From assembly GCA_016195815.1 (NCBI GenBank), contig JACPYX010000007.1, positions 434,001-498,000 on the forward strand: a DNA stretch of 64,000 bases, given 5' to 3'. The notes beneath the pieces were generated by a model, which saw only the letters and a list, made by a program, of their open reading frames with translations, was not told where the DNA came from and made no database searches. Position numbers and translations under genes: made by a program. The DNA is from Chloroflexota bacterium (GTDB lineage Bacteria > Chloroflexota > Anaerolineae > Anaerolineales > Villigracilaceae). Positions 1 to 64,000 of the stretch are shown piece after piece (the stretch's first letter is position 1; each line of letters begins with the position of its first letter).

Positions 1-174
1 CCGGTCGTCTCGTTTATTGCCGGACAGACTGCCCCTCCCGGCAAACGCATGGGACACGCGGGCGCCATTATCGAAGGCGGCGCAGGTACGGCGGCAGGCA
101 AAGTCAAGGCGCTCGAAGCCGCCGGGGTAAAAGTTGCCAAGCACCCTGAAGAGATTCCGTCTTTGTTGAAATAA
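1..174 (+). CDS. sucD: Succinate-CoA ligase alpha subunit, C-terminal end (partial)
   Basis: The window opens inside this gene; only the last 57 codons and the TAA stop are present. The translation contains [18 protein letters not shown] and then [18 protein letters not shown], the signature C-terminal segment of the alpha subunit of succinyl-CoA synthetase, which carries the phosphohistidine loop and CoA-binding fold further upstream. In the TCA cycle the enzyme interconverts succinyl-CoA and succinate with nucleotide triphosphate formation. It converges with acpP; a hairpin lies between them. The visible end looks intact, with a normal family terminus. Confidence 0.95.
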
Positions 175-231
175 TCTCACTCATCCTCCCCAAGGAAGAG
201 TAGGTTGAGTTAGGCAATGTATAGAATCACA

Positions 232-255
232 AGAGCCGCCTCTAGGGGCGGCTCT
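232..255. terminator. Hairpin between convergent sucD and acpP
   Basis: Nine-base perfect inverted repeat AGAGCCGCC / GGCGGCTCT with a 6-base loop, in the 103-bp gap between two convergent genes. There is no strong T tract on either side, so it may act as a weak bidirectional terminator or simply as a 3'-end stabilising stem. Confidence 0.55.
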
Positions 256-277
256 ACGGTTATAATCACACCTGAAT

Positions 278-514
278 TTACGTGTGATGGCCGTCAATGT
301 ACGCGACAGCTTCACCAACAGTTGTAATCTTCTGTGCGGCCTCATCGGAGATCTCGGTGCCGAATTTGTCTTCAAAAGCCATGATCAATTCGACGAGGTC
401 AAGAGAATCCGCCTCAAGGTCCTCGCGGAAGCGAGCTTCCATTGTGATCTTCGCTTCATCCGAACCGAGCAGGTCCACAATAATTTTCTTGACGTCGGCA
501 AAAGTATCTGCCAT
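278..514 (-). CDS. acpP: Acyl carrier protein
   Basis: A 78-residue acidic helical protein with the ADSLDLVEL motif, in which the serine receives 4'-phosphopantetheine. It carries growing acyl chains in fatty acid synthesis in the cytoplasm. I choose the ATG at 514 ([10 protein letters not shown]...) because GGAGG sits 8 nt upstream; an in-frame ATG at 529 lies upstream of this Shine-Dalgarno and would add five residues. Length and the [14 protein letters not shown] helix are typical of housekeeping ACPs. It is not next to other fab genes; it is transcribed divergently from fni, so the 96-bp gap at 515-610 should hold two promoters. Confidence 0.95.
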
Positions 515-610
515 GATTTTATCCTCCATTGCAAAATGAATTCAAGATTTTGATTGGCCAATTGTAACACAGGCAAGTCTGATGGATTTCAAACACAGGA
601 ACACTGTCAA

Positions 611-1639
611 ATGTCCAAAGTTGCGCCCATTGCAGAACGAAAAGCCGACCACATTAAGATCAACTTAGAAAGAGATGTTCGTTCCGCCCTGACCACCGGA
701 TTGGAAAATTACCATTTTATCCACGAGGCCTTGCCCGAACTTAATTTGGATGAAGTGGACACCAGCCTGACTCTCTTCGGAAAGCAACTGGACGCTCCGA
801 TTCTGATCTCTTCGATGACGGGCGGCACGCCTCAGGCCGGGACCATTAACCGGCGGCTGGCCGAGGCGGCCCAATCTACACGGATGGCGATGGGCGTCGG
901 CTCGCAACGCGCCGCACTCGAAGATAAATCCCAAGCTAAGACATTTCAAGTGCGAAAATACGCGCCCGATATTTTATTGTTTGCCAATCTCGGCGCAGTT
1001 CAACTGAATTATGGTTATGACACTGACGAATGCCGCCGCGCCGTGGATATGATCGGAGCCGACGCGCTTTACTTGCATTTAAATCCTTTGCAGGAAGCCG
1101 TGCAACACGGTGGCAACACGAACTTCAAAGGCCTGGCAAAAAAGGTCGAACAGGTTTGCAAAAAACTTGAAGTGCCTGTCATTGCAAAAGAAGTTGGCTG
1201 GGGAATCTCGGAACGGACAGCCAGGTTATTATCCAATTGCGGTATTTCCGCAATTGATGTTGCAGGCGCGGGCGGGACAAGTTGGTCACAAGTGGAAATG
1301 CACCGCGCGCCCGATGAATTCACCCGCCAACTCGCCGCCATGTTTGTTGGCTGGGGAATCCCATCTGCCGTGTCTATTTTAAATGTCAAGAAAGCCGCGC
1401 CTGAAATGACCATATTCGCCAGCGGCGGCCTCAAAGACGGACTCGACATCGCCAAGTGCATCGCCCTCGGCGCAACCATCGGCGGCATGGCGGGAAATTT
1501 CCTGAAAGCCGCCGCAGTTTCGACAGAGAACGCAATCGAGATGATGAGATTGACGAAGAGACAGATCGAAGTGACAATGTTTGTATGTGGCGTTGAGAAG
1601 CTGGAAGGTTTGAAGGCTGGAAAGTTGGTTGAGCGGTAA
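611..1639 (+). CDS. fni: Type 2 isopentenyl-diphosphate delta-isomerase (FMN-dependent)
   Basis: A 342-residue TIM-barrel protein, the usual size for type 2 IDI, interconverting isopentenyl and dimethylallyl diphosphate with reduced FMN. Recognisable family segments are [14 protein letters not shown] near the N-terminus, [15 protein letters not shown] (phosphate/FMN region), [33 protein letters not shown] and the C-terminal FMN-phosphate loop [20 protein letters not shown]. The ATG at 611 is chosen because homology begins there; the reading frame is open further upstream (to 554) but that part overlaps the promoter region and has no family resemblance. A polyprenyl synthase lies about 3.5 kb downstream on the same strand, so isoprenoid functions are loosely grouped here. 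Confidence 0.93.
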
Positions 1640-1706
1640 GGTTGTGTAATCGAATTTAGGTGGCGGGATCAAGATATGTGGCGGCTTCGTTCGCCGTAAG
1701 AACATG

Positions 1707-1712
1707 TATAAT
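1707..1712 (+). promoter_or_regulatory. Possible -10 element ahead of the choline-kinase-like gene
   Basis: A perfect TATAAT preceded directly by TG, 37 bp before the ATG at 1744. No convincing -35 hexamer is seen 16-18 bp upstream. It suggests that the downstream genes can be transcribed separately from fni. Confidence 0.35.
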
Positions 1713-1743
1713 TCACCCATTCTCCTTCGCCAAAGGCGGCCAC

Positions 1744-2640
1744 ATGGACATCCTGCCCATTCTCCAGCGTGTTCCCCGCTTTGCCTCTGCAACAAATATA
1801 ACCATCACCGAATTGACTGGCGGCATCACCAACAAGAATTACAAGATTACAATAGATGGAGAAATTTATGTGCTTCGCCTGGGCGGGAACGAAACAAAAT
1901 TTTTAGGCATTGACCGAAAGACCGAATACAAATGTAGTCTGTTGGCGTCCAGAGCTGGTATCGCGCCGGAACCGGTCGCGTTCATTGAACCGGAGGGTTA
2001 TATCATTGCCCGCTTCATTTCCGGGACCCCGATCCCAGCCGGCCAAATTGAGACCGAATCCAACATCCAGCGCGTCATCGCTTCGATAAAACAATATCAT
2101 GCGCTGGATCATTTCCCCGGCTCCTTCTCGCCTTTTCGCATCGCAGAAAAATACGCAGAGACTGCGCTTGGCTTCAGCGTGAAGTTACCCGACAAAATGG
2201 ATTGGTATCTGGAAAAGTCAAAAGAAATTGAAGCCGTAATGTACGCGCGCAAACCGCTCCAGCCCCGCCCCTGCCACAACGACCTGCTCAATGGCAACTT
2301 CATTGACGACGGTTTACGCATCCGCATTTTGGATTGGGAATACGCCGGCATGGGCGACATCTTCTTCGACCTCGGCAATTTTGCCGTTCAACATGAATTC
2401 AATGATGAGCATGATGAGATTCTTTTAAAAACTTATTTTGGTCAACCTACCGATTCGCAACGCGCGCATCAAAAGTTAATGAAAATCATGTCCGACTTGC
2501 GCGAGTCGATGTGGGGCATGGTTCAACTCGGCATCTCGAAATTGGATTTTGATTATGCCGGTTATGCCCAAAAATATTTTGATCGTTTTGAAGAAAGTGT
2601 TACCCAACCTGTTTTTTTTAACTGGCTAAGCGCTATTTAA
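1744..2640 (+). CDS. Choline/ethanolamine kinase or aminoglycoside-phosphotransferase family kinase
   Basis: A 298-residue small-molecule kinase. N-lobe: GGITNKNYKI nucleotide loop (about 26-35) and VLRLGG with the ATP-binding lysine replaced by arginine in this stretch. C-lobe: the catalytic Brenner-type motif PCHNDLLNGNF (177-187) and the metal-binding ILDWEYAGMGD (195-205), the form typical of choline kinase-like proteins. It probably phosphorylates choline or a related amino alcohol with ATP. The ATG at 1744 is preceded by AAAGGCGG; the frame is open upstream to 1660 but without homology. The next gene is a dimethylglycine-dehydrogenase-like flavoprotein, which fits handling of choline-derived or other methylated amines; substrate remains inferred. 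Confidence 0.8.
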   Translation: MDILPILQRVPRFASATNITITELTGGITNKNYKITIDGEIYVLRLGGNETKFLGIDRKTEYKCSLLASRAGIAPEPVAFIEPEGYIIARFISGTPIPAGQIETESNIQRVIASIKQYHALDHFPGSFSPFRIAEKYAETALGFSVKLPDKMDWYLEKSKEIEAVMYARKPLQPRPCHNDLLNGNFIDDGLRIRILDWEYAGMGDIFFDLGNFAVQHEFNDEHDEILLKTYFGQPTDSQRAHQKLMKIMSDLRESMWGMVQLGISKLDFDYAGYAQKYFDRFEESVTQPVFFNWLSAI

Positions 2641-2674
2641 AAAATCACACCACACGAAACAAGGATTCGCATTC

Positions 2675-5113
2675 ATGGAAATACCATCACACGCACAAGC
2701 AGTCATTATTGGCGGCGGTGTCGGCGGGGCCAGCATCGCTTATCATCTCACGCTCATGGGCTGGAAAGATATCGTTGTTGTCGAACGCCATTCATTGACC
2801 AGCGGCTCCACATTTCATTCGGCAGGATTGGTCGGCCAGTTGCGCACATCCTCCAGCCTCACAAAAATGATGCGATACAGCACGGACTTGTATCGCAAAC
2901 TCAAAGACTTAACCGGAACCGATCCGGGTTGGGACGAAGTCGGCAGTCTGCGTATTGCTTCATCCGATGAACGCATGGAAGAACTGAAACGCATCGTTGG
3001 GTATTCCAAAGCCTTTGGAATGCCGCTTGACATTCTTTCACCGAAAGAATGTCTTGATCTTTTTCCGCTCATGGATCTCAAAGATGTCAAAGGCGGCGTC
3101 TATCTTCCCACCGATGGACAAATTGATCCAACCGGTCTGACCAACGCGCTCGCCGCCGGAGCCAAGAGTCGCGGCGCGGTGATTCTGTCAGACACGCGGG
3201 TCACGGGAATCGCCGTCAGCAATAACCAGGTCACCGAAGTGGCAACCGACAAAGGCGCGATCCGAACCGATGTCGTTATCAACGCATCCGGACTGTGGGG
3301 CAACGACATCGCCCGCATGGTCGGACTCGCGTTGCCCATCATCCCGATGGCGCATCTTTATCTGATTACCAAACCCATCAAAGACCAGCCGCAGATTATG
3401 CCGACCATGCGCGATCCCGACAATCTCGTTTATTTCCGCGGCACCGCCAGCGGAATGATTGCCGGCGGTTATGAACGCCAGCCGAGGCCATGGGGACTCA
3501 GTGGCGTGCCGCAAGATTGGAATTTCAAATTGCTCGAACCCGATTGGGAGCGCTTCACACCGCTGATGGAAAACATCATCAAGCGCGTACCTGCCATGGA
3601 AACCGCCGAGATCGCCCAGCTGCTTAACGGACCCGAAGGCTTCACTCCCGACTCGGAATATTTACTCGGCCCAACTTCCGTGCGCGGATTTTGGGTCGCC
3701 TGCGCGTTCTGCGCGCATGGCATCGCGGGCGCGGGCGGCATCGGCAAAGTCATGGCCGAGTGGATCATTGACGGCCATCCCGAATGGGATATGTGGAAGC
3801 TTGATGCGCGCCGCTTCGGCAATCAATATGGAAGCCAGGCTTTCACGCTCGCGCGCACCGTTGAGACCTACGGCCAGTATTATGATATTCACATGCCCAC
3901 TGAGGAGCGCCAGTCCGCACGGCCATTGCGCCTCTCCCCTGCCTATCATCGCTTGCAGGATTTGGGCGCGGTCTTCGGCGAAAAAGGCGGATGGGAGCGA
4001 CCAAACTGGTTTACACCGAACGAAAAAGATGCGCGCGCCGCTTCTGTCCCGGACCTCAAAGGCTGGTCCCGATTCAATTGGTCTTCGGCTATCGCCGCGG
4101 AACACCGCGCCACTCGCGAGTCTGCAGGTCTCTTCGATGAAACTTCATTCAGCAAGATCGAAGTTCTTGGGCCCGGCGCACTTGATTTCCTTCAGCATCT
4201 CTGCGGCAACGACATCAACAAACCTGTTGGCTCTGTGATCTACACACAAATGCTCAACACGCGCGGCGGCATAGAATGTGATTTCACTGTCACTCGCCTT
4301 GCGAATGACCGCTTCATGATCGTGACCGGCACAGCGTTCGGCACGCACGACATCACGCACCTGCGCCGCTACGCGCCGCTCGATGGCACAGTCTACATCA
4401 ACGATATAACCTCCGCCCGCACCGCATACGGACTATGGGGGCCGAAGGCGCGCGACATTTTGCAGAAAATCACGCGCGACGATGTATCCAATTCCGCCTT
4501 CCCATACATGACCGCCAAACAAATCACTGTCGGAAATATTCCAACGCTCGCTTTACGCGTCACCTACGTCGGCGAACTTGGCTGGGAATTTTATGCACCC
4601 GCCGAATACGGTGAACAACTTTGGGACACGCTCTGGGAAGCCGGAAAACCCTTTGGCATAGTCGCAGGCGGATATAAGGCCATCGACTCGCTCCGCATCG
4701 AAAAAGGATACCGTTATTGGAGCGCCGACATCACCCCCGATTACACGCCTTACGAGGCCGGCCTTGGCTTTGCAGTTGCATTAGATAAAAAAATCGATTT
4801 TATTGGCAGGCAGGCGCTCGAAAAAATCAAAGCCGAGGGCGTAAAACAAAAACTTTGCTGCCTGACACTCAGCGACCCCAACATCATCACGTTTGGAAGC
4901 GAGCCAATTCGCCATCAGGATGAAGTTGTTGGCTGGGTTACGTCTGGCGGGTATGGCTACACCGTCAATAAAAGTATCGCGTACGCATATTTGCCCATCG
5001 AACTGGCAAAGCCGGGAACGGCCCTCAGCGTGGAATGTTTTGGAGTCCAGATACTGGCTAAAGTCGAGAAAGAACCGCTGTACGATCCGAAAGGCGAAAA
5101 AATAAAAGCGTAA
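2675..5113 (+). CDS. FAD-dependent dimethylglycine/sarcosine dehydrogenase-like oxidoreductase with T-protein (GcvT) domain
   Basis: An 812-residue two-part flavoprotein. Residues about 7-365 form a D-amino-acid-oxidase fold with the dinucleotide motif IIGGGVGGASIAYHL; SGSTFHSAGLV follows, where His48 matches the histidine that carries covalent FAD in dimethylglycine dehydrogenase. A linker FAO_M-like region follows, and residues about 430-800 are a glycine-cleavage T-protein-like folate-binding half, including ARTAYGLWGPKARDIL and GYKAIDSLRIEKGYRYW. Family members demethylate N-methyl amines and pass the C1 unit to tetrahydrofolate. RBS AAGGA lies 9 nt before the ATG. The choline-kinase-like gene precedes it by 34 bp, suggesting one unit. 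The exact substrate (dimethylglycine, sarcosine, methylaminobutyrate or other) cannot be told. Confidence 0.88.
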   Translation: MEIPSHAQAVIIGGGVGGASIAYHLTLMGWKDIVVVERHSLTSGSTFHSAGLVGQLRTSSSLTKMMRYSTDLYRKLKDLTGTDPGWDEVGSLRIASSDERMEELKRIVGYSKAFGMPLDILSPKECLDLFPLMDLKDVKGGVYLPTDGQIDPTGLTNALAAGAKSRGAVILSDTRVTGIAVSNNQVTEVATDKGAIRTDVVINASGLWGNDIARMVGLALPIIPMAHLYLITKPIKDQPQIMPTMRDPDNLVYFRGTASGMIAGGYERQPRPWGLSGVPQDWNFKLLEPDWERFTPLMENIIKRVPAMETAEIAQLLNGPEGFTPDSEYLLGPTSVRGFWVACAFCAHGIAGAGGIGKVMAEWIIDGHPEWDMWKLDARRFGNQYGSQAFTLARTVETYGQYYDIHMPTEERQSARPLRLSPAYHRLQDLGAVFGEKGGWERPNWFTPNEKDARAASVPDLKGWSRFNWSSAIAAEHRATRESAGLFDETSFSKIEVLGPGALDFLQHLCGNDINKPVGSVIYTQMLNTRGGIECDFTVTRLANDRFMIVTGTAFGTHDITHLRRYAPLDGTVYINDITSARTAYGLWGPKARDILQKITRDDVSNSAFPYMTAKQITVGNIPTLALRVTYVGELGWEFYAPAEYGEQLWDTLWEAGKPFGIVAGGYKAIDSLRIEKGYRYWSADITPDYTPYEAGLGFAVALDKKIDFIGRQALEKIKAEGVKQKLCCLTLSDPNIITFGSEPIRHQDEVVGWVTSGGYGYTVNKSIAYAYLPIELAKPGTALSVECFGVQILAKVEKEPLYDPKGEKIKA

Positions 5114-5143
5114 AGCAGATAAAGCAATTTCTGGAGAAACTCA

Positions 5144-6157
5144 ATGAGTTTGAAAGATCAAACCAGCATCATGCTCCCTGCAATCGAAGCCGAGCTTAAG
5201 CATCAGATTGCACGGTTTGACACACCGCGCACAAAAGTCTTTCACGAAATGCTCACTTATCACATGGGTTGGACTGGCGAAAGTTCTGGTATGGAAGTGC
5301 AGGGAAAACGTATTCGTCCATTATTGGTATTGTGTGCTGTTGCCTCATGTGGTGAGCAATGGCTACGCGCAATTTCTGCGGCTGCCGCGGTTGAACTAGT
5401 TCATAATTTCTCTCTCGTCCACGATGATATTCAGGACAACTCTCCAAAACGGCGCGGACGCCTGACCGTGTGGAAGAAATGGAACATGGCGCAAGCCATT
5501 AATGCTGGTGACGCTTTATTCGTTATTTCCAATCAAGCCATGATGGATCTCTCTGCAAGTTATCCGCCTGGAATCGTGATGCGGGCTGCCAGCGTTCTGC
5601 ACAATACTTGTCTCGATCTGACGCGCGGCCAATTCCTCGACATGTCTTTCGAAAACCGCACGGATCTGTCAATCGAAGATTACTGGCCAATGATCGAAGG
5701 AAAGACCGCTGCCCTGCTATCTGCTTGCACGCAGATAGGGTCAATTCTTGGGAACGCAGATGATGCGGAGATCGAGCAATACCGCATCTTTGGCCGGGAC
5801 CTTGGGCTGGCCTTCCAGATTCAGGATGATATTCTCGGCATCTGGGGCGACGAGGCTCTGACAGGAAAATCTGCCGCGAGTGATTTGGTTGAAGGAAAGA
5901 ATTCGTTGCCGGTGATTTTCGGGATCAGCCAAAAAGGACGATTCGCCCAGCGGTGGGCCGCGTCCGCCATTCGTCCAGATGAAGTTACGCAGATCGCACA
6001 AATGCTGGTTGATGAAGGCGCGTATCGGTTTTCCCAACAGGAGGCGCAACGATTAACCGCTCAGGCTTTGGATGCGTTGACAAAAGCCAATCCAAGAGGC
6101 GAAGCGGGAAAAACTTTGTTCGAGTTGGCGCGCAAGTTGCTCAATCGAGAATCTTGA
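5144..6157 (+). CDS. Polyprenyl diphosphate synthase (geranylgeranyl/longer-chain type)
   Basis: A 337-residue all-helical trans-prenyltransferase condensing isopentenyl diphosphate onto allylic diphosphates. Both aspartate-rich Mg motifs are present: the first, LVHDDIQDNS, with DDIQD at 94-98 followed by RRGR, and the second, FQIQDDILGIWGDE, with the DD pair at 228-229. GKRIRPLLVL (54-63) is the IPP-binding segment. The residues before the first motif (ELVHNFSLV) do not show a doubly bulky pair, so chain length is not safely predicted. GGAGAAACTCA precedes the ATG. It follows the flavoprotein gene by 30 bp; the tRNA-Gly promoter lies in its 3' end. Confidence 0.92.
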   Translation: MSLKDQTSIMLPAIEAELKHQIARFDTPRTKVFHEMLTYHMGWTGESSGMEVQGKRIRPLLVLCAVASCGEQWLRAISAAAAVELVHNFSLVHDDIQDNSPKRRGRLTVWKKWNMAQAINAGDALFVISNQAMMDLSASYPPGIVMRAASVLHNTCLDLTRGQFLDMSFENRTDLSIEDYWPMIEGKTAALLSACTQIGSILGNADDAEIEQYRIFGRDLGLAFQIQDDILGIWGDEALTGKSAASDLVEGKNSLPVIFGISQKGRFAQRWAASAIRPDEVTQIAQMLVDEGAYRFSQQEAQRLTAQALDALTKANPRGEAGKTLFELARKLLNRES

Positions 6158-6165
6158 TTTATAAT
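6137..6165 (+). promoter_or_regulatory. Sigma-70-type promoter of tRNA-Gly
   Basis: TTGCTC (6137-6142), a 17-bp spacer and TATAAT (6160-6165), ending 12 bp before the tRNA 5' end at 6178. The -35 half lies inside the last codons of the polyprenyl synthase gene. Confidence 0.65.
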
Positions 6166-6177
6166 CTTAATTCTCAA

Positions 6178-6249
6178 GCGGGTGTAGTTCAGTGGTAGAA
6201 CGCTTGCTTCCCAAGCAAGATATCGTGGGTTCGAGTCCCATCACCCGCT
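6178..6249 (+). tRNA. tRNA-Gly (anticodon CCC)
   Basis: A complete 72-nt cloverleaf: acceptor GCGGGTG pairs with CACCCGC, D arm GTTC/GAAC, anticodon stem CTTGC/GCAAG with loop TTCCCAA giving anticodon CCC (reads GGG), and T arm GTGGG-TTCGAGT-CCCAT. The discriminator is T at 6249; CCA is not encoded. It has its own promoter upstream and a strong terminator 2 nt downstream, so it is a single-gene transcription unit. Confidence 0.97.
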
Positions 6250-6251
6250 CT

Positions 6252-6279
6252 AAGTCGAGACAACGGTCTCGACTTTTTT
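6252..6279 (+). terminator. Rho-independent terminator after tRNA-Gly
   Basis: Perfect 10-bp stem AAGTCGAGAC / GTCTCGACTT with an AACG tetraloop, followed directly by a T run. It insulates the tRNA from the large signalling operon that starts at 6353. Confidence 0.9.
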
Positions 6280-6352
6280 GTTAGGTTTTTGCAACTGTGC
6301 TGTTATGGATGCGATTCTCCCCCACAAGTACAATCGAGTTCGGAGATATGCC

Positions 6353-6739
6353 ATGCCCAGCAAAGGGATAATATTGTACGTCGAAGATAATTCAGATAAT
6401 AGAAACCTGGTCCGCCGTGTGCTGGAAGCGGAAGGCTATGCTGTTACCGAGGCAAAAGATGCCGCACAGGCACTTGAGCTTTTGGAAACCGAACGAATTG
6501 ACCTAATACTGATGGACATTAATATGCCCGATATGGACGGTTATGCCCTGACGGCAAAGATCAAATCAATGCCGAAGTTTAAAAAACTTCCGATCCTCGC
6601 CGTGACAGCGAATGTTATGCGCGGCGATCGTGAACGCTCGTTGGAAGCCGGGTGCGATGGATACATTCAAAAACCAATTGACATTGACACGATCTCCCAA
6701 CAAATTGATCGCTTTTTGACAAGGAATATGAATGGCTAA
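6353..6739 (+). CDS. Stand-alone response regulator receiver (CheY/DivK-like)
   Basis: A 128-residue single receiver domain with no output region. The acidic pair E11-D12, phospho-acceptor D55 in LILMDINMPDMDG, T86 in AVTAN and K107 in IQKPID are all present, so it should be phosphorylated and switch normally. Such proteins shuttle phosphate or act by protein-protein contact. The ATG at 6353 is chosen for the GGAG upstream and because the receiver fold begins there; the frame is open back to 6278 through the tRNA terminator. It is the first gene of the large signalling operon and overlaps the next by 8 bp, implying translational coupling. The likely phosphodonor is the hybrid kinase at 24408-28037. 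Confidence 0.92.
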   Translation: MPSKGIILYVEDNSDNRNLVRRVLEAEGYAVTEAKDAAQALELLETERIDLILMDINMPDMDGYALTAKIKSMPKFKKLPILAVTANVMRGDRERSLEAGCDGYIQKPIDIDTISQQIDRFLTRNMNG

Positions 6740-7178
6740 TCCACCCCTCTCTGAGACACAACCGATCCGCAAGCCGACGATTCCCAAAGACGCCACCGTA
6801 TTGGTTGTAGAAGATAATGTTTCGAACTTCGTTCTCATTGCGCGCATGTTGGGCTATCTTGGTATTCATTGTGAATGGAAAACATCGGGATATGAGGTGG
6901 TGGAGTATGCCGATACATTGCCGCGTCTTGACTTGATCTTAATGGACATCCGCCTTCCCTATGAAGACGGCTACGGCGCACAGAAGAAAATCCGCGCCGC
7001 AGAGCGTTTTAGGGCAGTGCCGATCGTAGCCGTCACCGCCGAGGCCAGCCCGGAACAAATGACTAAAGCCAAAGATGCAGGCTTCGACGGTTTTTTGGGC
7101 AAGCCGCTTGATCCAGATCGTTTCCCAGATCAGATCCGCCGCATCTTAAGTGGGGACCAAGTTTGGGAGTTCTCTTAA
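6732..7178 (+). CDS. Second stand-alone response regulator receiver
   Basis: A 148-residue single receiver with about 20 extra N-terminal residues. VLVVEDNVSN supplies the acidic pocket, LILMDIRLPYEDGYG the phospho-acceptor (D72), AVTAEA the threonine and FLGKPLDPDRF the lysine. No DNA-binding or enzymatic output is attached. The start overlaps the end of the preceding receiver gene by 8 bp and the first GAF receptor begins 6 bp after its stop, so the three are tightly coupled. Having two different free receivers at the head of an operon that ends in a kinase suggests a branched or serial phosphorelay; which of the two takes phosphate first cannot be told. Confidence 0.92.
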   Translation: MANPPLSETQPIRKPTIPKDATVLVVEDNVSNFVLIARMLGYLGIHCEWKTSGYEVVEYADTLPRLDLILMDIRLPYEDGYGAQKKIRAAERFRAVPIVAVTAEASPEQMTKAKDAGFDGFLGKPLDPDRFPDQIRRILSGDQVWEFS

Positions 7179-7184
7179 ACTGCC

Positions 7185-10100
7185 ATGACCGCTCTTCAGA
7201 AATCAGCGCCAGAAAATCCGCCTCGCTACCAGACCAGTTTGGCGCGTTCGCTTGTGCGAACGCTTATGATTTTTACCTTCATCCCGCTAACCCTCATGGC
7301 TGGCGCAGCATATTTACGCTCCCGCACCCTGCTTCGCGAACAAGTCGTCAGCCAGATGCAGACGCAGTTAACCACTCAACTTTCCCAAGTGGATCTCGCG
7401 ATCAAAACAAAAGAAATACGCCTTGATCGCCTGGTAAGAAGCCAGGGTTTTGCCAGCAAATTCGAGGTTGCTTTGCATGCCAACCCGCAAAGTCCTGAAT
7501 TTAAATCTGTGCGTGAAGCCTTCAGTGGCAACATCCGCTCGCTCAACCCTGAAATTGGAAAAATCGCTTTCAATCAGTTTTTTCTAATGAGACCGGATGG
7601 GACAATCCAAATTTCCAGCAAACCGGAGTGGGAAGGCTTATCTTTAAAAGACACAACTTTTTATAGTTTGATAAGCGAACGCGACCAGCAATCCTTCGTC
7701 TTGCGCAACCCGGCACCTTTGTATCCAAACCAATTCGTTCTGATCACCATTGTCCAATATCAGACGGCAACCGGCTCCCGTCTAGGAACGCTGGTGGGTA
7801 TAAGTGAAGCGCAAAGCCTTCAGGATATCATCCAATCTCTGATTACTCTTGCGCCTGAAGCAAAGGCCTACTTCGTGGTGCCGTCATCACATACTTTTAT
7901 TGACGCGAACCCATATACGGGACAATTACAGGCCTTCAATCCATCAAATGCTCAAAATACAAGTCTGACCGCCGCCATTGCAGAAATGATGGGCAAAGAC
8001 GAAGCACCACGCTCGCTTGAATTTTCAACAAGCGATGGAAATCCGGTCATTGCCCAGGCCAAATGGCTAGGCAGTATGAATGCGGGTGTTGTCCTGGAAA
8101 TCCGTCAGAAAACAGTTTACGGGCAACTTAACAGCCTGGTTCCATTCACCATAACAATTTTTCTTGTTGCATTATTAGCTATGGGCGTAGTGATCTGGTT
8201 CGGCACCAGCCGGGTATTTCGGCCTTTAATCTCACTGGCCGAGATCACTCGCCGCTATTCGGAAGGCGACTTTAGCCAGCGAGCCGAGGCTCGCAGCAAT
8301 GATGAAATTGGATTGCTCGCGCAAGCCTTTAATCGAATGGCTGAAGAATTAACAGAACTCTACCGGTCGCTCGAACAAAAAGTGGACGAGCGAACGCGTC
8401 AAATCCGTACGGCGGCCGAGGTGGCACAGCAGATTACATCCTCGCCCAATATTGACGAGCTTCTGAACCGAACAGCGCAACTGATTGTCGAACAATTTGA
8501 TTTTTACCATGCAAGCGTTTTTATGCTTGACCGAGGCGGCAAATACGCCATACTACGCGCCGCATACAGCCCGGCGGCCAAAGCAATGCTGGAGCAGGCA
8601 CACCGCCTAGAAGTTGGTTCGGCATCCATCATTGGCTGGGTCAGCGCCAATAACCAGCCGCGCATCGCTTCAGACGTTGCAGAAGATCCCATTCACTTAA
8701 GAAATGAACTCCTGCCTGAGACGCGTTCCGAAGCAGGCGTGCCGATCTCGGCCGGCAGGCTGGTGCTGGGCGTGCTTGATGTGCAAAGCACACATCCAAA
8801 CGCTTTCGGCCCCGACACAATGATCACGCTTCAAACACTGGCCAGTCAAATCGCTGTTGCCATCCAAAACGTAGGCCTGGCAGAGGCAACACAGGTCAAC
8901 TTCCAGGAATTGGAGCGCCTATATCGTGCCAGCCGGCAAATCGCAGCGTCACAAACAGACAATGACGTTCTGCAGACGGCTGGACGCGTTTTGAAGGATT
9001 CACCCTTCCCTGCATCTGTACTGTCCATACGCAATGGAAAACTGGAGATCGCGGCGTTAACCGATGCAGACGAAAGAGCATCCATTCTAACGGCACTGCC
9101 AAACATGGATCGCAATCTTGGCGAAGTTGAAAAATTCCTTTCGGGCAGTCCAATTATTGTTGACATACAATCTGCCAATCTGCCAATGGCGCTGATACGC
9201 TTTATCCGCCAGATGGATTACCAATCTGCCGCTTTCCTGCCAATTCTCCGCAACGGGAAACTTGCCGGCCTGATCACAATTGGCGGCCGTAAACAAGTGT
9301 TGACCAGCGCGATGATTCAACCTTACGCCAGCATGGCAGATCTGATCGGCGCAACCCTCGATAAGATCGCAGAGACCGAACAAAAAATAGAACAACTCAA
9401 GGAACGCGAAGCGCTGGCATCCATCAGCCAAACGATCTCAACGTCTTCCCTCGACTTAAATATGTTCTTTACGGCCCTGCACCATGAGGTCACCAGCATC
9501 ATCGGTGATTACTCCTTCATAGTTGCATTGTATGACAAGGCCAGTGAATCTATCCACATTCCATATTCATACGAGGAAGGCCTGGTAGATAAGATAGAGG
9601 CATTTCCGCTTGGTGAGGGGCTGACCTCGGTTCTAATTCGTTCACGACAACCATTACTGCTTGTTGAAGACACAGAAAAACGAGCGGCCGAACTCGGCGC
9701 AAAACTCATAGGCAAGGCGGCCAAGTCTTGGATGGGCGCGCCGATAATGATTCAAAACGAGCCAATTGGGGCACTCATCATTCAAGATACCGAGCATGAA
9801 CACGCTTTCAACGAAGAGAATCTCCACTTCTTCACTGCTTTGGCGAACCAAGTAGCTGGCGTGATCTACAACATGCAGTTGCTCGAAGAAAGCCGGGGCC
9901 GCACCTTGCAATTACAAACTGCAGCGGAAATCGCGCGTGACATCAGCAGTTCGCTCAATCTGGACGAACTGCTGGCGAAAGCTGTCAATTTCATTCGCGA
10001 ACGCTTCGAGTTTTATCACGCCTCGATCTTTCTCATCGACACCACCGGCGAATACGCTGTCATACGCGAAGCGACGGGGGAAGCCGGCGCACAATTAAAG

Positions 10101-11081
10101 CGAAGCGGGCACAAGCTCGGCGTTGGATCAAAATCTATTGTCGGGTACGTCGCCGGGCGCGGCGAGCCTTTGATTGTAAATGACACAGCCAAAGACGCGA
10201 CTTATTACGCGAATCCGCTGTTGCCTGAGACACGCTCCGAAGCCGCCATTCCCCTCAAAGTCGGCGAAAGAATCCTGGGGGCGCTGGACGTGCAAAGCAC
10301 GCTTCCCTTCGCATTCACCGGGGATAACATGCAAACGCTTCAAATCCTCGCAGACCAAATGGCAGTAGCAGTGGTCAACTCGGAGTTATTTGCCGAAACG
10401 CAGGAACACCTTTCACAACACCGCTTGCTACACCACATCACCACCACAGCCGCATCCGGAACCACGCTTGAAGAGGCGCTTGAAAGCGCAGTATCGGGAT
10501 TGCAAGTAACACTTGGCGGCGACCGCGTGGCAATACTGCTCGTAGATCGTGACCGCAAGCACCTGGAAGTAAAAGCCGCAATTGGATATTCTGAAGAGAT
10601 TCGTCAATTTCGCGTTCCGCTTGACAGCGGTGTAACTGGTTGGGCCGCGACACATAAGCACCCCTTACGCATCGAAGATGTAACCACAGATTCGCGCTAC
10701 ATACAAGCCAGTTCCAACACACGCTCAGAACTTGCCGTCCCACTTATATATCGGAATGAAGTTTTAGGCGTGTTAAATGTCGAAAGCGAACAGGTCGGCG
10801 CGTACACAGAGAACGACGAGGAAATGCTCGGCACACTGGGTGGAAGCCTGGCTGCGGTTATTGCAAACGCCCGTCTCCTGGAACAAATTCGAAACCAGGC
10901 TGAACGCGAACGCATGTTGTATGAAGTCGCCAGCAAAATCCGCCGCTCAACGGATATGCAAACGATTCTGGCAACAACCGCCAGCGAGTTAACCAAAATC
11001 GTCGGCGCGCGGCGCACTCAGATAAAGATTGGCACGATTGAAAAGAACGGCGGACAGGCGAGTAAGGATGGCGATCAATGA
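7185..11081 (+). CDS. Giant membrane sensor: extracytoplasmic Cache-like domain, HAMP and five GAF(-like) domains, no output domain (receptor 1)
   Basis: A 1298-residue protein. TM1 (about 22-44), a periplasmic sensor of roughly 270 residues, TM2 (about 318-340), then HAMP (341-395) with NDEIGLLAQAFNRMAEEL and a coiled coil. GAF 1 (about 410-565) contains FDFYHASVFMLD and LLPETRSEAGVP; further GAF or GAF-like units follow at about 575-740, 760-900, 910-1070 (FEFYHASIFLID, LLPETRSEAAIP) and 1085-1230. The last about 50 residues (ERERMLYEVASKIRRSTD...) resemble only the start of another GAF. No histidine kinase, cyclase, phosphatase or MCP signalling domain is seen, so it must signal through a partner. 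It overlaps the next gene by 4 bp (ATGA). It is the largest and GAF-richest of the seven receptors. Confidence 0.88.
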   Translation: MTALQKSAPENPPRYQTSLARSLVRTLMIFTFIPLTLMAGAAYLRSRTLLREQVVSQMQTQLTTQLSQVDLAIKTKEIRLDRLVRSQGFASKFEVALHANPQSPEFKSVREAFSGNIRSLNPEIGKIAFNQFFLMRPDGTIQISSKPEWEGLSLKDTTFYSLISERDQQSFVLRNPAPLYPNQFVLITIVQYQTATGSRLGTLVGISEAQSLQDIIQSLITLAPEAKAYFVVPSSHTFIDANPYTGQLQAFNPSNAQNTSLTAAIAEMMGKDEAPRSLEFSTSDGNPVIAQAKWLGSMNAGVVLEIRQKTVYGQLNSLVPFTITIFLVALLAMGVVIWFGTSRVFRPLISLAEITRRYSEGDFSQRAEARSNDEIGLLAQAFNRMAEELTELYRSLEQKVDERTRQIRTAAEVAQQITSSPNIDELLNRTAQLIVEQFDFYHASVFMLDRGGKYAILRAAYSPAAKAMLEQAHRLEVGSASIIGWVSANNQPRIASDVAEDPIHLRNELLPETRSEAGVPISAGRLVLGVLDVQSTHPNAFGPDTMITLQTLASQIAVAIQNVGLAEATQVNFQELERLYRASRQIAASQTDNDVLQTAGRVLKDSPFPASVLSIRNGKLEIAALTDADERASILTALPNMDRNLGEVEKFLSGSPIIVDIQSANLPMALIRFIRQMDYQSAAFLPILRNGKLAGLITIGGRKQVLTSAMIQPYASMADLIGATLDKIAETEQKIEQLKEREALASISQTISTSSLDLNMFFTALHHEVTSIIGDYSFIVALYDKASESIHIPYSYEEGLVDKIEAFPLGEGLTSVLIRSRQPLLLVEDTEKRAAELGAKLIGKAAKSWMGAPIMIQNEPIGALIIQDTEHEHAFNEENLHFFTALANQVAGVIYNMQLLEESRGRTLQLQTAAEIARDISSSLNLDELLAKAVNFIRERFEFYHASIFLIDTTGEYAVIREATGEAGAQLKRSGHKLGVGSKSIVGYVAGRGEPLIVNDTAKDATYYANPLLPETRSEAAIPLKVGERILGALDVQSTLPFAFTGDNMQTLQILADQMAVAVVNSELFAETQEHLSQHRLLHHITTTAASGTTLEEALESAVSGLQVTLGGDRVAILLVDRDRKHLEVKAAIGYSEEIRQFRVPLDSGVTGWAATHKHPLRIEDVTTDSRYIQASSNTRSELAVPLIYRNEVLGVLNVESEQVGAYTENDEEMLGTLGGSLAAVIANARLLEQIRNQAERERMLYEVASKIRRSTDMQTILATTASELTKIVGARRTQIKIGTIEKNGGQASKDGDQ

Positions 11082-12655
11082 ACAGGCACCCTATTCCCCC
11101 TCGCGGCGAACCAGACTCGACCAGAATTATTTACCAAAACTGGCGCCAAAATTTTACGGGCCCAATGTTGATCGGCGCGCTGATCTTCGGCGCGTTGGCC
11201 CTCGTCCCAGCCATCTTAAGCACTCAAAATTACACCCTGGACGGCGTCTTTATCGTTGCGTATCTGGCCCTAGTTGCAGTCACGTTTATCCAATTCCCCT
11301 ATTGGCTCAAGATGGGCATCTTCCTGCTCATGGTTTATGTGCTGGGATTAAGCGAACTGTTCTCGACTGGAATCCTGGGCGATGGGATATTTTTCTTCCT
11401 GGCTTTTATCGTCATCACCACTATGATGTTCTCGCCCCGCGCCGGGATGGCTGCTACTGCCATCAGCCTGATCACCTTCGGCATTATGAGCTGGCTTACC
11501 CTCAGCGGACGCATTGTTTTCCTAAGCCCAAATGTGCTGCCAGCCAAATTAACAGACTGGCTTAGCGCCGCCGCCACAACTTTACTCTTCGGCGCGACGA
11601 TTATCCTTGGGCTGCGCCAATTGCAGATCGAATTCCTGGAAGCGCAAAAACAAACCGCAAATGCCTTGAACGATCTGGAAAAAGAACGCGGTTCTTTGGA
11701 AGAGCGGGTTGAGGAAAGAACCCTGCAACTTAAGTCAGTTAATGAAATTGGACGCACGGCCAGTTCAATTCTTAATCCACAGGAACTGGTTTCCCGTGTG
11801 GTCAATCTAATCACAGATCGGTTTGGATATTATTACACTGCAATCTTTCTGCTGGATGAAAAGGGCGAATGGGCCGAACTGGAAAGCGCTACTGGCGAGG
11901 CGGGACGCATACTAAAAGAAAACAAACATCGCCTGCGCGTGGGCGGAAACAGTATGGTAGGCGCCGCCATCAATACAAAGCAACTACGCGTCGCCCAGGA
12001 CGTTGGAGCGGAACCGGTGAGATTCGAGAATCCTCTGCTCCCTTACACTCGCTCCGAGATCGCCCTTCCACTAAACATCGGCGACCGCATAGTCGGAGCG
12101 CTTGATGTTCAGTCGACACAAGAAGCAGCATTTGGCCCCCAGGAAATCGAAACCTTGCAGGGCGCGGCAAACCAGGTCGCCATCGCCTTTGAAAACGCGC
12201 GGCTGTTCGCTTCTGCAGAAAAAAACCTGGCAGAAATGCAGGCGATTCAACGCCAGTATGTATTGAACGCATGGAGACCCATGTCAGACCGGGATGATTT
12301 GCAATATAGCGTCGGAGATGATGATGAACTAAACGACACCCTCGGTCTTCGTGTTCCGATAACCCTGCGCGACGAGATCATCGGTCATATCAATCTCGTC
12401 GGTGAAGGCGAATGGACGCCCGAACAAAAAGGCCTGGTGGATGCCGTCGCCACCCAGGCCGCGCTCGCCCTTGAAAATGCCCGCCTTGTAGAAGGCAGCC
12501 AATCATCGGCGGCCCGCGAACATCTACTGGCCGAGATCACAGGCAAGGTATGGTCCTCAACAACCATTGATGCAATTCTTCAAACTGCGATTCGTGAAAT
12601 AGGCCGCGCCTTCGACGCGAGCGAAGCCACCATCGAATTGAAAGTCGAAGAATAA
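11078..12655 (+). CDS. Multi-TM GAF receptor without output domain (receptor 2)
   Basis: A 525-residue protein. Residues about 20-190 hold five or six closely spaced hydrophobic helices with short loops (MASE-like integral membrane sensor), so it probably senses within the membrane instead of binding a periplasmic ligand. A coiled coil with LEERVEERTLQLK leads to a full GAF domain (about 220-375: FGYYYTAIFLLDEKGEWAEL, LLPYTRSEIALPL, ALDVQST), then a short segment with a conserved tryptophan (QYVLNAWRPM), a half GAF (LRVPITLRDEIIGHINLVG ... ALALENARLVE) and the shared C-terminal tail (REHLLAEITGKVWSSTTID). No catalytic output domain. RBS AAGGATGGCGATCA; the start overlaps receptor 1 by 4 bp. 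Sister of receptor 3. Confidence 0.87.
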   Translation: MNRHPIPPRGEPDSTRIIYQNWRQNFTGPMLIGALIFGALALVPAILSTQNYTLDGVFIVAYLALVAVTFIQFPYWLKMGIFLLMVYVLGLSELFSTGILGDGIFFFLAFIVITTMMFSPRAGMAATAISLITFGIMSWLTLSGRIVFLSPNVLPAKLTDWLSAAATTLLFGATIILGLRQLQIEFLEAQKQTANALNDLEKERGSLEERVEERTLQLKSVNEIGRTASSILNPQELVSRVVNLITDRFGYYYTAIFLLDEKGEWAELESATGEAGRILKENKHRLRVGGNSMVGAAINTKQLRVAQDVGAEPVRFENPLLPYTRSEIALPLNIGDRIVGALDVQSTQEAAFGPQEIETLQGAANQVAIAFENARLFASAEKNLAEMQAIQRQYVLNAWRPMSDRDDLQYSVGDDDELNDTLGLRVPITLRDEIIGHINLVGEGEWTPEQKGLVDAVATQAALALENARLVEGSQSSAAREHLLAEITGKVWSSTTIDAILQTAIREIGRAFDASEATIELKVEE

Positions 12656-12664
12656 GGGACTGTC

Positions 12665-14308
12665 ATGAATAATCTTAATTCTGCCGAAACAATAGATTAT
12701 CAACCGTTTTCACTCCAGTCCTGGAGGGAAGATTTTATTCGCATTATTCTTATCGGGGCGTCAATCTTCGCTTTTATTTCGCTCACGGTCAACTTTCTGG
12801 GGCAAAAGCCGCCGGTCTATTTAGCAGTCTACACTGCGTTGTTCATTATCCTTTTATTAGTAACTTTTATTCGGTTTCAGTACCAGCTAAAAGCAGGCAC
12901 ATTTTTGGGCCTCATTTGCGCATTGGGAATAAGTTCCCTGATTGAAACGGGCATTTGGGGCGGATCTCGAATGTACTTTCTCACTTTGGTTTTAATGAGC
13001 GGCCTGCTGTACTCGCCTCGCGCCAGCGTTAACGCGATTGTCATCAGCACCGTTCTAATTACAATCGCGGGCTTGTTGGTATTGACAGGCAAATTTCAAC
13101 CTACAGACCAGAATGTTCCGCCCGGCACTATAAGCGTCTGGGGAATTAATAGCTCTGCCCTTATTATGGTTCAGGTGGTTGTCGCAACCGGACTGAATTT
13201 ATTCCAGAAGCAGTTTATGAAAGCGCAAGAGCAAGCGAGTCGGGCAGTTGGGACTCTGGGAACAAAGCGCGCCGACCTTGAGACACGCGTTGCAGAACGC
13301 ACACGAGCATTGGAAGAAAGAAATTCCCAAATGCGCTCCATAGTTTACTTCGCGCGCCAGCTCGCTGAAATTCAAGATATCTCTACACTGCTCAATGAGA
13401 CCGTCAAATTAATCACTCAACAGTTTGGGTATTATCACGCGGCCATCTTTCTCCTGGATGAACAAATGAAGACGGCCTTTCTTCAGGCCGCATCCTCCGA
13501 GGCCGGAAGAATAATGCTTGAGCAGGGTTATCGTGTTGAAAGGGGCGACCGCAGTGTAATCGGACGAGTGGCGGAACAAGGCAAGCTTCACATCACTACC
13601 GGGGCAATTGACTCAACACGCAGCTTGCAAATGCCGCGCACGCGTTCGCAGATCGCGCTGCCGCTGCTGGTGCGCGGAAAAGTAATCGGCGTATTGGATA
13701 TTCAATCGGAGCAGGCCCAGGCTTTCGGTCAGAATGAAGCGGATGTTTTCCAACTACTGGCAGATCAGATCGCGGCGTCCATCACCGACACGCGCCTGCT
13801 GAGCGAGTCACAGGCGTTCATGAATCAACTGGAAGCGATTACTTCTCAACAGACGCGTGGTTCATGGCGGGAACACTTAAAGACGCAAAGGTCCGCATAT
13901 CAGTTCACGCCGGCAGGCATTAAATCTGTTGCATCGGGAACGCTCCCGAAGGATAAAAACGAATTAAGCATTCCGCTTGTTTTGCGCGGACAGGAAATTG
14001 GCACCATCGGGCTGAAAAGAAAAGGGCAAACACGCTGGGCAGATGCAGACCGTGAATTGGCGGAAAAGATCGCCACCCAGGTGGCTCTGGCGCTCGAAAA
14101 CAGCCGCCTATTGGAGGAAACACGCCGGCGCGCTCTTCAAGAACAAACTGTGAATGAGATTTCAGCCCGCTTCAATCGCTCGCTGGATATTGACACGTTG
14201 TTACAAACTGCCGCGCGAGAACTTGGTGCCCTGCCGGATGTCGCGGAAGCATCCGTCTATATCGGCAGGCAAGACAACAACAAGCGCAATGAGTCAAAAG
14301 GGACATAA
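12665..14308 (+). CDS. Multi-TM GAF receptor without output domain (receptor 3)
   Basis: A 547-residue paralogue of receptor 2 with the same order: a membrane part of five to six helices (about 20-190), a coiled coil with LETRVAERTRALEERN, a full GAF (about 225-385: FGYYHAAIFLLDEQMKTAFL; the acidic loop is shortened to MPRTRSQIALPLL), a tryptophan-containing linker (SWREHLKTQRSAYQF), a half GAF (LSIPLVLRGQEIGTIGLK ... VALALENSRLLEETRR) and the common tail (EQTVNEISARFNRSLDIDT). AAGGGA precedes the ATG, 9 bp after receptor 2 stops. Divergence from receptor 2 in the membrane part alongside conservation of the C-terminal half suggests different stimuli feeding one partner. Confidence 0.87.
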   Translation: MNNLNSAETIDYQPFSLQSWREDFIRIILIGASIFAFISLTVNFLGQKPPVYLAVYTALFIILLLVTFIRFQYQLKAGTFLGLICALGISSLIETGIWGGSRMYFLTLVLMSGLLYSPRASVNAIVISTVLITIAGLLVLTGKFQPTDQNVPPGTISVWGINSSALIMVQVVVATGLNLFQKQFMKAQEQASRAVGTLGTKRADLETRVAERTRALEERNSQMRSIVYFARQLAEIQDISTLLNETVKLITQQFGYYHAAIFLLDEQMKTAFLQAASSEAGRIMLEQGYRVERGDRSVIGRVAEQGKLHITTGAIDSTRSLQMPRTRSQIALPLLVRGKVIGVLDIQSEQAQAFGQNEADVFQLLADQIAASITDTRLLSESQAFMNQLEAITSQQTRGSWREHLKTQRSAYQFTPAGIKSVASGTLPKDKNELSIPLVLRGQEIGTIGLKRKGQTRWADADRELAEKIATQVALALENSRLLEETRRRALQEQTVNEISARFNRSLDIDTLLQTAARELGALPDVAEASVYIGRQDNNKRNESKGT

Positions 14309-14326
14309 TATCGAGGAACTTTAATT

Positions 14327-16687
14327 ATGAAAAATATCCCCTTTCAAATATTAAAAGCCATTGACTCACTGCTTGGCAGATTCAATTTACGCACCAAGTT
14401 CATTATTGGAATTGTCGGACTGTCATTCGTTTCAGTAACCGCACTGGCTCTCTACAACTATCTATATACCCGAACACAGCTAACAGAGACTGTGACTGCC
14501 GACTTAAAAAATGTTGCCCGCGTGCAGGCCCATGAAATCGGCGACTTGCTGACGCTGCAAGTCAGCCAATTGCAATCCCTGGGCGGCAGTAAAACCATCC
14601 AGGACCTTGTGCTGGCTTGCAACCTCGCTCGCTGCGGAGATCCGCAAACCCAAACGGATCTCAATTCACTTGAGGCGGAATGGCAGGCCGCTAATGCGGC
14701 CCGTATTGATAATCCATTAGTAAAGTCGGTAATCAATAACCCGGCGGCAACTGAACTGAGCGCCTTTCGAGAAAGTTTTCCAGATAACGTCGAAGTCATT
14801 GTAACTAACAAGTACGGTCTCAACCTTGCCGCGACCCAGCGAACATCCCGTTATTCCTACCTGGAAGAGGATTGGTGGCGTACCGCGTATAACAATGGCA
14901 GCGGCGCAATCTACATTGGTGAGCCAGAACTATTGGCAAGCATTGGACGTCCCGTCATCATCATCGCTGTGCCGCTGTATGCCACTGGCACACGAGAAAT
15001 CATAGGCGTTGTACGTACCGCTACACGTCTCAGTTCACCGCGCGATGTGCTGGCCGCGGTACAGGTTGGAAAGACCGGCGAAGTTGATTTATTGTTTCCC
15101 AGCAGGCAAGTGCTTGATCCTCTTGGCCGCCTGCTGGAATGGTCGCCGTCTACAATAGACAATATAGTCTCGTCTCCCGCGACGAATATCATGCAGATAC
15201 GAATGGACGATGGCAACATCCACATGTTGAGTCAATCGCCCATCACAACATCGAATCCAGCGCTTGAGCCGGTCATCACCAGCCTCGGCTGGCGCGTGGT
15301 AGTGAGCATGGAACCGGCCGAAGTTCTTGGTCCCGTGAACGCCGCCGGCCTGACCAACACCTTGATCAGCCTGGGTATTCTAATCGTGGCGGTATTAATG
15401 GCGCTGGCAATCACCCAATATTTTACCGGCCCAATCACCCGTCTTACGGCAACAGCCGAGAAAGTACGCGCCGGAGACCTGCGCTCACAGGCAAAGGTGG
15501 AAAGCCAGGATGAAATCGGAATGCTGGCCCAGACCTTCAATCAAATGACCGCCCAGCTAAGCAGCCAGATCAATACCCTGGAGCAGAGCGTGGCTGAACG
15601 CACCCAGGACCTTGAAAAACAAGCCTTACGCCTGCGGGCTGCCGCCGAAGTCGCACGCGACGCGGCATCAGCCCCAGACCTCAGCGAACTGCTCGAGAGG
15701 GCCAGCCGCCTGATTTGCGACCGTTTCAACTTCTATCATGCAGGTATTTTCCTGCTTGACGACAACAAAGAATACGCCGTATTGCGCGCCTCTCCAACAG
15801 AGGCAGGAAAAGAAATGATGGCGCGCAACCACCGCTTGCGAGTCGGCGAACAAGGAATCGTTGGGAGCGTAGCCGCGACTGGCGAGCCCCGCATCGCGCT
15901 GGACACCGGAGCGGATTCTGTTTACTTCAACAATCCCCTGCTCCCCGCCACCCGTTCCGAAATGGCGTTGCCGCTCAAAAGCGCCAAAGGTGTGATCGGC
16001 GTGATTGACGTTCAAAGCAATCAACCCAAAGCGTTCACACAGGATGACATTGCAATTATCCAGGTCATGGCCGATCAACTGGCGACCGCCATTGAAAAAA
16101 CGCGTCTCCTGCAACAAGTGGAAAACAACCTGAAAGAACTGGAAAACGCCTACAGCAAATTCACCGAAAGTTCATGGAAAACAATCACGGGTGCCGGCAG
16201 GATCACGCCCGGATACCGCTACAACAACGCCCGGCTGGAGGCCATTCACGAAGCCCCGCAGGAAGCGGCCCAGGCGCTTGAAAAAGGCGTGGCGACAATT
16301 TCAGATAGCAAACCGGATGCCGGTTTCGCATCCATCCCCATCCGCTTGCGCGGCCAGACCATCGGCGTTGTAAACATCCGTTTCCAGGGCAAGCATGCAC
16401 CACAGGAAACCATCAACATGATCGAGCAGTCGGCAGACCGCCTGGCATCGGCACTCGAGAATGCGCGGCTTGTTGAAGAAACGCGTCAACGCTCTCAGCG
16501 CGATACCTTAGTCACCGAAATGACCGGGCGCTTACGCTCCACACTTGACGTCGAAACAGTCTTACGCACCGCCGTTCAGGAATTGCAACAAGCCTTTCAA
16601 CTGAAACAGGCTGAAGTATATCTGGGCGTCGCAAAGCCTTTAAGCGATGATAAATCGCTGAAGAAGAATAACCACCGCCCGCAATGA
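14327..16687 (+). CDS. Cache-HAMP-GAF receptor without output domain (receptor 4)
   Basis: A 786-residue transmembrane sensor: TM1 (about 25-46), a roughly 300-residue extracytoplasmic region of double-Cache type (TNKYGLNLAATQRTSRYSYL, YIGEPELLASIGRPVIIIA), TM2 (about 344-366), HAMP (367-420, SQDEIGMLAQTFNQMTAQL), a coiled coil and a full GAF (about 440-600: FNFYHAGIFLLDDNKEYAVL, NPLLPATRSEMALPL, IDVQSNQ). After it come the conserved tryptophan segment (FTESSWKTI), a half GAF (FASIPIRLRGQTIGVVNIR ... ASALENARLVEETRQR) and the common tail (TLVTEMTGRLRSTLDVET). There is no kinase or other effector. GAGGAACTTTAATT precedes the ATG. Double-Cache sensors commonly bind small organic ligands outside the membrane; the ligand here is unknown. 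Confidence 0.88.
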   Translation: MKNIPFQILKAIDSLLGRFNLRTKFIIGIVGLSFVSVTALALYNYLYTRTQLTETVTADLKNVARVQAHEIGDLLTLQVSQLQSLGGSKTIQDLVLACNLARCGDPQTQTDLNSLEAEWQAANAARIDNPLVKSVINNPAATELSAFRESFPDNVEVIVTNKYGLNLAATQRTSRYSYLEEDWWRTAYNNGSGAIYIGEPELLASIGRPVIIIAVPLYATGTREIIGVVRTATRLSSPRDVLAAVQVGKTGEVDLLFPSRQVLDPLGRLLEWSPSTIDNIVSSPATNIMQIRMDDGNIHMLSQSPITTSNPALEPVITSLGWRVVVSMEPAEVLGPVNAAGLTNTLISLGILIVAVLMALAITQYFTGPITRLTATAEKVRAGDLRSQAKVESQDEIGMLAQTFNQMTAQLSSQINTLEQSVAERTQDLEKQALRLRAAAEVARDAASAPDLSELLERASRLICDRFNFYHAGIFLLDDNKEYAVLRASPTEAGKEMMARNHRLRVGEQGIVGSVAATGEPRIALDTGADSVYFNNPLLPATRSEMALPLKSAKGVIGVIDVQSNQPKAFTQDDIAIIQVMADQLATAIEKTRLLQQVENNLKELENAYSKFTESSWKTITGAGRITPGYRYNNARLEAIHEAPQEAAQALEKGVATISDSKPDAGFASIPIRLRGQTIGVVNIRFQGKHAPQETINMIEQSADRLASALENARLVEETRQRSQRDTLVTEMTGRLRSTLDVETVLRTAVQELQQAFQLKQAEVYLGVAKPLSDDKSLKKNNHRPQ

Positions 16688-16729
16688 TCAGCCTGCTCCG
16701 ATTTGCGATACGATGCAAAAGGAATTAAG

Positions 16730-19063
16730 ATGAGCGTTCCCAATCGCCAACCCCTCCCCGGGAATTTATCAACAAACACTCTGCCCCCAAAAGCACGCGG
16801 TCGATGGATTTTCGGTCGCCGCTTAAGCCTGGGAATCAAGCTGCCTTTAATGGTGATCATCCTGTTGTTGTTTGCATTCCTGATCTCCACCCTTCTCAGT
16901 GTCAACGCCGCGCAGTCAGCTTTAACCGATACCTTGCAAGGCGAGTTAACAGCGCAAACAGCATCAAAGGCGGAACTCATTCGCTCCAACTTAATTTGGA
17001 CGAGAGGCGTAGCTATAGATCTTGCTGCCGCGGCGGAAGTCAACAATTATGACGAAGCCGGCATTATGAACACGATCCGCAATACGCTTGCCCGCAACAA
17101 GCAAATTTACGGTTCAACCATTGCCTATGAACCCTATCGCTTCCAACCGTCCTATTATTATTGGTCGCCATACTTCAGCCGCACAACCGGCAGCGATTTG
17201 CGTTTCACCCAATTAGGCAACCCGGACTATAACTACTTCAAGTGGGATTGGTACACCCTGCCTAAAGCAAAAGGTGTCCCTGTTCTCTCTCCGCCATACT
17301 TCGATAAAGGCGGCGGCGAAATATGGATGGTCACCTGGAGCGCGCCATTCTTCGATAGCGCCGGGGAAGTGAAAGGCGTTGCCACAGCCGATATCGCCTT
17401 CTCGCAAACACAGGATATTGTGAATCAAATAGCGGTTGGGAAAAATGGCTACGCCTTTTTGTTGGATTCCAAAGGGGTGATCATGGGAATTGGCGGCAAC
17501 GGCGGAAAATATCAAACCATGGTGGACACCATGTTCACCGCAGCGCAATCGCCGCAGGCCAAAGGCGTGACAGATTTGGTCTCATCAATGACATCCGGAA
17601 AATCCGGGTTCACAAAAGTGGTTGACGCTCAAGGGCGAACTGTATACGTAGCTTACGCACCCGTTGGGCTTGAAACCGGCTGGTCGCTTGGTCTCGCATA
17701 CCCACAAGCCGAACTGTTCCAAAAAGCATCGCAGCTGCAACAAACATTGATCATCTACGCCAGCCTGATCGCAATCGTGTTCGGACTCATCCTTTATTTA
17801 TTTACCCGTTCCATCACACGGCCCATCCAACGTCTAACTACACACGCCAGCCGTATTTCTGCCGAACAGCTTCATTTGGTCAAGGGTCAGTTGTCGGCGT
17901 CAATTCAAATACAAACAGGCGACGAGCTGGAAGACCTTGGCAAGGCTTTAAATCAAATGGCCGCCGATCTAACGCGGGCCTTTGACACCATGGAAGACCG
18001 CATTGCCGAGCGCACACAAGCACTTGAACGACGAGCACTGCAATTAAAAGTTGCAGCCGATGTGGGAAACGCTGCCGCATCCATGCGCAGCCTCGACATT
18101 TTACTTAAACAAATCGTGCAATTGATCAGTCTGCGCTTTGGCTTTTATCATGCCGGCATCTTTCTGCTGGACGAGAAAAATGAATACGCAGTCCTGCGCG
18201 CCGCCAACAGCGAAGGAGGCCGGCAGATGCTGGCCCGCGGACATAAACTGCAAGTCGGACATGAAGGCATCGTGGGCAACGTTTCGCAAACCGGACTCCC
18301 CCGCATCGCCCTCGACGTTGGGCAGGACGCCGTTTTCTTCGACAACCCCGACCTCCCTGATACGCATTCCGAAATGGCGCTCCCGATCATCACCAGCTCA
18401 AAAATCATCGGCGTGCTGGATGTGCAATCCACTGATCAGGCCGCATTTACCGAAGACGACGCGACAACCCTGCAGATCGTCGCAGATCAATTGGCCGCGG
18501 CGATTGAGAACTCCCGCCTTCTGGCCGAAAGTCAAAACGCGGCAGAACTGACCAGGCGCGCCTATGGTGAAGTAGCCGTCAGGGCATGGCAAGACCGCTT
18601 GAAAGCACATCCCAGCCAGGGTTATCGAAGCAGCGGGCCAGGAACTGCGGTTCAAATTGACGAAAATGTTGCCTGGACTCAGGACGCGAGCCAATGCGCC
18701 CTGGAAGGAAAAGTCATCGCATCAAATGATGGTGCCACTCTCCATGTCCCCATCTTGATCCGCGGACAAGCCATTGGGATCTTGAAATTAGAAAAACCAA
18801 ATCAGATGCAATGGACGGGAATCGAGACGCAGGCCGTTCAATCGCTTTCCGATCAATTAAGCGGTGCTTTAGACAGCGCCCGTCTTTACGATGACAGCCA
18901 AAAACGCGCCGTAAAAGAAAAGATTATTTCAGATGCAACCGCCCGCGTGGGTTCTGCGCTCGATATAGAAAATATTTTGCGAGCGACAGTTGATGAATTG
19001 AATCGCGCGCTGGGCGGCAGCTCAGAGATCGTTTTGCAGCTATTGCCAGACGCAAACAATTAG
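16730..19063 (+). CDS. Cache-HAMP-GAF receptor without output domain (receptor 5)
   Basis: A 777-residue sensor. TM1 about 38-58; the extracytoplasmic domain shows a canonical double-Cache membrane-distal pocket (WYTLPKAKGVPVLSPPYFDK, MVTWSAPFFDSAGEVKGVAT), and TM2 is at about 338-358. HAMP and coiled coil lead to a full GAF (about 440-600: FGFYHAGIFLLDEKNEYAVL, NPDLPDTHSEMALPI, LDVQSTDQAAF), a tryptophan segment (VAVRAWQDRLKAHPSQGY), a half GAF (LHVPILIRGQAIGILKLE) and the common tail (EKIISDATARVGSALDIEN). No output domain. I choose the ATG at 16730, which has AAAAGGAATTAAG upstream; the frame is open for nine codons before it. Close in GAF sequence to receptors 4, 6 and 7, indicating tandem duplication with replacement or divergence of the sensor part. 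Confidence 0.88.
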   Translation: MSVPNRQPLPGNLSTNTLPPKARGRWIFGRRLSLGIKLPLMVIILLLFAFLISTLLSVNAAQSALTDTLQGELTAQTASKAELIRSNLIWTRGVAIDLAAAAEVNNYDEAGIMNTIRNTLARNKQIYGSTIAYEPYRFQPSYYYWSPYFSRTTGSDLRFTQLGNPDYNYFKWDWYTLPKAKGVPVLSPPYFDKGGGEIWMVTWSAPFFDSAGEVKGVATADIAFSQTQDIVNQIAVGKNGYAFLLDSKGVIMGIGGNGGKYQTMVDTMFTAAQSPQAKGVTDLVSSMTSGKSGFTKVVDAQGRTVYVAYAPVGLETGWSLGLAYPQAELFQKASQLQQTLIIYASLIAIVFGLILYLFTRSITRPIQRLTTHASRISAEQLHLVKGQLSASIQIQTGDELEDLGKALNQMAADLTRAFDTMEDRIAERTQALERRALQLKVAADVGNAAASMRSLDILLKQIVQLISLRFGFYHAGIFLLDEKNEYAVLRAANSEGGRQMLARGHKLQVGHEGIVGNVSQTGLPRIALDVGQDAVFFDNPDLPDTHSEMALPIITSSKIIGVLDVQSTDQAAFTEDDATTLQIVADQLAAAIENSRLLAESQNAAELTRRAYGEVAVRAWQDRLKAHPSQGYRSSGPGTAVQIDENVAWTQDASQCALEGKVIASNDGATLHVPILIRGQAIGILKLEKPNQMQWTGIETQAVQSLSDQLSGALDSARLYDDSQKRAVKEKIISDATARVGSALDIENILRATVDELNRALGGSSEIVLQLLPDANN

Positions 19064-19084
19064 GGAATAAAAAGGCCTGCCTTT

Positions 19085-21097
19085 ATGATAACTTCAGAAA
19101 CAAAAACAGAATTGCCGCAAGCAAAACGAAGAATGTTTAATATTGGATTTCTGGCAAACATCCGCGTAAGCTTGAAATTAGCCATGCTTATTGCCATTAT
19201 GATAGCCGGCATTGCGGCAATATTTTTGGCATCCTCACAAGGCCTCCGCACGATCAACTCGCACTTGACCAACCTTTATGCAAACATTCTTGTCCCGATA
19301 TCCAATATCAGCCAGGCCGACACCGCACTCGCAAATATCGAAGCTCAGACCGAATCTTTACGCAACCCAAATCTTACGCCAACCGAGAGAAGCAACCGCA
19401 TTGAGGTAATCCTATCTTCGGAAGCGACTTTCGACCCAATTCTGGCAAGATACAATCTCGAATGGGTCACAACAAAAAACCTGAATTTTACAAATCTATT
19501 GCGCGATGCGGGCAGGCTGGACCTGCAAGAAGATGAGGTCGCGACTCTCGCGGCCTTGCATACTTCTTACGAAGCTTATAAAACATCCCGCCAGGTATAT
19601 CAAACGTCCGTTCAGGCGGGCCGCATTGATAGTCAAGCAGAAGGAGCAACAAGGACGGCGCTCTTTGAAGCGCGCCAGAAGTTGAAGCGTTTAATTGACA
19701 TCAACAACGAATACGCCAACCTATCGAATGTCGCCGCTCAAACAGCGTCCCGGCAGGTGGAAAATTTCATGAGCATCGTATTGATCGGCACTATTTTGCT
19801 GGGCGTTATACTCGCGTATATCATCGCCCTTTCGCTCAACACCCGCATTGGCATAGTAGAACACGCTGCAACCGCCATGCAGCAGGGCCATCTTCAACAA
19901 CAGGTGAGGATGATGGTCGGCGGCAAGGATGAAATTACAACACTGGCAGACGCATTCGACAATATGGCATTTCAATTAGGAGACCTAATCACCGGCCTCG
20001 AACAGCGGGTAATGGAACGCACATCTGCATTGGAAATTGCCAACCAACAAAATAAACGCCGCGCCGAACAATTCGAGGCAATTGCGGAAGTTGCCCGCTC
20101 CATTGGCTCTGCTCAAAACCTGCAGAGTCTATTGCCTCATCTATCCACCGTGATTAGCGAACAATTCGGCTTTTATCACGTGGGCGTCTTCCTGCTGGAC
20201 AAGGACCGCGAATATGCCGTCCTGCAAGCCGCAAACAGCGAAGGCGGACAGCGGATGCTTGCCCGAGGCCACAAGCTCAAAGTAGGCGAAGTTGGTATCG
20301 TCGGTTATGTCACCTATACAGGCAATCCGCGCGTCGCTCTTGACACAGGCACTGACGTCGCCTATTTCAACAATCCCGACCTGCCGGAAACACACTCTGA
20401 AATTGCCCTGCCCATAAGAATCGGAGATGAGATCATTGGCGCCCTGGATGTTCAAAGCACCAATGCAAATGCTTTTTCGCAGGAGGACACAATTGTTCTT
20501 TCCACCCTGGCCGACCAGGTGGGCATTGCCATTCAGAACTCCCGTCTCTACGACGAAATCCGCAGAGCAATGGCCGAATCTGAATCGCTTTACAGTCAGT
20601 TCGTTCGAGAAGGATGGAAACAATACGCGGATACTAAAAAAGTGGTTGGGATTCGCCGCAAAGGCAGTGAGGCCGTCATCCTGACAGAGCACATCCAGTT
20701 AACTGATTCGAAAGAACCCACGCACAATAAAAATGCAGTCCAAAATAATAGCGCTGCCGAGCTAAGTGTTCCAGTAAAACTGCGCGGCCAGGTAATTGGC
20801 ATGTTAAATATTCGCAAGCCCGAAACCCGCCAATGGGAGCGGGATGACATGGATATTGTACAAGCCATTATAGAACGAACGGCCATCTCTCTAGAAAACG
20901 CCCGCCTGCTCGAAGATGCCCAGCGCCGCGCAAAAAAGGAGCGCACGATCGGCGAAATCACATCCAAGATCAGCGGGTCCATCAACATGCGCAATGTACT
21001 CCAAACAGCAGTTGAAGAATTAGGGCGCGCAATTCCCGGTTCCGAGGTCATCATCCAGTTCCAAAGCGGCAGAGAAGCTGAAAGGCCGGAGAAGTAA
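19085..21097 (+). CDS. Helical-bundle-HAMP-GAF receptor without output domain (receptor 6)
   Basis: A 670-residue sensor whose extracytoplasmic part differs from its neighbours. Between TM1 (about 30-50, LAMLIAIMIAGIAAIFL) and TM2 (about 225-250, FMSIVLIGTILLGVILAYII) lies a helix-rich region of about 180 residues with LTNLYANILVPISNISQADT, like the four-helix-bundle sensors of many chemoreceptors. HAMP and coiled coil follow, then a full GAF (FGFYHVGVFLLDKDREYAVL, NPDLPETHSEIALPI, ALDVQSTNANAF), a tryptophan segment (QFVREGWKQYADTKKVVGI), a half GAF (LSVPVKLRGQVIGMLNIR) and the common tail (ERTIGEITSKISGSINMRN). No MCP signalling domain is present, so it is not a chemotaxis receptor. Four bases separate it from receptor 7. 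Confidence 0.87.
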   Translation: MITSETKTELPQAKRRMFNIGFLANIRVSLKLAMLIAIMIAGIAAIFLASSQGLRTINSHLTNLYANILVPISNISQADTALANIEAQTESLRNPNLTPTERSNRIEVILSSEATFDPILARYNLEWVTTKNLNFTNLLRDAGRLDLQEDEVATLAALHTSYEAYKTSRQVYQTSVQAGRIDSQAEGATRTALFEARQKLKRLIDINNEYANLSNVAAQTASRQVENFMSIVLIGTILLGVILAYIIALSLNTRIGIVEHAATAMQQGHLQQQVRMMVGGKDEITTLADAFDNMAFQLGDLITGLEQRVMERTSALEIANQQNKRRAEQFEAIAEVARSIGSAQNLQSLLPHLSTVISEQFGFYHVGVFLLDKDREYAVLQAANSEGGQRMLARGHKLKVGEVGIVGYVTYTGNPRVALDTGTDVAYFNNPDLPETHSEIALPIRIGDEIIGALDVQSTNANAFSQEDTIVLSTLADQVGIAIQNSRLYDEIRRAMAESESLYSQFVREGWKQYADTKKVVGIRRKGSEAVILTEHIQLTDSKEPTHNKNAVQNNSAAELSVPVKLRGQVIGMLNIRKPETRQWERDDMDIVQAIIERTAISLENARLLEDAQRRAKKERTIGEITSKISGSINMRNVLQTAVEELGRAIPGSEVIIQFQSGREAERPEK

Positions 21098-21101
21098 TCA
21101 C

Positions 21102-23657
21102 ATGACAAACGTTTCTCCAAAATCCCCGCCTCCAAATAAAGGCCGCTTCGGATCGCTCAGTTTTCGCGCCAGGCTGATCATAGGGAATATATCTGTCGCG
21201 TTCCTGGCCGTCGCGGCGTTGAGCTATTATGTCTATTATCATGCGCAGACAGAGAACGCGTACCTGAGCGGTCAACTGGATATAAGCGTTCAACAACGCG
21301 CAAAAGATCAATTATCCACTATCAGCACCGAACAGGCCAATGCATTAGACAATTTCTTTGCCTCGGCGAAAAAAGATATCGTTAACCTCGGCGCCACGAC
21401 CGAAAAATTGCTCTCGCAAGAAACCGTCCTCGGCAGTGGAACCTATTGGAATGCCGCCCAACAGTTATACCGCCTGCCAAATGGAAACTGGGATAATCCA
21501 AGAAGCGACGCCGGGTCTGTTTTTATGCCTGCCAACGTCGAACTCAACGATCCACTGACACAGGAATTGAATACGGTAAAGCAGTTAGACTTCGTCGCGC
21601 CGACGCTGCTAAAATCCAACCCGGACGCCATCGCAGTTTACTTCGGCGGCGTTCCCAGCGAAACGATCTATTATCCAAACGTTGACCTGGCGTCTCTGGT
21701 GCCTCCAGATTTTGATATAACCAAGCGTCCCTGGTTTGTAAAGGCCGCGCCCGCGCAAAATCCATCACGCGCAACCGTATGGTCAGACCCATATCTGGAC
21801 GCGGCTCAGAACGGCCTTGTAATCACAGGAAGCGTTCCCGTCTTCGACCCGGCAGGAAATTTCCGCGGTGCCGCCGCGATGGATTTCCAGTTAAATAGAA
21901 TCACAACTTTGGTGTCCAGCATCAAAGTTGGGGACACTGGCTACGCTTTCCTTGTAGACAAGGATCAACGGCTGATTGCCATGCCGCCAGCGGCATATGC
22001 AGACCTGGGAATCGCGCCCAAATCAGTTCCTTTAGGCGAGTCTCTCGATCCGAGCAAGGCGCCCGCCTCAATCCCCGCAGAGTTCTGGGCGGTCCTGACA
22101 AAAATGAACTCCGGCCAAAGCGGTTTGGAAATCATCGAGATCAATGAGGTAAAGCGTTTTGTCGTATATCACTCGATCCCGGAAGTTGGCTACAATCTGA
22201 TCATTATTGTTCCAACCGAGGAAATGCTGACAGACTCAATTGCCGCAAAAGAGCAAATTGCTCAATCGTTCAGAAGCACACTGTTATTAAGTGGCTTTTT
22301 AGTGGTCGTAATTCTGCTTATCGCACTTATAGCCGCACTGACACTTGGCAATCGATTGGTCCGTCCGTTGGGTGCATTAACCAAAACGGCTGAAGAAATC
22401 ACGAGCGGCAACCTCGAAGCCGAAGCCGAGGTGCACGGGCAGGATGAAATCAGCGTCCTGGCAACCGCCTTCAATGCAATGACAGCGCGTTTGAGAAATA
22501 CCTTGCAGGGGCTGGAACAGCGCGTGATTGAACGCACTACTGAACTGCAAATAGCCAACAAAAAAAATGGACGCCGCGCAGAACAATTCGAAGCCATCGC
22601 ACAGGTGGGCCATGCCATCAACTCCATTCGCCGCACCGAAGAATTGCTTCCAAGAATCGCATCCGTGATCAGCGAGCACTTCGGCTATTACCATGTGGGC
22701 ATCTTCCTGAACGATGAGAACAACCTGGTGTCATATCTTACGGCATCCAATAGCGAAGGCGGCAAGAAAATGTTGGCGCGCGGCCATAACTTGAAAATAG
22801 GAGAACAGGGCATTGTGGGTTATGTGGCGAATGCCGGCCAGCCTCGCATTGCAAGCAGCGTAGGCGAGGATGCAGTTTTCTTCAATAACCCAGACCTGCC
22901 GGACACAAAATCCGAAATGGCCCTGCCCCTCCGCTCGGGCGGTAAGGTGGTGGGCGTGTTGGACGTTCAAAGCCGCGAGGAAAACGCTTTCTCAGAAGAT
23001 GATATTAACGTTCTAAACGCCCTGGCCGACCAGGTCACCCTTGCAATTGACAACTCGCGGCTTTACGAATCGACCCGCAGGTCTTTGGAAGAAGCCGAGG
23101 CGCTATACCGACAATATTTGAGACAGGCCTGGAATCGCCTGCCGCGCGAACAACAATTGGCCGGATATCACTACGACCAGCGAGGCGCCACACCGCTGGA
23201 AGTTCCGGTCAACTTGGACGCGGAAGAGAAAAAAGACGTTGAAGAAGCCGCCCGCTTCAACGTCCCGATCAAACTGCGCGGAGAAACAATCGGCAATCTC
23301 GTTGTCCAGGTCCCGCAAGGCAGGGCCTGGGGGCAGGATCAAATTGATCTGGTCGAGGCAGTGGCCGAGCGTGTGGCGCTGTCTGCAGAAAACGCCCGCC
23401 TGTTCGACGAAACCAGCCGCCGCGCGGAACGCGAGCGCATGGTGACCGAGATCACTTCCAAGATACGAAGCACAAACGATCCAGAAGCCATGATCCGCAC
23501 CGCTCTGGATGAGTTGCGTAACGCGCTTGGTGCGACCCAGGTGCAATTAATTCCACAGGCCATCTCCGCATCTCAGAAAAACCAAAGCGAAATCATTTCT
23601 TCAACGCCGCAGGATCCGGCACAAAAGGCGCAACGCGGAAATGGAGCAAAGAAATGA
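21102..23657 (+). CDS. Cache-HAMP-GAF receptor without output domain (receptor 7)
   Basis: An 851-residue sensor. TM1 (about 24-46), a large double-Cache extracytoplasmic region (KRPWFVKAAPAQNPSRATVW, then GSVPVFDPAGNFRGAAAMDF and VGDTGYAFLVDKDQRLIAMP), TM2 (about 393-415), HAMP (GQDEISVLATAFNAMTARL), coiled coil, a full GAF (about 500-650: FGYYHVGIFLNDENNLVSYL, NPDLPDTKSEMALPL), a tryptophan segment (YLRQAWNRLPREQQLAGYHY), a half GAF (FNVPIKLRGETIGNLVVQV) and the common tail (ERMVTEITSKIRSTNDPEA), ending in a charged Lys-rich stretch. No output domain. The stop codon overlaps the start of the ParA gene (ATGA), so receptor and ATPase are translationally coupled. Confidence 0.88.
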   Translation: MTNVSPKSPPPNKGRFGSLSFRARLIIGNISVAFLAVAALSYYVYYHAQTENAYLSGQLDISVQQRAKDQLSTISTEQANALDNFFASAKKDIVNLGATTEKLLSQETVLGSGTYWNAAQQLYRLPNGNWDNPRSDAGSVFMPANVELNDPLTQELNTVKQLDFVAPTLLKSNPDAIAVYFGGVPSETIYYPNVDLASLVPPDFDITKRPWFVKAAPAQNPSRATVWSDPYLDAAQNGLVITGSVPVFDPAGNFRGAAAMDFQLNRITTLVSSIKVGDTGYAFLVDKDQRLIAMPPAAYADLGIAPKSVPLGESLDPSKAPASIPAEFWAVLTKMNSGQSGLEIIEINEVKRFVVYHSIPEVGYNLIIIVPTEEMLTDSIAAKEQIAQSFRSTLLLSGFLVVVILLIALIAALTLGNRLVRPLGALTKTAEEITSGNLEAEAEVHGQDEISVLATAFNAMTARLRNTLQGLEQRVIERTTELQIANKKNGRRAEQFEAIAQVGHAINSIRRTEELLPRIASVISEHFGYYHVGIFLNDENNLVSYLTASNSEGGKKMLARGHNLKIGEQGIVGYVANAGQPRIASSVGEDAVFFNNPDLPDTKSEMALPLRSGGKVVGVLDVQSREENAFSEDDINVLNALADQVTLAIDNSRLYESTRRSLEEAEALYRQYLRQAWNRLPREQQLAGYHYDQRGATPLEVPVNLDAEEKKDVEEAARFNVPIKLRGETIGNLVVQVPQGRAWGQDQIDLVEAVAERVALSAENARLFDETSRRAERERMVTEITSKIRSTNDPEAMIRTALDELRNALGATQVQLIPQAISASQKNQSEIISSTPQDPAQKAQRGNGAKK

Positions 23658-24439
23658 CCTATGTAATTGCAATCTCAAACGAAAAAGGCGGCGTGGCAAA
23701 AACAACCACCACCCTTTCGCTGGGCGCGGCGCTTGCAGATATGGGGCAAAAAGTTTTGGTAGTGGATCTCGATCCTCAAGCCAACTTAACTCTCGCCCTG
23801 GGCATTGAGCCGGGTTCAGCCGCGGTGACATCCAGCCACATCCTGATCGAATCAGCCCCACTGATGAGCGCCCGACTGGCAACCGAGACGGAAAACCTCG
23901 ACCTGATTCCATCCCACGCCAGCATTGAAAGCGCAGAGCAATTTCTGCCGGTCCGCACGCATTACACATCAGGGTTAAAACGCGCCATTGATAATGCCGC
24001 CCCCCTACCATACGATTACATACTCTTTGACTGTCCTCCATTTCTGGGAGCCATTACCACCAATGCCCTGAGCGCATCAGACCTGTTACTGATTCCCACG
24101 CAGGCCGAATATTTCTCGGCGTACGCTCTCAGGAATATGATGGGAATCATTCGGCGTGTTCGGCAGGAAAGCAATCCCAATCTCGGATACAGAATTCTTA
24201 TCACCATGCTCGACCGGCGCAATCGCACCCACCGCAACATCCAGGAGCAATTACAGAATACATTTGGCGACGGTCTCTTCAAAACCATCATTGAAATTGA
24301 CACCAAATTGCGCGAAAGTCCAATCGCCGGGCTGCCTATTAATCGTTATAAACCCGGCGCCCGCGGGTCACTGCAATATCGCGAACTCGCCCAGGAGCTT
24401 ATCGAATATGTCAAAGAAAAAGACCAACAAACGGCTTGA
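23654..24439 (+). CDS. ParA/Soj-family P-loop ATPase
   Basis: A 261-residue MinD/ParA-type ATPase with the deviant Walker A motif EKGGVAKTTTTLSLG (both signature lysines present, K11 and K16), VLVVDLDPQANLT (Walker A', D40) and DYILFDCPPFLGAITTNAL (Walker B). Family members form ATP-dependent dimers, bind the nucleoid non-specifically and position plasmids, chromosomes, carboxysomes or chemosensory clusters. No ParB gene or visible parS-like repeats lie nearby, and the gene sits between seven receptors and a kinase, overlapping both neighbours (4 bp upstream, 32 bp downstream). This favours a role in positioning or segregating the sensory complex over DNA partition. That role is inference from position. 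Confidence 0.9.
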   Translation: MTYVIAISNEKGGVAKTTTTLSLGAALADMGQKVLVVDLDPQANLTLALGIEPGSAAVTSSHILIESAPLMSARLATETENLDLIPSHASIESAEQFLPVRTHYTSGLKRAIDNAAPLPYDYILFDCPPFLGAITTNALSASDLLLIPTQAEYFSAYALRNMMGIIRRVRQESNPNLGYRILITMLDRRNRTHRNIQEQLQNTFGDGLFKTIIEIDTKLRESPIAGLPINRYKPGARGSLQYRELAQELIEYVKEKDQQTA

Positions 24440-27400
24440 GACCCTGTTCGAGGATGTACAAAAGGAAGAGACCAAGCCGGTAAAACGCGCCCCGAAAAAT
24501 GCGGGCGCGTTACCTCCCATTAAACCTCCGCCTCCTGCCCGGCTTCGAAACAGCCCGCCGACAAAAGCGGCACCAACGCTTTCTGAAGAGCCGCTCGCCA
24601 TGACCACCGCAGTTTCGAACAATTCGGGAGCCATGTCGCTTGCCTTCCGTACCGACGAGAAGAGCTGGGCGACTTTACGCGTTATTGACGAAGAGTCTCC
24701 GCGCACCTGGGCAATGGAAGATCAAATGTTGGTCAAGCAGGTTGCCGATCAATTATCGCTGGCGCTCGAAAACGCGCGCCTGTTTGAAGCCACGCGCAAA
24801 AGCGAACAGGCAGTAGCGCGCTCTGAAAGCGAGCTGCGCGCCCTGTTCTCCGCCATGAGCGATGTTATCATCGTCAACGACAGAGAAGGCCGCTACATCC
24901 GCATTGCTCCCACAAATCCATCCCGCCTCTTTCGCCCATCCGATGAAATGATCGGAAAGAAAATCGAAGATGTGCTGCCTCCGGCTGTCGCGCAAACCCT
25001 GATGGCAGCCATCCACCAGGCGCTCGAATCAAACGAGACCATCAAAGTCGAATATCCCCTGGTAATTAATCAGAAGGAATATTGGTTTGACGGAAATGTT
25101 TCAAAACTGAACGAAAACGAAGTCTTTCTGGTCGCGCGCGATGTTACAGATCGAAAGCATAGCGAACTGATTCAGGCTGCGATTACGCAGATTTCGGAAG
25201 CCGCACTCAGTTCGCCCGATCTGCCCAGTTTGCTTAAGATCATCCATGAGAATGTTGGCGGCCTGATGCCGGCCCAAAATTTTTATGTAGCCCTCTACGA
25301 TGAACTCACCGACCAGTTGAGCTTCCCATATTTTGCGGACGAACACGATGCCGCCCCGCCTCCCCAGAAACCCGGCCACGGTCCGACGGATTACGTTCTA
25401 CGTACCGGCAAAACCATCCTCATGACGCCGGATGTCATTGACGAACTGGAGCGCGCAGGCGAAATCAAAGGCGGCGGCACACGCGGGACCGATTGGCTGG
25501 GCGCGCCGCTAAGAAGCGGAGCCAAACGCCTGGGCGTAATGGCCGTTCAAACCTACGACCCAAATACGCGCTTAACAGACACAGACCGAGATACCCTTAA
25601 CCTGCTGGCCGGGCAAGCCGCCATCGCCATCGAACGCAAACGCGCCCAGGAAGAATTACTCAAGTTCAAACTTGGCATTGATCAATCAGATGATGCCGTT
25701 TTCATGACCGATCCCAACGGCACGATCATCTATGCCAACCCAGGCTTTGAAAAGATTTATGGCTTCAAACCGGAGGAAGCCATCGGCCAGAACCCCCGCA
25801 TCCTGAAATCAGGGCTGCTTTCTTCTGAACACTATGAAGGACTATGGAAAACCTTGCTTTCCAAGAAGGCGTTTTCATCGGAAATAGTGAACAAAACCAA
25901 AAGCGGACACTTCGTTCCTGTCGCAGAAACCGATACACCCATTCTCGATGACAATGGCAATATCATAGGGTTTCTCGCGGTACAAACCGACATCACTGAA
26001 CGAAAACGCGTCGAGGATGCCCTCAAGCGCCGCAACGAATATCTGGCCGCGTCTGCAGAAATCGGACGCCTGGTCACTTCGACCCTGGACCTGAACACCA
26101 TTTTCAGCCGCACCGTTAACCTGGTTTCAGAACGTTTCGGTTATTACCATGCAGCCATATTCATTATCGAGGAGACAGGCTTCAACGCCATCCTAAGCGA
26201 AGCTGTAGGGCCGGCCGCCGAGGAAATGAAACGGCAGGAACACAGCCTGCCAGTCAATGAAAGGTCTATCGTCGGCAAAGTATCGCTAAACGGCGAGCCG
26301 ATTATCGTCAACAACACCGCTCTTGACGTGGCCCACAGACCTAACCCTCTGCTTCCCGATACGCGCGCCGAGGCAGCTATTCCGCTACGCGTCGGCAGCC
26401 GCATCATCGGCGTCCTGGACATTCAATCTGCCAATGTGGACGCCTTCACTCCAGACGACATCGCGGTCATGCAAATCCTGGCCGACCAGGTCGCCATCGC
26501 CATTGATAATGCGCGATCCTACGAGCTGTCGCAACAGGCGGTTATGGAAATGCGCGAAATAGACCGCCTCAAGAGTCAGTTCCTTGCCAACATGAGCCAT
26601 GAATTACGCACACCGCTAAACTCCATCATCGGTTTCTCGCGCGTCATCCTCAAAGGAATTGACGGCCCTGTCACAGACGTGCAGCAGCAAGATTTGACGG
26701 CCATTTACAATTCAGGCCAGCACCTGCTCGGCTTGATCAACGACGTATTGGATCTTGCCAAGATCGAAGCCGGCAAAATGGAACTGGCATTCGACGAAGT
26801 CAACATTTCCGACCTGATCAACAGCGTCGCATCCACTACAAGTGGATTGATCAAAGACAAGTCCATCAAATTCATAAAAAATGTCCAGCAGGATTTGCCA
26901 ACCGTCCGCGCGGATGCCATCCGTGTCCGCCAGATCATGATCAACTTAATTTCAAACGCCGCAAAATTTACAGATGCCGGCGATATCGTGCTGGATGCTC
27001 ATCTGCAATCCGGTCCCGCCGGGCGCCCGGAAATCCTCATCAGCGTAACAGATACCGGCCCCGGCATCTCACCGGAAGACCAGCTCAAACTCTTCCAGGC
27101 TTTTTCACAGGTGGACGATTCTCCGACCCGGAAGACAGGCGGCTCGGGACTTGGGCTTTCGATCAGCCAACAGCTTGTCCAAATGCATGGCGGACAGATC
27201 GGCGTTCACAGCGCCGTTGGCAAAGGCAGCACATTCTACTTCACCCTGCCTGTGCATCGCATCAAAGATGAGACGCCGCAATTTGGAACCGCAAAGGTTA
27301 TCCTGGCCGTTGATGACGATCCGCAGGTCATTGCGTTGTATGAACGCTACCTCCAACCACAGGGCTATCAAGTGATCCCCGTCACCGATCCCACAAAAGC

Positions 27401-28037
27401 AAAGGTGCGCGCTAAAGAGCTAAAGCCGTACGCAATCACCCTCGACATTATGATGCCCGGCGTTGACGGCTGGTCGGTGCTTGCCGACCTGAAATCAGAC
27501 AGCGAAACACATGAGATCCCGGTTGTCATCTGCAGTATCATTGAAGAGCAGGAACGCGGTTTCAGTCTTGGCGCGGCTGACTATTTGCTAAAGCCAATAC
27601 TTGAAGAAGATTTGTTGGGCGCCCTCAACCGCCTGAATTCAGATGGAAGTATTCATGAAGTCCTGATCATTGACGACGACCCGAACAGCCTGCGCCTGAT
27701 GGAAAAAATATTTAAAGACCAAGGCCAATACAAAACCATCATTGCCGAAGGCGGCCGGCAAGGCTGGGAATCCATTTCTGCTCACGTTCCCCAAGCGGTT
27801 ATTCTCGACCTCTTCATGCCTGAAATGGATGGGTTTAGCATTCTCGAAAAAATGCGCGACAACGCCCGATTACGCGATGTGCCGGTGATTGTCGTCAGTG
27901 GCGGAGACTTAACCCCCGAACAACACAGACAGCTTTCGGAATTCGGCCAGCGGCTGATCAATAAAGGATCTCTAAACGAAAAAGACTTTATCAACAATGT
28001 TGAGCGCACACTTAAGCGCGCCGAACGAAAGCATTAA
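24408..28037 (+). CDS. Hybrid histidine kinase: half GAF-PAS-GAF-PAS-GAF-HisKA-HATPase-REC-REC
   Basis: A 1209-residue soluble kinase, no membrane segment. A proline/lysine-rich N-terminus (1-75) leads to the last part of a GAF domain only (about 76-128, ADQLSLALENARLFEAT). Then PAS (about 137-250), GAF (255-410), PAS (415-535, ANPGFEKIYGF), GAF (545-705, FGYYHAAIFIIEE, LLPDTRAEAAIPL), HisKA with H731 in FLANMSHELRTPLNSIIGFS, HATPase with the N box NLISNAAKF, G1 DTGPGIS and G2 GGSGLGLS, REC1 (D1013) and REC2 (D1134). REC2 has KG in place of the usual KP. The ATG at 24408 lies inside the ParA gene; the frame is open to 24156 but that stretch only overlaps ParA. It is the only kinase of the receptor operon and so the obvious hub. 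Confidence 0.92.
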   Translation: MSKKKTNKRLETLFEDVQKEETKPVKRAPKNAGALPPIKPPPPARLRNSPPTKAAPTLSEEPLAMTTAVSNNSGAMSLAFRTDEKSWATLRVIDEESPRTWAMEDQMLVKQVADQLSLALENARLFEATRKSEQAVARSESELRALFSAMSDVIIVNDREGRYIRIAPTNPSRLFRPSDEMIGKKIEDVLPPAVAQTLMAAIHQALESNETIKVEYPLVINQKEYWFDGNVSKLNENEVFLVARDVTDRKHSELIQAAITQISEAALSSPDLPSLLKIIHENVGGLMPAQNFYVALYDELTDQLSFPYFADEHDAAPPPQKPGHGPTDYVLRTGKTILMTPDVIDELERAGEIKGGGTRGTDWLGAPLRSGAKRLGVMAVQTYDPNTRLTDTDRDTLNLLAGQAAIAIERKRAQEELLKFKLGIDQSDDAVFMTDPNGTIIYANPGFEKIYGFKPEEAIGQNPRILKSGLLSSEHYEGLWKTLLSKKAFSSEIVNKTKSGHFVPVAETDTPILDDNGNIIGFLAVQTDITERKRVEDALKRRNEYLAASAEIGRLVTSTLDLNTIFSRTVNLVSERFGYYHAAIFIIEETGFNAILSEAVGPAAEEMKRQEHSLPVNERSIVGKVSLNGEPIIVNNTALDVAHRPNPLLPDTRAEAAIPLRVGSRIIGVLDIQSANVDAFTPDDIAVMQILADQVAIAIDNARSYELSQQAVMEMREIDRLKSQFLANMSHELRTPLNSIIGFSRVILKGIDGPVTDVQQQDLTAIYNSGQHLLGLINDVLDLAKIEAGKMELAFDEVNISDLINSVASTTSGLIKDKSIKFIKNVQQDLPTVRADAIRVRQIMINLISNAAKFTDAGDIVLDAHLQSGPAGRPEILISVTDTGPGISPEDQLKLFQAFSQVDDSPTRKTGGSGLGLSISQQLVQMHGGQIGVHSAVGKGSTFYFTLPVHRIKDETPQFGTAKVILAVDDDPQVIALYERYLQPQGYQVIPVTDPTKAKVRAKELKPYAITLDIMMPGVDGWSVLADLKSDSETHEIPVVICSIIEEQERGFSLGAADYLLKPILEEDLLGALNRLNSDGSIHEVLIIDDDPNSLRLMEKIFKDQGQYKTIIAEGGRQGWESISAHVPQAVILDLFMPEMDGFSILEKMRDNARLRDVPVIVVSGGDLTPEQHRQLSEFGQRLINKGSLNEKDFINNVERTLKRAERKH

Positions 28038-28050
28038 GGAATATCAAATA

Positions 28051-29721
28051 ATGTCGTTTATCATAAAATGTCTGGACTGTGGATATGCCGCCCCTTATTT
28101 TCCAACATCCACGAATTGTCCGCGTTGTAACAGCCAGTGGCGCGAGGCCGAATATGACTACGAGACTCTGGCAAAAACCCTGCCGTTGCAACTTTCGGGC
28201 CGCTCCTTCGACTTGTGGCGGTATCGCGAACTGCTGCCAGTCCGCAACCCCAACCCGACTCTGACTCTCGGCGAGGGCGGTACGCCGCTGATTCAGGCGG
28301 TCAATCTGGGCATGATGCTGGGAACTCCCAACCTGTTCATCAAGGATGAGCGTCAGGGGCCGACCAGTTCATTTAAGGATCGGCAGGCCTCCGTCACGAT
28401 TGCTGCGCTGAAAGAAGCGGGCATCACGGAGATGGTGGCCGCTTCCACCGGAAATGTCGCCATCGCATATTCTGCATTTGCGTCCCGCGCCGGGATAAAA
28501 CTCTGGGCGTTTGTAACCAGCCTGGTTCCCGCGGTAAAGATGCGTGAAATCGCCCTTTATGGAAGCCAGGTCGTCAAAGTCACAGGCTCTTATGACCAGG
28601 CCAAACAAGTTGCGGCCGAATTTGCGCGTCAAAGAAATCTTTATCAGGACATGGGCGCGCGCACCATTACTTCCATTGAAGCGATGAAGACGATTGCTTT
28701 TGAGATTGCCGAACAACTCACCGGCCTTCCTGGATCAAATAATTCAAGTAACGGCAAGGCTCCTCTCTGGCGCGCTCCTGATTGGTACGTGCAGGCCATT
28801 AGCGGCGGAATGGGGCCGTTGGGCGTCTATAAAGGCTTCCGAGAATTGAAGCAGATGGGATTGATAGACCGCATTCCGTCAATCGCTGTGATCCAGGCGG
28901 ACGGCTGTGCGCCGATGGTGAGCGGATTTAAACAGGGGCTGGAAACTGCCATTCCCGTAACCGCGCCTAATACGCGCATCGAAACGCTGGCAACGGGCGA
29001 TCCGGGACGATCTTATACGATCCTGCGCGAGCGCGTGATCGAAACAAAGGGCACCTTTGAAAGTGTCAGTGACGAAGAAGCATTCCGCGCCATGCACGTG
29101 CTGGCAAAAATGGAAGGCGTCTCAGCCGAGCCTGCCGCGGCGGTCGCCTTTGCCGGTTTATTCAAGCTGGTACGCGCAGGAACCATCAAACCGAATGAAA
29201 CAATTGTCGTCAACTGCACAGGCCACACAATGCCCGCGGAGGAATTCATTCTCGGCAGCAACTGGACGCGCGATGTGCAATTCCCGGCAAAGAAACAAGA
29301 AAATCCGGAGGAAGGCCTGCTCTCTGCGCTCAACCAGGTGGCTCCCAATCGTTTCCCGCGCGTTGCCATTGTGGACGACACAGCCGAAGCGCGGCGCCTG
29401 ATCCGCCGCATTCTGCAATCACAGGGCGATTTCGCGATTTTCGAAGCGGCCAATGGAAAAGAAGGCCTTGAATTGATTCAACGCGAACTGCCCGATCTGG
29501 TTATTCTCGATTTAATGATGCCCGAGATGGATGGCTTTGCAGTCATGGACGCGCTCAAAGCCAACCAGGATACTGCCGACATTCCAGTCATTGTCGCAAC
29601 CGCAAAAGAATTAACTCCTAATGAAAAGAGCCGACTCGGCACACAGATTCAATCATTGCTGCAAAAGGGCGATTTCCTCAACGACGAATTCCTTGAAGAA
29701 GTTAAAGCGCTGATCAAATAA
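28051..29721 (+). CDS. thrC: Threonine synthase fused to a response-regulator receiver domain
   Basis: A 556-residue fusion. A zinc-ribbon-like start (CLDCGY ... NCPRC) precedes a fold-type II PLP enzyme: GEGGTPL, GPTSSFKDRQASVTI with the Schiff-base lysine K109, ASTGNVAIAYSAFASRAG and the PLP-phosphate loop SGGMGPLG. Threonine synthase converts O-phosphohomoserine to threonine. After residue about 410 comes a full receiver (436-556): D442-D443, phospho-acceptor D487 in LVILDLMMPEMDG, T517 and K539 followed by G instead of P. AAGGA precedes the ATG, 13 bp after the hybrid kinase. The receiver resembles the kinase's REC2 over its C-terminal part (ELTPNEKSRL / DLTPEQHRQL, LLQKG / LINKG). Phosphorylation by that kinase is inferred, not shown. 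A simple fusion by sequencing error is unlikely because the single frame is continuous. Confidence 0.9.
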   Translation: MSFIIKCLDCGYAAPYFPTSTNCPRCNSQWREAEYDYETLAKTLPLQLSGRSFDLWRYRELLPVRNPNPTLTLGEGGTPLIQAVNLGMMLGTPNLFIKDERQGPTSSFKDRQASVTIAALKEAGITEMVAASTGNVAIAYSAFASRAGIKLWAFVTSLVPAVKMREIALYGSQVVKVTGSYDQAKQVAAEFARQRNLYQDMGARTITSIEAMKTIAFEIAEQLTGLPGSNNSSNGKAPLWRAPDWYVQAISGGMGPLGVYKGFRELKQMGLIDRIPSIAVIQADGCAPMVSGFKQGLETAIPVTAPNTRIETLATGDPGRSYTILRERVIETKGTFESVSDEEAFRAMHVLAKMEGVSAEPAAAVAFAGLFKLVRAGTIKPNETIVVNCTGHTMPAEEFILGSNWTRDVQFPAKKQENPEEGLLSALNQVAPNRFPRVAIVDDTAEARRLIRRILQSQGDFAIFEAANGKEGLELIQRELPDLVILDLMMPEMDGFAVMDALKANQDTADIPVIVATAKELTPNEKSRLGTQIQSLLQKGDFLNDEFLEEVKALIK

Positions 29722-29748
29722 CCACCGGCATTACTTAGCCAATTGACA

Positions 29749-30699
29749 ATGCAAAAAACCCACACGACAGGAATTTTCGCAGCGCTCAGTTCGGCGATCT
29801 TCCTCGGGCTTTCGCCTGTTTTTGGAAAACTCGCCATTAATTTTGGCTTCTCCCCGCTGGCTGTTGTGGCGTTGCGCACCAGCATGGCCGCGGCGTTGAT
29901 TTTTTTGATCGTTATCATTTTTTATCGGTCATTCCTTTATATATTTCCCGTCGGGCTATTTGGGTGTATTTTGGCCGGGCTGATCAACGGACTTGGTTCG
30001 ATCTTATACTACATGGCGCTTACGCGTTTAAGCGCCAGCGTTGGCCAGATGCTGTATTCCCTTTATCCATTTTTCGTGGCAATCTGGATGGTGCTTGACC
30101 GTCAACCGCCCAGCCGTCTGACACTGATTCGCATCGGTATCGCCACGGCGGCCATGCTCCTGCTCACCAGCCTTCCATCCAATTCAGCCGACCCGCTTGG
30201 CGTGGCAATGATGCTTGGCGCCGCCATTCTGTATGCTTTACATCTTCCGATAAATCAACGCGTGCTTTACGAAGTACCCGCCCCGACGGTCACACTTTAT
30301 ACATTACTTTCAATGAGCGCCGTCGTCGTGCCGGCGTATTTGATCTTCGACACAAAGTGGCCTACGATCAGTATGCCGTGGTGGCCGGTCTTCGGGTTAA
30401 CCCTGGTCACATCGCTTTCACGTTTATCGCTATTCCTGGGAATAAAACGAATCGGCGGGATGCAAACCGCCCTGCTCGGTTTAGGCGAGCTATTGGTGAC
30501 AATTTTGTTCAGCTACATTTGGCTGGGCGAGCAGCTTTCATGGACTCAATGGCTGGGCGCGGCGGGACTCGGCTTGAGCCTGCTTCTCGTTAGATTCGAA
30601 TCGCCGCCCCCCCTTCCTCACAGCAGCAAAAACGGCTGGCTGTCTTGGATCCGTCCGCCGGATATTCCGCGCGATATTCCCTGGGGACCGCATGAATAA
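29749..30699 (+). CDS. EamA/DMT-family transporter
   Basis: A 316-residue integral membrane protein with about ten hydrophobic helices in two EamA repeats (first half begins GIFAALSSAIFLGLSPVFGK, second half covers about 160-295). Members of the drug/metabolite superfamily export amino acids or other metabolites. The ATG at 29749 is preferred; a TTG two codons earlier is possible and no strong Shine-Dalgarno is visible. It lies 27 bp after the threonine synthase fusion, so export of threonine or a related amino acid is an attractive but unproved role. The C-terminal tail is proline-rich (RPPDIPRDIPWGP). It is the last gene of the plus-strand operon and converges with the regulator at 30721 without an obvious terminator hairpin. 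Confidence 0.82.
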   Translation: MQKTHTTGIFAALSSAIFLGLSPVFGKLAINFGFSPLAVVALRTSMAAALIFLIVIIFYRSFLYIFPVGLFGCILAGLINGLGSILYYMALTRLSASVGQMLYSLYPFFVAIWMVLDRQPPSRLTLIRIGIATAAMLLLTSLPSNSADPLGVAMMLGAAILYALHLPINQRVLYEVPAPTVTLYTLLSMSAVVVPAYLIFDTKWPTISMPWWPVFGLTLVTSLSRLSLFLGIKRIGGMQTALLGLGELLVTILFSYIWLGEQLSWTQWLGAAGLGLSLLLVRFESPPPLPHSSKNGWLSWIRPPDIPRDIPWGPHE

Positions 30700-30720
30700 C
30701 AACAGGGATCTCCTGCTAAT

Positions 30721-31458
30721 TTATTTCTCGCCCTCATAAACATATCCCGTTCCACGCACACTGGCAACGCGCTCCGAGAGAGCCGGGAATTCATCAAGTT
30801 TGTGGCGCAAGCGGCTTACCAGTGGACGCAGGATTTCAGGCGCTTCACGCTGGGACGTATCATATCCCTGCACCAACAAGACCAATTCCCGATGCGAAAA
30901 AACCTTGCCCTCATTCTCCATCAAAATACGAAGCAGGCGTCCCTCAGCTGGAGTTAGATGTTCGACCTTCCTGCCGGAACGGATCTGACGCCTTGAAAGA
31001 TCAACAAGCGTGCCATCCTTCAAACGAAATTCAATAACAGTTTCGTCCACTTCAGTTGAATCGCCGCCACCGCTCTTGGATTGCAGCTTAGCCGTCCGGC
31101 GTGTTAAACCTTTTTTGACGCTGGCCAGAACTTGCGCGGGGGAGGCTGGTTTTGTCAGATAATCATGGATACGCAGCCGCAGGGCCTGAATGGCCGAATC
31201 GGTTGACCCATACGCGGTAAGCAAAATCACTTCAGTGTCTGGCGAGACCTGATTTACCACCTGGATCACCTGCAAACCATCCATGCCAGGCATACGCAAA
31301 TCCACCACCATCAAGTCTACGGGATGCGTGCGAACATGCTCCACCGCCGCTTGACCGTTTGGAACAGAAAACACATTATAGCCTTCCAGCTTGAGTATCT
31401 CCGTCAACGATTGGCGCGCCACATTTTCGTCGTCCACAACCAGGATATTTGATTTCAT
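30721..31458 (-). CDS. Response regulator with C-terminal winged-helix DNA-binding domain (OmpR-like)
   Basis: A 245-residue transcription regulator. Receiver 1-120: ILVVDDENVAR, phospho-acceptor D53 in LMVVDLRMPGMDG, LLTAYGS and the lysine in YLTKPASP. A Ser/Gly linker leads to a winged helix (about 145-245) with HLTPAEGRLLRILMENEGKV, VSRLRHKLDEFP and the wing VRGTGYVYEGE, as in OmpR/PhoB. It should bind DNA as a phosphorylated dimer. Its start overlaps the stop of the upstream kinase gene (TAATG), so it is the cognate partner of the kinase at 31458-33023 and probably also of that at 33027-35621. Targets are not visible; the neighbouring catabolic cluster or its own operon are candidates. 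Confidence 0.92.
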   Translation of the reverse strand: MKSNILVVDDENVARQSLTEILKLEGYNVFSVPNGQAAVEHVRTHPVDLMVVDLRMPGMDGLQVIQVVNQVSPDTEVILLTAYGSTDSAIQALRLRIHDYLTKPASPAQVLASVKKGLTRRTAKLQSKSGGGDSTEVDETVIEFRLKDGTLVDLSRRQIRSGRKVEHLTPAEGRLLRILMENEGKVFSHRELVLLVQGYDTSQREAPEILRPLVSRLRHKLDEFPALSERVASVRGTGYVYEGEK

Positions 31459-33023
31459 TATTTGCCTCCGATGGGCAGGAAAACGCGGAAGCAGGCGCCC
31501 TTTCCGTGATCCGGGAGCAGTTCCAACGTCCCGCCATGAGCCGTGATGATATTGTAACTTACCGTCAAGCCCAGCCCTGTCCCGCCATCCTTAGTACTGA
31601 AAAAGGGTTCAAAAATACTGGTCTGTTTTTCGCGCGAGACGCCCGGGCCGCTGTCATCAAACAGGATTTCCACCCCGCCTTTTACAGCCCGCGCTGCGAC
31701 CCGCAAATGGCCCCCATCCGGCATCGCATCAAATGCGTTTAGAATAAGATTTATGAAGACCTGCTGGATTTGACTCCCGACTGCCATGACAGAAGGCAGT
31801 GATGAAGACAGTTCCATTTTAACTTTGACCCCGCGCTCGGCAAGCTGCTTCTGTGTCAGGTTGACCACATAGCCAAGCAAATCCGCCAGATCAACTTGCT
31901 CTGGCCTGACTGCGCCGGGACGATAAAAATCAAGCATCCGTTGCACGGTCAGCGACAGCCGCTCCAACTCCATACGCGCCATATCAAAATACTCTTTGCG
32001 TTTCTCAACCGATAGGTCTTCGCGCCCGGCTAAATGCAGGCAATTTTGTACCGACTGCAATGGATTATTTACTTCGTGGGCAATGGATGCGCTTAAACGT
32101 CCGGCGGCGGCCATTTTCTCGGCCCGCAACAAAGCGTTTTGTGACTCTTCGATCTTGCGGATGTAAGCGCGTTGCTCATCATATAAGCGGGCGTTTTCCA
32201 TTGCCGCCGCCGCCTGCCGCCCTAGAATCTGAAACATCTCCAGGTCGGCTTCGCTAAAGCCGGGTTCGCCGATATTCCTGCCTGCAAACAAGACCCCGCG
32301 AAAATTCTGGCGCGCCACCGGAATAAACATAGCCGCGCTCAACTCCGTTTTTCGCAATCGCGCCTGCGCATTTAGATCTCCCGGTCCGCTCGAATTGATC
32401 AAAAGAGGCGAACCACTTGCATCCACTTGAACAATAAAATCAGCCAGCATCCTACCCTGCCCCGCAAGCAAAATAAATCTTCCCTCATCGTGGGAGTATT
32501 GGTAATAGGACGCATGTGCGCATCGCAATTGGCCGAGAACTGCATGAATAATAAGGTCAAGTAAAGATTCGCTGCGAGTTTCAGACAACAAAGACTCGGT
32601 CACTTCGAATAAAGGCCGCAGGGCGTGAATACGCGCGGCATCTCGCTTTTGCCGGCTGTCGGCCAGCGCCTGCTTGACGGCTTCGACCAATTCACTACTC
32701 TTCTCAAATGGCTTAAGTAGCAGGCCGTCCACACCCTGCCGCAGTGCTCGAATGGCGGTCTCGACAGTGCCAAACCCGGTCATCACCAGCACAGCCAGGT
32801 CAGGTTGCAGGCGGCGCGCATGTGCTACAACTTCAAAACCATCCACGTCGGGCATGCGAATATCAACCAACAAAATATCGGCTTTATTTGTCTTGAGCCA
32901 TTCAACTGCCTGATGCGGGTCAGTCAGCGATGCAACAACATATCCGGCCCGCGACAATATGCGTTTACATAGCAATACAATACCGGGCTCATCGTCAACC
33001 ACAAGAACAGAAAGAGGATCCAT
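31458..33023 (-). CDS. REC-GAF-histidine kinase
   Basis: A 521-residue soluble kinase with an N-terminal receiver, the reverse of the usual hybrid order. REC 5-120 (D54 in ILLVDIRMPDVDG, K104 in LLLKPFEK), GAF about 140-285, HisKA with H316 in LSASIAHEVNNPLQSVQN (NtrB-like NNPL form), HATPase with NLILNAFDAMPDGG, DDSGPGVS and GGTGLGLTVSYNI. The receiver may accept phosphate from the adjacent three-GAF kinase and gate this kinase, forming a chain to the winged-helix regulator. Genes are 3 bp apart upstream and overlap by 1 bp downstream. No membrane segment. Confidence 0.92.
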   Translation of the reverse strand: MDPLSVLVVDDEPGIVLLCKRILSRAGYVVASLTDPHQAVEWLKTNKADILLVDIRMPDVDGFEVVAHARRLQPDLAVLVMTGFGTVETAIRALRQGVDGLLLKPFEKSSELVEAVKQALADSRQKRDAARIHALRPLFEVTESLLSETRSESLLDLIIHAVLGQLRCAHASYYQYSHDEGRFILLAGQGRMLADFIVQVDASGSPLLINSSGPGDLNAQARLRKTELSAAMFIPVARQNFRGVLFAGRNIGEPGFSEADLEMFQILGRQAAAAMENARLYDEQRAYIRKIEESQNALLRAEKMAAAGRLSASIAHEVNNPLQSVQNCLHLAGREDLSVEKRKEYFDMARMELERLSLTVQRMLDFYRPGAVRPEQVDLADLLGYVVNLTQKQLAERGVKVKMELSSSLPSVMAVGSQIQQVFINLILNAFDAMPDGGHLRVAARAVKGGVEILFDDSGPGVSREKQTSIFEPFFSTKDGGTGLGLTVSYNIITAHGGTLELLPDHGKGACFRVFLPIGGK

Positions 33024-33026
33024 AAC

Positions 33027-35621
33027 TTATATCGGCAACCAGACTGTGAACGTTGAGCCCAAACCCGGCCTGCTCTCCACTTCGATTGTACCGCCATGAT
33101 CTGTGACAATGCCGTATGTTACCGACAACCCAAGCCCGGTGCCGCCTGTATTCCCCTTTGTTGTAAAGAACGGCTCAAAGATGCGTTCCTTATTTTGCGG
33201 ATCAATCCCAATTCCGCTGTCTTTTATAGAGACAGTAACCCACGAGCGGTTGCCCCTTTCGCGCGTCACAGTTTGAATATCCAAATTCCCCCCAGATGGC
33301 ATTGCCTGCAAAGCGTTATGGATTAGATTCAGAAAGACCTGCTTCATCTGGTTACTGTCAACCGAAGCCCAGGGAAGTTCTTTTCCAAGCCAGATATTCA
33401 AGCGGACGCCGCTGGTGTGGATAAGATGCTTTGTAAGCGCCAGCACATCTTCAACGATTTCGTTAATATCGGACTTTGAGCGGATGCGCTCGCCCTGCCG
33501 GGCAAAATCCAGCAGGCGCCTGACAACACCGCGGGCGCGATGCGCCTCATGCAAGACCATCTGAATGTCGGCCCGATGCGGCGCGTCATCAGGTGTTTCT
33601 TCCAGCAAAAGTTCCGTAAACCCCGTTACCGTTGTCAAAGGGTTGTTCAATTCATGCGCAATACCTGCCGCCATTTCACCAACTGCCGCCAGTTTGGCGG
33701 CCTGAATAAGCCGGCTCTCCGCATCCTGCTGGGCAGTCATGCGCGCCCGCAACTCGACTTGAGCGGCCCGCAATTGGTGGACAGTCTCCTGCAATCGTTG
33801 ATATTGATCAGCACTGGAAACTACCGTTGCAAGCACACCCGCCAAAGATTCTATCGCAAGCAAATCGTTATTCGTAAACGCATTGCTTTGACTGCTTTCC
33901 ACGTCAATAATGCCGAGTATTCGTCCCCCGTCCTTCAAGGCAACACACAATTCAGATCTTGCATCCCAGCCCTGCAACTGCTTATATAATTTATTCTGGC
34001 TGGTGTCATTGACCAACACACTCTCGCCTGTATAAAAAACGTGCCCCGTGATACCAGCGCTGACAACAAAGTCTTCGCTACCCAAAGCGCGTTGAACCAA
34101 AGAGCGGCGCGAACCGCCGAATCCTAGGATTGGCGAGGCCGAATCATCACCGATTAACATCACGCCAGCCAGCTCATACGCAAAATATTCAGCCAGCAGG
34201 TCGGCAGTAATCTGTGCCATTTCTCTTTTATCACTCAGCCCGATTACCTGCTGAACCACCTCATGGATCAAACCCAAATTGCGCGCACGCGCTTCGGCCT
34301 CCTCGCGCAAACGGCCATATTCCACAAGCCCGGCAAGATGGCTGGCTATAACGACCATTAGATGCTCGTCATATTGACTGAACGCATCCTGGCGCGTGCT
34401 TTCGAGGGAAAGGATGCCTATCGTTTGCCCGCGATATTTAAGTGGAACCATTAACCCGGAGCGCGCCCCCGAATAAACGGGCTTGAAATCGGAGTTGGAA
34501 AGATCGCTCAAGCGCAAAGTACGGCCATTTTGTAAATAAGGCAGTATGGGATGATCCGCCAAAGAGGTGCTTTGTGCGCTGAACTTCCCATCGCGATTAC
34601 TAAATTCACGCACCAGGCGCCCGCCCATGGATGGCAAATAAAGCGCGATCAACTCAGTGCGAAAGGAGCGCGTCAAAAGACCGAATACGCGGCGGGCGAT
34701 CTGATCCAGGTTTTGGGCCGAAGAAACGGTAACAGCAAAATCGTTGAGCATCGCCAGGCGGCGCAAATGTCCTGTAAGCTCATTGAATGTAACGATGACC
34801 TCCACTGAAGGAGACGCCTGCCTGGCAAGTTCTCTCAACTTTTGCCATTCGTCTGCGCTAAATTCAGCCTGGCTCCAGAGCGCAATTGCGCCGATCAGCC
34901 GCCGCCCGATAACGAGCGGCAGGCAGACCCAAAATTTTGTATTCGATTTGCGCGTTGCGTGAGGCAGATTGTCCCATTCGGGCTGGCCCTTTGAAACAGA
35001 CACGTCTGCCAGTGTGCGGTGCAATCGTCGCAGCATGTTATTCGAGTCGATCAAAAGCGAAAGCCCATCTCCACGCGGATCGTTCCACTGGGCTGAAATA
35101 TCAAGCGTGTCGCCGCGGCGTATAGCGAGCCATGCTCCCTGGGGGTTAACAGCATGGACAAAACTTGTCAGCACACGCTCAAGCACACGCGGCATGTCGT
35201 AGGGTAAATCGGTCTGCAAACCGGGAATTAAAATTTCTGAGGGCGCTACAACAGACGGCAGGGATTGAAACAGCCCAGCCATAAGCCTCCAGATGCGTTG
35301 AGCGTTCGCAGTTTGCTGATCGGCAGCAACGAGAATTGCACGAAACGAGTTCGAGATGGGATAAACGTACAGGCGGGCCGCGCCCAGTTTTGAATCCGAT
35401 AAAGAAGCAGAGCGGCTGTTCTCACCCTCCGAAGCTCCCAGCAGCCACGCATCCACCGTCTCTTGCGCGAGAAATTTTGTCAATGCAGTTTGTTTTGTTT
35501 TATTGAGATTGGATACAGACTGCAAAAGCCAATGACCGCCTTCGCGCTCGGCAATGACAGCCCACAGCGCGCCCGTTAACTGGCAAGCCTCTTTCAGTTG
35601 AGTTTCGTTATTATCAACCAT
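33027..35621 (-). CDS. Three-GAF histidine kinase
   Basis: An 864-residue soluble kinase. The first about 130 residues are a degenerate GAF-like unit; GAF-like domains follow at about 145-290, 300-445 and 455-600 (ALYLPSMGGRLVREFSNRDG; GITGHVFYTGESVLVNDTSQ; LGIIDVESSQSNAF). HisKA has its histidine near 656 in VGEMAAGIAHELNNPLTTVT, and the HATPase shows NLIHNALQAMPSGG, DSGIGIDPQ and GGTGLGLSVTYGI. It is the first gene of the minus-strand signalling operon. A TATAAT lies only 11 bp before the ATG, so the message may be nearly leaderless. No transmembrane segment; it should sense intracellular cues. Confidence 0.9.
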   Translation of the reverse strand: MVDNNETQLKEACQLTGALWAVIAEREGGHWLLQSVSNLNKTKQTALTKFLAQETVDAWLLGASEGENSRSASLSDSKLGAARLYVYPISNSFRAILVAADQQTANAQRIWRLMAGLFQSLPSVVAPSEILIPGLQTDLPYDMPRVLERVLTSFVHAVNPQGAWLAIRRGDTLDISAQWNDPRGDGLSLLIDSNNMLRRLHRTLADVSVSKGQPEWDNLPHATRKSNTKFWVCLPLVIGRRLIGAIALWSQAEFSADEWQKLRELARQASPSVEVIVTFNELTGHLRRLAMLNDFAVTVSSAQNLDQIARRVFGLLTRSFRTELIALYLPSMGGRLVREFSNRDGKFSAQSTSLADHPILPYLQNGRTLRLSDLSNSDFKPVYSGARSGLMVPLKYRGQTIGILSLESTRQDAFSQYDEHLMVVIASHLAGLVEYGRLREEAEARARNLGLIHEVVQQVIGLSDKREMAQITADLLAEYFAYELAGVMLIGDDSASPILGFGGSRRSLVQRALGSEDFVVSAGITGHVFYTGESVLVNDTSQNKLYKQLQGWDARSELCVALKDGGRILGIIDVESSQSNAFTNNDLLAIESLAGVLATVVSSADQYQRLQETVHQLRAAQVELRARMTAQQDAESRLIQAAKLAAVGEMAAGIAHELNNPLTTVTGFTELLLEETPDDAPHRADIQMVLHEAHRARGVVRRLLDFARQGERIRSKSDINEIVEDVLALTKHLIHTSGVRLNIWLGKELPWASVDSNQMKQVFLNLIHNALQAMPSGGNLDIQTVTRERGNRSWVTVSIKDSGIGIDPQNKERIFEPFFTTKGNTGGTGLGLSVTYGIVTDHGGTIEVESRPGLGSTFTVWLPI

Positions 35622-35631
35622 ATTCGTTGAA

Positions 35632-35637
35632 ATTATA
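35632..35637 (-). promoter_or_regulatory. Probable -10 element of the minus-strand kinase operon
   Basis: On the minus strand TATAAT, preceded by TG one base away (extended form), ends 10 nt before the ATG at 35621. No good -35 is seen at 17 bp. A start about 7 nt downstream of the box would leave a leader of only a few bases. Confidence 0.45.
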
Positions 35638-35742
35638 CAGCACGGCGAGCCGGTTTTTACCCCTAGAATCGCGAACTTGAGTAGCTCAAATAGATAAAAT
35701 CCAGCTTAGTATTGCATCTTTAAATCTTGGTTTAATCAGACA

Positions 35743-35770
35743 TTGACAACCATGCTCATCGTGATATACT
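35743..35770 (+). promoter_or_regulatory. Near-consensus sigma-70 promoter of the GntR-led cluster
   Basis: TTGACA (35743-35748), a 16-bp spacer and TATACT (35765-35770) with an extended -10 TGA just before it. It lies 42 bp upstream of the regulator's ATG in the 191-bp divergent gap. Such a strong core promoter is what one expects for a gene set controlled by repression. No clear FadR-type palindrome could be fixed by eye. Confidence 0.7.
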
Positions 35771-35812
35771 GGCAGAGACATCATACCACCGCACCACAAA
35801 GGACGGTCGTTT

Positions 35813-36517
35813 ATGTACCTGCCTATTCAAACCGAACGCTTATACGAAAGAATCGTAAGCCAAATTGAACAGCGGATCGAAGCAGGGGATTTAAAGGTAG
35901 GCGATCAGTTGCCCTCGGAGCGCGAACTTGCTGAACAGTTTGCGGTCAGCCGTACGGCTGTACGCGAAGCGGTTAAAGCATTACGCCAAAAGGGATTGAT
36001 GGAGATCAGACCGGGTCGGGGGACTTTTATAACAAACGCAACATCAGACACAATTCGCGATTCTATCGGCATGTTAATGAAATTCGGAATTGCCAAAGGT
36101 TCTGGGAATCTGGTTGAGGTACGGGAGATCCTTGAGCCCGAAATTGCCGCGCTAGCCGCGACGCGAATCACCGACGAATACATCACCGCAATGCGCGAAG
36201 CAGTTGAGATCATGGAGACAGCTTTAGATAATGTCGATGTCTTTGTTGAGGCCGATCTGGATTTCCATCTTGCATTGGCCGAAGGGACGCAGAATCCTTT
36301 CATTCCCATTTTGATGGACTCGATCATTGACCTGCTTCGCGAACAAAGGAAACGCATCGGACTCACGAAAGGCGGCCTCCAACGCGGACAAGTTCATCAC
36401 AAGAAAATTTTGGATTCCGTTATCCGCCGTGACCCTCAGGCCGCGCGCCAGGCAATGCAGGATCATTTGCAACAAGTACGAGAAGATTCAAAAGCCTCTT
36501 CCGCAGACGCGGACTGA
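35813..36517 (+). CDS. GntR-family regulator, FadR/FCD subfamily
   Basis: A 234-residue repressor-type protein. The winged helix (about 8-75) shows GDQLPSERELAEQFAVSRTAVREAVKALRQKGL in typical form and the wing RPGRGTFI. Residues about 95-225 are the all-helical FCD ligand/metal domain: EVREILEPEIAALAA, DLDFHLALAEGTQNP and HHKKILDSVIRRDP, giving the Asp/His residues that bind metal in this family. FCD regulators usually sense a carboxylic acid intermediate of the pathway they control. AAAGGA lies about 10 nt before the ATG. It heads the long plus-strand metabolic gene set, 22 bp before a beta-hydroxyacid dehydrogenase, so it is the probable local regulator. Confidence 0.92.
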   Translation: MYLPIQTERLYERIVSQIEQRIEAGDLKVGDQLPSERELAEQFAVSRTAVREAVKALRQKGLMEIRPGRGTFITNATSDTIRDSIGMLMKFGIAKGSGNLVEVREILEPEIAALAATRITDEYITAMREAVEIMETALDNVDVFVEADLDFHLALAEGTQNPFIPILMDSIIDLLREQRKRIGLTKGGLQRGQVHHKKILDSVIRRDPQAARQAMQDHLQQVREDSKASSADAD

Positions 36518-36539
36518 GGCTTATTTTTTGGAGGATTTC

Positions 36540-37421
36540 ATGGCAAAACTCGGATTTGTCGGGCTTGGCGTAATGGGCAGTCGCGTGGTCAAACGTCTTT
36601 TGGATGCGGGTCATCAGGTCGCTGGTTACAACCGCACCAAGTCAAAGGCGCAATGGCTATTGGATGCTGGCATGAAATGGGCGGACACGCCACGCATGGT
36701 CGCTGAAAATTCAGATATTACATTTACGATGGTCACTAATACAAACGCCCTTCGCAACGTCATGGAAGGTAAAGAGGGTCTGCTAGCTGGAATCAGTAAA
36801 GGCAAAATCCATGTGGATATGAGCACGGTCAGCCCTGTGTTCAGCCAGGAACTCGCAAAACAAATCGAAGCGAAAGGCGCGGCGATGTTGGATTCGCCTG
36901 TGTCCGGCAGCGTGGTCACGCTTGAAGAGGGAAAGTTGTCCATCATGGTCGGCGGCGACGCGGCTGTCTTTGAAAAAGTGAAACCGATCCTTTTGGATAT
37001 TGGTCCGAAAGTCACGCATGTAGGCAAAAATGGTCTGGCAGTCACAATGAAGATCGCAACGAATTTGAGTCTCGCCGTGCAAATGCTTGCCTTTAGCGAA
37101 GGTGTATTGCTGGCAGAGAAAAGCGGCATCAAGCGTGAGACTGCCGTTGAAGTTCTTCTCAATAGCGTGATTGCTTCGCCAATGGTGAAATATCGCGGAC
37201 CGTTTGTTCTGGATATGCCCGACGAAGCCTGGTTCGATTGTTACATGATGCAGAAAGACATGAACCTCGCGTTGGAACTGGGGCGCGAGTTGCAAGTCCC
37301 CTTGCCGACCACTGCGGTGACCAATGAATTTCTCAGCGCGGCGCGCGGCATGGGACTGGAGAAGCAGGACTTCGCAGTGATGTTCGATGTGCTCGCGCAA
37401 ATGTCGGGGGTGAAACGATGA
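36540..37421 (+). CDS. Beta-hydroxyacid dehydrogenase (3-hydroxyisobutyrate dehydrogenase-like)
   Basis: A 293-residue NAD(P)-dependent dehydrogenase: Rossmann motif GFVGLGVMGSRVVKRLLDAG (5-24), the substrate-binding loop DSPVSGSVVTLEEGKLSIMV (about 117-136) and the catalytic lysine in GLAVTMKIATN. The C-terminal helical domain is complete. Family members oxidise or reduce short beta-hydroxy acids such as 3-hydroxyisobutyrate, tartronate semialdehyde or glyoxylate. The ATG at 36540 has a strong GGAGG 5 nt upstream; the frame is open upstream into the regulator gene but this is overlap only. It overlaps the next gene by 4 bp. The true substrate is unknown. Confidence 0.88.
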   Translation: MAKLGFVGLGVMGSRVVKRLLDAGHQVAGYNRTKSKAQWLLDAGMKWADTPRMVAENSDITFTMVTNTNALRNVMEGKEGLLAGISKGKIHVDMSTVSPVFSQELAKQIEAKGAAMLDSPVSGSVVTLEEGKLSIMVGGDAAVFEKVKPILLDIGPKVTHVGKNGLAVTMKIATNLSLAVQMLAFSEGVLLAEKSGIKRETAVEVLLNSVIASPMVKYRGPFVLDMPDEAWFDCYMMQKDMNLALELGRELQVPLPTTAVTNEFLSAARGMGLEKQDFAVMFDVLAQMSGVKR

Positions 37422-38422
37422 CCAAGAAAACGGAATCAAACACAAAGTCAAGGCCTGAAGCGGTGGATGTCGAGCAATGGCTGCATGTTTACGAGCAGAT
37501 GGTCAAAATCCGCGAGTTCGAGGAGAAGGCAAATGAGTTGTACCTGAAAGCCATCATGCCCGGACTCACTCATTTGTATTCAGGGCAGGAAGCGGTTGCG
37601 GTCGGAGTCTGCGAAGCATTACGGCGCGAGGATTACATCACCAGCACGCATCGCGGCCACGGACATTGCCTTGCCAAGGGCGCGTCGGTGGATTTGATGT
37701 TTGCCGAGCTTTTAGGCAAGGAAGCAGGCTATTGCCGCGGCAAAGGCGGCTCGATGCACATCGCCGATCCCGCTTCGGGAAATCTCGGCGCGAACGCGAT
37801 CGTGGGCGGGAGCGCGGGCATCGCGACCGGCGCGGCGCTATCTGCCAAGAAACGCGGCAGTGACCAGGTGGCGGTTTGTTTTTTTGGCGAAGGGGCTTTG
37901 GGACAGGGCTTGTTGTACGAAGTGATGAACATGGCTTCGCTATGGAAACTGCCTGTTATTTACGTTTGCGAAAATAATCTTTACAACGAATACACACATT
38001 ACAGCGAAGCACTGGCCGGCGAAGTAACCCCCCGCGCAAAAGCGTTTGGCATTCATGCCGAAACGATTGATGGACAGGATGTGCAGTTGGTATACGAGAC
38101 GACCAAACGCCTGGTGGAACGCGCCCGCCGCGGCGAAGGTCCTGCGTTTTTGGAATGCATGACCTATCGCTATTATGGACATCACGTCGGCGACATCAGC
38201 CGGACGTATTATCGCTCGAAGGAAGAAGAGCAGGAGTGGCGGGAGACACGCGATCCGTTGAAAATACTCGCCGACAAACTTGTTGCAGGAAAACTTACCG
38301 ACCAATCGGTATTGGATCACATTCAAGCGGATGTAAGGTCTGAAGTGGAAAAAGGAATGCAGTTCGGCATTGACGCGCCTTACCCAGATCAAAGCGAGGT
38401 GAATGAAGATGTCTACGCCTGA
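37418..38422 (+). CDS. 2-oxoacid (acetoin/pyruvate-type) dehydrogenase E1 component, alpha subunit
   Basis: A 334-residue thiamine-diphosphate enzyme subunit. It has THLYSGQEAVAVGVCEALR, the loop THRGHGHCLAKGASVDLMFAE, the YCRGKGGSMHIAD segment and the TPP-Mg motif GEGALGQGLLYEVMNMASLW followed by ENNLYNEYT. Size and motifs match AcoA/PdhA-type alpha subunits of the alpha2-beta2 E1. It decarboxylates a 2-oxoacid (or cleaves acetoin) and passes the acyl group to the E2 lipoyl arm. It overlaps the dehydrogenase before it (ATGA) and the beta subunit after it, so subunits are coupled in translation. Which 2-oxoacid is used cannot be told. Confidence 0.9.
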   Translation: MTKKTESNTKSRPEAVDVEQWLHVYEQMVKIREFEEKANELYLKAIMPGLTHLYSGQEAVAVGVCEALRREDYITSTHRGHGHCLAKGASVDLMFAELLGKEAGYCRGKGGSMHIADPASGNLGANAIVGGSAGIATGAALSAKKRGSDQVAVCFFGEGALGQGLLYEVMNMASLWKLPVIYVCENNLYNEYTHYSEALAGEVTPRAKAFGIHAETIDGQDVQLVYETTKRLVERARRGEGPAFLECMTYRYYGHHVGDISRTYYRSKEEEQEWRETRDPLKILADKLVAGKLTDQSVLDHIQADVRSEVEKGMQFGIDAPYPDQSEVNEDVYA

Positions 38423-39401
38423 GCGCGAACTGACATTTGCAGAGGCAGTCCGCGAAGCACTGGCGGAAGAAATGCGCCGCGACCCGAATGTTTTCATCAT
38501 GGGTGAAGATGTTGCCGAAGCTGGCACTCCGTTCAAGGTGCTATCGGGGTTGGTGGAGGAATTTGGCAAAGAGCGTGTGATGGATACGCCCATTTCGGAG
38601 CCCGGCTTTACGGGCATAGGCGTTGGCGCGGCAGTCACGGGCATGAGACCCGTGATTGACATCATGTTTGGAGACTTTCTCACGCTGACGATGGATCAAA
38701 TCGTCAACCAGGCGGCGAAGATCCATTACATGTCTGGCGGCAAAATGAAAGCGCCGATTGTCTTTCGCACAACGATGGGTGCGACACGCCGTTCCGCCGC
38801 ACAGCACTCGCAGAGTTTACAGGCCTGGGTCAGCCATGTGCCAGGTTTGAAAGTGGTCATGCCGTCCACGCCGTATGACGCGAAAGGTTTGCTCAAGACC
38901 GCTATTCGTGACGACAATCCCGTTGTTTTTATCGAAGACAAGATGATGTTCAAAATGAAAGGGTTCGTCCCCGCCGAGGAATATACCATCCCGTTCGGAG
39001 TTGCAGATATAAAGCGGAGGGGCGAAGATATAACTTTAGTGGCAACCAGCTCGATGGTCCAGGTTGCGCTCGGCGCGGCGGAGAAGTTGAGTCAAATCGG
39101 GATCAGCGCCGAGGTGATTGATCCGCGTACCACATCGCCGCTCGACAAACAAACATTTATTAACTCGGCGAAGAAAACCTCGCGCGCCATCGTCATTGAC
39201 GAAGGATATGAAGCTTACGGCGTCACCGCAGAACTTGCCTCGGTCATTGCGGACGGCGCTTTTTATTATCTCGATGCGCCCGTCAAGCGCATGGGCGCGA
39301 TGGACGTACCGATTCCGTTTTCGCCTGCATTGGAAGACCTGACAGTTCCAACAGAGGAAACGGTTTTTGAAATGGCAAAGTCTCTTTGCGGGAGAAACTA
39401 A
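38409..39401 (+). CDS. 2-oxoacid (acetoin/pyruvate-type) dehydrogenase E1 component, beta subunit
   Basis: A 330-residue transketolase-like subunit: ELTFAEAVREALAEEM, FIMGEDVAEAG, the SEPGFTGIGVGAAVTGMRPV loop, TTMGATRRSAAQHSQSLQAW and the C-terminal half with ITLVATSSMV and AEVIDPRTTSPLD. It pairs with the alpha subunit to form the E1 active site. I choose the ATG at 38409 because GAGGT is 8 nt upstream; an ATG two codons earlier is only 2 nt from it. The gene overlaps the alpha subunit by 14 bp and touches the next gene (TAATG). Confidence 0.9.
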   Translation: MSTPERELTFAEAVREALAEEMRRDPNVFIMGEDVAEAGTPFKVLSGLVEEFGKERVMDTPISEPGFTGIGVGAAVTGMRPVIDIMFGDFLTLTMDQIVNQAAKIHYMSGGKMKAPIVFRTTMGATRRSAAQHSQSLQAWVSHVPGLKVVMPSTPYDAKGLLKTAIRDDNPVVFIEDKMMFKMKGFVPAEEYTIPFGVADIKRRGEDITLVATSSMVQVALGAAEKLSQIGISAEVIDPRTTSPLDKQTFINSAKKTSRAIVIDEGYEAYGVTAELASVIADGAFYYLDAPVKRMGAMDVPIPFSPALEDLTVPTEETVFEMAKSLCGRN

Positions 39402-40726
39402 TGGCTATCAAAACTTATGGCACGATGGCAGTGGATTGGGAACAGCGCATTGACTTTGACCGCTTGCGCCGCGAACGGTTGGATCGCGCCAAAGCCCTGC
39501 TCAAAAAATCCGAGATGGGCGCGCTGCTGTGTTTCGACATGAACAACGTGCGCTACATCACCGCGACTCACATCGGCACATGGGCGCAGGACAAAGCGAA
39601 TCGTTTCACACTTTTGCCGCAGGACGACGAACCGATCTTGTGGGACTTTGGGTCTGCCGCAAAACATCATCAACTCTACGCTCCCTGGCTGGGAGAGAAA
39701 CGCTCGCGTGCGGGCATTTCCATGTTGCGCGGCGCGATGTCCCCGGAAATGGGACGCGCCGAAGATGTGGCAAATAAGATCTGGGCCGAACTCAAAGAGC
39801 GCGGTTTGGAGAAAGAACCCGTCGGTGTGGATATTGCCGAAGTCCCGGTTTTATTTGAATTGCAGAAAAAGGGATTGACCATTGTTGACGGGCAACAGTT
39901 ATTGTCTGAAGCTCGCGTCATCAAGACGGTGGATGAAATCGCCCTGCTCACCCACGCCGCCGCGCAGGTGGATGCGGCTTACGATGAGTTATACCGCGCC
40001 ATGAAACCCGGTATGCGCGAGAACGAAGCAGTGGGTCTGGTCTCTAAAGTTTTGTACGATCTCGGCTCGGAATATGTTGAAGCGGTCAACGCAATTTCTG
40101 GCGAACGCTGTAACCCGCATCCGCACGTATTCTCTGACCGCATGTTGCGTCCAGGAGATCCTGTCTATTACGACGTCCTTCAATCCTACATGGGCTATCG
40201 CACTTGCTACTATCGAACCTTCACCATCGGCTACGCATCTCATGCCATGACAGATGCCTACAAACGCTGCCGCGATTATCTCGATGCCGCGATTGAACTT
40301 GTCCGCCCCGGCCGCACAACAGCAGAAATTGCATCCGTGTGGCCAAAGGCTGAAGAGTTTGGTTTCCCAAGTGAAGAAGCCGCCTTCGCTTTGCAATATG
40401 GGCATGGCGTCGGTTTGGCGATTTGGGAAAAACCTGTCATCAGCAGACTCGTCTCGCTCGATCATCCCCATGAGATCAAACCCGGCATGGTCTTTGCGCT
40501 TGAAACTTATTGGCCATCCACCGATGGCTGGAGCGCAGCGCGCATCGAAGAAGAAATTGTCGTCACCGAAACAGGTCACGAGATCATCACGCGCTTCCCC
40601 GCCAACGATCTTATGGTCGCCGGTCATCATTATTACACCGCCTCCGGTCCGCTCCCAACCACTCGCACGCACGAACCTGAGTTGAACGAACAGGTTGTCG
40701 AAATGGTCAAGGCAGTTCGAGGATAA
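39401..40726 (+). CDS. M24-fold (creatinase/prolidase-like) protein with an altered metal site
   Basis: A 441-residue protein with the two-domain layout of creatinase/prolidase: N-terminal domain (1-180, FDMNNVRYITATH) and pita-bread domain (180-441). Of the five metal ligands of M24 peptidases, D258 (YYDVLQ), H335 (YGHGVGLAIW), E368 (FALETYW) and E383 (RIEEEIV) are present, but the second aspartate position is C269 (YRTCYYRTFTIG). The H and EE positions argue for retained catalysis, yet dinuclear metal binding as in aminopeptidase P is doubtful. It sits between E1 beta and E2 genes in the same operon, so it may act on a C-N or C-S bond in a small substrate, as creatinase and DddP lyases do in this fold. 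GGAGAAACTA precedes the ATG. Confidence 0.82.
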   Translation: MAIKTYGTMAVDWEQRIDFDRLRRERLDRAKALLKKSEMGALLCFDMNNVRYITATHIGTWAQDKANRFTLLPQDDEPILWDFGSAAKHHQLYAPWLGEKRSRAGISMLRGAMSPEMGRAEDVANKIWAELKERGLEKEPVGVDIAEVPVLFELQKKGLTIVDGQQLLSEARVIKTVDEIALLTHAAAQVDAAYDELYRAMKPGMRENEAVGLVSKVLYDLGSEYVEAVNAISGERCNPHPHVFSDRMLRPGDPVYYDVLQSYMGYRTCYYRTFTIGYASHAMTDAYKRCRDYLDAAIELVRPGRTTAEIASVWPKAEEFGFPSEEAAFALQYGHGVGLAIWEKPVISRLVSLDHPHEIKPGMVFALETYWPSTDGWSAARIEEEIVVTETGHEIITRFPANDLMVAGHHYYTASGPLPTTRTHEPELNEQVVEMVKAVRG

Positions 40727-42058
40727 ATGGCGACCAGCGTCATCATGCCCGCGCTCGAAATGACCCAGGAGTCCGGCAGGCTTGTTGCATGGCTCAAGCG
40801 TGAAGGCGAATCGGTAACAAAAGGCGAGCCAATCATGGAGATCGAAACCGACAAGGTAACGATTGAGATCGAAGCGCCTGCTACCGGGATTCTCGGCGGC
40901 GTTCTCGTCAAAGAGAACGATGTTGTACCGGTCGGTCAGACGATTGCCTGGATTCTTGCGCCAGGTGAAAAAGCGCCCGCACCTTCGCCTCTCGACTCGC
41001 ATTCCGGCCGCGCTTCAACCGTCACCGCGCGAGGCGACGGTAAACAAAACACAGCCCAGGCGCTCGAAGTTTCCCCGCTGGCACGCAACATTGCCGACGA
41101 ACATGGGATTGACCTCGCGCTGGTGAAATCAAATGGCAATCGGATTGAGAAGGCTGATGTTCTCGCATACATAAACTCGCATCAGACTGCGCCTCAGCCT
41201 GCTTCTGTTTCGTCGAGTGTTTCCTCCCCGATTCGACTCGCACCCGCCTCGCCGAAAGCGCGTCAACTTGCCCGGGAGCAGGGAATTGATCTTTTAACGG
41301 TGACAGGTTCGGGTCCGGATGGAGCCGTTCTTTCGTCTGATGTGATGAAGGTTAAAGAAGTCACCGCAACAACCAGTATTGAAACACCAGGCACAGTCTG
41401 GCGCGTAATGGCTGAACGCATGACCGCCAGTTGGACGACTGTCCCGCACTTTTATCTAATCCGCGAAGTGGATGCCAGCGATCTTATCGAATGGCGCACA
41501 CGCATTGCCGCGAAGGTCGAAAAACAGAGCGGCATCAAACCAACATATACTGACCTGCTTATTAAATTGATTGGTTTTACCCTGCGTGAACATCCGCGCG
41601 TGAATGCATCTTGGGTGAATAGAAATATCCAATTTAATAACGATGTAAACGTCGGCATTGCCGCCGCAATTGAGGATGGACTTATCGTGCCGGTCATCCG
41701 TCATGCAGATAGTTCATCAATCGGTGAAATTGCCGTGCAGCGAAAGGATTTGATCGAGCGCGCACAAAACCGCAAACTTCGTCCTGCTGATATTTCCGAT
41801 GGGACTTTCACTTTATCCAATCTCGGCATGTACAACGTGGACGCGTTCAATGCCATTGTCAACGCGCCGCAAGCCGCCATTCTTGCGGTCGGAAGAATCG
41901 TGGAGCGGGTGGTCGCTGTCCACGGGGCGCCAGCCGTAAGGTCTATGATGACCGTATCCCTTTCCTGTGATCATCGCGTCGTGGACGGCGCGCGTGCGGC
42001 GCAATTTCTCGATGATCTTGCAAATCTGATCGAAGAGCCATTGGGATTGTTGAGTTGA
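40727..42058 (+). CDS. Dihydrolipoamide acyltransferase (E2) with two peripheral subunit-binding domains
   Basis: A 443-residue E2. The lipoyl domain (about 1-78) carries the modified lysine K43 in IETDKVTIEIEAPATG. Two successive peripheral subunit-binding segments follow, VSPLARNIADEHGIDLALVK and ASPKARQLAREQGIDLLTVT, separated by a Ser/Pro/Gln linker. The catalytic domain (about 215-443) ends with the signature SCDHRVVDGARAAQFLDDL. It transfers the acyl group from E1 to CoA. The gene begins directly after the stop of the M24-like gene. No E3 (dihydrolipoamide dehydrogenase) is encoded in the window, so E3 must be shared from elsewhere. Two binding domains in one E2 chain are unusual. Confidence 0.9.
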   Translation: MATSVIMPALEMTQESGRLVAWLKREGESVTKGEPIMEIETDKVTIEIEAPATGILGGVLVKENDVVPVGQTIAWILAPGEKAPAPSPLDSHSGRASTVTARGDGKQNTAQALEVSPLARNIADEHGIDLALVKSNGNRIEKADVLAYINSHQTAPQPASVSSSVSSPIRLAPASPKARQLAREQGIDLLTVTGSGPDGAVLSSDVMKVKEVTATTSIETPGTVWRVMAERMTASWTTVPHFYLIREVDASDLIEWRTRIAAKVEKQSGIKPTYTDLLIKLIGFTLREHPRVNASWVNRNIQFNNDVNVGIAAAIEDGLIVPVIRHADSSSIGEIAVQRKDLIERAQNRKLRPADISDGTFTLSNLGMYNVDAFNAIVNAPQAAILAVGRIVERVVAVHGAPAVRSMMTVSLSCDHRVVDGARAAQFLDDLANLIEEPLGLLS

Positions 42059-42168
42059 AACGGTGCTGCGATGAATGTGAAAGGAGGTGAGACAGAGAAA
42101 CACCTTGTATTGGATTCTGTTGGATCTGAAATTCACATCAATATTTGAAAGCCAAAGAGGAGACCAGA

Positions 42169-43428
42169 ATGAATTCTAAAATTTGGAAACTGGTGATCGG
42201 CATTGCCTTACTCAGCCTTCTGATCACCGCCTGTGGCAGCGCAGCCACTCCGCAAGCGCCAACTGCTCCTGCGACCACAGCTCCGGTAGTAACGGAGGCG
42301 CCCAGTGCAACCTCCGAGCCCCCGATTAAAGTCGGCGCTTCGCTCCCGCTGACCGGCAACTTTTCTGCTCCCGGAACTGCAGCCCAGAAAGGCTACCAGT
42401 TGTGGGCAGACATGGTCAACAAATCAGGCGGTTTACTTGGCCGTCAGGTGGAGTTTGTAATTTATGACAATGCGTCCAACCCCGATACTGCTGTAGCTGA
42501 CTATGAACGCTTGATCACCCAGGATAAAGTTGACCTAGTGGTAGGGCCATTTTCCAGCAAATTGGTTATTCCTACATCCGAAGTTGCCGCCAAATATGGC
42601 TACGCTTTCCCTGAACCAGCCGGCGGCGCGCCGAACGTCTTTAATCGCGGCCTGACCAATATCTTCTTTGCCCAGCCCGCTCCTTCCGTTGATCAGGCTA
42701 TTCCGTTTGCCAAGTACGTTTTGAGCCTGCCGGCAGATTCGCGCCCGAAGACCTTCGCGGTCATTACAGGAGATGACCCCTTCAGCGTCAGCGTGGTGGA
42801 AAGTGTGCAGAAATTGTTGACAGACGGCGGCCTGACCATGGTGCTCAAAGAGGTCTACCCGGCCGATACGAAAGACTTTTCTTCGCTGGCCGCTAAAGTT
42901 GCCGACAAGAATCCGGATTTGATCATCGGCGGAACTCAATTTGAAGACTCTGTCGGTCAGATCAAAGCCTATCAACAGGCCGGCTATCAACCGCGCGGCG
43001 CCATGTTCACTACCGGACCCAGCCTGCCGAAAGAATTCAGCGAGGCCCTTGGTACGGCCACTGAAGGTGTCTTCGCTCCTATTTCCTGGTTCGAGGCGTC
43101 CACGATAAAAACCAATCCTGAATTTGTGAAAGCGTACCATGACAAGTACGGCTCTGAACCGATTGCTGAAGATTCAGCAAACGCTTTCACAGTTGGACAG
43201 GTACTTCAGCAGGCGGTAGAAAATATCCAGAGTGTGGATAATGCCAAATTGATTGAAGAAATGCACAAAGCGACCTTCACTACAGTCGTCGGCCCTCTTT
43301 CATTCGACGCTCTTGGCCAACCCAAGGGTTCATTTATGGTCTTGCAGTGGCAGGGCGGCAAGATCGTCATTGTTGGCCCCGACTATGCCAAGCAGGCTGA
43401 CCCAATCTGGCCCAAGCCGCAGTGGTAG
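42169..43428 (+). CDS. ABC transporter substrate-binding lipoprotein, branched-chain amino acid/amide (LivK) type
   Basis: A 419-residue exported lipoprotein. The signal sequence ends in LLITAC with the lipid-modified cysteine C22, followed by a Thr/Pro/Ala-rich linker. The mature part has a type I periplasmic-binding fold: IKVGASLPLTGNFSAPGTAA, VEFVIYDNASNPDTAVADYE, VVGPFSSKLVIPTSEVAAKY and a C-terminal lobe. It captures an amino acid, amide or other small organic compound outside the membrane and hands it to the LivHM channel encoded next. GAGGAG is 6 nt before the ATG at 42169; a TTG in frame at 42145 lacks a proper signal context. The 110-bp gap upstream (42059-42168) holds no gene I can support. 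Confidence 0.92.
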   Translation: MNSKIWKLVIGIALLSLLITACGSAATPQAPTAPATTAPVVTEAPSATSEPPIKVGASLPLTGNFSAPGTAAQKGYQLWADMVNKSGGLLGRQVEFVIYDNASNPDTAVADYERLITQDKVDLVVGPFSSKLVIPTSEVAAKYGYAFPEPAGGAPNVFNRGLTNIFFAQPAPSVDQAIPFAKYVLSLPADSRPKTFAVITGDDPFSVSVVESVQKLLTDGGLTMVLKEVYPADTKDFSSLAAKVADKNPDLIIGGTQFEDSVGQIKAYQQAGYQPRGAMFTTGPSLPKEFSEALGTATEGVFAPISWFEASTIKTNPEFVKAYHDKYGSEPIAEDSANAFTVGQVLQQAVENIQSVDNAKLIEEMHKATFTTVVGPLSFDALGQPKGSFMVLQWQGGKIVIVGPDYAKQADPIWPKPQW

Positions 43429-43463
43429 TACACACTTAACATTGGGCTGAAAGTCTAATAGAG

Positions 43464-43500
43464 ATAAGCCAGGGGCGGCCAAAAACCATCCCTGGCTTAT
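43464..43500 (+). promoter_or_regulatory. Intercistronic stem-loop between binding-protein and permease genes
   Basis: Perfect 11-bp stem ATAAGCCAGGG / CCCTGGCTTAT with a 15-nt loop, just before the RBS of livH and without a T tract. Such structures commonly protect the 3' end of the abundant binding-protein message or attenuate transcription into the permease genes. Confidence 0.65.
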
Positions 43501-43516
43501 TGCAAAGAGGCATAAG

Positions 43517-44404
43517 ATGACAATCCCGTCTTTTCATTTGTTCGTTCAAACTTTGATCTTGGGGGGGTTGGTTGGCGGCGTGTACGCCCTGATGGCGTCC
43601 GGGCTGACGCTGATCTTTGGCGTCATGCGTGTGATCAACGTCGCGCACGGCGCGTTTCTTATTCTGGGGGCTTATATTACTTACGAATTATTCCAATACT
43701 TTAAGATAGACCCCATTGCATCCATTTTAATTACCATGCCGGTTTTCTTTGGGGCAGGCTGGCTCATCCAGCGTTACATGCTTTCGAGAATTGCAAACCC
43801 CGAACAAACGTCTGTATTGGTTACATTCGCGCTGGCGCTTGTTCTGGAAGGAATTTTAGGTTTTATTTTCCAAACAACAGCCCGCATGGTTACGCCCAGC
43901 TACACGAGCGATGCCTTCATATTTGCCACATATCGCTTTCCCGTTACCCGCCTGATAGGTTTTGGTACTGCCCTGCTGATCATACTATTACTTTATTTAA
44001 TATTGCAATATACCAATCTTGGCAGGGCGATCCGCGCCACGACCCAGGATCCGCGTGCTGCACAATTAATGGGCATCAACACCTCGATGATTTCTGCGTT
44101 CACGTTTGCATTGGGATTATCCACAGCGGCGGCTGGAGGCTCGCTTCTAAGTATTATTTACAGCTTTAATCCATCCAGCCAGGCAGATTGGATTGCGCGC
44201 ACACTTTCCATTATTGTTCTTGGCGGCATGGGGAGTATACCTGGCGCCTTGATTGCCGCGCTAACTCTGGGAGTCATGGAACAAATGACGTCAATTGTAG
44301 TCACATTGTACTGGTCGCCGATTGTTTTTTACTTTTTTCTTTTCTTTACTTTGATCATTCGCCCACAAGGCTTGTTGGGTGAAATAATCCGGGAGAAGGG
44401 TTAA
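43517..44404 (+). CDS. livH: Branched-chain amino acid-type ABC permease LivH
   Basis: A 295-residue membrane protein with about eight helices. GGVYALMASGLTLIFGVMRV followed by NVAHGAFLILGAYI is the LivH signature at the N-terminus; ATTQDPRAAQLMGINTSMIS and LGGMGSIPGALIAALTLGVM form the EAA-like contact loop and end region. It makes one half of the inner-membrane channel. AAAGAGG lies upstream of the ATG; the stop overlaps the livM start (TAATG). Substrate depends on the binding protein and is unknown. Confidence 0.93.
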   Translation: MTIPSFHLFVQTLILGGLVGGVYALMASGLTLIFGVMRVINVAHGAFLILGAYITYELFQYFKIDPIASILITMPVFFGAGWLIQRYMLSRIANPEQTSVLVTFALALVLEGILGFIFQTTARMVTPSYTSDAFIFATYRFPVTRLIGFGTALLIILLLYLILQYTNLGRAIRATTQDPRAAQLMGINTSMISAFTFALGLSTAAAGGSLLSIIYSFNPSSQADWIARTLSIIVLGGMGSIPGALIAALTLGVMEQMTSIVVTLYWSPIVFYFFLFFTLIIRPQGLLGEIIREKG

Positions 44405-45399
44405 TGAAAAAGATTCGAATTCCCGCGCCGGTTTGGACCGTTGGCCTGTTCATTGCCCTGTTGGCCGCTCCATTCGCTGCACGGTCGCAATATCAGCAAC
44501 ACATCATGGTCATGACCCTGATGGCGGCAGTGCTGGCCTCAAGCTGGAATATTATCGGCGGCTATACTGGTTATACCTCACTGGGTCACGCGGCTTTCTT
44601 CGGGTTGGGTGGTTACCTTGTCGCATGGACGAATAATCGCTATGGCTGGCATCCGTTTATCAGTTCCTGGTTCCTTGCCCTCGTGGTAATGGTTATTGCA
44701 TTGATTATGGGCTGGATTTCTCTGCGCACTCAGGGTTCGGCATTTGTAGTTGTAACCATTGCTGTGGTTTTCATTTTCCGCCTTTTGGCATTAAACCTGA
44801 GCGACATTACCAACGGTGCAAAAGGGCTGACCCAGCCCAGGCCCGGCTGGGCTGGCATACCCTGGTCACCTGAAGTAATTAAAATTCCTTTTTATTACAT
44901 CATGCTGGCATTGCTGAGTTTGACGATCTTCGTCTCATGGCGCATTCGACAATCCAAGTTTGGGATGGGCTTGATTGCCATTCGAGAAGATGAGGGCAAG
45001 GCGGAATCAGTAGGCATTGACACCATGATGTACAAAGTGTTGGCATTTGGGATTAGCGCCTACTTTGTCGCAGTGGCCGGGGGCATTTACTCCTATTTCT
45101 TTACTTTTATTGACCCAAGTTTCGTCTTCGGCATCTTTACCAGTGTAACAATGGTCTTGATGGCAATATTGGGCGGGCGAGGCACACTCTGGGGCCCTAT
45201 ATTGGGCGCATTTATTATGGCACCGCTCTCTGACTGGATCGTCGGTAAATTTGGCGGTTCACAGATCCACCTGGCTGTTTTCGGCGGGATACTGCTGCTC
45301 GTCATGTTGTTCATGCCGCAAGGGATTCTGCCCACATTGATCGAATTCCTAAATAAACGCGCCAAAGCCCGCAATGTTTCAGCGGGCAATCCGTCATGA
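44404..45399 (+). CDS. livM: Branched-chain amino acid-type ABC permease LivM
   Basis: A 331-residue membrane protein, second half of the channel. Signature segments are IIGGYTGYTSLGHAAFFGLG near the N-terminus and AIREDEGKAESVGIDTMMYK followed by ISAYFVAVAGGIYSY in the contact-loop region; GGRGTLWGPILGAFI sits near the C-terminus. The length and about nine hydrophobic helices are normal. It overlaps livH by one base, and livG begins 7 bp after its stop, so the transporter genes form one translationally linked block. Confidence 0.93.
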   Translation: MKKIRIPAPVWTVGLFIALLAAPFAARSQYQQHIMVMTLMAAVLASSWNIIGGYTGYTSLGHAAFFGLGGYLVAWTNNRYGWHPFISSWFLALVVMVIALIMGWISLRTQGSAFVVVTIAVVFIFRLLALNLSDITNGAKGLTQPRPGWAGIPWSPEVIKIPFYYIMLALLSLTIFVSWRIRQSKFGMGLIAIREDEGKAESVGIDTMMYKVLAFGISAYFVAVAGGIYSYFFTFIDPSFVFGIFTSVTMVLMAILGGRGTLWGPILGAFIMAPLSDWIVGKFGGSQIHLAVFGGILLLVMLFMPQGILPTLIEFLNKRAKARNVSAGNPS

Positions 45400-45406
45400 G
45401 GAAAAC

Positions 45407-46156
45407 ATGCTGATAACAGAGAATATTACCAAAACGTTTGGCGGAATCAAGGCCGTGGATGATTGTTCCATTAAAGTCGCGCAAGGCTTGATTACCGGTT
45501 TGATTGGCCCCAATGGATCCGGGAAAACCACTCTGTTCAACATGGTCACAGGCTTATACAAACCGGATGCCGGGAAAATCAGCCTGAAAGGAAATCAAAT
45601 TCAAGGATTGAAACCAAGCAAGATTTATCACCAGGGGATTGGTCGTACATTCCAAATCACGCGCCTGTTTTGGAAAATGACAGTTCTAGAGAACATGATC
45701 GTTCCCGTGCGGCAGATTGGCTGGCAGACCCTGCTCAGCCGGGGCGTCAAGAAACATGAAGAAGAACAGGCAATGGAACTGCTGCACTGGGTGGGACTAT
45801 CCCAATATCGCGACGAAGAAGTTCGGAAATTATCTTTCGGCCAGCAAAAACTGATCGAGTTTGTTGCCGTGCTCATGTCAGACCCTGACTTGATCCTTCT
45901 CGATGAGCCAGCCGGCGGCGTCAACCCAGTCATGATCGAAAAGATGATGGAAATGGTGGATGACTTGAACAGCAAGGGCAAAACTTTCCTGCTGGTGGAA
46001 CATAACATGCGATTGGTCATGGAACTTTGCCAGCACATTATTGTCCTTGACCACGGCCAGAAAATCGCCGAGGGCGTGCCATCCGAAGTTCAAAACAATC
46101 CATTGGTACTCGAAGCCTACTTAGGGAGCACCCAAAATGCCAATGCTAGTGCTTGA
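45407..46156 (+). CDS. livG: ABC transporter ATP-binding protein LivG
   Basis: A 249-residue ATPase. Walker A GPNGSGKTTLFNMVTG, the LivG-specific GIGRTFQITRLFWKMTVLEN stretch, the signature LSFGQQKLIEFVAVL (LSFGQ), Walker B LILLDEPAGGVNP and the switch histidine in LLVEHNM. It energises import with LivF. ATG at 45407 is chosen for GAGGAAAAC upstream; the frame is open for eleven codons earlier into livM. It overlaps livF by 20 bp. Confidence 0.93.
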   Translation: MLITENITKTFGGIKAVDDCSIKVAQGLITGLIGPNGSGKTTLFNMVTGLYKPDAGKISLKGNQIQGLKPSKIYHQGIGRTFQITRLFWKMTVLENMIVPVRQIGWQTLLSRGVKKHEEEQAMELLHWVGLSQYRDEEVRKLSFGQQKLIEFVAVLMSDPDLILLDEPAGGVNPVMIEKMMEMVDDLNSKGKTFLLVEHNMRLVMELCQHIIVLDHGQKIAEGVPSEVQNNPLVLEAYLGSTQNANASA

Positions 46157-46916
46157 AAACGTGATAGCCAGTTACATAGCCGGCGTGGAAATATTACGCG
46201 GGCTAAGTCTGCGTGTTGAAGAAGGCGAGATCGTCTGCCTGGTCGGCCCGAATGGCGCGGGCAAGTCCACGGTTCTGCGCACCATCTCCGGCTTCCTTCG
46301 TCCTACCGTTGGCAAAATTACTTTTAATGACAAGTCTATTGCGGGTATGCCGCCGGATCAAATCCTGAAACACGGGATTACCCATGTGCCGCAGGGGCAC
46401 AGCGTCTTCCCCAAGATGACAGTCCATGAAAATCTCTTGATGGGCGCGTTTACAGTGAAAGACCGCGCAGTGGTTTCTGGGCGTCTGGAGAAAGTATATG
46501 CACTCTTTTCGTTTCTCAAGGGACGTATGCATGAAAAAGCTGGCAACTTGTCTGGCGGGCAGCAGAAGATATTGGAGATCGGGCGCGCGTTGATGTTGGA
46601 ACCGCCGCTTATGATTCTTGACGAGCCTTCGCTGGGTCTTGCGCCGCAAACAATGGATGCATTGTTCAAGACAGTGGTGGATCTCAACCGCGCCGGTTTG
46701 ACGATCCTGATGGTGGAACAAAACGCGCGGCAGGGATTGGCCTCCTCTCATCGCGGCTATGTGCTTGAATTGGGTAAAGAGAAATTCGAAGGCACAGCCC
46801 AAAAATTGCTCGATAGCCCTGAGATGGCTAAACTTTATCTCGGCGGCTCTACGGACGACAGCCCGTATCGGCGCCGCGGCAAGAATCCCGCAGTTCCCCC
46901 TCCGAGCGCGCCATGA
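46137..46916 (+). CDS. livF: ABC transporter ATP-binding protein LivF
   Basis: A 259-residue ATPase with Walker A GPNGAGKSTVLRTISGFL, Q-loop region HVPQGHSVFPKMTVHENLLM, signature NLSGGQQKILEIGRALM, Walker B LMILDEPSLGLAP and ILMVEQNA. The last about 20 residues (RRRGKNPAVPPPSAP) extend beyond the usual LivF end. The gene begins inside livG and overlaps the following transporter by 4 bp. Together with livK, livH, livM and livG it completes a high-affinity importer. Confidence 0.93.
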   Translation: MPMLVLENVIASYIAGVEILRGLSLRVEEGEIVCLVGPNGAGKSTVLRTISGFLRPTVGKITFNDKSIAGMPPDQILKHGITHVPQGHSVFPKMTVHENLLMGAFTVKDRAVVSGRLEKVYALFSFLKGRMHEKAGNLSGGQQKILEIGRALMLEPPLMILDEPSLGLAPQTMDALFKTVVDLNRAGLTILMVEQNARQGLASSHRGYVLELGKEKFEGTAQKLLDSPEMAKLYLGGSTDDSPYRRRGKNPAVPPPSAP

Positions 46917-47815
46917 GCGGAGCATTGTGGGCGCTGGCGGCTGGAGCGGGCTTCGGCTTGTTCCAGTCTTTAAATCGGCAGGCTGTGCGCGGCATGGACG
47001 TGTATGTCGCCACATTCGTTCAACTGGCCGTTTCGGCTTTGATTCTGGGCGTGATTTCAATCCTGACTGAAGATCTACGCCCTCTGTTTACCGCGCCGCT
47101 CAGCGCATATTTCTATTTTGTCGCGGCAGGCTTTTTTCACTTTCTGATCGGGTGGACATTTTTGAATGCAAGCCAGAAGAAGATTGGCGCAGCGCGCACA
47201 AGTCCGTTGATTGGGACAAACCCTGTATTCGCCGCCATCCTCGCGGCTGTGACTTTGAGAGAATTTCCCACTTTGCTGGAATTGGCAGGGATTGGAATTA
47301 TCGTGGTGGGAGCCTATCTGGTATCGAGCGAAGACCTTGATTCGGATAATCAAAACAGGAAACCAAGATCGCTTGCTGTCATCCTTCAAACTTCATGGCT
47401 TGGATTAAGCGCCGCGTTTTTCTGGGCGATCAGCCCGATTTTTATTCGTCTTGGGTTAAAGGATTTGCCGTCTCCATTATTGGGTGTGACACTCGGTGTA
47501 ACGGCTAGCGCTATTGCCTATGCAATCATCCTGCTTTGGCAGCGCGGGCGCTGGATGGGCGTGCCGATCACCAACGAATCTTGGGTGTATAAATTGATCG
47601 CGGGCGTTTTGGTTGGCTTATCTACGTGGATGCGCTGGGTCGCATTGGACCTCGCGCCTGTGGCCGTCGTCCTTGCGTTGAGCATGATCTCCGCCCCCTT
47701 GGTGATTGTGTTTTCGCCGTTAATCTCCGGCAAACATCTTGAACGCGTGACAACCGTCTTATTGATCGGAACAGGTTTGATCCTGGCTGGCGCGCTGTTG
47801 TTGGTTTTTGTCTAA
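46913..47815 (+). CDS. EamA/DMT-family transporter
   Basis: A 300-residue membrane protein with about ten helices in two EamA repeats (GALWALAAGAGFGLFQSLNR at the start; TSWLGLSAAFFWAISPIF opens the second half). It could move a pathway substrate or product. It is coupled to livF by an ATGA overlap and followed 12 bp later by the amidohydrolase, so it belongs to the catabolic cluster. It is only distantly like the transporter at 29749. Confidence 0.82.
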   Translation: MSGALWALAAGAGFGLFQSLNRQAVRGMDVYVATFVQLAVSALILGVISILTEDLRPLFTAPLSAYFYFVAAGFFHFLIGWTFLNASQKKIGAARTSPLIGTNPVFAAILAAVTLREFPTLLELAGIGIIVVGAYLVSSEDLDSDNQNRKPRSLAVILQTSWLGLSAAFFWAISPIFIRLGLKDLPSPLLGVTLGVTASAIAYAIILLWQRGRWMGVPITNESWVYKLIAGVLVGLSTWMRWVALDLAPVAVVLALSMISAPLVIVFSPLISGKHLERVTTVLLIGTGLILAGALLLVFV

Positions 47816-47827
47816 GGCAGACGAATC

Positions 47828-48808
47828 ATGATCATCGATACACATGCTCACATCATCGTCCCTGAGATTCTGCGTGAAGCCGCGCCCGCCGAAGAGTGGC
47901 GTCCGCGCGTGGTGTGGAACAATGGAAAACAATTCATCGAATACGGCTCGAAGCGCATCGGCTCCGCGACGCGCGAATTTGTAACACCTGAAACAATTCT
48001 GGATGAGATAAAGAAATCAGGCGCAGACGCGGTCCTGCTTTGTCCGTGGGTGTCGCTGGTTCGGTATGAGGCAAAAGCCGAAGAATCGCTGGACGCGTGT
48101 CAGGTCCAGAATGACGCGCTCGCGTCGCTTGTAAAAAAATATCCGCAGAGAATCGCGGCGCTGGGCATGATCCCTCTTCAAGATGTCGCGCTTGCCATCA
48201 AAGAACTTGAGCGCTTGATGAAGTCCGGCTTGAAAGGCGTCGAGATCGGCACACATGTCAACGGCGTTTATCCCGGCGATGTGAATTTTCGTCCGTTTTG
48301 GGAGGCGTGCGAATCATTGGGCGCGTTCGTTTTTATTCACCCAGTGGAGGGCGGCGGGCGCGCAGAGTTGCGCGATTACTACATGTGGAACGTGATCGGC
48401 AACCCGCTGGAGACCACGGTCGCGGCGGGACATTTGATTCTGTCCGGCGTTATGGAGGCTTATCCGCGCCTGAAAATTTTACTGGCGCACGGCGGCGGCG
48501 CATTGCCTTATCTGCATGGACGATTGGAGCGCGGCTTCAAACAACGACCCGAAATTAACAAAGTGATTTCGCGCCCGCCGACCGAATATCTGAAACAATT
48601 TTATTTCGATACGATCACACACGACGCCGTTGTTTTAAAAAATCTGGTTGATTTCGTCGGCGCGGATCGTATCCTGCTCGGCTCTGATTATCCATTCGAC
48701 ATGGGCAACGAAAATCCCGTTGAGTTTGTGCGTTCGACGAAACTCGGCAATGAAGCAGAGAAACTGATTCTTGGCGATAATGCCGCGGACATATTTTGGC
48801 ATCGCTGA
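47828..48808 (+). CDS. ACMSD-type amidohydrolase/decarboxylase
   Basis: A 326-residue TIM-barrel metal enzyme of the amidohydrolase-2 group. The metal ligands are visible: IDTHAHIIVP (H6, H8), the barrel histidine in AFVFIHPVEGGG, the histidine in ILLAHGGGALPYLHGR and the aspartate in RILLGSDYPFDMG. This pattern is that of ACMSD, gamma-resorcylate and related decarboxylases, which remove CO2 from carboxylated aromatic or muconate-like acids. It fits a ring-degradation pathway together with the molybdenum hydroxylase downstream. The substrate is not deducible. A typical AAGGC-type RBS precedes the ATG weakly; 12 bp separate it from the transporter. Confidence 0.85.
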   Translation: MIIDTHAHIIVPEILREAAPAEEWRPRVVWNNGKQFIEYGSKRIGSATREFVTPETILDEIKKSGADAVLLCPWVSLVRYEAKAEESLDACQVQNDALASLVKKYPQRIAALGMIPLQDVALAIKELERLMKSGLKGVEIGTHVNGVYPGDVNFRPFWEACESLGAFVFIHPVEGGGRAELRDYYMWNVIGNPLETTVAAGHLILSGVMEAYPRLKILLAHGGGALPYLHGRLERGFKQRPEINKVISRPPTEYLKQFYFDTITHDAVVLKNLVDFVGADRILLGSDYPFDMGNENPVEFVRSTKLGNEAEKLILGDNAADIFWHR

Positions 48809-48824
48809 TTCATAAGGAGCAACC

Positions 48825-49904
48825 ATGCCCGATGAAAGAGTAGAAACTGCAATCAAAAACTGGGCGCCGCGTTTTACATCGCAAGGCGTGGACTATAACG
48901 ATTTCTTTCGCACCACCGCCCGCATTCAAAAATGGGACGAGTGGTGCCGCGAATGGGTGGCAACGGGCGATGTCCATTACGATCTTGCGGTGAAGGCGAA
49001 AGCAAAAGGAAATTTATGGAGCACCGGCGAAGCATATATCGCAGCGGCACTGAGTTACCATTTTGGGAAATTTGTTTTTCAGGATTATCACGACGAATAC
49101 ATGTCGGCCGCGAACAAATCGGTGGAGGCTTTCGCCAAAGGCCTGAAACTGCTCGACCCGACGGGTGAGCGCGTGGAAATTCCATTCGATGGCGCGACGA
49201 TGGTCGGGACTTTTCGCCGACCTGTGGATGCAGACAAGCGAAGCAGCCCTGTGGATAAACCGCCGCTCGTTCTGCTCCTGCCCGGGCTGGATTCAACGAA
49301 AGAAGAATTTTTCTACTGGGAAAACGTCTTTCTCAAACGCGGACTGGCGACTTTCTCGCTCGATGGGCCGGGTCAGGGCGAATGCGGATACAACTCACAT
49401 ATCCGCCCCGATTACGAAGCCGCCGTATCAACCGCACTAGATGTGCTGACGAAGCGCAAAGATATTGATCCAAAACGGATTGGTCTTGCGGGCGTCAGTC
49501 TGGGCGGATATTATGCGCCGCGCGCCGCGGCTTTCGAGCCGCGCGTCAAAGCCGCGGTAGGGAATTGTGGCCCATGGAATTTCGGCGAATGTTGGGAAAA
49601 CTTACCGGGGTTAACTCGCGCGGCGTTTAAACATCATTCAGGTGCAACGAGTGACGAAGACGCAAAAGTCCGCGCTCATAAGCTTACTTTGGACGGTGCG
49701 GCACAGAAGATCAAACAACCCTTGCTCATCATTCACGGTAAACTCGACCGTTTGATTCCGTGGGAACAGGCTCATAAGATTGTTGATGCTGTCGGATTAA
49801 ACGCCAAACTCGCAATGTTCGAAAACGGCAATCACGTTTGCAACAACATCCCATACATCTATCGTCCGCTCACCGCCGACTGGCTCAAGGAAAAACTCGG
49901 ATGA
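48825..49904 (+). CDS. Alpha/beta hydrolase of the 2,6-dihydroxypseudooxynicotine hydrolase-like type
   Basis: A 359-residue hydrolase. A helical N-terminal part (1-115, KWDEWCREWVATGDVHYDLA) precedes the alpha/beta core (120-359) with nucleophile S225 in LAGVSLGGYYAPR, acid D308 in IHGKLDRLIP and H337 in NGNHVCNN. An extra helical N-domain plus this core is the layout of FrsA-like esterases and of the C-C bond hydrolase of nicotine breakdown. It may cleave a C-C or ester bond in a ring-opening route. AAGGAGCAACC is a good RBS. It overlaps the alcohol dehydrogenase gene by 4 bp. Confidence 0.82.
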   Translation: MPDERVETAIKNWAPRFTSQGVDYNDFFRTTARIQKWDEWCREWVATGDVHYDLAVKAKAKGNLWSTGEAYIAAALSYHFGKFVFQDYHDEYMSAANKSVEAFAKGLKLLDPTGERVEIPFDGATMVGTFRRPVDADKRSSPVDKPPLVLLLPGLDSTKEEFFYWENVFLKRGLATFSLDGPGQGECGYNSHIRPDYEAAVSTALDVLTKRKDIDPKRIGLAGVSLGGYYAPRAAAFEPRVKAAVGNCGPWNFGECWENLPGLTRAAFKHHSGATSDEDAKVRAHKLTLDGAAQKIKQPLLIIHGKLDRLIPWEQAHKIVDAVGLNAKLAMFENGNHVCNNIPYIYRPLTADWLKEKLG

Positions 49905-50923
49905 AAGCGCTTGTTGTCAAAGAGTTTGGCGGACCGTTGATCCTGGAAGATGTGCCTGTTCCGCAGCCCGGTGCGGATGAGGCGCTGATCCGCGTCAAAG
50001 CCTGCGCGGTGGATCAGTTCGATCTGACGATTCGCGACGGAAAATTCCCCACCGCCAAAACGCCGATCATTCTCGGACATGAAATCGCGGGCGTGGTCGA
50101 AGCGGTTGGCGCGAACGCTGACAATGTCAAACCGGGCGACCGCGTGACCAGCACACTTTATCTCACTTGCGGAAGATGCCGTTACTGCCTGACGGGCCGC
50201 GAAACCATCTGCGCCGACTTCAAAGGGTATATTGGAATCCACACGCCCGGCGCATACGCCGAATACACAACCATACCTGCTGTGAATTTGGTGAAACTGC
50301 CAGAGTCGATTTCCTTCCCCGAAGGAAGCGTGATAGCCAACGCAATTGGAACTCCCTATCATGCGCTGACCAAGCGCGCGAAAGCCCGGTTAGGCGAACG
50401 CGTGATTATCACAGGCGCGGGCGGAGGCGTCGGCGCGCACGCCATCCAACTTGCGAAGAGGATGGGAACTTTTGTGATGGCAGTGGATATCGGCGAAGAG
50501 AAACTCGCGCTGGCGCGCGATCTCGGCGCAGATGTCGTATTCGACGCTTCGTCCGGTGATTTTTCAGCCGCCGCGCGCAAATGGACAAATGATGAAGGCG
50601 CCGATGTTATTCTTGAACTGGTGGGCACAGCCACCTTCGAATCATCGCTCAAATCATTGGCGCGCGGCGGGCGCATGGTCATTGTCGGTTCGCATACGGG
50701 TGCTGAATTGAAAGCCAGCCCGCAGGCGCTGATTGCCAACGAATGGGAGATTCTTGGTTCGCGCAACGTCGCAAAACGCGAGTTGGCTGAAGTCATCGCA
50801 TTGGTCGCGGCGGGGCGCGTCAAACCGATTGTCACAGGAACTTATCCGCTTGAAGAAGCGGAGTGGTTGCATCAACGGTTGAGAAAACAGGAAATTATCG
50901 GTCGTATTGTTCTGGAACCCTAA
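49901..50923 (+). CDS. Zinc-dependent alcohol dehydrogenase (MDR family)
   Basis: A 340-residue medium-chain dehydrogenase. Catalytic zinc region: AVDQFDLTIRDG (Asp in place of the usual Cys-Arg-x-Asp start) and GHEIAGVVEAVG; structural zinc cysteines TCGRCRYCLTGRETIC; Rossmann motif GAGGGVGAHAIQLAKRMG. The unusual first zinc ligand position resembles other MDR proteins acting on allylic or aldehyde substrates, so activity may differ from ethanol-type enzymes. The ATG at 49901 overlaps the hydrolase stop; the frame is open upstream but inside that gene. The CoxG-like gene follows after 14 bp. Confidence 0.86.
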   Translation: MKALVVKEFGGPLILEDVPVPQPGADEALIRVKACAVDQFDLTIRDGKFPTAKTPIILGHEIAGVVEAVGANADNVKPGDRVTSTLYLTCGRCRYCLTGRETICADFKGYIGIHTPGAYAEYTTIPAVNLVKLPESISFPEGSVIANAIGTPYHALTKRAKARLGERVIITGAGGGVGAHAIQLAKRMGTFVMAVDIGEEKLALARDLGADVVFDASSGDFSAAARKWTNDEGADVILELVGTATFESSLKSLARGGRMVIVGSHTGAELKASPQALIANEWEILGSRNVAKRELAEVIALVAAGRVKPIVTGTYPLEEAEWLHQRLRKQEIIGRIVLEP

Positions 50924-50937
50924 AGAGTGAGTGTGAA

Positions 50938-51378
50938 ATGCAGATCAATGATTCGTTTGTGATCAACGCCCCGCAGGATAAAGTTTGGGAATTCCTTTTC
51001 GATATTTCAAAGCTCTATCAATGTGTGCCCGGCATCGAATCGGCTGAAGCGATGGACGACAAAACCTATCGCGGCAAACTGGTCATCAAAGTGGGACCCA
51101 TTCGATCGGAATTCGGCGGCACGGTGACTCTGACGGAAGTAGAAGCGCCGAATCGAATCGCAGGCATGTTGGAAGGAGACGACAAATCCAGCGCGTCGTC
51201 CGTCAAAGCCACATTTACGGGGACTTTGACTCCCGTAGACGGCGGGACGGAAGCCGCGTTTCAAGTGGAAGCGAACCTGCGCGGCAGGCTGGCGCAATTC
51301 GGCGGACCTGTCATCACCGCCACTGCAAAAAAGTTAACGGCCGAATTTGCCAAGAATTTGAGAGCGCAGCTTGAATAG
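50938..51378 (+). CDS. CoxG-like SRPBCC protein
   Basis: A 146-residue START/Bet-v-1-like protein beginning INDSFVINAPQDKVWEFLFD and holding the CVPGIESAEAMDDKTYRGKL segment typical of CO dehydrogenase subunit G (CoxG). CoxG anchors or delivers molybdenum hydroxylases and their quinone partner at the membrane. It stands directly before the genes for such an enzyme. GAGTGAGTGTGAA precedes the ATG weakly. The long C-terminal membrane anchor of some CoxG proteins is absent here. Confidence 0.88.
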   Translation: MQINDSFVINAPQDKVWEFLFDISKLYQCVPGIESAEAMDDKTYRGKLVIKVGPIRSEFGGTVTLTEVEAPNRIAGMLEGDDKSSASSVKATFTGTLTPVDGGTEAAFQVEANLRGRLAQFGGPVITATAKKLTAEFAKNLRAQLE

Positions 51379-51381
51379 CTT

Positions 51382-51465
51382 ATGTCATTGCGAGTCTTCG
51401 AAAAGCAATCCCAATTCGACGAGGAGATTGCTTCGGACGGAAGAGCAGCGTCCTCGCAATGACAT
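51382..51465. repeat. Small palindromic intergenic repeat
   Basis: Perfect 13-bp outer inverted repeat ATGTCATTGCGAG / CTCGCAATGACAT enclosing about 58 bp with a second imperfect pairing (GAAAAGCAATC / GATTGCTTC). It fills nearly the whole 99-bp gap between the CoxG-like gene and the FAD-subunit gene. The sequence style (ends TGTCATTGCGAG) is that of dispersed REP/MITE-like palindromes known from several bacterial genomes. When transcribed it would fold into a long hairpin. Confidence 0.75.
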
Positions 51466-51477
51466 GATTATTATTTT

Positions 51478-52338
51478 ATGAACCCAATTAAATTTCTCGA
51501 ACCAACAGATTTTTCAGAAGCCTCGTCCCTGCTCGATCAATATACCGATGACGCAAAGATCATCGCGGGCGGCGTTTCTATCACGCTGATGCTTCAACAA
51601 AAATTGATCTCACCGTCTGTGCTTATCAGCCTCGGCCGCGTTTCAAATTATGATTTCATTCGTCACGATCAAGATGGTTTGCATATCGGCGCGTTAACCA
51701 AACTGCGCGACATCGAGCGATCGGATATTGTGAAAAAATTCTGTCCCGCACTGGCGCATACATTCAGCGTGGTTGGAAATGTGCGCGTGCGCAATCAGGC
51801 AACCATCGGCGGGAATCTGTCCGCGGCAGATTATGCGGCGGATCCGCCGTCCATGTTGGCTGCGCTCAATGCGCGGGTTCAGGTTCAGGGTCCAGAAAAG
51901 AAGCGTGAAATTTCCCTCGGTAAATTTTTTCTCGGCTTCTACACCACCGCGCTCGAGTCGAACGAAATCCTCACTGAAGTTGTCATTCCAAATTTGTCAT
52001 CCTCTGCACGCGCGGCGTATCACAAATATACATCCATCTCCGCGGAGGGACGCCCGTGTGTGGCAGTGGGCGCGGTTGCTGATTTTGATGCCGATGGAAA
52101 ATGTTTGGATTTGCGGATCGCGGTGGGCGCGGCGGTTGAGACCCCACAGCGATTAAACAGCGCCGAAGCGATGGCACGCGGTCAAATCCTGACCGATGAA
52201 CTGGTCGCCGCTATCGCGGAGGAATACTCGTTGAGGCTTGACCCGTTAACAGACGTGCGCGGTTCGGCATGGTATCGCAAAGAGATGATCCGCGTGTTCG
52301 TGAAGCGCGCGTTGCAGGAGGTGCGGAATGATCGGTGA
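51478..52338 (+). CDS. Molybdenum hydroxylase FAD-binding (medium, CoxM-like) subunit
   Basis: A 286-residue FAD subunit of the xanthine dehydrogenase/CO dehydrogenase family. IIAGGVSITLMLQQKL (about 31-46) is the first FAD-pyrophosphate segment and VRNQATIGGNLSAADYAADP (about 103-122) the second. It passes electrons from the 2Fe-2S subunit to an external acceptor. No RBS is obvious: the palindrome ends 12 bp before the ATG, so translation may depend on that structure. It overlaps the large-subunit gene by 11 bp. Confidence 0.92.
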   Translation: MNPIKFLEPTDFSEASSLLDQYTDDAKIIAGGVSITLMLQQKLISPSVLISLGRVSNYDFIRHDQDGLHIGALTKLRDIERSDIVKKFCPALAHTFSVVGNVRVRNQATIGGNLSAADYAADPPSMLAALNARVQVQGPEKKREISLGKFFLGFYTTALESNEILTEVVIPNLSSSARAAYHKYTSISAEGRPCVAVGAVADFDADGKCLDLRIAVGAAVETPQRLNSAEAMARGQILTDELVAAIAEEYSLRLDPLTDVRGSAWYRKEMIRVFVKRALQEVRNDR

Positions 52339-54544
52339 ATCGGTTCCGATGCTTGACTCGCTTGCGCGCGTAACAGGCACGCTGGATTACATGATCAATT
52401 TGCGACTGCCAAACATGCTCGTTGGCAAAATCGTCCGCAGTCAATCGCCTCATGCAAAATTATTGAAGGTGGATATAACGAACGCTTTGCAAGTTCCAGG
52501 CGTGATTGCAATTCTCACAGGCGCAGACTTGGGAGCGAACGCGTTTTACGGCGCGGGGATCAAAGATCAGGGCGTTGTCGCGGTAGATCGCGTGCGTTAT
52601 GTCGGTGAGCCGATTGCGGCTATCGCGGCTGAAAGTTTGGATGCCGCTGAAGAGGCGGAGTTATTGATTGATATCGAATACGACGAACTGCCAGCGGTGT
52701 TCGACGCGCAGGCAGCGATTCAAGCAGGCGCGCCGACTTTGCACGAGAAGTTCCCGAATAATATTTTCAAACATGCCAAATTGCGGCACGGCGATTTAGA
52801 TGTCGCATTTGCCGAAGCGGACGAAATCTTTGAAGATACGTTTACCAGTCCGCCCGCGCAACAGGCTTCTTTGGAACCGCACGTGAGCGCCGCGCAATGG
52901 GATGGCGAGCGCCTGACAATTTGGACCGCTTCGCAGGCGCCGTTCATGGTGCGTAAAACATTATCTGAAATTTTTGGAATTGCGCCTGAAGCGGTGCGCG
53001 TGATTGTCCCGCCGCTCGGAGGCGGGTACGGCGGCAAAGGTCACATCCGCATCGAACCTTTGGCCGCGGCGATGGCGCGCAAGACGAATGGTCGTCCTGT
53101 AAAGTTTGCGCTTTCACGTGCCGAAGAGTTTGTCACTGTGACCAAACATGCCGCGTCCATCACGCTCAAGACAGGCGTAAAACGCGATGGAACATTTACG
53201 GCGCGGCAGGTCACGCTTTACTGGAACGGCGGCGCATACGCAGACGCCAGTCCGTTGCTGGTGCCTGCGGGCATGGTGCGTTCCGTGGGTCCGTATCGCA
53301 TCCCTGCCGTGCATGTGGACTCTTACGGCATTTACACAAACTTACCTCCTGCGGGCGCGTATCGCGGCGCGATGAGTTCGCAGACCACCTGGGCATACGA
53401 ATCGCAGATGGACATCATCGCGCGCAAGATGGGCTGGGACCCGCTGGAATTTCGGATGAAGAATCTGTTTGTCTCTGGCGATCGGTTTGCCACAGGCGAG
53501 GAATTGCGTGATGTCCATTTTGTGGAATGTTTGGAAGCGTCCGCGAAGGGATTGGGCGCGCCCTCGTCCCCTGCCCTTCTCCCTGAGGGAGAGGGGAAAC
53601 GCGGTCGCGGCTATGGCGTGATGATGAAGAGCACGGTTGCCACATCAAAATCGCAGGCACGGTTGAAACTTACGGATGACGGAATGGTCACGCTGTTCAC
53701 CAGCACCGTCGAAATGGGACAAGGCGGACATACAACAATGGCGCAAATCACAGCAGAAGCCTTGGGGGTACCTCTCAGCGCAATAAAGATCATCGGACCT
53801 GATACTGCGATCACCCCATTCGACTCGACCACCTCCGCCAGCCGTTCGACAAGCATGATGGGAAATGCGGTCGTGGCGGCGTGCGGTTCGATGAGAAAGA
53901 AATTATTCGAACTCAGCGCGCCTTTGCTGGAGACTCCGCCTGATCAATTGCGAACCAAAAATGGATTTGTCGTTGCGAACGAAACATCCATTTCGTTTGG
54001 AGACATATTGAAGCGTAATAATTTGAATGAGCTAAATGAAGCGGGCGAATATTCCACATCGCTTGGACTTGATCCCGAAACGGGGCAGGGAGTCTCCACT
54101 CCACACTGGCATCAGGGCGCAGGTGCGGCGGAAGTGAAAGTGGATACTGAAACGGGCCGCGTCACGATCTTGCGGTATTCCGCTGCATCGTTTGCGGGGC
54201 GGGTTGTTAATCCGCGCATGGCGCAACTGCAAAACGACGGCAATGTGATCTTCGGTCTTGGCCCGGCGCTGATGGAAGAGATTGTCTTCGACGGCGGCCA
54301 GCCGACCAATCCGAATCTCGCGGATTATTCAATCCCATCCATTCGGGATATTCCGGTTGAATTGACCAGCATCTGCATCGAGTCGGACGAAGGTGAAATG
54401 CACGGCATCGGCGAGATGACGCTGCCGCCCGTCGCGCCTGCTATCGCGAATGCAATTGAAGACGCAATCGGCGTGCGAATTAAAGATCTGCCGATAACAG
54501 CCGAGAAAATTTTGCGCGCTTTACGGGAGAAGTCTCAGCCATGA
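52328..54544 (+). CDS. Molybdenum hydroxylase large (molybdopterin-binding, CoxL-like) subunit
   Basis: A 738-residue catalytic subunit. It has the N-terminal aldehyde-oxidase hammerhead domain (about 1-125), then molybdopterin-binding regions with PPLGGGYGGKGHIRIEPLAA, LPPAGAYRGAMSSQTTWAYE, EMGQGGHTTMAQITAEALG and STSASRSTSMMGNAVVAACG. A C-terminal HGIGEMTLPPVAPAIANAI contains the active-site glutamate (GIGEM). The AYRGAM loop replaces the AYxCSFR of true aerobic CO dehydrogenase, so this is a hydroxylase for an organic, probably ring or aldehyde, substrate. It overlaps both neighbours. Between residues about 405 and 425 there is a Pro/Glu/Gly-rich insert (SSPALLPEGEGKRGRGYGV). Confidence 0.92.
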   Translation: MIGESVPMLDSLARVTGTLDYMINLRLPNMLVGKIVRSQSPHAKLLKVDITNALQVPGVIAILTGADLGANAFYGAGIKDQGVVAVDRVRYVGEPIAAIAAESLDAAEEAELLIDIEYDELPAVFDAQAAIQAGAPTLHEKFPNNIFKHAKLRHGDLDVAFAEADEIFEDTFTSPPAQQASLEPHVSAAQWDGERLTIWTASQAPFMVRKTLSEIFGIAPEAVRVIVPPLGGGYGGKGHIRIEPLAAAMARKTNGRPVKFALSRAEEFVTVTKHAASITLKTGVKRDGTFTARQVTLYWNGGAYADASPLLVPAGMVRSVGPYRIPAVHVDSYGIYTNLPPAGAYRGAMSSQTTWAYESQMDIIARKMGWDPLEFRMKNLFVSGDRFATGEELRDVHFVECLEASAKGLGAPSSPALLPEGEGKRGRGYGVMMKSTVATSKSQARLKLTDDGMVTLFTSTVEMGQGGHTTMAQITAEALGVPLSAIKIIGPDTAITPFDSTTSASRSTSMMGNAVVAACGSMRKKLFELSAPLLETPPDQLRTKNGFVVANETSISFGDILKRNNLNELNEAGEYSTSLGLDPETGQGVSTPHWHQGAGAAEVKVDTETGRVTILRYSAASFAGRVVNPRMAQLQNDGNVIFGLGPALMEEIVFDGGQPTNPNLADYSIPSIRDIPVELTSICIESDEGEMHGIGEMTLPPVAPAIANAIEDAIGVRIKDLPITAEKILRALREKSQP

Positions 54545-54990
54545 TTCTGAATGTAAACGGAAGCAGGCACGAGGTCCAGGAAGGGACGCGGACATTGCTC
54601 GAAGTCCTGCGCGATGATCTTGGATTGGTCGGCACAAAGGAAGGCTGCGGAGTCGGCATGTGCGGGGCGTGTACAGTGTTGGTGGATGGCAGGCCTATCA
54701 GCGGATGTTTGATATTAGCAGAACAGGTTGTTGGAAAAGAAATACTCACTGTTGAAGGCCTGGAAAAAAATGGACAACTGCATCCAATTCAACAAGCATT
54801 CATTGACGAAAGGGCATTCCAGTGCGCGTATTGCACACCAGGATTTATCTTGTCCACTGCGGCCTTGTTAAATGAAAACCCAAATCCGAGCGAAGATGAG
54901 ATTCGTGAATATCTATCAGGGAATTTATGCCGATGCGGTTCGTATCAAAATATATTGAAAGCGGTCTTGCGAGCGCACCAGAGAGTTTGA
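54541..54990 (+). CDS. Molybdenum hydroxylase 2Fe-2S (small, CoxS-like) subunit
   Basis: A 149-residue subunit. Plant-ferredoxin-type cluster ligands lie in GCGVGMCGACTVLVDG and SGC (N-terminal half); the second, helical, cluster domain has CAYCTPGFILS and NLCRCGSYQNI. Both clusters relay electrons from molybdenum to FAD. The order M-L-S is that of many CO-dehydrogenase-like hydroxylases. It is the last gene of the catabolic run; the IS remnant begins 12 bp after its stop. Confidence 0.93.
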   Translation: MILNVNGSRHEVQEGTRTLLEVLRDDLGLVGTKEGCGVGMCGACTVLVDGRPISGCLILAEQVVGKEILTVEGLEKNGQLHPIQQAFIDERAFQCAYCTPGFILSTAALLNENPNPSEDEIREYLSGNLCRCGSYQNILKAVLRAHQRV

Positions 54991-55002
54991 ATTGCAAATA
55001 TC

Positions 55003-55259
55003 GGGGGTGTCTAAAATGGTGGGCTAACGAAATCCATTGCCGAGCGATCCGTCGCAAATTGCTGCCATCCAAGTACGTTTCCATCGCACGCTTGCGCATA
55101 CTTTCTTTGGGTTCGGGTGTGTACTTGCAATTGCAATGCATACAACGATACCTTTGCGAACCCGCAGTCGTTCTTCCTGCTTTGTTTTGGCGGGTGGTCT
55201 CTTGGCAGCTCGGATGCCTTTTCATGGCTCTATTTCAGCCCGTCCTTTTGGACATTCCC
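55003..55259. mobile_element. Remnant of an IS1-like insertion sequence with terminal inverted repeats
   Basis: The 292-bp space between the CoxS-like gene and trmFO is almost entirely this 257-bp element. Its ends, 55003-55025 and 55237-55259, are 23-bp inverted repeats matching at 17 of 23 positions (GGG..TGTC.AAAA.GG..GGGCT reading inward from each end, the last five bases identical). Inside is the N-terminal part of a transposase on the minus strand. Most of a normal element (catalytic domain) is missing, so it cannot move by itself. No perfect target duplication is seen at its borders. Confidence 0.75.
55030..55225 (-). pseudogene. Transposase N-terminal fragment (InsA-like zinc ribbon and helix-turn-helix)
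   Basis: Reading leftward from ATG at 55225, about 60 codons encode [30 protein letters not shown] and [20 protein letters not shown]. The CxxC pair (first Cys in PSC, then CMHC) and TAGxQRYxC pattern match the InsA-type zinc ribbon of IS1 elements, followed by the start of the helix-turn-helix. After IARQW the similarity ends near the left inverted repeat and the frame runs out into the neighbouring gene. It is a truncated, decayed transposase gene. Confidence 0.7.
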
Positions 55260-55281
55260 AAATGGTACAATACCCCAACTT

Positions 55282-56622
55282 ATGACGGATTTAATTGTAA
55301 TTGGCGGCGGACTGGCTGGCAGTGAAGCCGCCTGGCAGGCCGCGCAACGCGGGTTGGATGTTTCTCTTTACGAGATGCGGCCTTCAATTTCAACGGGCGC
55401 GCACGAGACCGAATATTTTGCCGAGCTGGTCTGCTCCAATTCTCTCGGCTCAAACCTGCCGGACCGCGCATCCGGCGTGCTGAAAAATGAACTAAGGCGT
55501 CTCGGCTCCATGCTCCTGGAATGCGCCGAAGTTGCCGCGCTTCCTGCTGGCGCGGCCCTGGCTGTTGACCGCGAACTCTTCGCACGGCTGGTCACCGAGC
55601 GGATTCAAAACAACCCGCGCATCAAAGTGATTCGCACAGAAGTCACTGAGATACCATCCACGCCGGCGGTTATCGCTTCCGGCCCGCTGACTTCGCCTGC
55701 ACTCTCACAAAAGATCGCCCAACTCAGCGGCCAGGAGCAGCTCTTTTTCTTCGATGCCATTTCACCCATCGTTTCGCGCGAATCCGTCAACATGCAGATT
55801 GCCTTTCGCGCCTCGCGTTACGAAAAGGGCGAGCAGGAGCAGGGTGATTACATCAACTGCCCATTCACAAAAGATGAATATTACGCGTTCGTCGAAGCGC
55901 TGAGGCAAGCCGAGCGCATCGAACTGCATTCTTTTGAAGATGCAATCCGCTCCGGCGTGAAAGCCGGGCATTTCTTTGAGGGCTGTTTGCCTGTGGAGAT
56001 AATCGCTGAACGCGGCAAAGACTCGCTGGCTTTCGGTCCAATGCGGCCAGTCGGCTTGAGAGATCCTCGCACAGGCAAACGCCCATTTGCGATTGTTCAA
56101 CTTAGACAGGATAACCTGGCAGGTGATCTTTATAACCTCGTCGGCTTTCAAACCAATTTGAAATTCCCCGAGCAGAAACGCGTCTTGAGAATGATCCCCG
56201 GATTGGAAAACGCGGAGTTCATTCGCTATGGGCAGATGCACCGCAACACATTTATCGCCTCGCCCAAACTTCTGCGGTCCACGCTTCAATTTATCCATCG
56301 CGATGATCTTTTCTTCGCAGGGCAGATCACTGGCGTAGAAGGCTACATGGGCAACATCGCCACCGGCTTATTTGCAGGAATCAACTCGGCGCGCCTGTGC
56401 CAGGGTCAAGAACCGCTCACGCTTCCGCAAACCACCATGCTGGGCGCATTGTGCCACTATGTCACACACGCGGCCTTGAAAGACTTCCAACCGATGAAGG
56501 CCAACTTCGGGATTTTACCGGCGCTCGAAAATTCCAGCCGCCTCGATAAACGCGAACGCGCTATGTCTTATGCAAACCGCTCCAGCACTGAACTCGAAAC
56601 ATATCTGGTGTCTCATGACTAA
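55282..56622 (+). CDS. trmFO: Folate-dependent tRNA (uracil-5-)-methyltransferase TrmFO
   Basis: A 446-residue FAD enzyme that makes m5U54 in the T loop of tRNAs using methylenetetrahydrofolate. N-terminal FAD motif [20 protein letters not shown], then YEMRP, the [20 protein letters not shown] block, the [13 protein letters not shown] segment, [20 protein letters not shown] and the C-terminal [20 protein letters not shown]. All are family hallmarks. The ATG at 55282 begins the homology; the frame is open upstream only through the IS remnant. The IS end lies 22 bp before the start, so transcription may begin in or be read through from the element. It overlaps the next gene by 8 bp. Confidence 0.95.
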
Positions 56623-57526
56623 ACGCAGCATTGTCATTTATCTTTCCATAATCGGTCTCTTGCTCGCGCTGGCGCTGACCTGGTACGTGCGGGCGTTCAT
56701 TCTGGACCAGTCGGCGGCCCCCGTTAAATTCGACGGCCAGCGCGCCTACGCCGATGCGCAGACACAAGTCGCATTCGGGCCGCGCGTTCCGGGGTCGAAC
56801 GCGCACGCTAAAATCCTGGACTGGATGCAAACGGAACTCGAGTCGGCGGGCTGGCAGGTTGAGATCCAGCAATCTGAATCAATGGGACGCCCCATTCAAA
56901 ATTTAGTCGCGCGCCGTTCATCCGCCGCGCCGCAAATCATCCTCGGCGCACATTATGATTCGCGCATTCGCGCCGACCGCGATCCTGATCCCGCCAACCG
57001 TACCAAACCTGTGCCGGGCGCAAACGACGGCGCTTCGGGCGTGGCAATATTACTCGGGCTGGCGCGCACACTTCCACAGGACGGCATTCCCGTTGAACTG
57101 GTCTTCTTCGATGTGGAAGATAACGGCGAGATCCCCGGCTGGGATTGGATACTGGGCTCAACCGCCTTTGTTCAAAAGATGACGACCAAACCACAAGCCA
57201 TGATCCTGGTGGACATGGTCGGCGGCGCAAATCCAAAATTTTACATGGAGGGCAACTCCAACGCCCAACTGCGGGCTTCGATCTGGGACACCGCCAAAAA
57301 AATGGGCTTTCAGGAAGCATTTATTCCCCAAGTAAAATACAACATCCTGGACGACCACCTGCCATTCGTGCAGGCCGGTATCCCATCGGTGGACATCATT
57401 GATATTGATTACCCGTTCTGGCATACCACCGCCGATACGCCCGAAAATATTTCCCCCGCGAGTCTGCAAATGGTGGGCGACGTTCTTCTAAAGTGGCTGA
57501 GCCAGCAAAAGCCTCAATCAAATTGA
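56615..57526 (+). CDS. Membrane-anchored M28 peptidase / glutaminyl-peptide cyclotransferase-like zinc enzyme
   Basis: A 303-residue protein with an N-terminal signal anchor (about 5-29), so its catalytic part faces outside the membrane. Zinc-site motifs: LGAHYDSR (H113, D115), [14 protein letters not shown] (D138), [15 protein letters not shown] (E168 with D169), LVDMVGG and the C-terminal [20 protein letters not shown] ... FWHTTAD. DDHLPF and the WHT motif are those of the glutaminyl cyclase branch of the M28 fold more than of typical aminopeptidases. It could form pyroglutamate N-termini or trim peptides. The ATG overlaps the end of trmFO by 8 bp. Confidence 0.87.
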
Positions 57527-57569
57527 AATTGCCAAATTGGGTCAGACAGCGTAAACTTAGACAGCCGCC

Positions 57570-58838
57570 ATGAAAGCAAAGGAACTCCTCGCCGAAATCC
57601 GTCCCAGTTGGTTGCAACGCGTCTCATACAGCTTGACGCGTGGAACCAATCTGCGCGGCGTCTTTATCCAACAGCTCGAACGCTTCTTTGACGGCCTCGA
57701 ACAGGCCGTCACAACAGGCAATCCGGCCTGGCTCGATTCTATTTTATATGAGTGGACCGGCTCGCCCACGTTGACAGACTTGCAGCAGCAAAAAAACAAT
57801 GTGGCCGATCTGCTTAATAAAATCATTTCGATCACAAATGATGTCGCCATCGAGAATCTGTCCGAGCAGGACGCGCTCGACCTGCTGACAACCATTACCC
57901 CAATATATACTTATGCCCTCGAAAAAACCGCCCGCCTTGAAATGGAAGCGCGCGTGCTTTATATCTCAAATGAATTAATTGAGATGCAGCAAAAATTAGA
58001 GCGCCTTGACCGCTCAAAATCCAACTTCATTTCCGTCGCGGCCCACGAACTCAAGACGCCCCTGACTCTGATCGAGGGCTATGCCGCCATGATGCGCGAT
58101 CTTGTCACCCAGAATGGCAGCGGACAAATAGATACGCTCTTGTCGGGCGTCAACACAGGCATCTGGCGTCTGCGCCAGATCATAGACGACATGATTGACG
58201 TATCGCTGATTGACAACCACCTGCTTTCGCTCAATATGCAGCCGCTCTGGCTCAGTCACTTATTCGACCTGCTCAAACGCGATCTCAATGACATTCTCCG
58301 CGAACGACAGCAGATACTGGATGTGCGGGCCTTCCCCGGCAGTGAATTATGGATCTACGCCGATTCAGAGCGCCTTTATCAAGCCTTATATAATGTCCTG
58401 ACCAACGCGATTAAATACACTCCCGATAAGGGCCGGATCAGCATAGACGGTCGTACGCTGCCCGGCTTCATCGAGGTCATCGTGACTGACACCGGCATCG
58501 GCATATCCCCCGAAAACCAGGCGGCCATTTTCGAAAAATTCGGCCAATTGGGACGCGCGAATCTGCATTCCAGCGGAAAGACAAAATTCAAAGGCGGCGG
58601 TCCGGGTCTGGGACTGCCCATCACGCGTGGTATTATCGAAGCGCACGGCGGGACAATCTGGGTCGAGTCTGACGGCTGCGATGAAGAAAAATGTCCCGGC
58701 TCCACCTTCCATATTTTGATCCCCGCCCGCAGCGAGCCTACCGACCCAAAAGTCGCCAAGCTCTTTGGAAAATTAGAGAAAGCAAAACCGGAACCTGATG
58801 GCCAAGAGAATCCCCCAGCCGACACAAGCGCCGCGTGA
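57570..58838 (+). CDS. Histidine kinase with a helical N-terminal sensor domain
   Basis: A 422-residue soluble kinase. Residues 1-145 are helical with no domain I recognise (HLRGVF-type region LRGVFIQQLERFFDGLEQAV); the kinase core follows with H159 in FISVAAHELKTPLTLIEGYA, N box NVLTNAIKYTP, G1 DTGIGIS and the G2-region GGGPGLGLPITRGI. The tail is rich in Lys, Pro and Glu. No receiver or regulator gene lies beside it, so it is an orphan kinase. Its last 41 bp overlap the start of hflX in another frame, which couples expression of the two. Confidence 0.9.
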   Translation: MKAKELLAEIRPSWLQRVSYSLTRGTNLRGVFIQQLERFFDGLEQAVTTGNPAWLDSILYEWTGSPTLTDLQQQKNNVADLLNKIISITNDVAIENLSEQDALDLLTTITPIYTYALEKTARLEMEARVLYISNELIEMQQKLERLDRSKSNFISVAAHELKTPLTLIEGYAAMMRDLVTQNGSGQIDTLLSGVNTGIWRLRQIIDDMIDVSLIDNHLLSLNMQPLWLSHLFDLLKRDLNDILRERQQILDVRAFPGSELWIYADSERLYQALYNVLTNAIKYTPDKGRISIDGRTLPGFIEVIVTDTGIGISPENQAAIFEKFGQLGRANLHSSGKTKFKGGGPGLGLPITRGIIEAHGGTIWVESDGCDEEKCPGSTFHILIPARSEPTDPKVAKLFGKLEKAKPEPDGQENPPADTSAA

Positions 58839-60150
58839 ACGCGCCTTCCTGGTCGGTGTTGATATTTACCAACAAAAACATCACCTCACGCTCGAAGATT
58901 CGCTGACCGAACTCGCCCTGCTGGCCGACACCGCAGGGCTGGTTGTCGTCGGCGAACTGACCCAAAAGCTTGACCATCCCAACCCACATTCCTTCATAGG
59001 CCCCGGCAAAATAGAGGAACTTAAAGCCCTGACCGAGGAAACATTGGCGCAGGTCATTATCTTCGATGATGAGCTATCGCCGCGTCACCAGCGCGAACTT
59101 GAAAAGATTTTTGCGCCCAACGTCCGCGTCATTGACCGTACCGCTTTAATTTTGGACATCTTTGCCCAGCACGCTCACACGGCCGAGGGGATGCTGCAGG
59201 TCGAACTCGCCCAATACGAATACTTCCTACCGCGTCTTACCGGACAGTGGACGCATCTCGCCCGGCAAGCAGGCGGCGGCGGCGGACGGGCCGGCTCAAC
59301 CGGCGGCGTCGGCCTGCGCGGCCCCGGCGAGACCCAGCTCGAAGTAGACCGCCGCCAGATCCGTGAACGGATCGCACGCCTCAAACTCGAATTGGAAAAA
59401 GTACGCGCGCACCGCATGAGATATCGCGCCCAGCGCAAACGCTCGCGCATCCCGACCGTCGCTATCGTCGGCTACACCAATGCCGGAAAATCCACACTGC
59501 TGAACCGGCTCGCCAAGTCTGATGTCTATGCGGCCGACCAGCTTTTCGCCACGCTCGATCCGACCACACGCCGCATCGAACTATCCGGCGGTTACCAGGC
59601 CCTCGTCACAGACACAGTCGGCTTCATCCAAAAATTACCAACGGCTTTGATCGCAGCCTTCCACGCTACACTGGAAGAAATCGCAGAATCCGACCTGCTC
59701 CTGCATGTTGTAGATATTTCGCATCCCAACGCGCTGAATCAATTTCAGTCAGTCCAGGCAACACTGGAAGAGATCGGCGCGGGGCACATCCCCGCCGTCA
59801 CAGCGTTAAACAAAGTAGACCGCCTCAGCCAGCCCGAAGTCGCGCGAGAAACGACGCGCAATTATCCAAACTCGATTGCAGTGTCGGCCCGCAGCGGAGT
59901 CGGACAAATCGAATTGCTTCAGTTGATCAAACAGGAACTTTACGAAACATACACACCTGTACGCGTGCGCCTGCCTTATCAACAGGGCGCGTTGATTTCG
60001 CTCTTTCACGAAGCTGGACAAATCGAGCGCATCGAACACGAACGCGGCGGCGTGGCGATTCAGGGACGCGTCCCTGGGCGCCTGATGGCGCAATTCTCGC
60101 AGTGGCAAGTTGCCGAAAATCAACCTGAACCTGAAGAGGACGAAATATAA
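58798..60150 (+). CDS. hflX: GTPase HflX
   Basis: A 450-residue ribosome-associated GTPase that splits stalled or idle ribosomes. N-terminal HflX domain: FIGPGKIEELKALTEETLAQ, IIFDDELSPRHQRELEKIF and VIDRTALILDIFAQHAHTAE; the glycine-rich linker GGGGGRAGSTGGVGLRGPGE and LEVDRRQIRERI; G domain: G1 GYTNAGKSTLLNRL, G2 region LFATLDPTTR, G3 DTVGFI, G4 TALNKVD, G5 SARSGVG. All are intact. The ATG at 58798 lies inside the upstream kinase gene. It touches the following small gene (TAATG). Confidence 0.95.
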   Translation: MAKRIPQPTQAPRERAFLVGVDIYQQKHHLTLEDSLTELALLADTAGLVVVGELTQKLDHPNPHSFIGPGKIEELKALTEETLAQVIIFDDELSPRHQRELEKIFAPNVRVIDRTALILDIFAQHAHTAEGMLQVELAQYEYFLPRLTGQWTHLARQAGGGGGRAGSTGGVGLRGPGETQLEVDRRQIRERIARLKLELEKVRAHRMRYRAQRKRSRIPTVAIVGYTNAGKSTLLNRLAKSDVYAADQLFATLDPTTRRIELSGGYQALVTDTVGFIQKLPTALIAAFHATLEEIAESDLLLHVVDISHPNALNQFQSVQATLEEIGAGHIPAVTALNKVDRLSQPEVARETTRNYPNSIAVSARSGVGQIELLQLIKQELYETYTPVRVRLPYQQGALISLFHEAGQIERIEHERGGVAIQGRVPGRLMAQFSQWQVAENQPEPEEDEI

Positions 60151-60347
60151 TGTCGAAGTTGTTGGATTGGCTCTCTGAATTTCTTGCCCATCGCAAAGGG
60201 TTGTTGCCGTTAATAGGCATCTTTTTGATTGCCGCAAATCTTCTCGTACAATTTATATTACCAGGCTGGCTGGCCAGCACCAATCTCTTACTACACATCG
60301 GCCTGATCGTCGCCATTTTCGGACTCATGCTGGCATGGGCGTTGTAA
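60150..60347 (+). CDS. Small two-helix membrane protein of unknown function
   Basis: A 65-residue protein, most of it two hydrophobic helices (about 19-38, GLLPLIGIFLIAANLLVQFI, and about 46-65) with a short basic N-terminus (LSEFLAHRKG). I do not recognise a family. It is sandwiched between hflX (one-base overlap) and the glycosyltransferase-like gene (13-bp overlap), which supports real translation. It may be an accessory to the membrane protein encoded next. Confidence 0.65.
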   Translation: MSKLLDWLSEFLAHRKGLLPLIGIFLIAANLLVQFILPGWLASTNLLLHIGLIVAIFGLMLAWAL

Positions 60348-61915
60348 CAACAAGCGTAAAAGAAAAACGCTTTTGGAATACACTGTTTCTGGCCGGGTTG
60401 ATCGCCGGCCTTATTTTACGATTCTATCTTGCGAGTTTCGCAAAGACGCCCGGTCACGGTGACTCGGCCTTTTATTACACGGTTGCCAAAAACATTGCGC
60501 TCGGCCGCGGGCCGGTTATTGATTACATCGTTTATTTCTTCAGCGGATTGCTTCCGCTTCCACATTACGCCGGCGACTTTTGGAATCCGGGCGCGGCGTT
60601 TCTGATCAGCATCCCGATGATCTTATTTGGGACATCGCTATCCAGCGCGCTGGCCGCGCCGATCATTGCAGGAATCGTCCCGGCCCTAGTGGGATATTGG
60701 GCCGGAAGGAAATTTTCAGGGTCAATTGCCGTCGGCTCGCTGGCCGGCATTCTGACCTTCTTCTCTCCGTTTCAAGTCTGGTATTCCGTAACGACCGAAG
60801 CGATCATTTTTTCGGGCGCTTTCGGCGCGCTCGCCATATACTTCATCATGAAGAGTGACGAATCTCCGCGCTATTTTTTAGCCGCAGCTATTTTTACGGG
60901 ATTTGCCCAGCTGATCCGGCAGGACAACATTCTTCTGCTTGCCGCTCTTGAAGTTTGCATTCTGCTCGCATCCTTATCCTGGAAAAGAAAACTGGCTTTT
61001 GCAGCCGCCGCGCTGGGCATACACCTGCTGATTCTTTCCCCCCTGATTCTAAAAAATTTTTCTGAATTCCGGGCACCTTTTCCGCCGGGGCCCGCGAAAA
61101 CCGCCTTCCTGACCACCTACGAAGACTTTCACTCTTACGGCAAACGCATGGACTGGTATTCTTTACGCGCTGCCTGGGGTATTCGCGGCATCCTCACCAG
61201 GAAGCTCCACACAGCCCAGGAGAATCTGGGACAGGTTAATTATTACATTGATACTGTTTTTAGCATTCTCTTTTTTTTCGCCCTGGCAGGCACGGCAATT
61301 CTGCACCGCAAAAAAAACAACCTGCGCTTGCTTCTCCCCGTTTTTCTGTTCGCACTATTCGAGTATTTATTCTACTCTTTCATCGCCAGTTTCTCCGGCC
61401 CCGGTTCGCTAATTAAGATTCTTGGAATACTAATGCCGTTTATCAGCATTGTGATCGTTGATTTTTTTGCAAATCACCTGCGCCCCAAATTGCTTCTCAT
61501 CACAGCGATGGTACTGCTCAGCATATATTCCGGCTATCGCGGATTTCAAAAAAATTATTCTTCGGCCATTTATTACAATGGGGTTTACGATAGCTATAAA
61601 ATTGTAAAATCGGTGATTGTCAAAGACGCGGGCCAAAGGGGCGCCAACGGCAGTGACATCACAGTCTTGGCCCGTGACACGTGGGACGTTTACGAAGGCA
61701 CCGGCTTCAAGACCGTCATGGTCCCCAACAACGATCTCAACACCATCGTGTATGTTGCCCAACATTACAACGCTCGCTATATCTTGCTCCCCGCCCAACG
61801 TCCTCAATTGGATAAGATCTACAACGGCACAACGCCCGATCCGCGTTTCCGTTACGTGGCGGCCATTCCAAATTCCGACCTGAAGATATTCTGGATAGAT
61901 TTTGAGCAAAAATAA
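60335..61915 (+). CDS. GT39/GT-C-fold membrane glycosyltransferase-like protein
   Basis: A 526-residue polytopic membrane protein with about ten to twelve helices. Near the N-terminus GHGDSAFYYTVAKNIALGRG has the acidic residue and Tyr/Ala pattern in the first extracytoplasmic loop that marks GT-C enzymes of the dolichyl-phosphate-mannose/ArnT type. The last about 120 residues form a soluble outside domain (VLARDTWDVYEGTGFKTVMV, YNARYILLPAQR). Such enzymes transfer a lipid-linked sugar to a protein or lipid outside the membrane. It ends at a bidirectional terminator opposite a second protein of similar layout. Confidence 0.8.
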   Translation: MGVVTTSVKEKRFWNTLFLAGLIAGLILRFYLASFAKTPGHGDSAFYYTVAKNIALGRGPVIDYIVYFFSGLLPLPHYAGDFWNPGAAFLISIPMILFGTSLSSALAAPIIAGIVPALVGYWAGRKFSGSIAVGSLAGILTFFSPFQVWYSVTTEAIIFSGAFGALAIYFIMKSDESPRYFLAAAIFTGFAQLIRQDNILLLAALEVCILLASLSWKRKLAFAAAALGIHLLILSPLILKNFSEFRAPFPPGPAKTAFLTTYEDFHSYGKRMDWYSLRAAWGIRGILTRKLHTAQENLGQVNYYIDTVFSILFFFALAGTAILHRKKNNLRLLLPVFLFALFEYLFYSFIASFSGPGSLIKILGILMPFISIVIVDFFANHLRPKLLLITAMVLLSIYSGYRGFQKNYSSAIYYNGVYDSYKIVKSVIVKDAGQRGANGSDITVLARDTWDVYEGTGFKTVMVPNNDLNTIVYVAQHYNARYILLPAQRPQLDKIYNGTTPDPRFRYVAAIPNSDLKIFWIDFEQK

Positions 61916-61952
61916 AAAATCGAGGCTGGTTTTCCACCAGCCTCGATTTTTT
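61915..61952. terminator. Bidirectional terminator between two convergent membrane-protein genes
   Basis: A strong stem of about 14 bp, ATCGAGGCTGGT / ACCAGCCTCGAT extended by A/T pairs, with a 5-base loop TTTCC, and runs of T after the stem in both directions. It serves both convergent genes. Confidence 0.9.
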
Positions 61953-61955
61953 ATT

Positions 61956-63461
61956 TCATTTTACGATTTCGAAAATCACCGCCTGCTGGTCTCGATAGAC
62001 CTGACGCATCCCCGGGTCTGCGGATGCGGCGCTGATAAAACCCTTGTGTTGTAAATCGCTGAGAACATAATACGCGCCGAACTCACTCGGAATCACTTTC
62101 GATAAGTTGTGAACATTGCCGTCTGTGATAGAGACCCATAAATCATACAAATCGGGGTTGTAGAGCTGCATATAGGTCGGGTCAAGTCCAACCAAATAGG
62201 TATTGTAGGTATCGTAATAAAACAGGCGCGGAAAATCATCCCAATCCGTTTGGAAGATACGCTCACCCGGGGCTGTATTCGCCATCAGCCACTTGGTCGC
62301 TTCGGCATATAGTGTGTAAGTTTTCGAGGCTTGAATGCTGTCCACTGCATCCCGGCGCGTAACGTACGCTCCAACCAGCAACATGATGAAAAGAATAATC
62401 GGCACTCCGTTTTTGAAAAGAACAGAGACCTTCTTCGGCAAAGGCTCGAGGTCTTTATCCTGCGAGCTTTCCAATAACGGCGACCAGGCCATCGAAGCGA
62501 AGACCAAGGCAAATGCCGGGAAGTATTCAATGAAACGACGCGCTTGAAAGAGCATCAAACCAAAGAGAGCAGTCGCGAGGAAGGCGGTCATCAACGGGGC
62601 ATTCATCCGCCTCCCGCGCAGACCGAGGGCCAGTATCCCGCCCAAAAGGATAATCAGCGCCAGCGGCGAATTTTGCAGCAATTGACCGGTGTCGTAGGGA
62701 TACCATTCGTTGCCAACACTTATCGAAGTTGCGTTTGTCAATTTTGGAAGCAGGTGACGATAAATGAAGATTAAATCCTGCGGAAAATAAATATTGACGA
62801 TCAGGCCAAGCACAGTCCCCGCGGCGACAAATGCCAACGGTCGCAGATTAAGCCGTCCCTCCGTGAGCCAAAGCGCGGCCGTGTAAAGAACGGCGAGGGC
62901 CGTCAACAGCGGGAAGGCATCATACATCCACACATATAAAAATGCCAGCACCGCCAGGTGACGGTTCTTTCCGGTAAACATCCAGTGCAATCCCAGCGCC
63001 AATACGCCCAGCGAAAGCGACAACGGGCGCGTGATGCTCATGCGATATAAAAACGCCTGCGAGACCGCAAGAAGACCAATCGCCCAGAACCCCGCATAGC
63101 GGACTTTCTGTCCGCGCAGAAGCCACCAGACTGCCAGGAATGCCAGGGCGGCAAATGTCACAGCAGACCATTTGGCTCCCAGCCGCAAATCGCCAAACGT
63201 GAACGGAATTAACGCAACATGAAAAAGAAAATGATGATCGTAAAATTCCTTCCCGTTCAAGATGGTCAGCGGCATATAAGGGAAGGCGGGTTTCAACCCC
63301 TGCTCGCGCATCAACGAGGCCATCTTGATATGATAGAAGCCGTCGTTGTCCGGCATGTCTGGCGTGGAAAACTGGATGCTCGCCATGAACGCAAAGAAAA
63401 TGGCAAAGAGTAATGCGGCCTGCGCCCAAACAGGCAGCCGCGGCTGGAAAAAATTTTTCAT
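61956..63461 (-). CDS. GT-C-like polytopic membrane protein
   Basis: A 501-residue protein with about eleven hydrophobic helices. Its first loop has FSTPDMPDNDGFYHIKMASL (acidic pair, then Tyr-His), comparable to the catalytic loop of GT-C sugar transferases and oligosaccharyl-transferase relatives. After the last helix (IILFIMLLVGAYV) about 130 residues form an outside domain with FQTDWDDFPRLFYYDTYNTY and LVGLDPTYM. It may transfer a lipid-linked glycan; the acceptor is unknown. The ATG at 63461 is preferred: GAGGA is 6 nt upstream, whereas the ATG two codons earlier abuts it. It is downstream of pckA on the same strand. Confidence 0.75.
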   Translation of the reverse strand: MKNFFQPRLPVWAQAALLFAIFFAFMASIQFSTPDMPDNDGFYHIKMASLMREQGLKPAFPYMPLTILNGKEFYDHHFLFHVALIPFTFGDLRLGAKWSAVTFAALAFLAVWWLLRGQKVRYAGFWAIGLLAVSQAFLYRMSITRPLSLSLGVLALGLHWMFTGKNRHLAVLAFLYVWMYDAFPLLTALAVLYTAALWLTEGRLNLRPLAFVAAGTVLGLIVNIYFPQDLIFIYRHLLPKLTNATSISVGNEWYPYDTGQLLQNSPLALIILLGGILALGLRGRRMNAPLMTAFLATALFGLMLFQARRFIEYFPAFALVFASMAWSPLLESSQDKDLEPLPKKVSVLFKNGVPIILFIMLLVGAYVTRRDAVDSIQASKTYTLYAEATKWLMANTAPGERIFQTDWDDFPRLFYYDTYNTYLVGLDPTYMQLYNPDLYDLWVSITDGNVHNLSKVIPSEFGAYYVLSDLQHKGFISAASADPGMRQVYRDQQAVIFEIVK

Positions 63462-63480
63462 AAGCATTCCTCATTATAAA

Positions 63481-63510
63481 CAGAAGCGACAGTTTTTACT
63501 GCCGCTTCTG
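63481..63510 (-). terminator. Hairpin after pckA
   Basis: Inverted repeat CAGAAGCGGCAGT / ACTGTCGCTTCTG (13 bp with one G-T-type mismatch) and an AAAA loop, followed on the minus strand by TTTATAAT. The T stretch is short, so termination may be partial and allow read-through into the membrane-protein gene. Confidence 0.6.
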
Positions 63511-63541
63511 CGCAGGCAACTTAGAACTTAGCCGCCGCAAA

Positions 63542-64000
63542 TCAGACCTTTGGGCCTGACGCCAAAACTTCGGGCGGGCAGCCATCTTCAAATTTCTTGA
63601 AATTCTCCACGAAGCGCGCCGCCAACTGGCGATACTTCTTGTCATATTCTTTAGTGTCTGCCCAAGAGCTGGAAGGGTTGAGCACCTCGTCTGGAACATC
63701 CGGGCATTGGGTTGGGACTTCAAAACCAAAGACTGGGTCTTTCGCGAATTTGACCTTGTCCAGCTTTCCGGTCAACACGGCGGACAACAAGGCGCGCGTA
63801 TATTTGATGCTGATGCGCTTGCCGACGCCATACGCGCCGCCCACCCATCCAGTATTGACCAGCCAGCACTTCACGCTATAACGTTCGATCTTGCGCTTGA
63901 GAATATCGGCATAATAATACGGATGGTGCACCATGAATGGCCCGCCGAAACAGGCCGAGAAAGTAATCTCCGGTTCCTTGCCAAGACCGACTTCCGTCCC
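63542..64000 (-). CDS. pckA: Phosphoenolpyruvate carboxykinase (ATP), C-terminal part (partial)
   Basis: The gene runs off the right edge; 152 C-terminal codons are visible. TEVGLGKEPEITFSACFGGP followed by HHPYYYADILKRKIERY and WLVNTGWVGGAYGVGKRISI are signature segments of ATP-dependent PEP carboxykinase, which interconverts oxaloacetate and PEP with ATP for gluconeogenesis or anaplerosis. The reading frame is continuous to base 64000, and the end (ASGPKV) is a plausible natural terminus. Confidence 0.95.
   Translation of the reverse strand, partial: GTEVGLGKEPEITFSACFGGPFMVHHPYYYADILKRKIERYSVKCWLVNTGWVGGAYGVGKRISIKYTRALLSAVLTGKLDKVKFAKDPVFGFEVPTQCPDVPDEVLNPSSSWADTKEYDKKYRQLAARFVENFKKFEDGCPPEVLASGPKV

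Follow-up and report, generated by a model that had tools for sequence, protein, structure and literature searches.

A gene in a Chloroflexota genome encodes, as one protein, a threonine-synthase-like enzyme dependent on pyridoxal phosphate (PLP) and a complete response-regulator receiver domain. It lies directly behind the gene of a hybrid histidine kinase. The conservation of this arrangement suggests that Chloroflexota cells with the fusion probably switch an amino-acid reaction directly by two-component phosphorylation. As a point of orientation, response regulators mostly act by binding DNA or by making second messengers. In this case, the output is an apparently catalytic amino-acid enzyme, kept across several classes of the phylum together with its own kinase. 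If true, sensing would be linked to amino-acid chemistry directly, with no transcriptional step between them. The fusion also points to an uncharacterised enzyme family whose annotation as threonine synthase in many genomes is probably wrong. In the open-access literature searched, we found no paper on a threonine synthase fused to a receiver.

The fusion gene and its spread

The gene occupies positions 28051-29721 (+ strand) of the window, the whole stretch of 64,000 nucleotides analysed here, which comes from an Anaerolineales-like host genome of 3.16 Mb. It is a single stop-free frame translating into 556 aa. Two Pfam domains score above their gathering scores, PALP (residues 72-391, E 3e-62) and Response_reg (residues 438-539, E 6e-20, 72 bits). 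Frame and domains thereby confirm the continuous enzyme-receiver frame proposed in the initial annotation. The protein begins with a four-cysteine ribbon (C7, C10, C23, C26; 28069-28128, +), which probably binds zinc. The fold-type II PLP domain follows (Pfam PALP, residues 72-391; 28264-29223, +), as recognised by Pfam, the structure model and fold matches. A linker (residues 396-435; 29236-29355, +) leads to the receiver (residues 436-556; 29356-29718, +). The structure model reached a mean pLDDT of 83.7 and a pTM of 0.71, and is weak at the receiver end.

The three key residues named beforehand all lie in recognisable motifs. K109 (28375-28377, +), the predicted Schiff-base lysine for PLP, stands in SFKDR and aligns to K61 of the Thermus thermophilus threonine synthase. 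D487 (29509-29511, +), the predicted phospho-acceptor, is found in ILDLMMPEMDGF, and the conserved receiver lysine K539 (29665-29667, +) in LLQKGDF. With D443 and T517, the latter two complete the receiver site. The linker contains a short conserved helix around G422-L427, seen at residues 423-428 in the structure model; G422 and A426 are invariant in 52 sequences, and the remaining linker is fast-evolving. An AAGGA over the kinase stop codon (28036-28040, +) is a likely ribosome-binding site, and translational coupling with the kinase gene is likely. An alternative in-frame start upstream, at 27997, would overlap the kinase gene and is unnecessary, because several relatives begin at the same ribbon.

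For comparison we used 144 distinct fusions from Chloroflexota, the window's own included. K109, D443, D487, K539, K163, H392 and the four ribbon cysteines are invariant in 144/144, with not a single K109 substitution; position 517 is always T or S, and position 442 always D or E. That two neighbouring genes were joined by an assembly or gene-prediction artefact has next to no probability, as the same join recurs in 143 further independent and distinct copies. These many copies likewise rule out a frame change or a chimera, and dispose of the concern, raised with the initial annotation, that the fusion might exist only in a single assembly, through a frame change.

Nearly all relatives from the family and the order have a full-length orthologue, at 53-89% identity, and the fusion is also present in named Anaerolineales MAGs. 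Matches at E<=1e-120 were retrieved from 78 of the 249 class genomes, a count that takes in a second paralogue. A phylum-wide draw of genomes contained the fusion in 29/251, some of them outside the class. At least three groups can be distinguished. The window's orthologues make up f1, and f2 is a paralogue of about 50% identity that many genomes carry in addition to f1. Class-level forms constitute f3, and in some of them the PALP domain is followed by two receivers in tandem (loci L094-L098, L102, L105 and L112).

Among the strong matches of the family, order, class and phylum draws, the receiver was always covered, except for genes cut at contig ends (judged from match coordinates) and one MAG. 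The same matches contained no member of this enzyme clade without its receiver fusion. In MAG G052 (L194:8856-10473), an in-frame deletion has removed the receiver and joined enzyme residues 1-228 to the downstream EamA gene; it is either a true deletion or possibly an assembly error. Within the genus, pN/pS was 0.08-0.13 in both enzyme and receiver, and looser in the linker, often 0.14-0.26. By this measure, receiver and enzyme are under equal purifying selection.

A tblastn search of plasmids yielded nothing beyond unfused threonine synthases or pieces, with no place reaching 80% coverage of the query. In a scan of named genomes, the best 80 of 541 relatives carried Chloroflexota or Anaerolineae titles, save one Blastopirellula record. 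The plasmid search and these best 80 of 541 leave room for the fusion outside Chloroflexota. The record titled Blastopirellula marina (L142), with a fusion at 78% identity, is probably a mislabelled Anaerolineales MAG.

The neighbouring kinase and the gene row

The gene directly upstream encodes a soluble hybrid histidine kinase with the domain order GAF/PAS repeats-HisKA-HATPase-REC-REC (24408-28037, +; its start at 24408 was taken from relatives beginning with MSKKK...). Its stop at 28037 leaves the 13 bp noted earlier between the two genes. The H, N and G boxes are intact, and both kinase receivers keep their Asp. Wherever there was enough flank to judge, a histidine-kinase gene nearly always preceded the fusion directly (f1 94/95 loci, others 32/37), with median gaps of 22 bp in f1 and 15 bp in the others, measured by alignment start. 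No adjacent kinase was present at one f1 locus and at five of the 37 others. The window's kinase (24408-24470) and those of L046, L063 and L072 share at their starts an N-terminal motif, approximately MSKKxxxxRLxxLF, a possible docking peptide. A direct kinase-enzyme fusion was also considered and rejected: the long frames in L094 and L095 reflect GC-rich upstream read-through and a second receiver, with no kinase join.

The two proteins are furthermore linked by their receivers. A search of its whole own genome with the enzyme's receiver gave 50 receiver matches. Apart from the query itself, the adjacent kinase's terminal receiver scored highest (82 bits; the next scored 68). In a quick tree, all 29 fused receivers and nine hybrid-kinase terminal receivers formed one 38-row set with support 97. 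A careful receiver tree, built on few columns, grouped the terminal kinase receivers at 100/99, and the fused receivers weakly, at 28/0. We infer that, of the enzyme's receiver and the terminal one of the kinase, one arose by copying of the other, and such copying predicts that the adjacent kinase phosphorylates the enzyme's receiver.

The sequence features expected of a response regulator are present. The receiver site, comprising the acidic pair, phospho-Asp, T/S and Lys, is complete in all 144 fusions, and a cognate kinase is indicated by gene linkage only, in 126 of the 132 loci with enough flank, the window's kinase having intact catalytic motifs. The invariant receiver residues, the kinase upstream at these 126 loci and the kinship of the receivers make it very probable that, in a real and selected fusion, phosphorylation of the aspartate affects the enzyme or its placement.

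Placement leads to a different reading, in which the receiver serves only for docking or dimerisation, or as a phosphate sink, and recruits a constitutive enzyme to a kinase/ParA complex. The kinship with the kinase's own receiver and the existence of tandem-receiver variants would fit, as would the ParA-type ATPase in the gene row. Pure docking receivers, however, often lose their phosphorylation residues, and here all of them are strictly kept in 144 sequences across a phylum. We therefore regard this reading as rather improbable.

The gene row of f1 runs sensors, ParA, hybrid kinase, PALP-REC and EamA. In the long f1 loci, ParA was present in 61/65, the kinase in 64/65 and EamA in 64/65. 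The ParA/MinD-type ATPase (23654-24439, +), identified by profile matches, lies just upstream of the kinase, and its retention suggests a positioning of the sensory complex. Before it stand six membrane or GAF sensor-like proteins (7185-23657, +) with MASE11, Cache, 4HB, HAMP and GAF domains, in which no kinase or methyl-accepting output domain was found. The EamA (DMT) transporter behind the fusion (29743-30699, +), also recognised by profile matches, is a probable amino-acid or metabolite exporter. It directly follows the fusion in 93/95 f1 loci versus 4/35 elsewhere, which places export outside the universal core. Judged by their domains, the convergent genes further downstream (30721-35621, - strand) encode an OmpR-type regulator, present in 49/65 f1 loci, a REC-GAF-kinase and a GAF-kinase.

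Other loci have other neighbours. Unlike f1, the f2 loci carry one receiver downstream and, in many cases, a PALP gene of the PRK08197 type. The window's own genome also has (contig C17, L056:7118-10375) a 'threonine synthase' of the PRK08197 type (588 bits) at a distance of 13 bp from a GAF-PAS histidine kinase; together with the f2 loci, it connects kinases and threonine-synthase-like enzymes of this group a second time. Outside the class, one locus (L099:10259-11743) has a PAS-GAF-STAS protein between fusion and EamA.

Nature of the enzyme

The initial annotation had described the enzyme part as a full threonine synthase. A complete threonine-synthase-like PLP domain is present, but the identity as threonine synthase was not supported. 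The fusion scores about 160.4-162 bits against the threonine synthase profile TIGR00260, a borderline miss of the cut-off of 167.1, and 249.4 bits against PRK08197 (cut-off 303). Some members of the second paralogue just pass TIGR00260 (e.g. 174.8), as does at least one f1 orthologue (168.4). This test is therefore weak by itself, and the clade tree is stronger. In this tree, 23 fusions came together in one clade (100/100), whose stem is 1.9 changes per column long. Apart from the fusions, the genome's canonical thrC grouped with the five solved threonine synthases at 100/99. By score, cysteate synthase was rejected, with 116 bits far below the TIGR03844 cut-off of 324.9.

The pattern of kept and replaced residues is specific. 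Retained are the equivalents of K61, K116, E162, K165, the STGN loop and T317 (as T/S) in T. thermophilus numbering; in the fusion, the PLP lysine is K109, the loop is S132-N135 and the T/S is residue 390, and the glycine-rich phosphate loop is likewise kept. In contrast, T88, N154, S155, R160, Q164, N188 and N191, identical in 5/5 solved threonine synthases and shared by the canonical thrC of the window's genome, are replaced in 71/71 fusions compared. At the equivalents of N154, S155, R160 and N188, these 71 carry M/R, G, S/A/G and G, respectively. Several of the seven are presumably contacts to the substrate phosphate, going by work on the T. thermophilus enzyme, and N154, S155, R160 and N188 would belong to the O-phosphohomoserine pocket.

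The initial annotation had also asked for another thrC in the genome. A canonical thrC (292 bits) does lie beside thrB (260 bits), both above cut-off. Threonine supply in the window's genome is therefore independent of the fusion, which is unlikely to be its housekeeping thrC. In several near-complete fusion genomes (e.g. G010, G017, G022), no thrC match >280 bits was seen, so that a role in threonine synthesis is possible there.

Could the fusion then be a true threonine synthase, a second thrC placed under two-component control? Among solved structures and profiles, threonine synthases come closest to it, it keeps the PLP lysine, the K116 equivalent and the STGN loop, its 162 bits are near the cut-off, and in genomes such as those just named it could serve as thrC. 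The missed cut-off of the window's protein, the separate long-branch clade, the canonical thrC-thrB pair and the seven changed positions in every fusion compared all speak against it, and we judge it unlikely. As judged from these comparisons, the enzyme would be vitamin-B6-dependent and related to, but distinct from, threonine synthase, and that name is doubtful. A different phospho-substrate, offered as an alternative in the initial annotation, fits better than threonine synthase.

The remodelled pocket, in surroundings made up entirely of signalling genes, is also compatible with a PALP part that no longer works as an enzyme and senses a ligand instead, an amino acid or PLP, tuning the flow of phosphate through the relay. 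Yet the fusions retain the PLP lysine (K109 in 144/144), the STGN loop, T/S390 and the glycine-rich phosphate loop, which is the pattern expected for catalysis. A pure ligand sensor is thus improbable.

Proposed mechanism and known systems

The explanation we favour, with moderate confidence, is a response regulator with a divergent PLP enzyme as output, phosphorylated by the neighbouring hybrid kinase, acting on a substrate other than O-phosphohomoserine and, in f1, served by export through EamA. To the intact co-selected domains, the kinase linkage, the receiver kinship and the divergence from threonine synthase, all read from the sequence, it adds phosphotransfer, control of activity, a different substrate and export as presumed parts. 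The GAF/PAS and membrane sensor proteins would feed input to the soluble hybrid kinase, leading to its autophosphorylation. The kinase would then phosphorylate its own receivers and pass phosphate to D487 of the enzyme's receiver, which may change the activity, or the assembly, of the PLP domain. The signal would most likely travel through the short conserved linker helix or by receiver-mediated dimerisation. Since the PLP chemistry is intact but the substrate pocket rebuilt, the PLP domain probably carries out a beta/gamma elimination-replacement on another activated amino acid. For f1, the product's probable route out of the cell is the linked EamA transporter. More tentatively, and with clearly less confidence, the dedicated PLP enzyme switched by the hybrid kinase may make a novel, non-protein amino acid; exported by EamA, it would act across Anaerolineae and other Chloroflexota as a signal or as a metabolite that is shared. 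Owing to the one-kinase pairing and the invariant phosphorylation site, the model is testable with two purified proteins.

Threonine synthase ThrC (1uim/1v7c, 2d1f, 2zsj, 6cgq/6nmx, 1e5x/2c2b) is among the closest known systems, sharing the fold type II, the PLP lysine and the STGN loop, and providing the best structural matches of the fusion model (Z 38-46). The fusion differs from it by an identity of 28-33%, the separate clade, the seven replaced positions, the NCBIfam scores below cut-off and the receiver. The plant enzyme, with 2c2b a complex with S-adenosylmethionine, shows that this fold is open to allosteric control. Cysteate synthase CapA2 (9k3c) is the second structural match (Z 43.3), and its profile TIGR03844 aligns the N-terminal Cys ribbon of the fusion from residue 7. 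Identity to cysteate synthase is 21-23%.

Fusions of receivers and metabolic enzymes are already recognised. Bacterial receivers have repeatedly been attached to standard metabolic enzymes, and archaeal response regulators with enzymatic outputs include a KaiC-like ATPase, a BcsA-like glycosyltransferase, thioredoxin reductase and PPDK, with a family- or genus-wide spread (PMC5847659). A kinase-paired output of the fold-type II PLP kind was not found in the open-access literature searched. Our fusion shares with these systems a receiver joined to a metabolic-type enzyme. Unlike the archaeal examples, it is a PLP enzyme, spans several classes of one phylum and has its receiver at the C-terminus.

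A PLP amino-acid enzyme with a receiver-derived domain is also known from the extended AAT-fold Orn/Lys/Arg decarboxylases with an N-terminal receiver-like 'wing' (PMC8503589). These are of fold type I, and the passages on them describe no kinase pairing. The fusion lacks their combination of fold type I and N-terminal receiver: it is of fold type II (Pfam PALP), and carries a C-terminal receiver with a complete phosphorylation site and a dedicated kinase.
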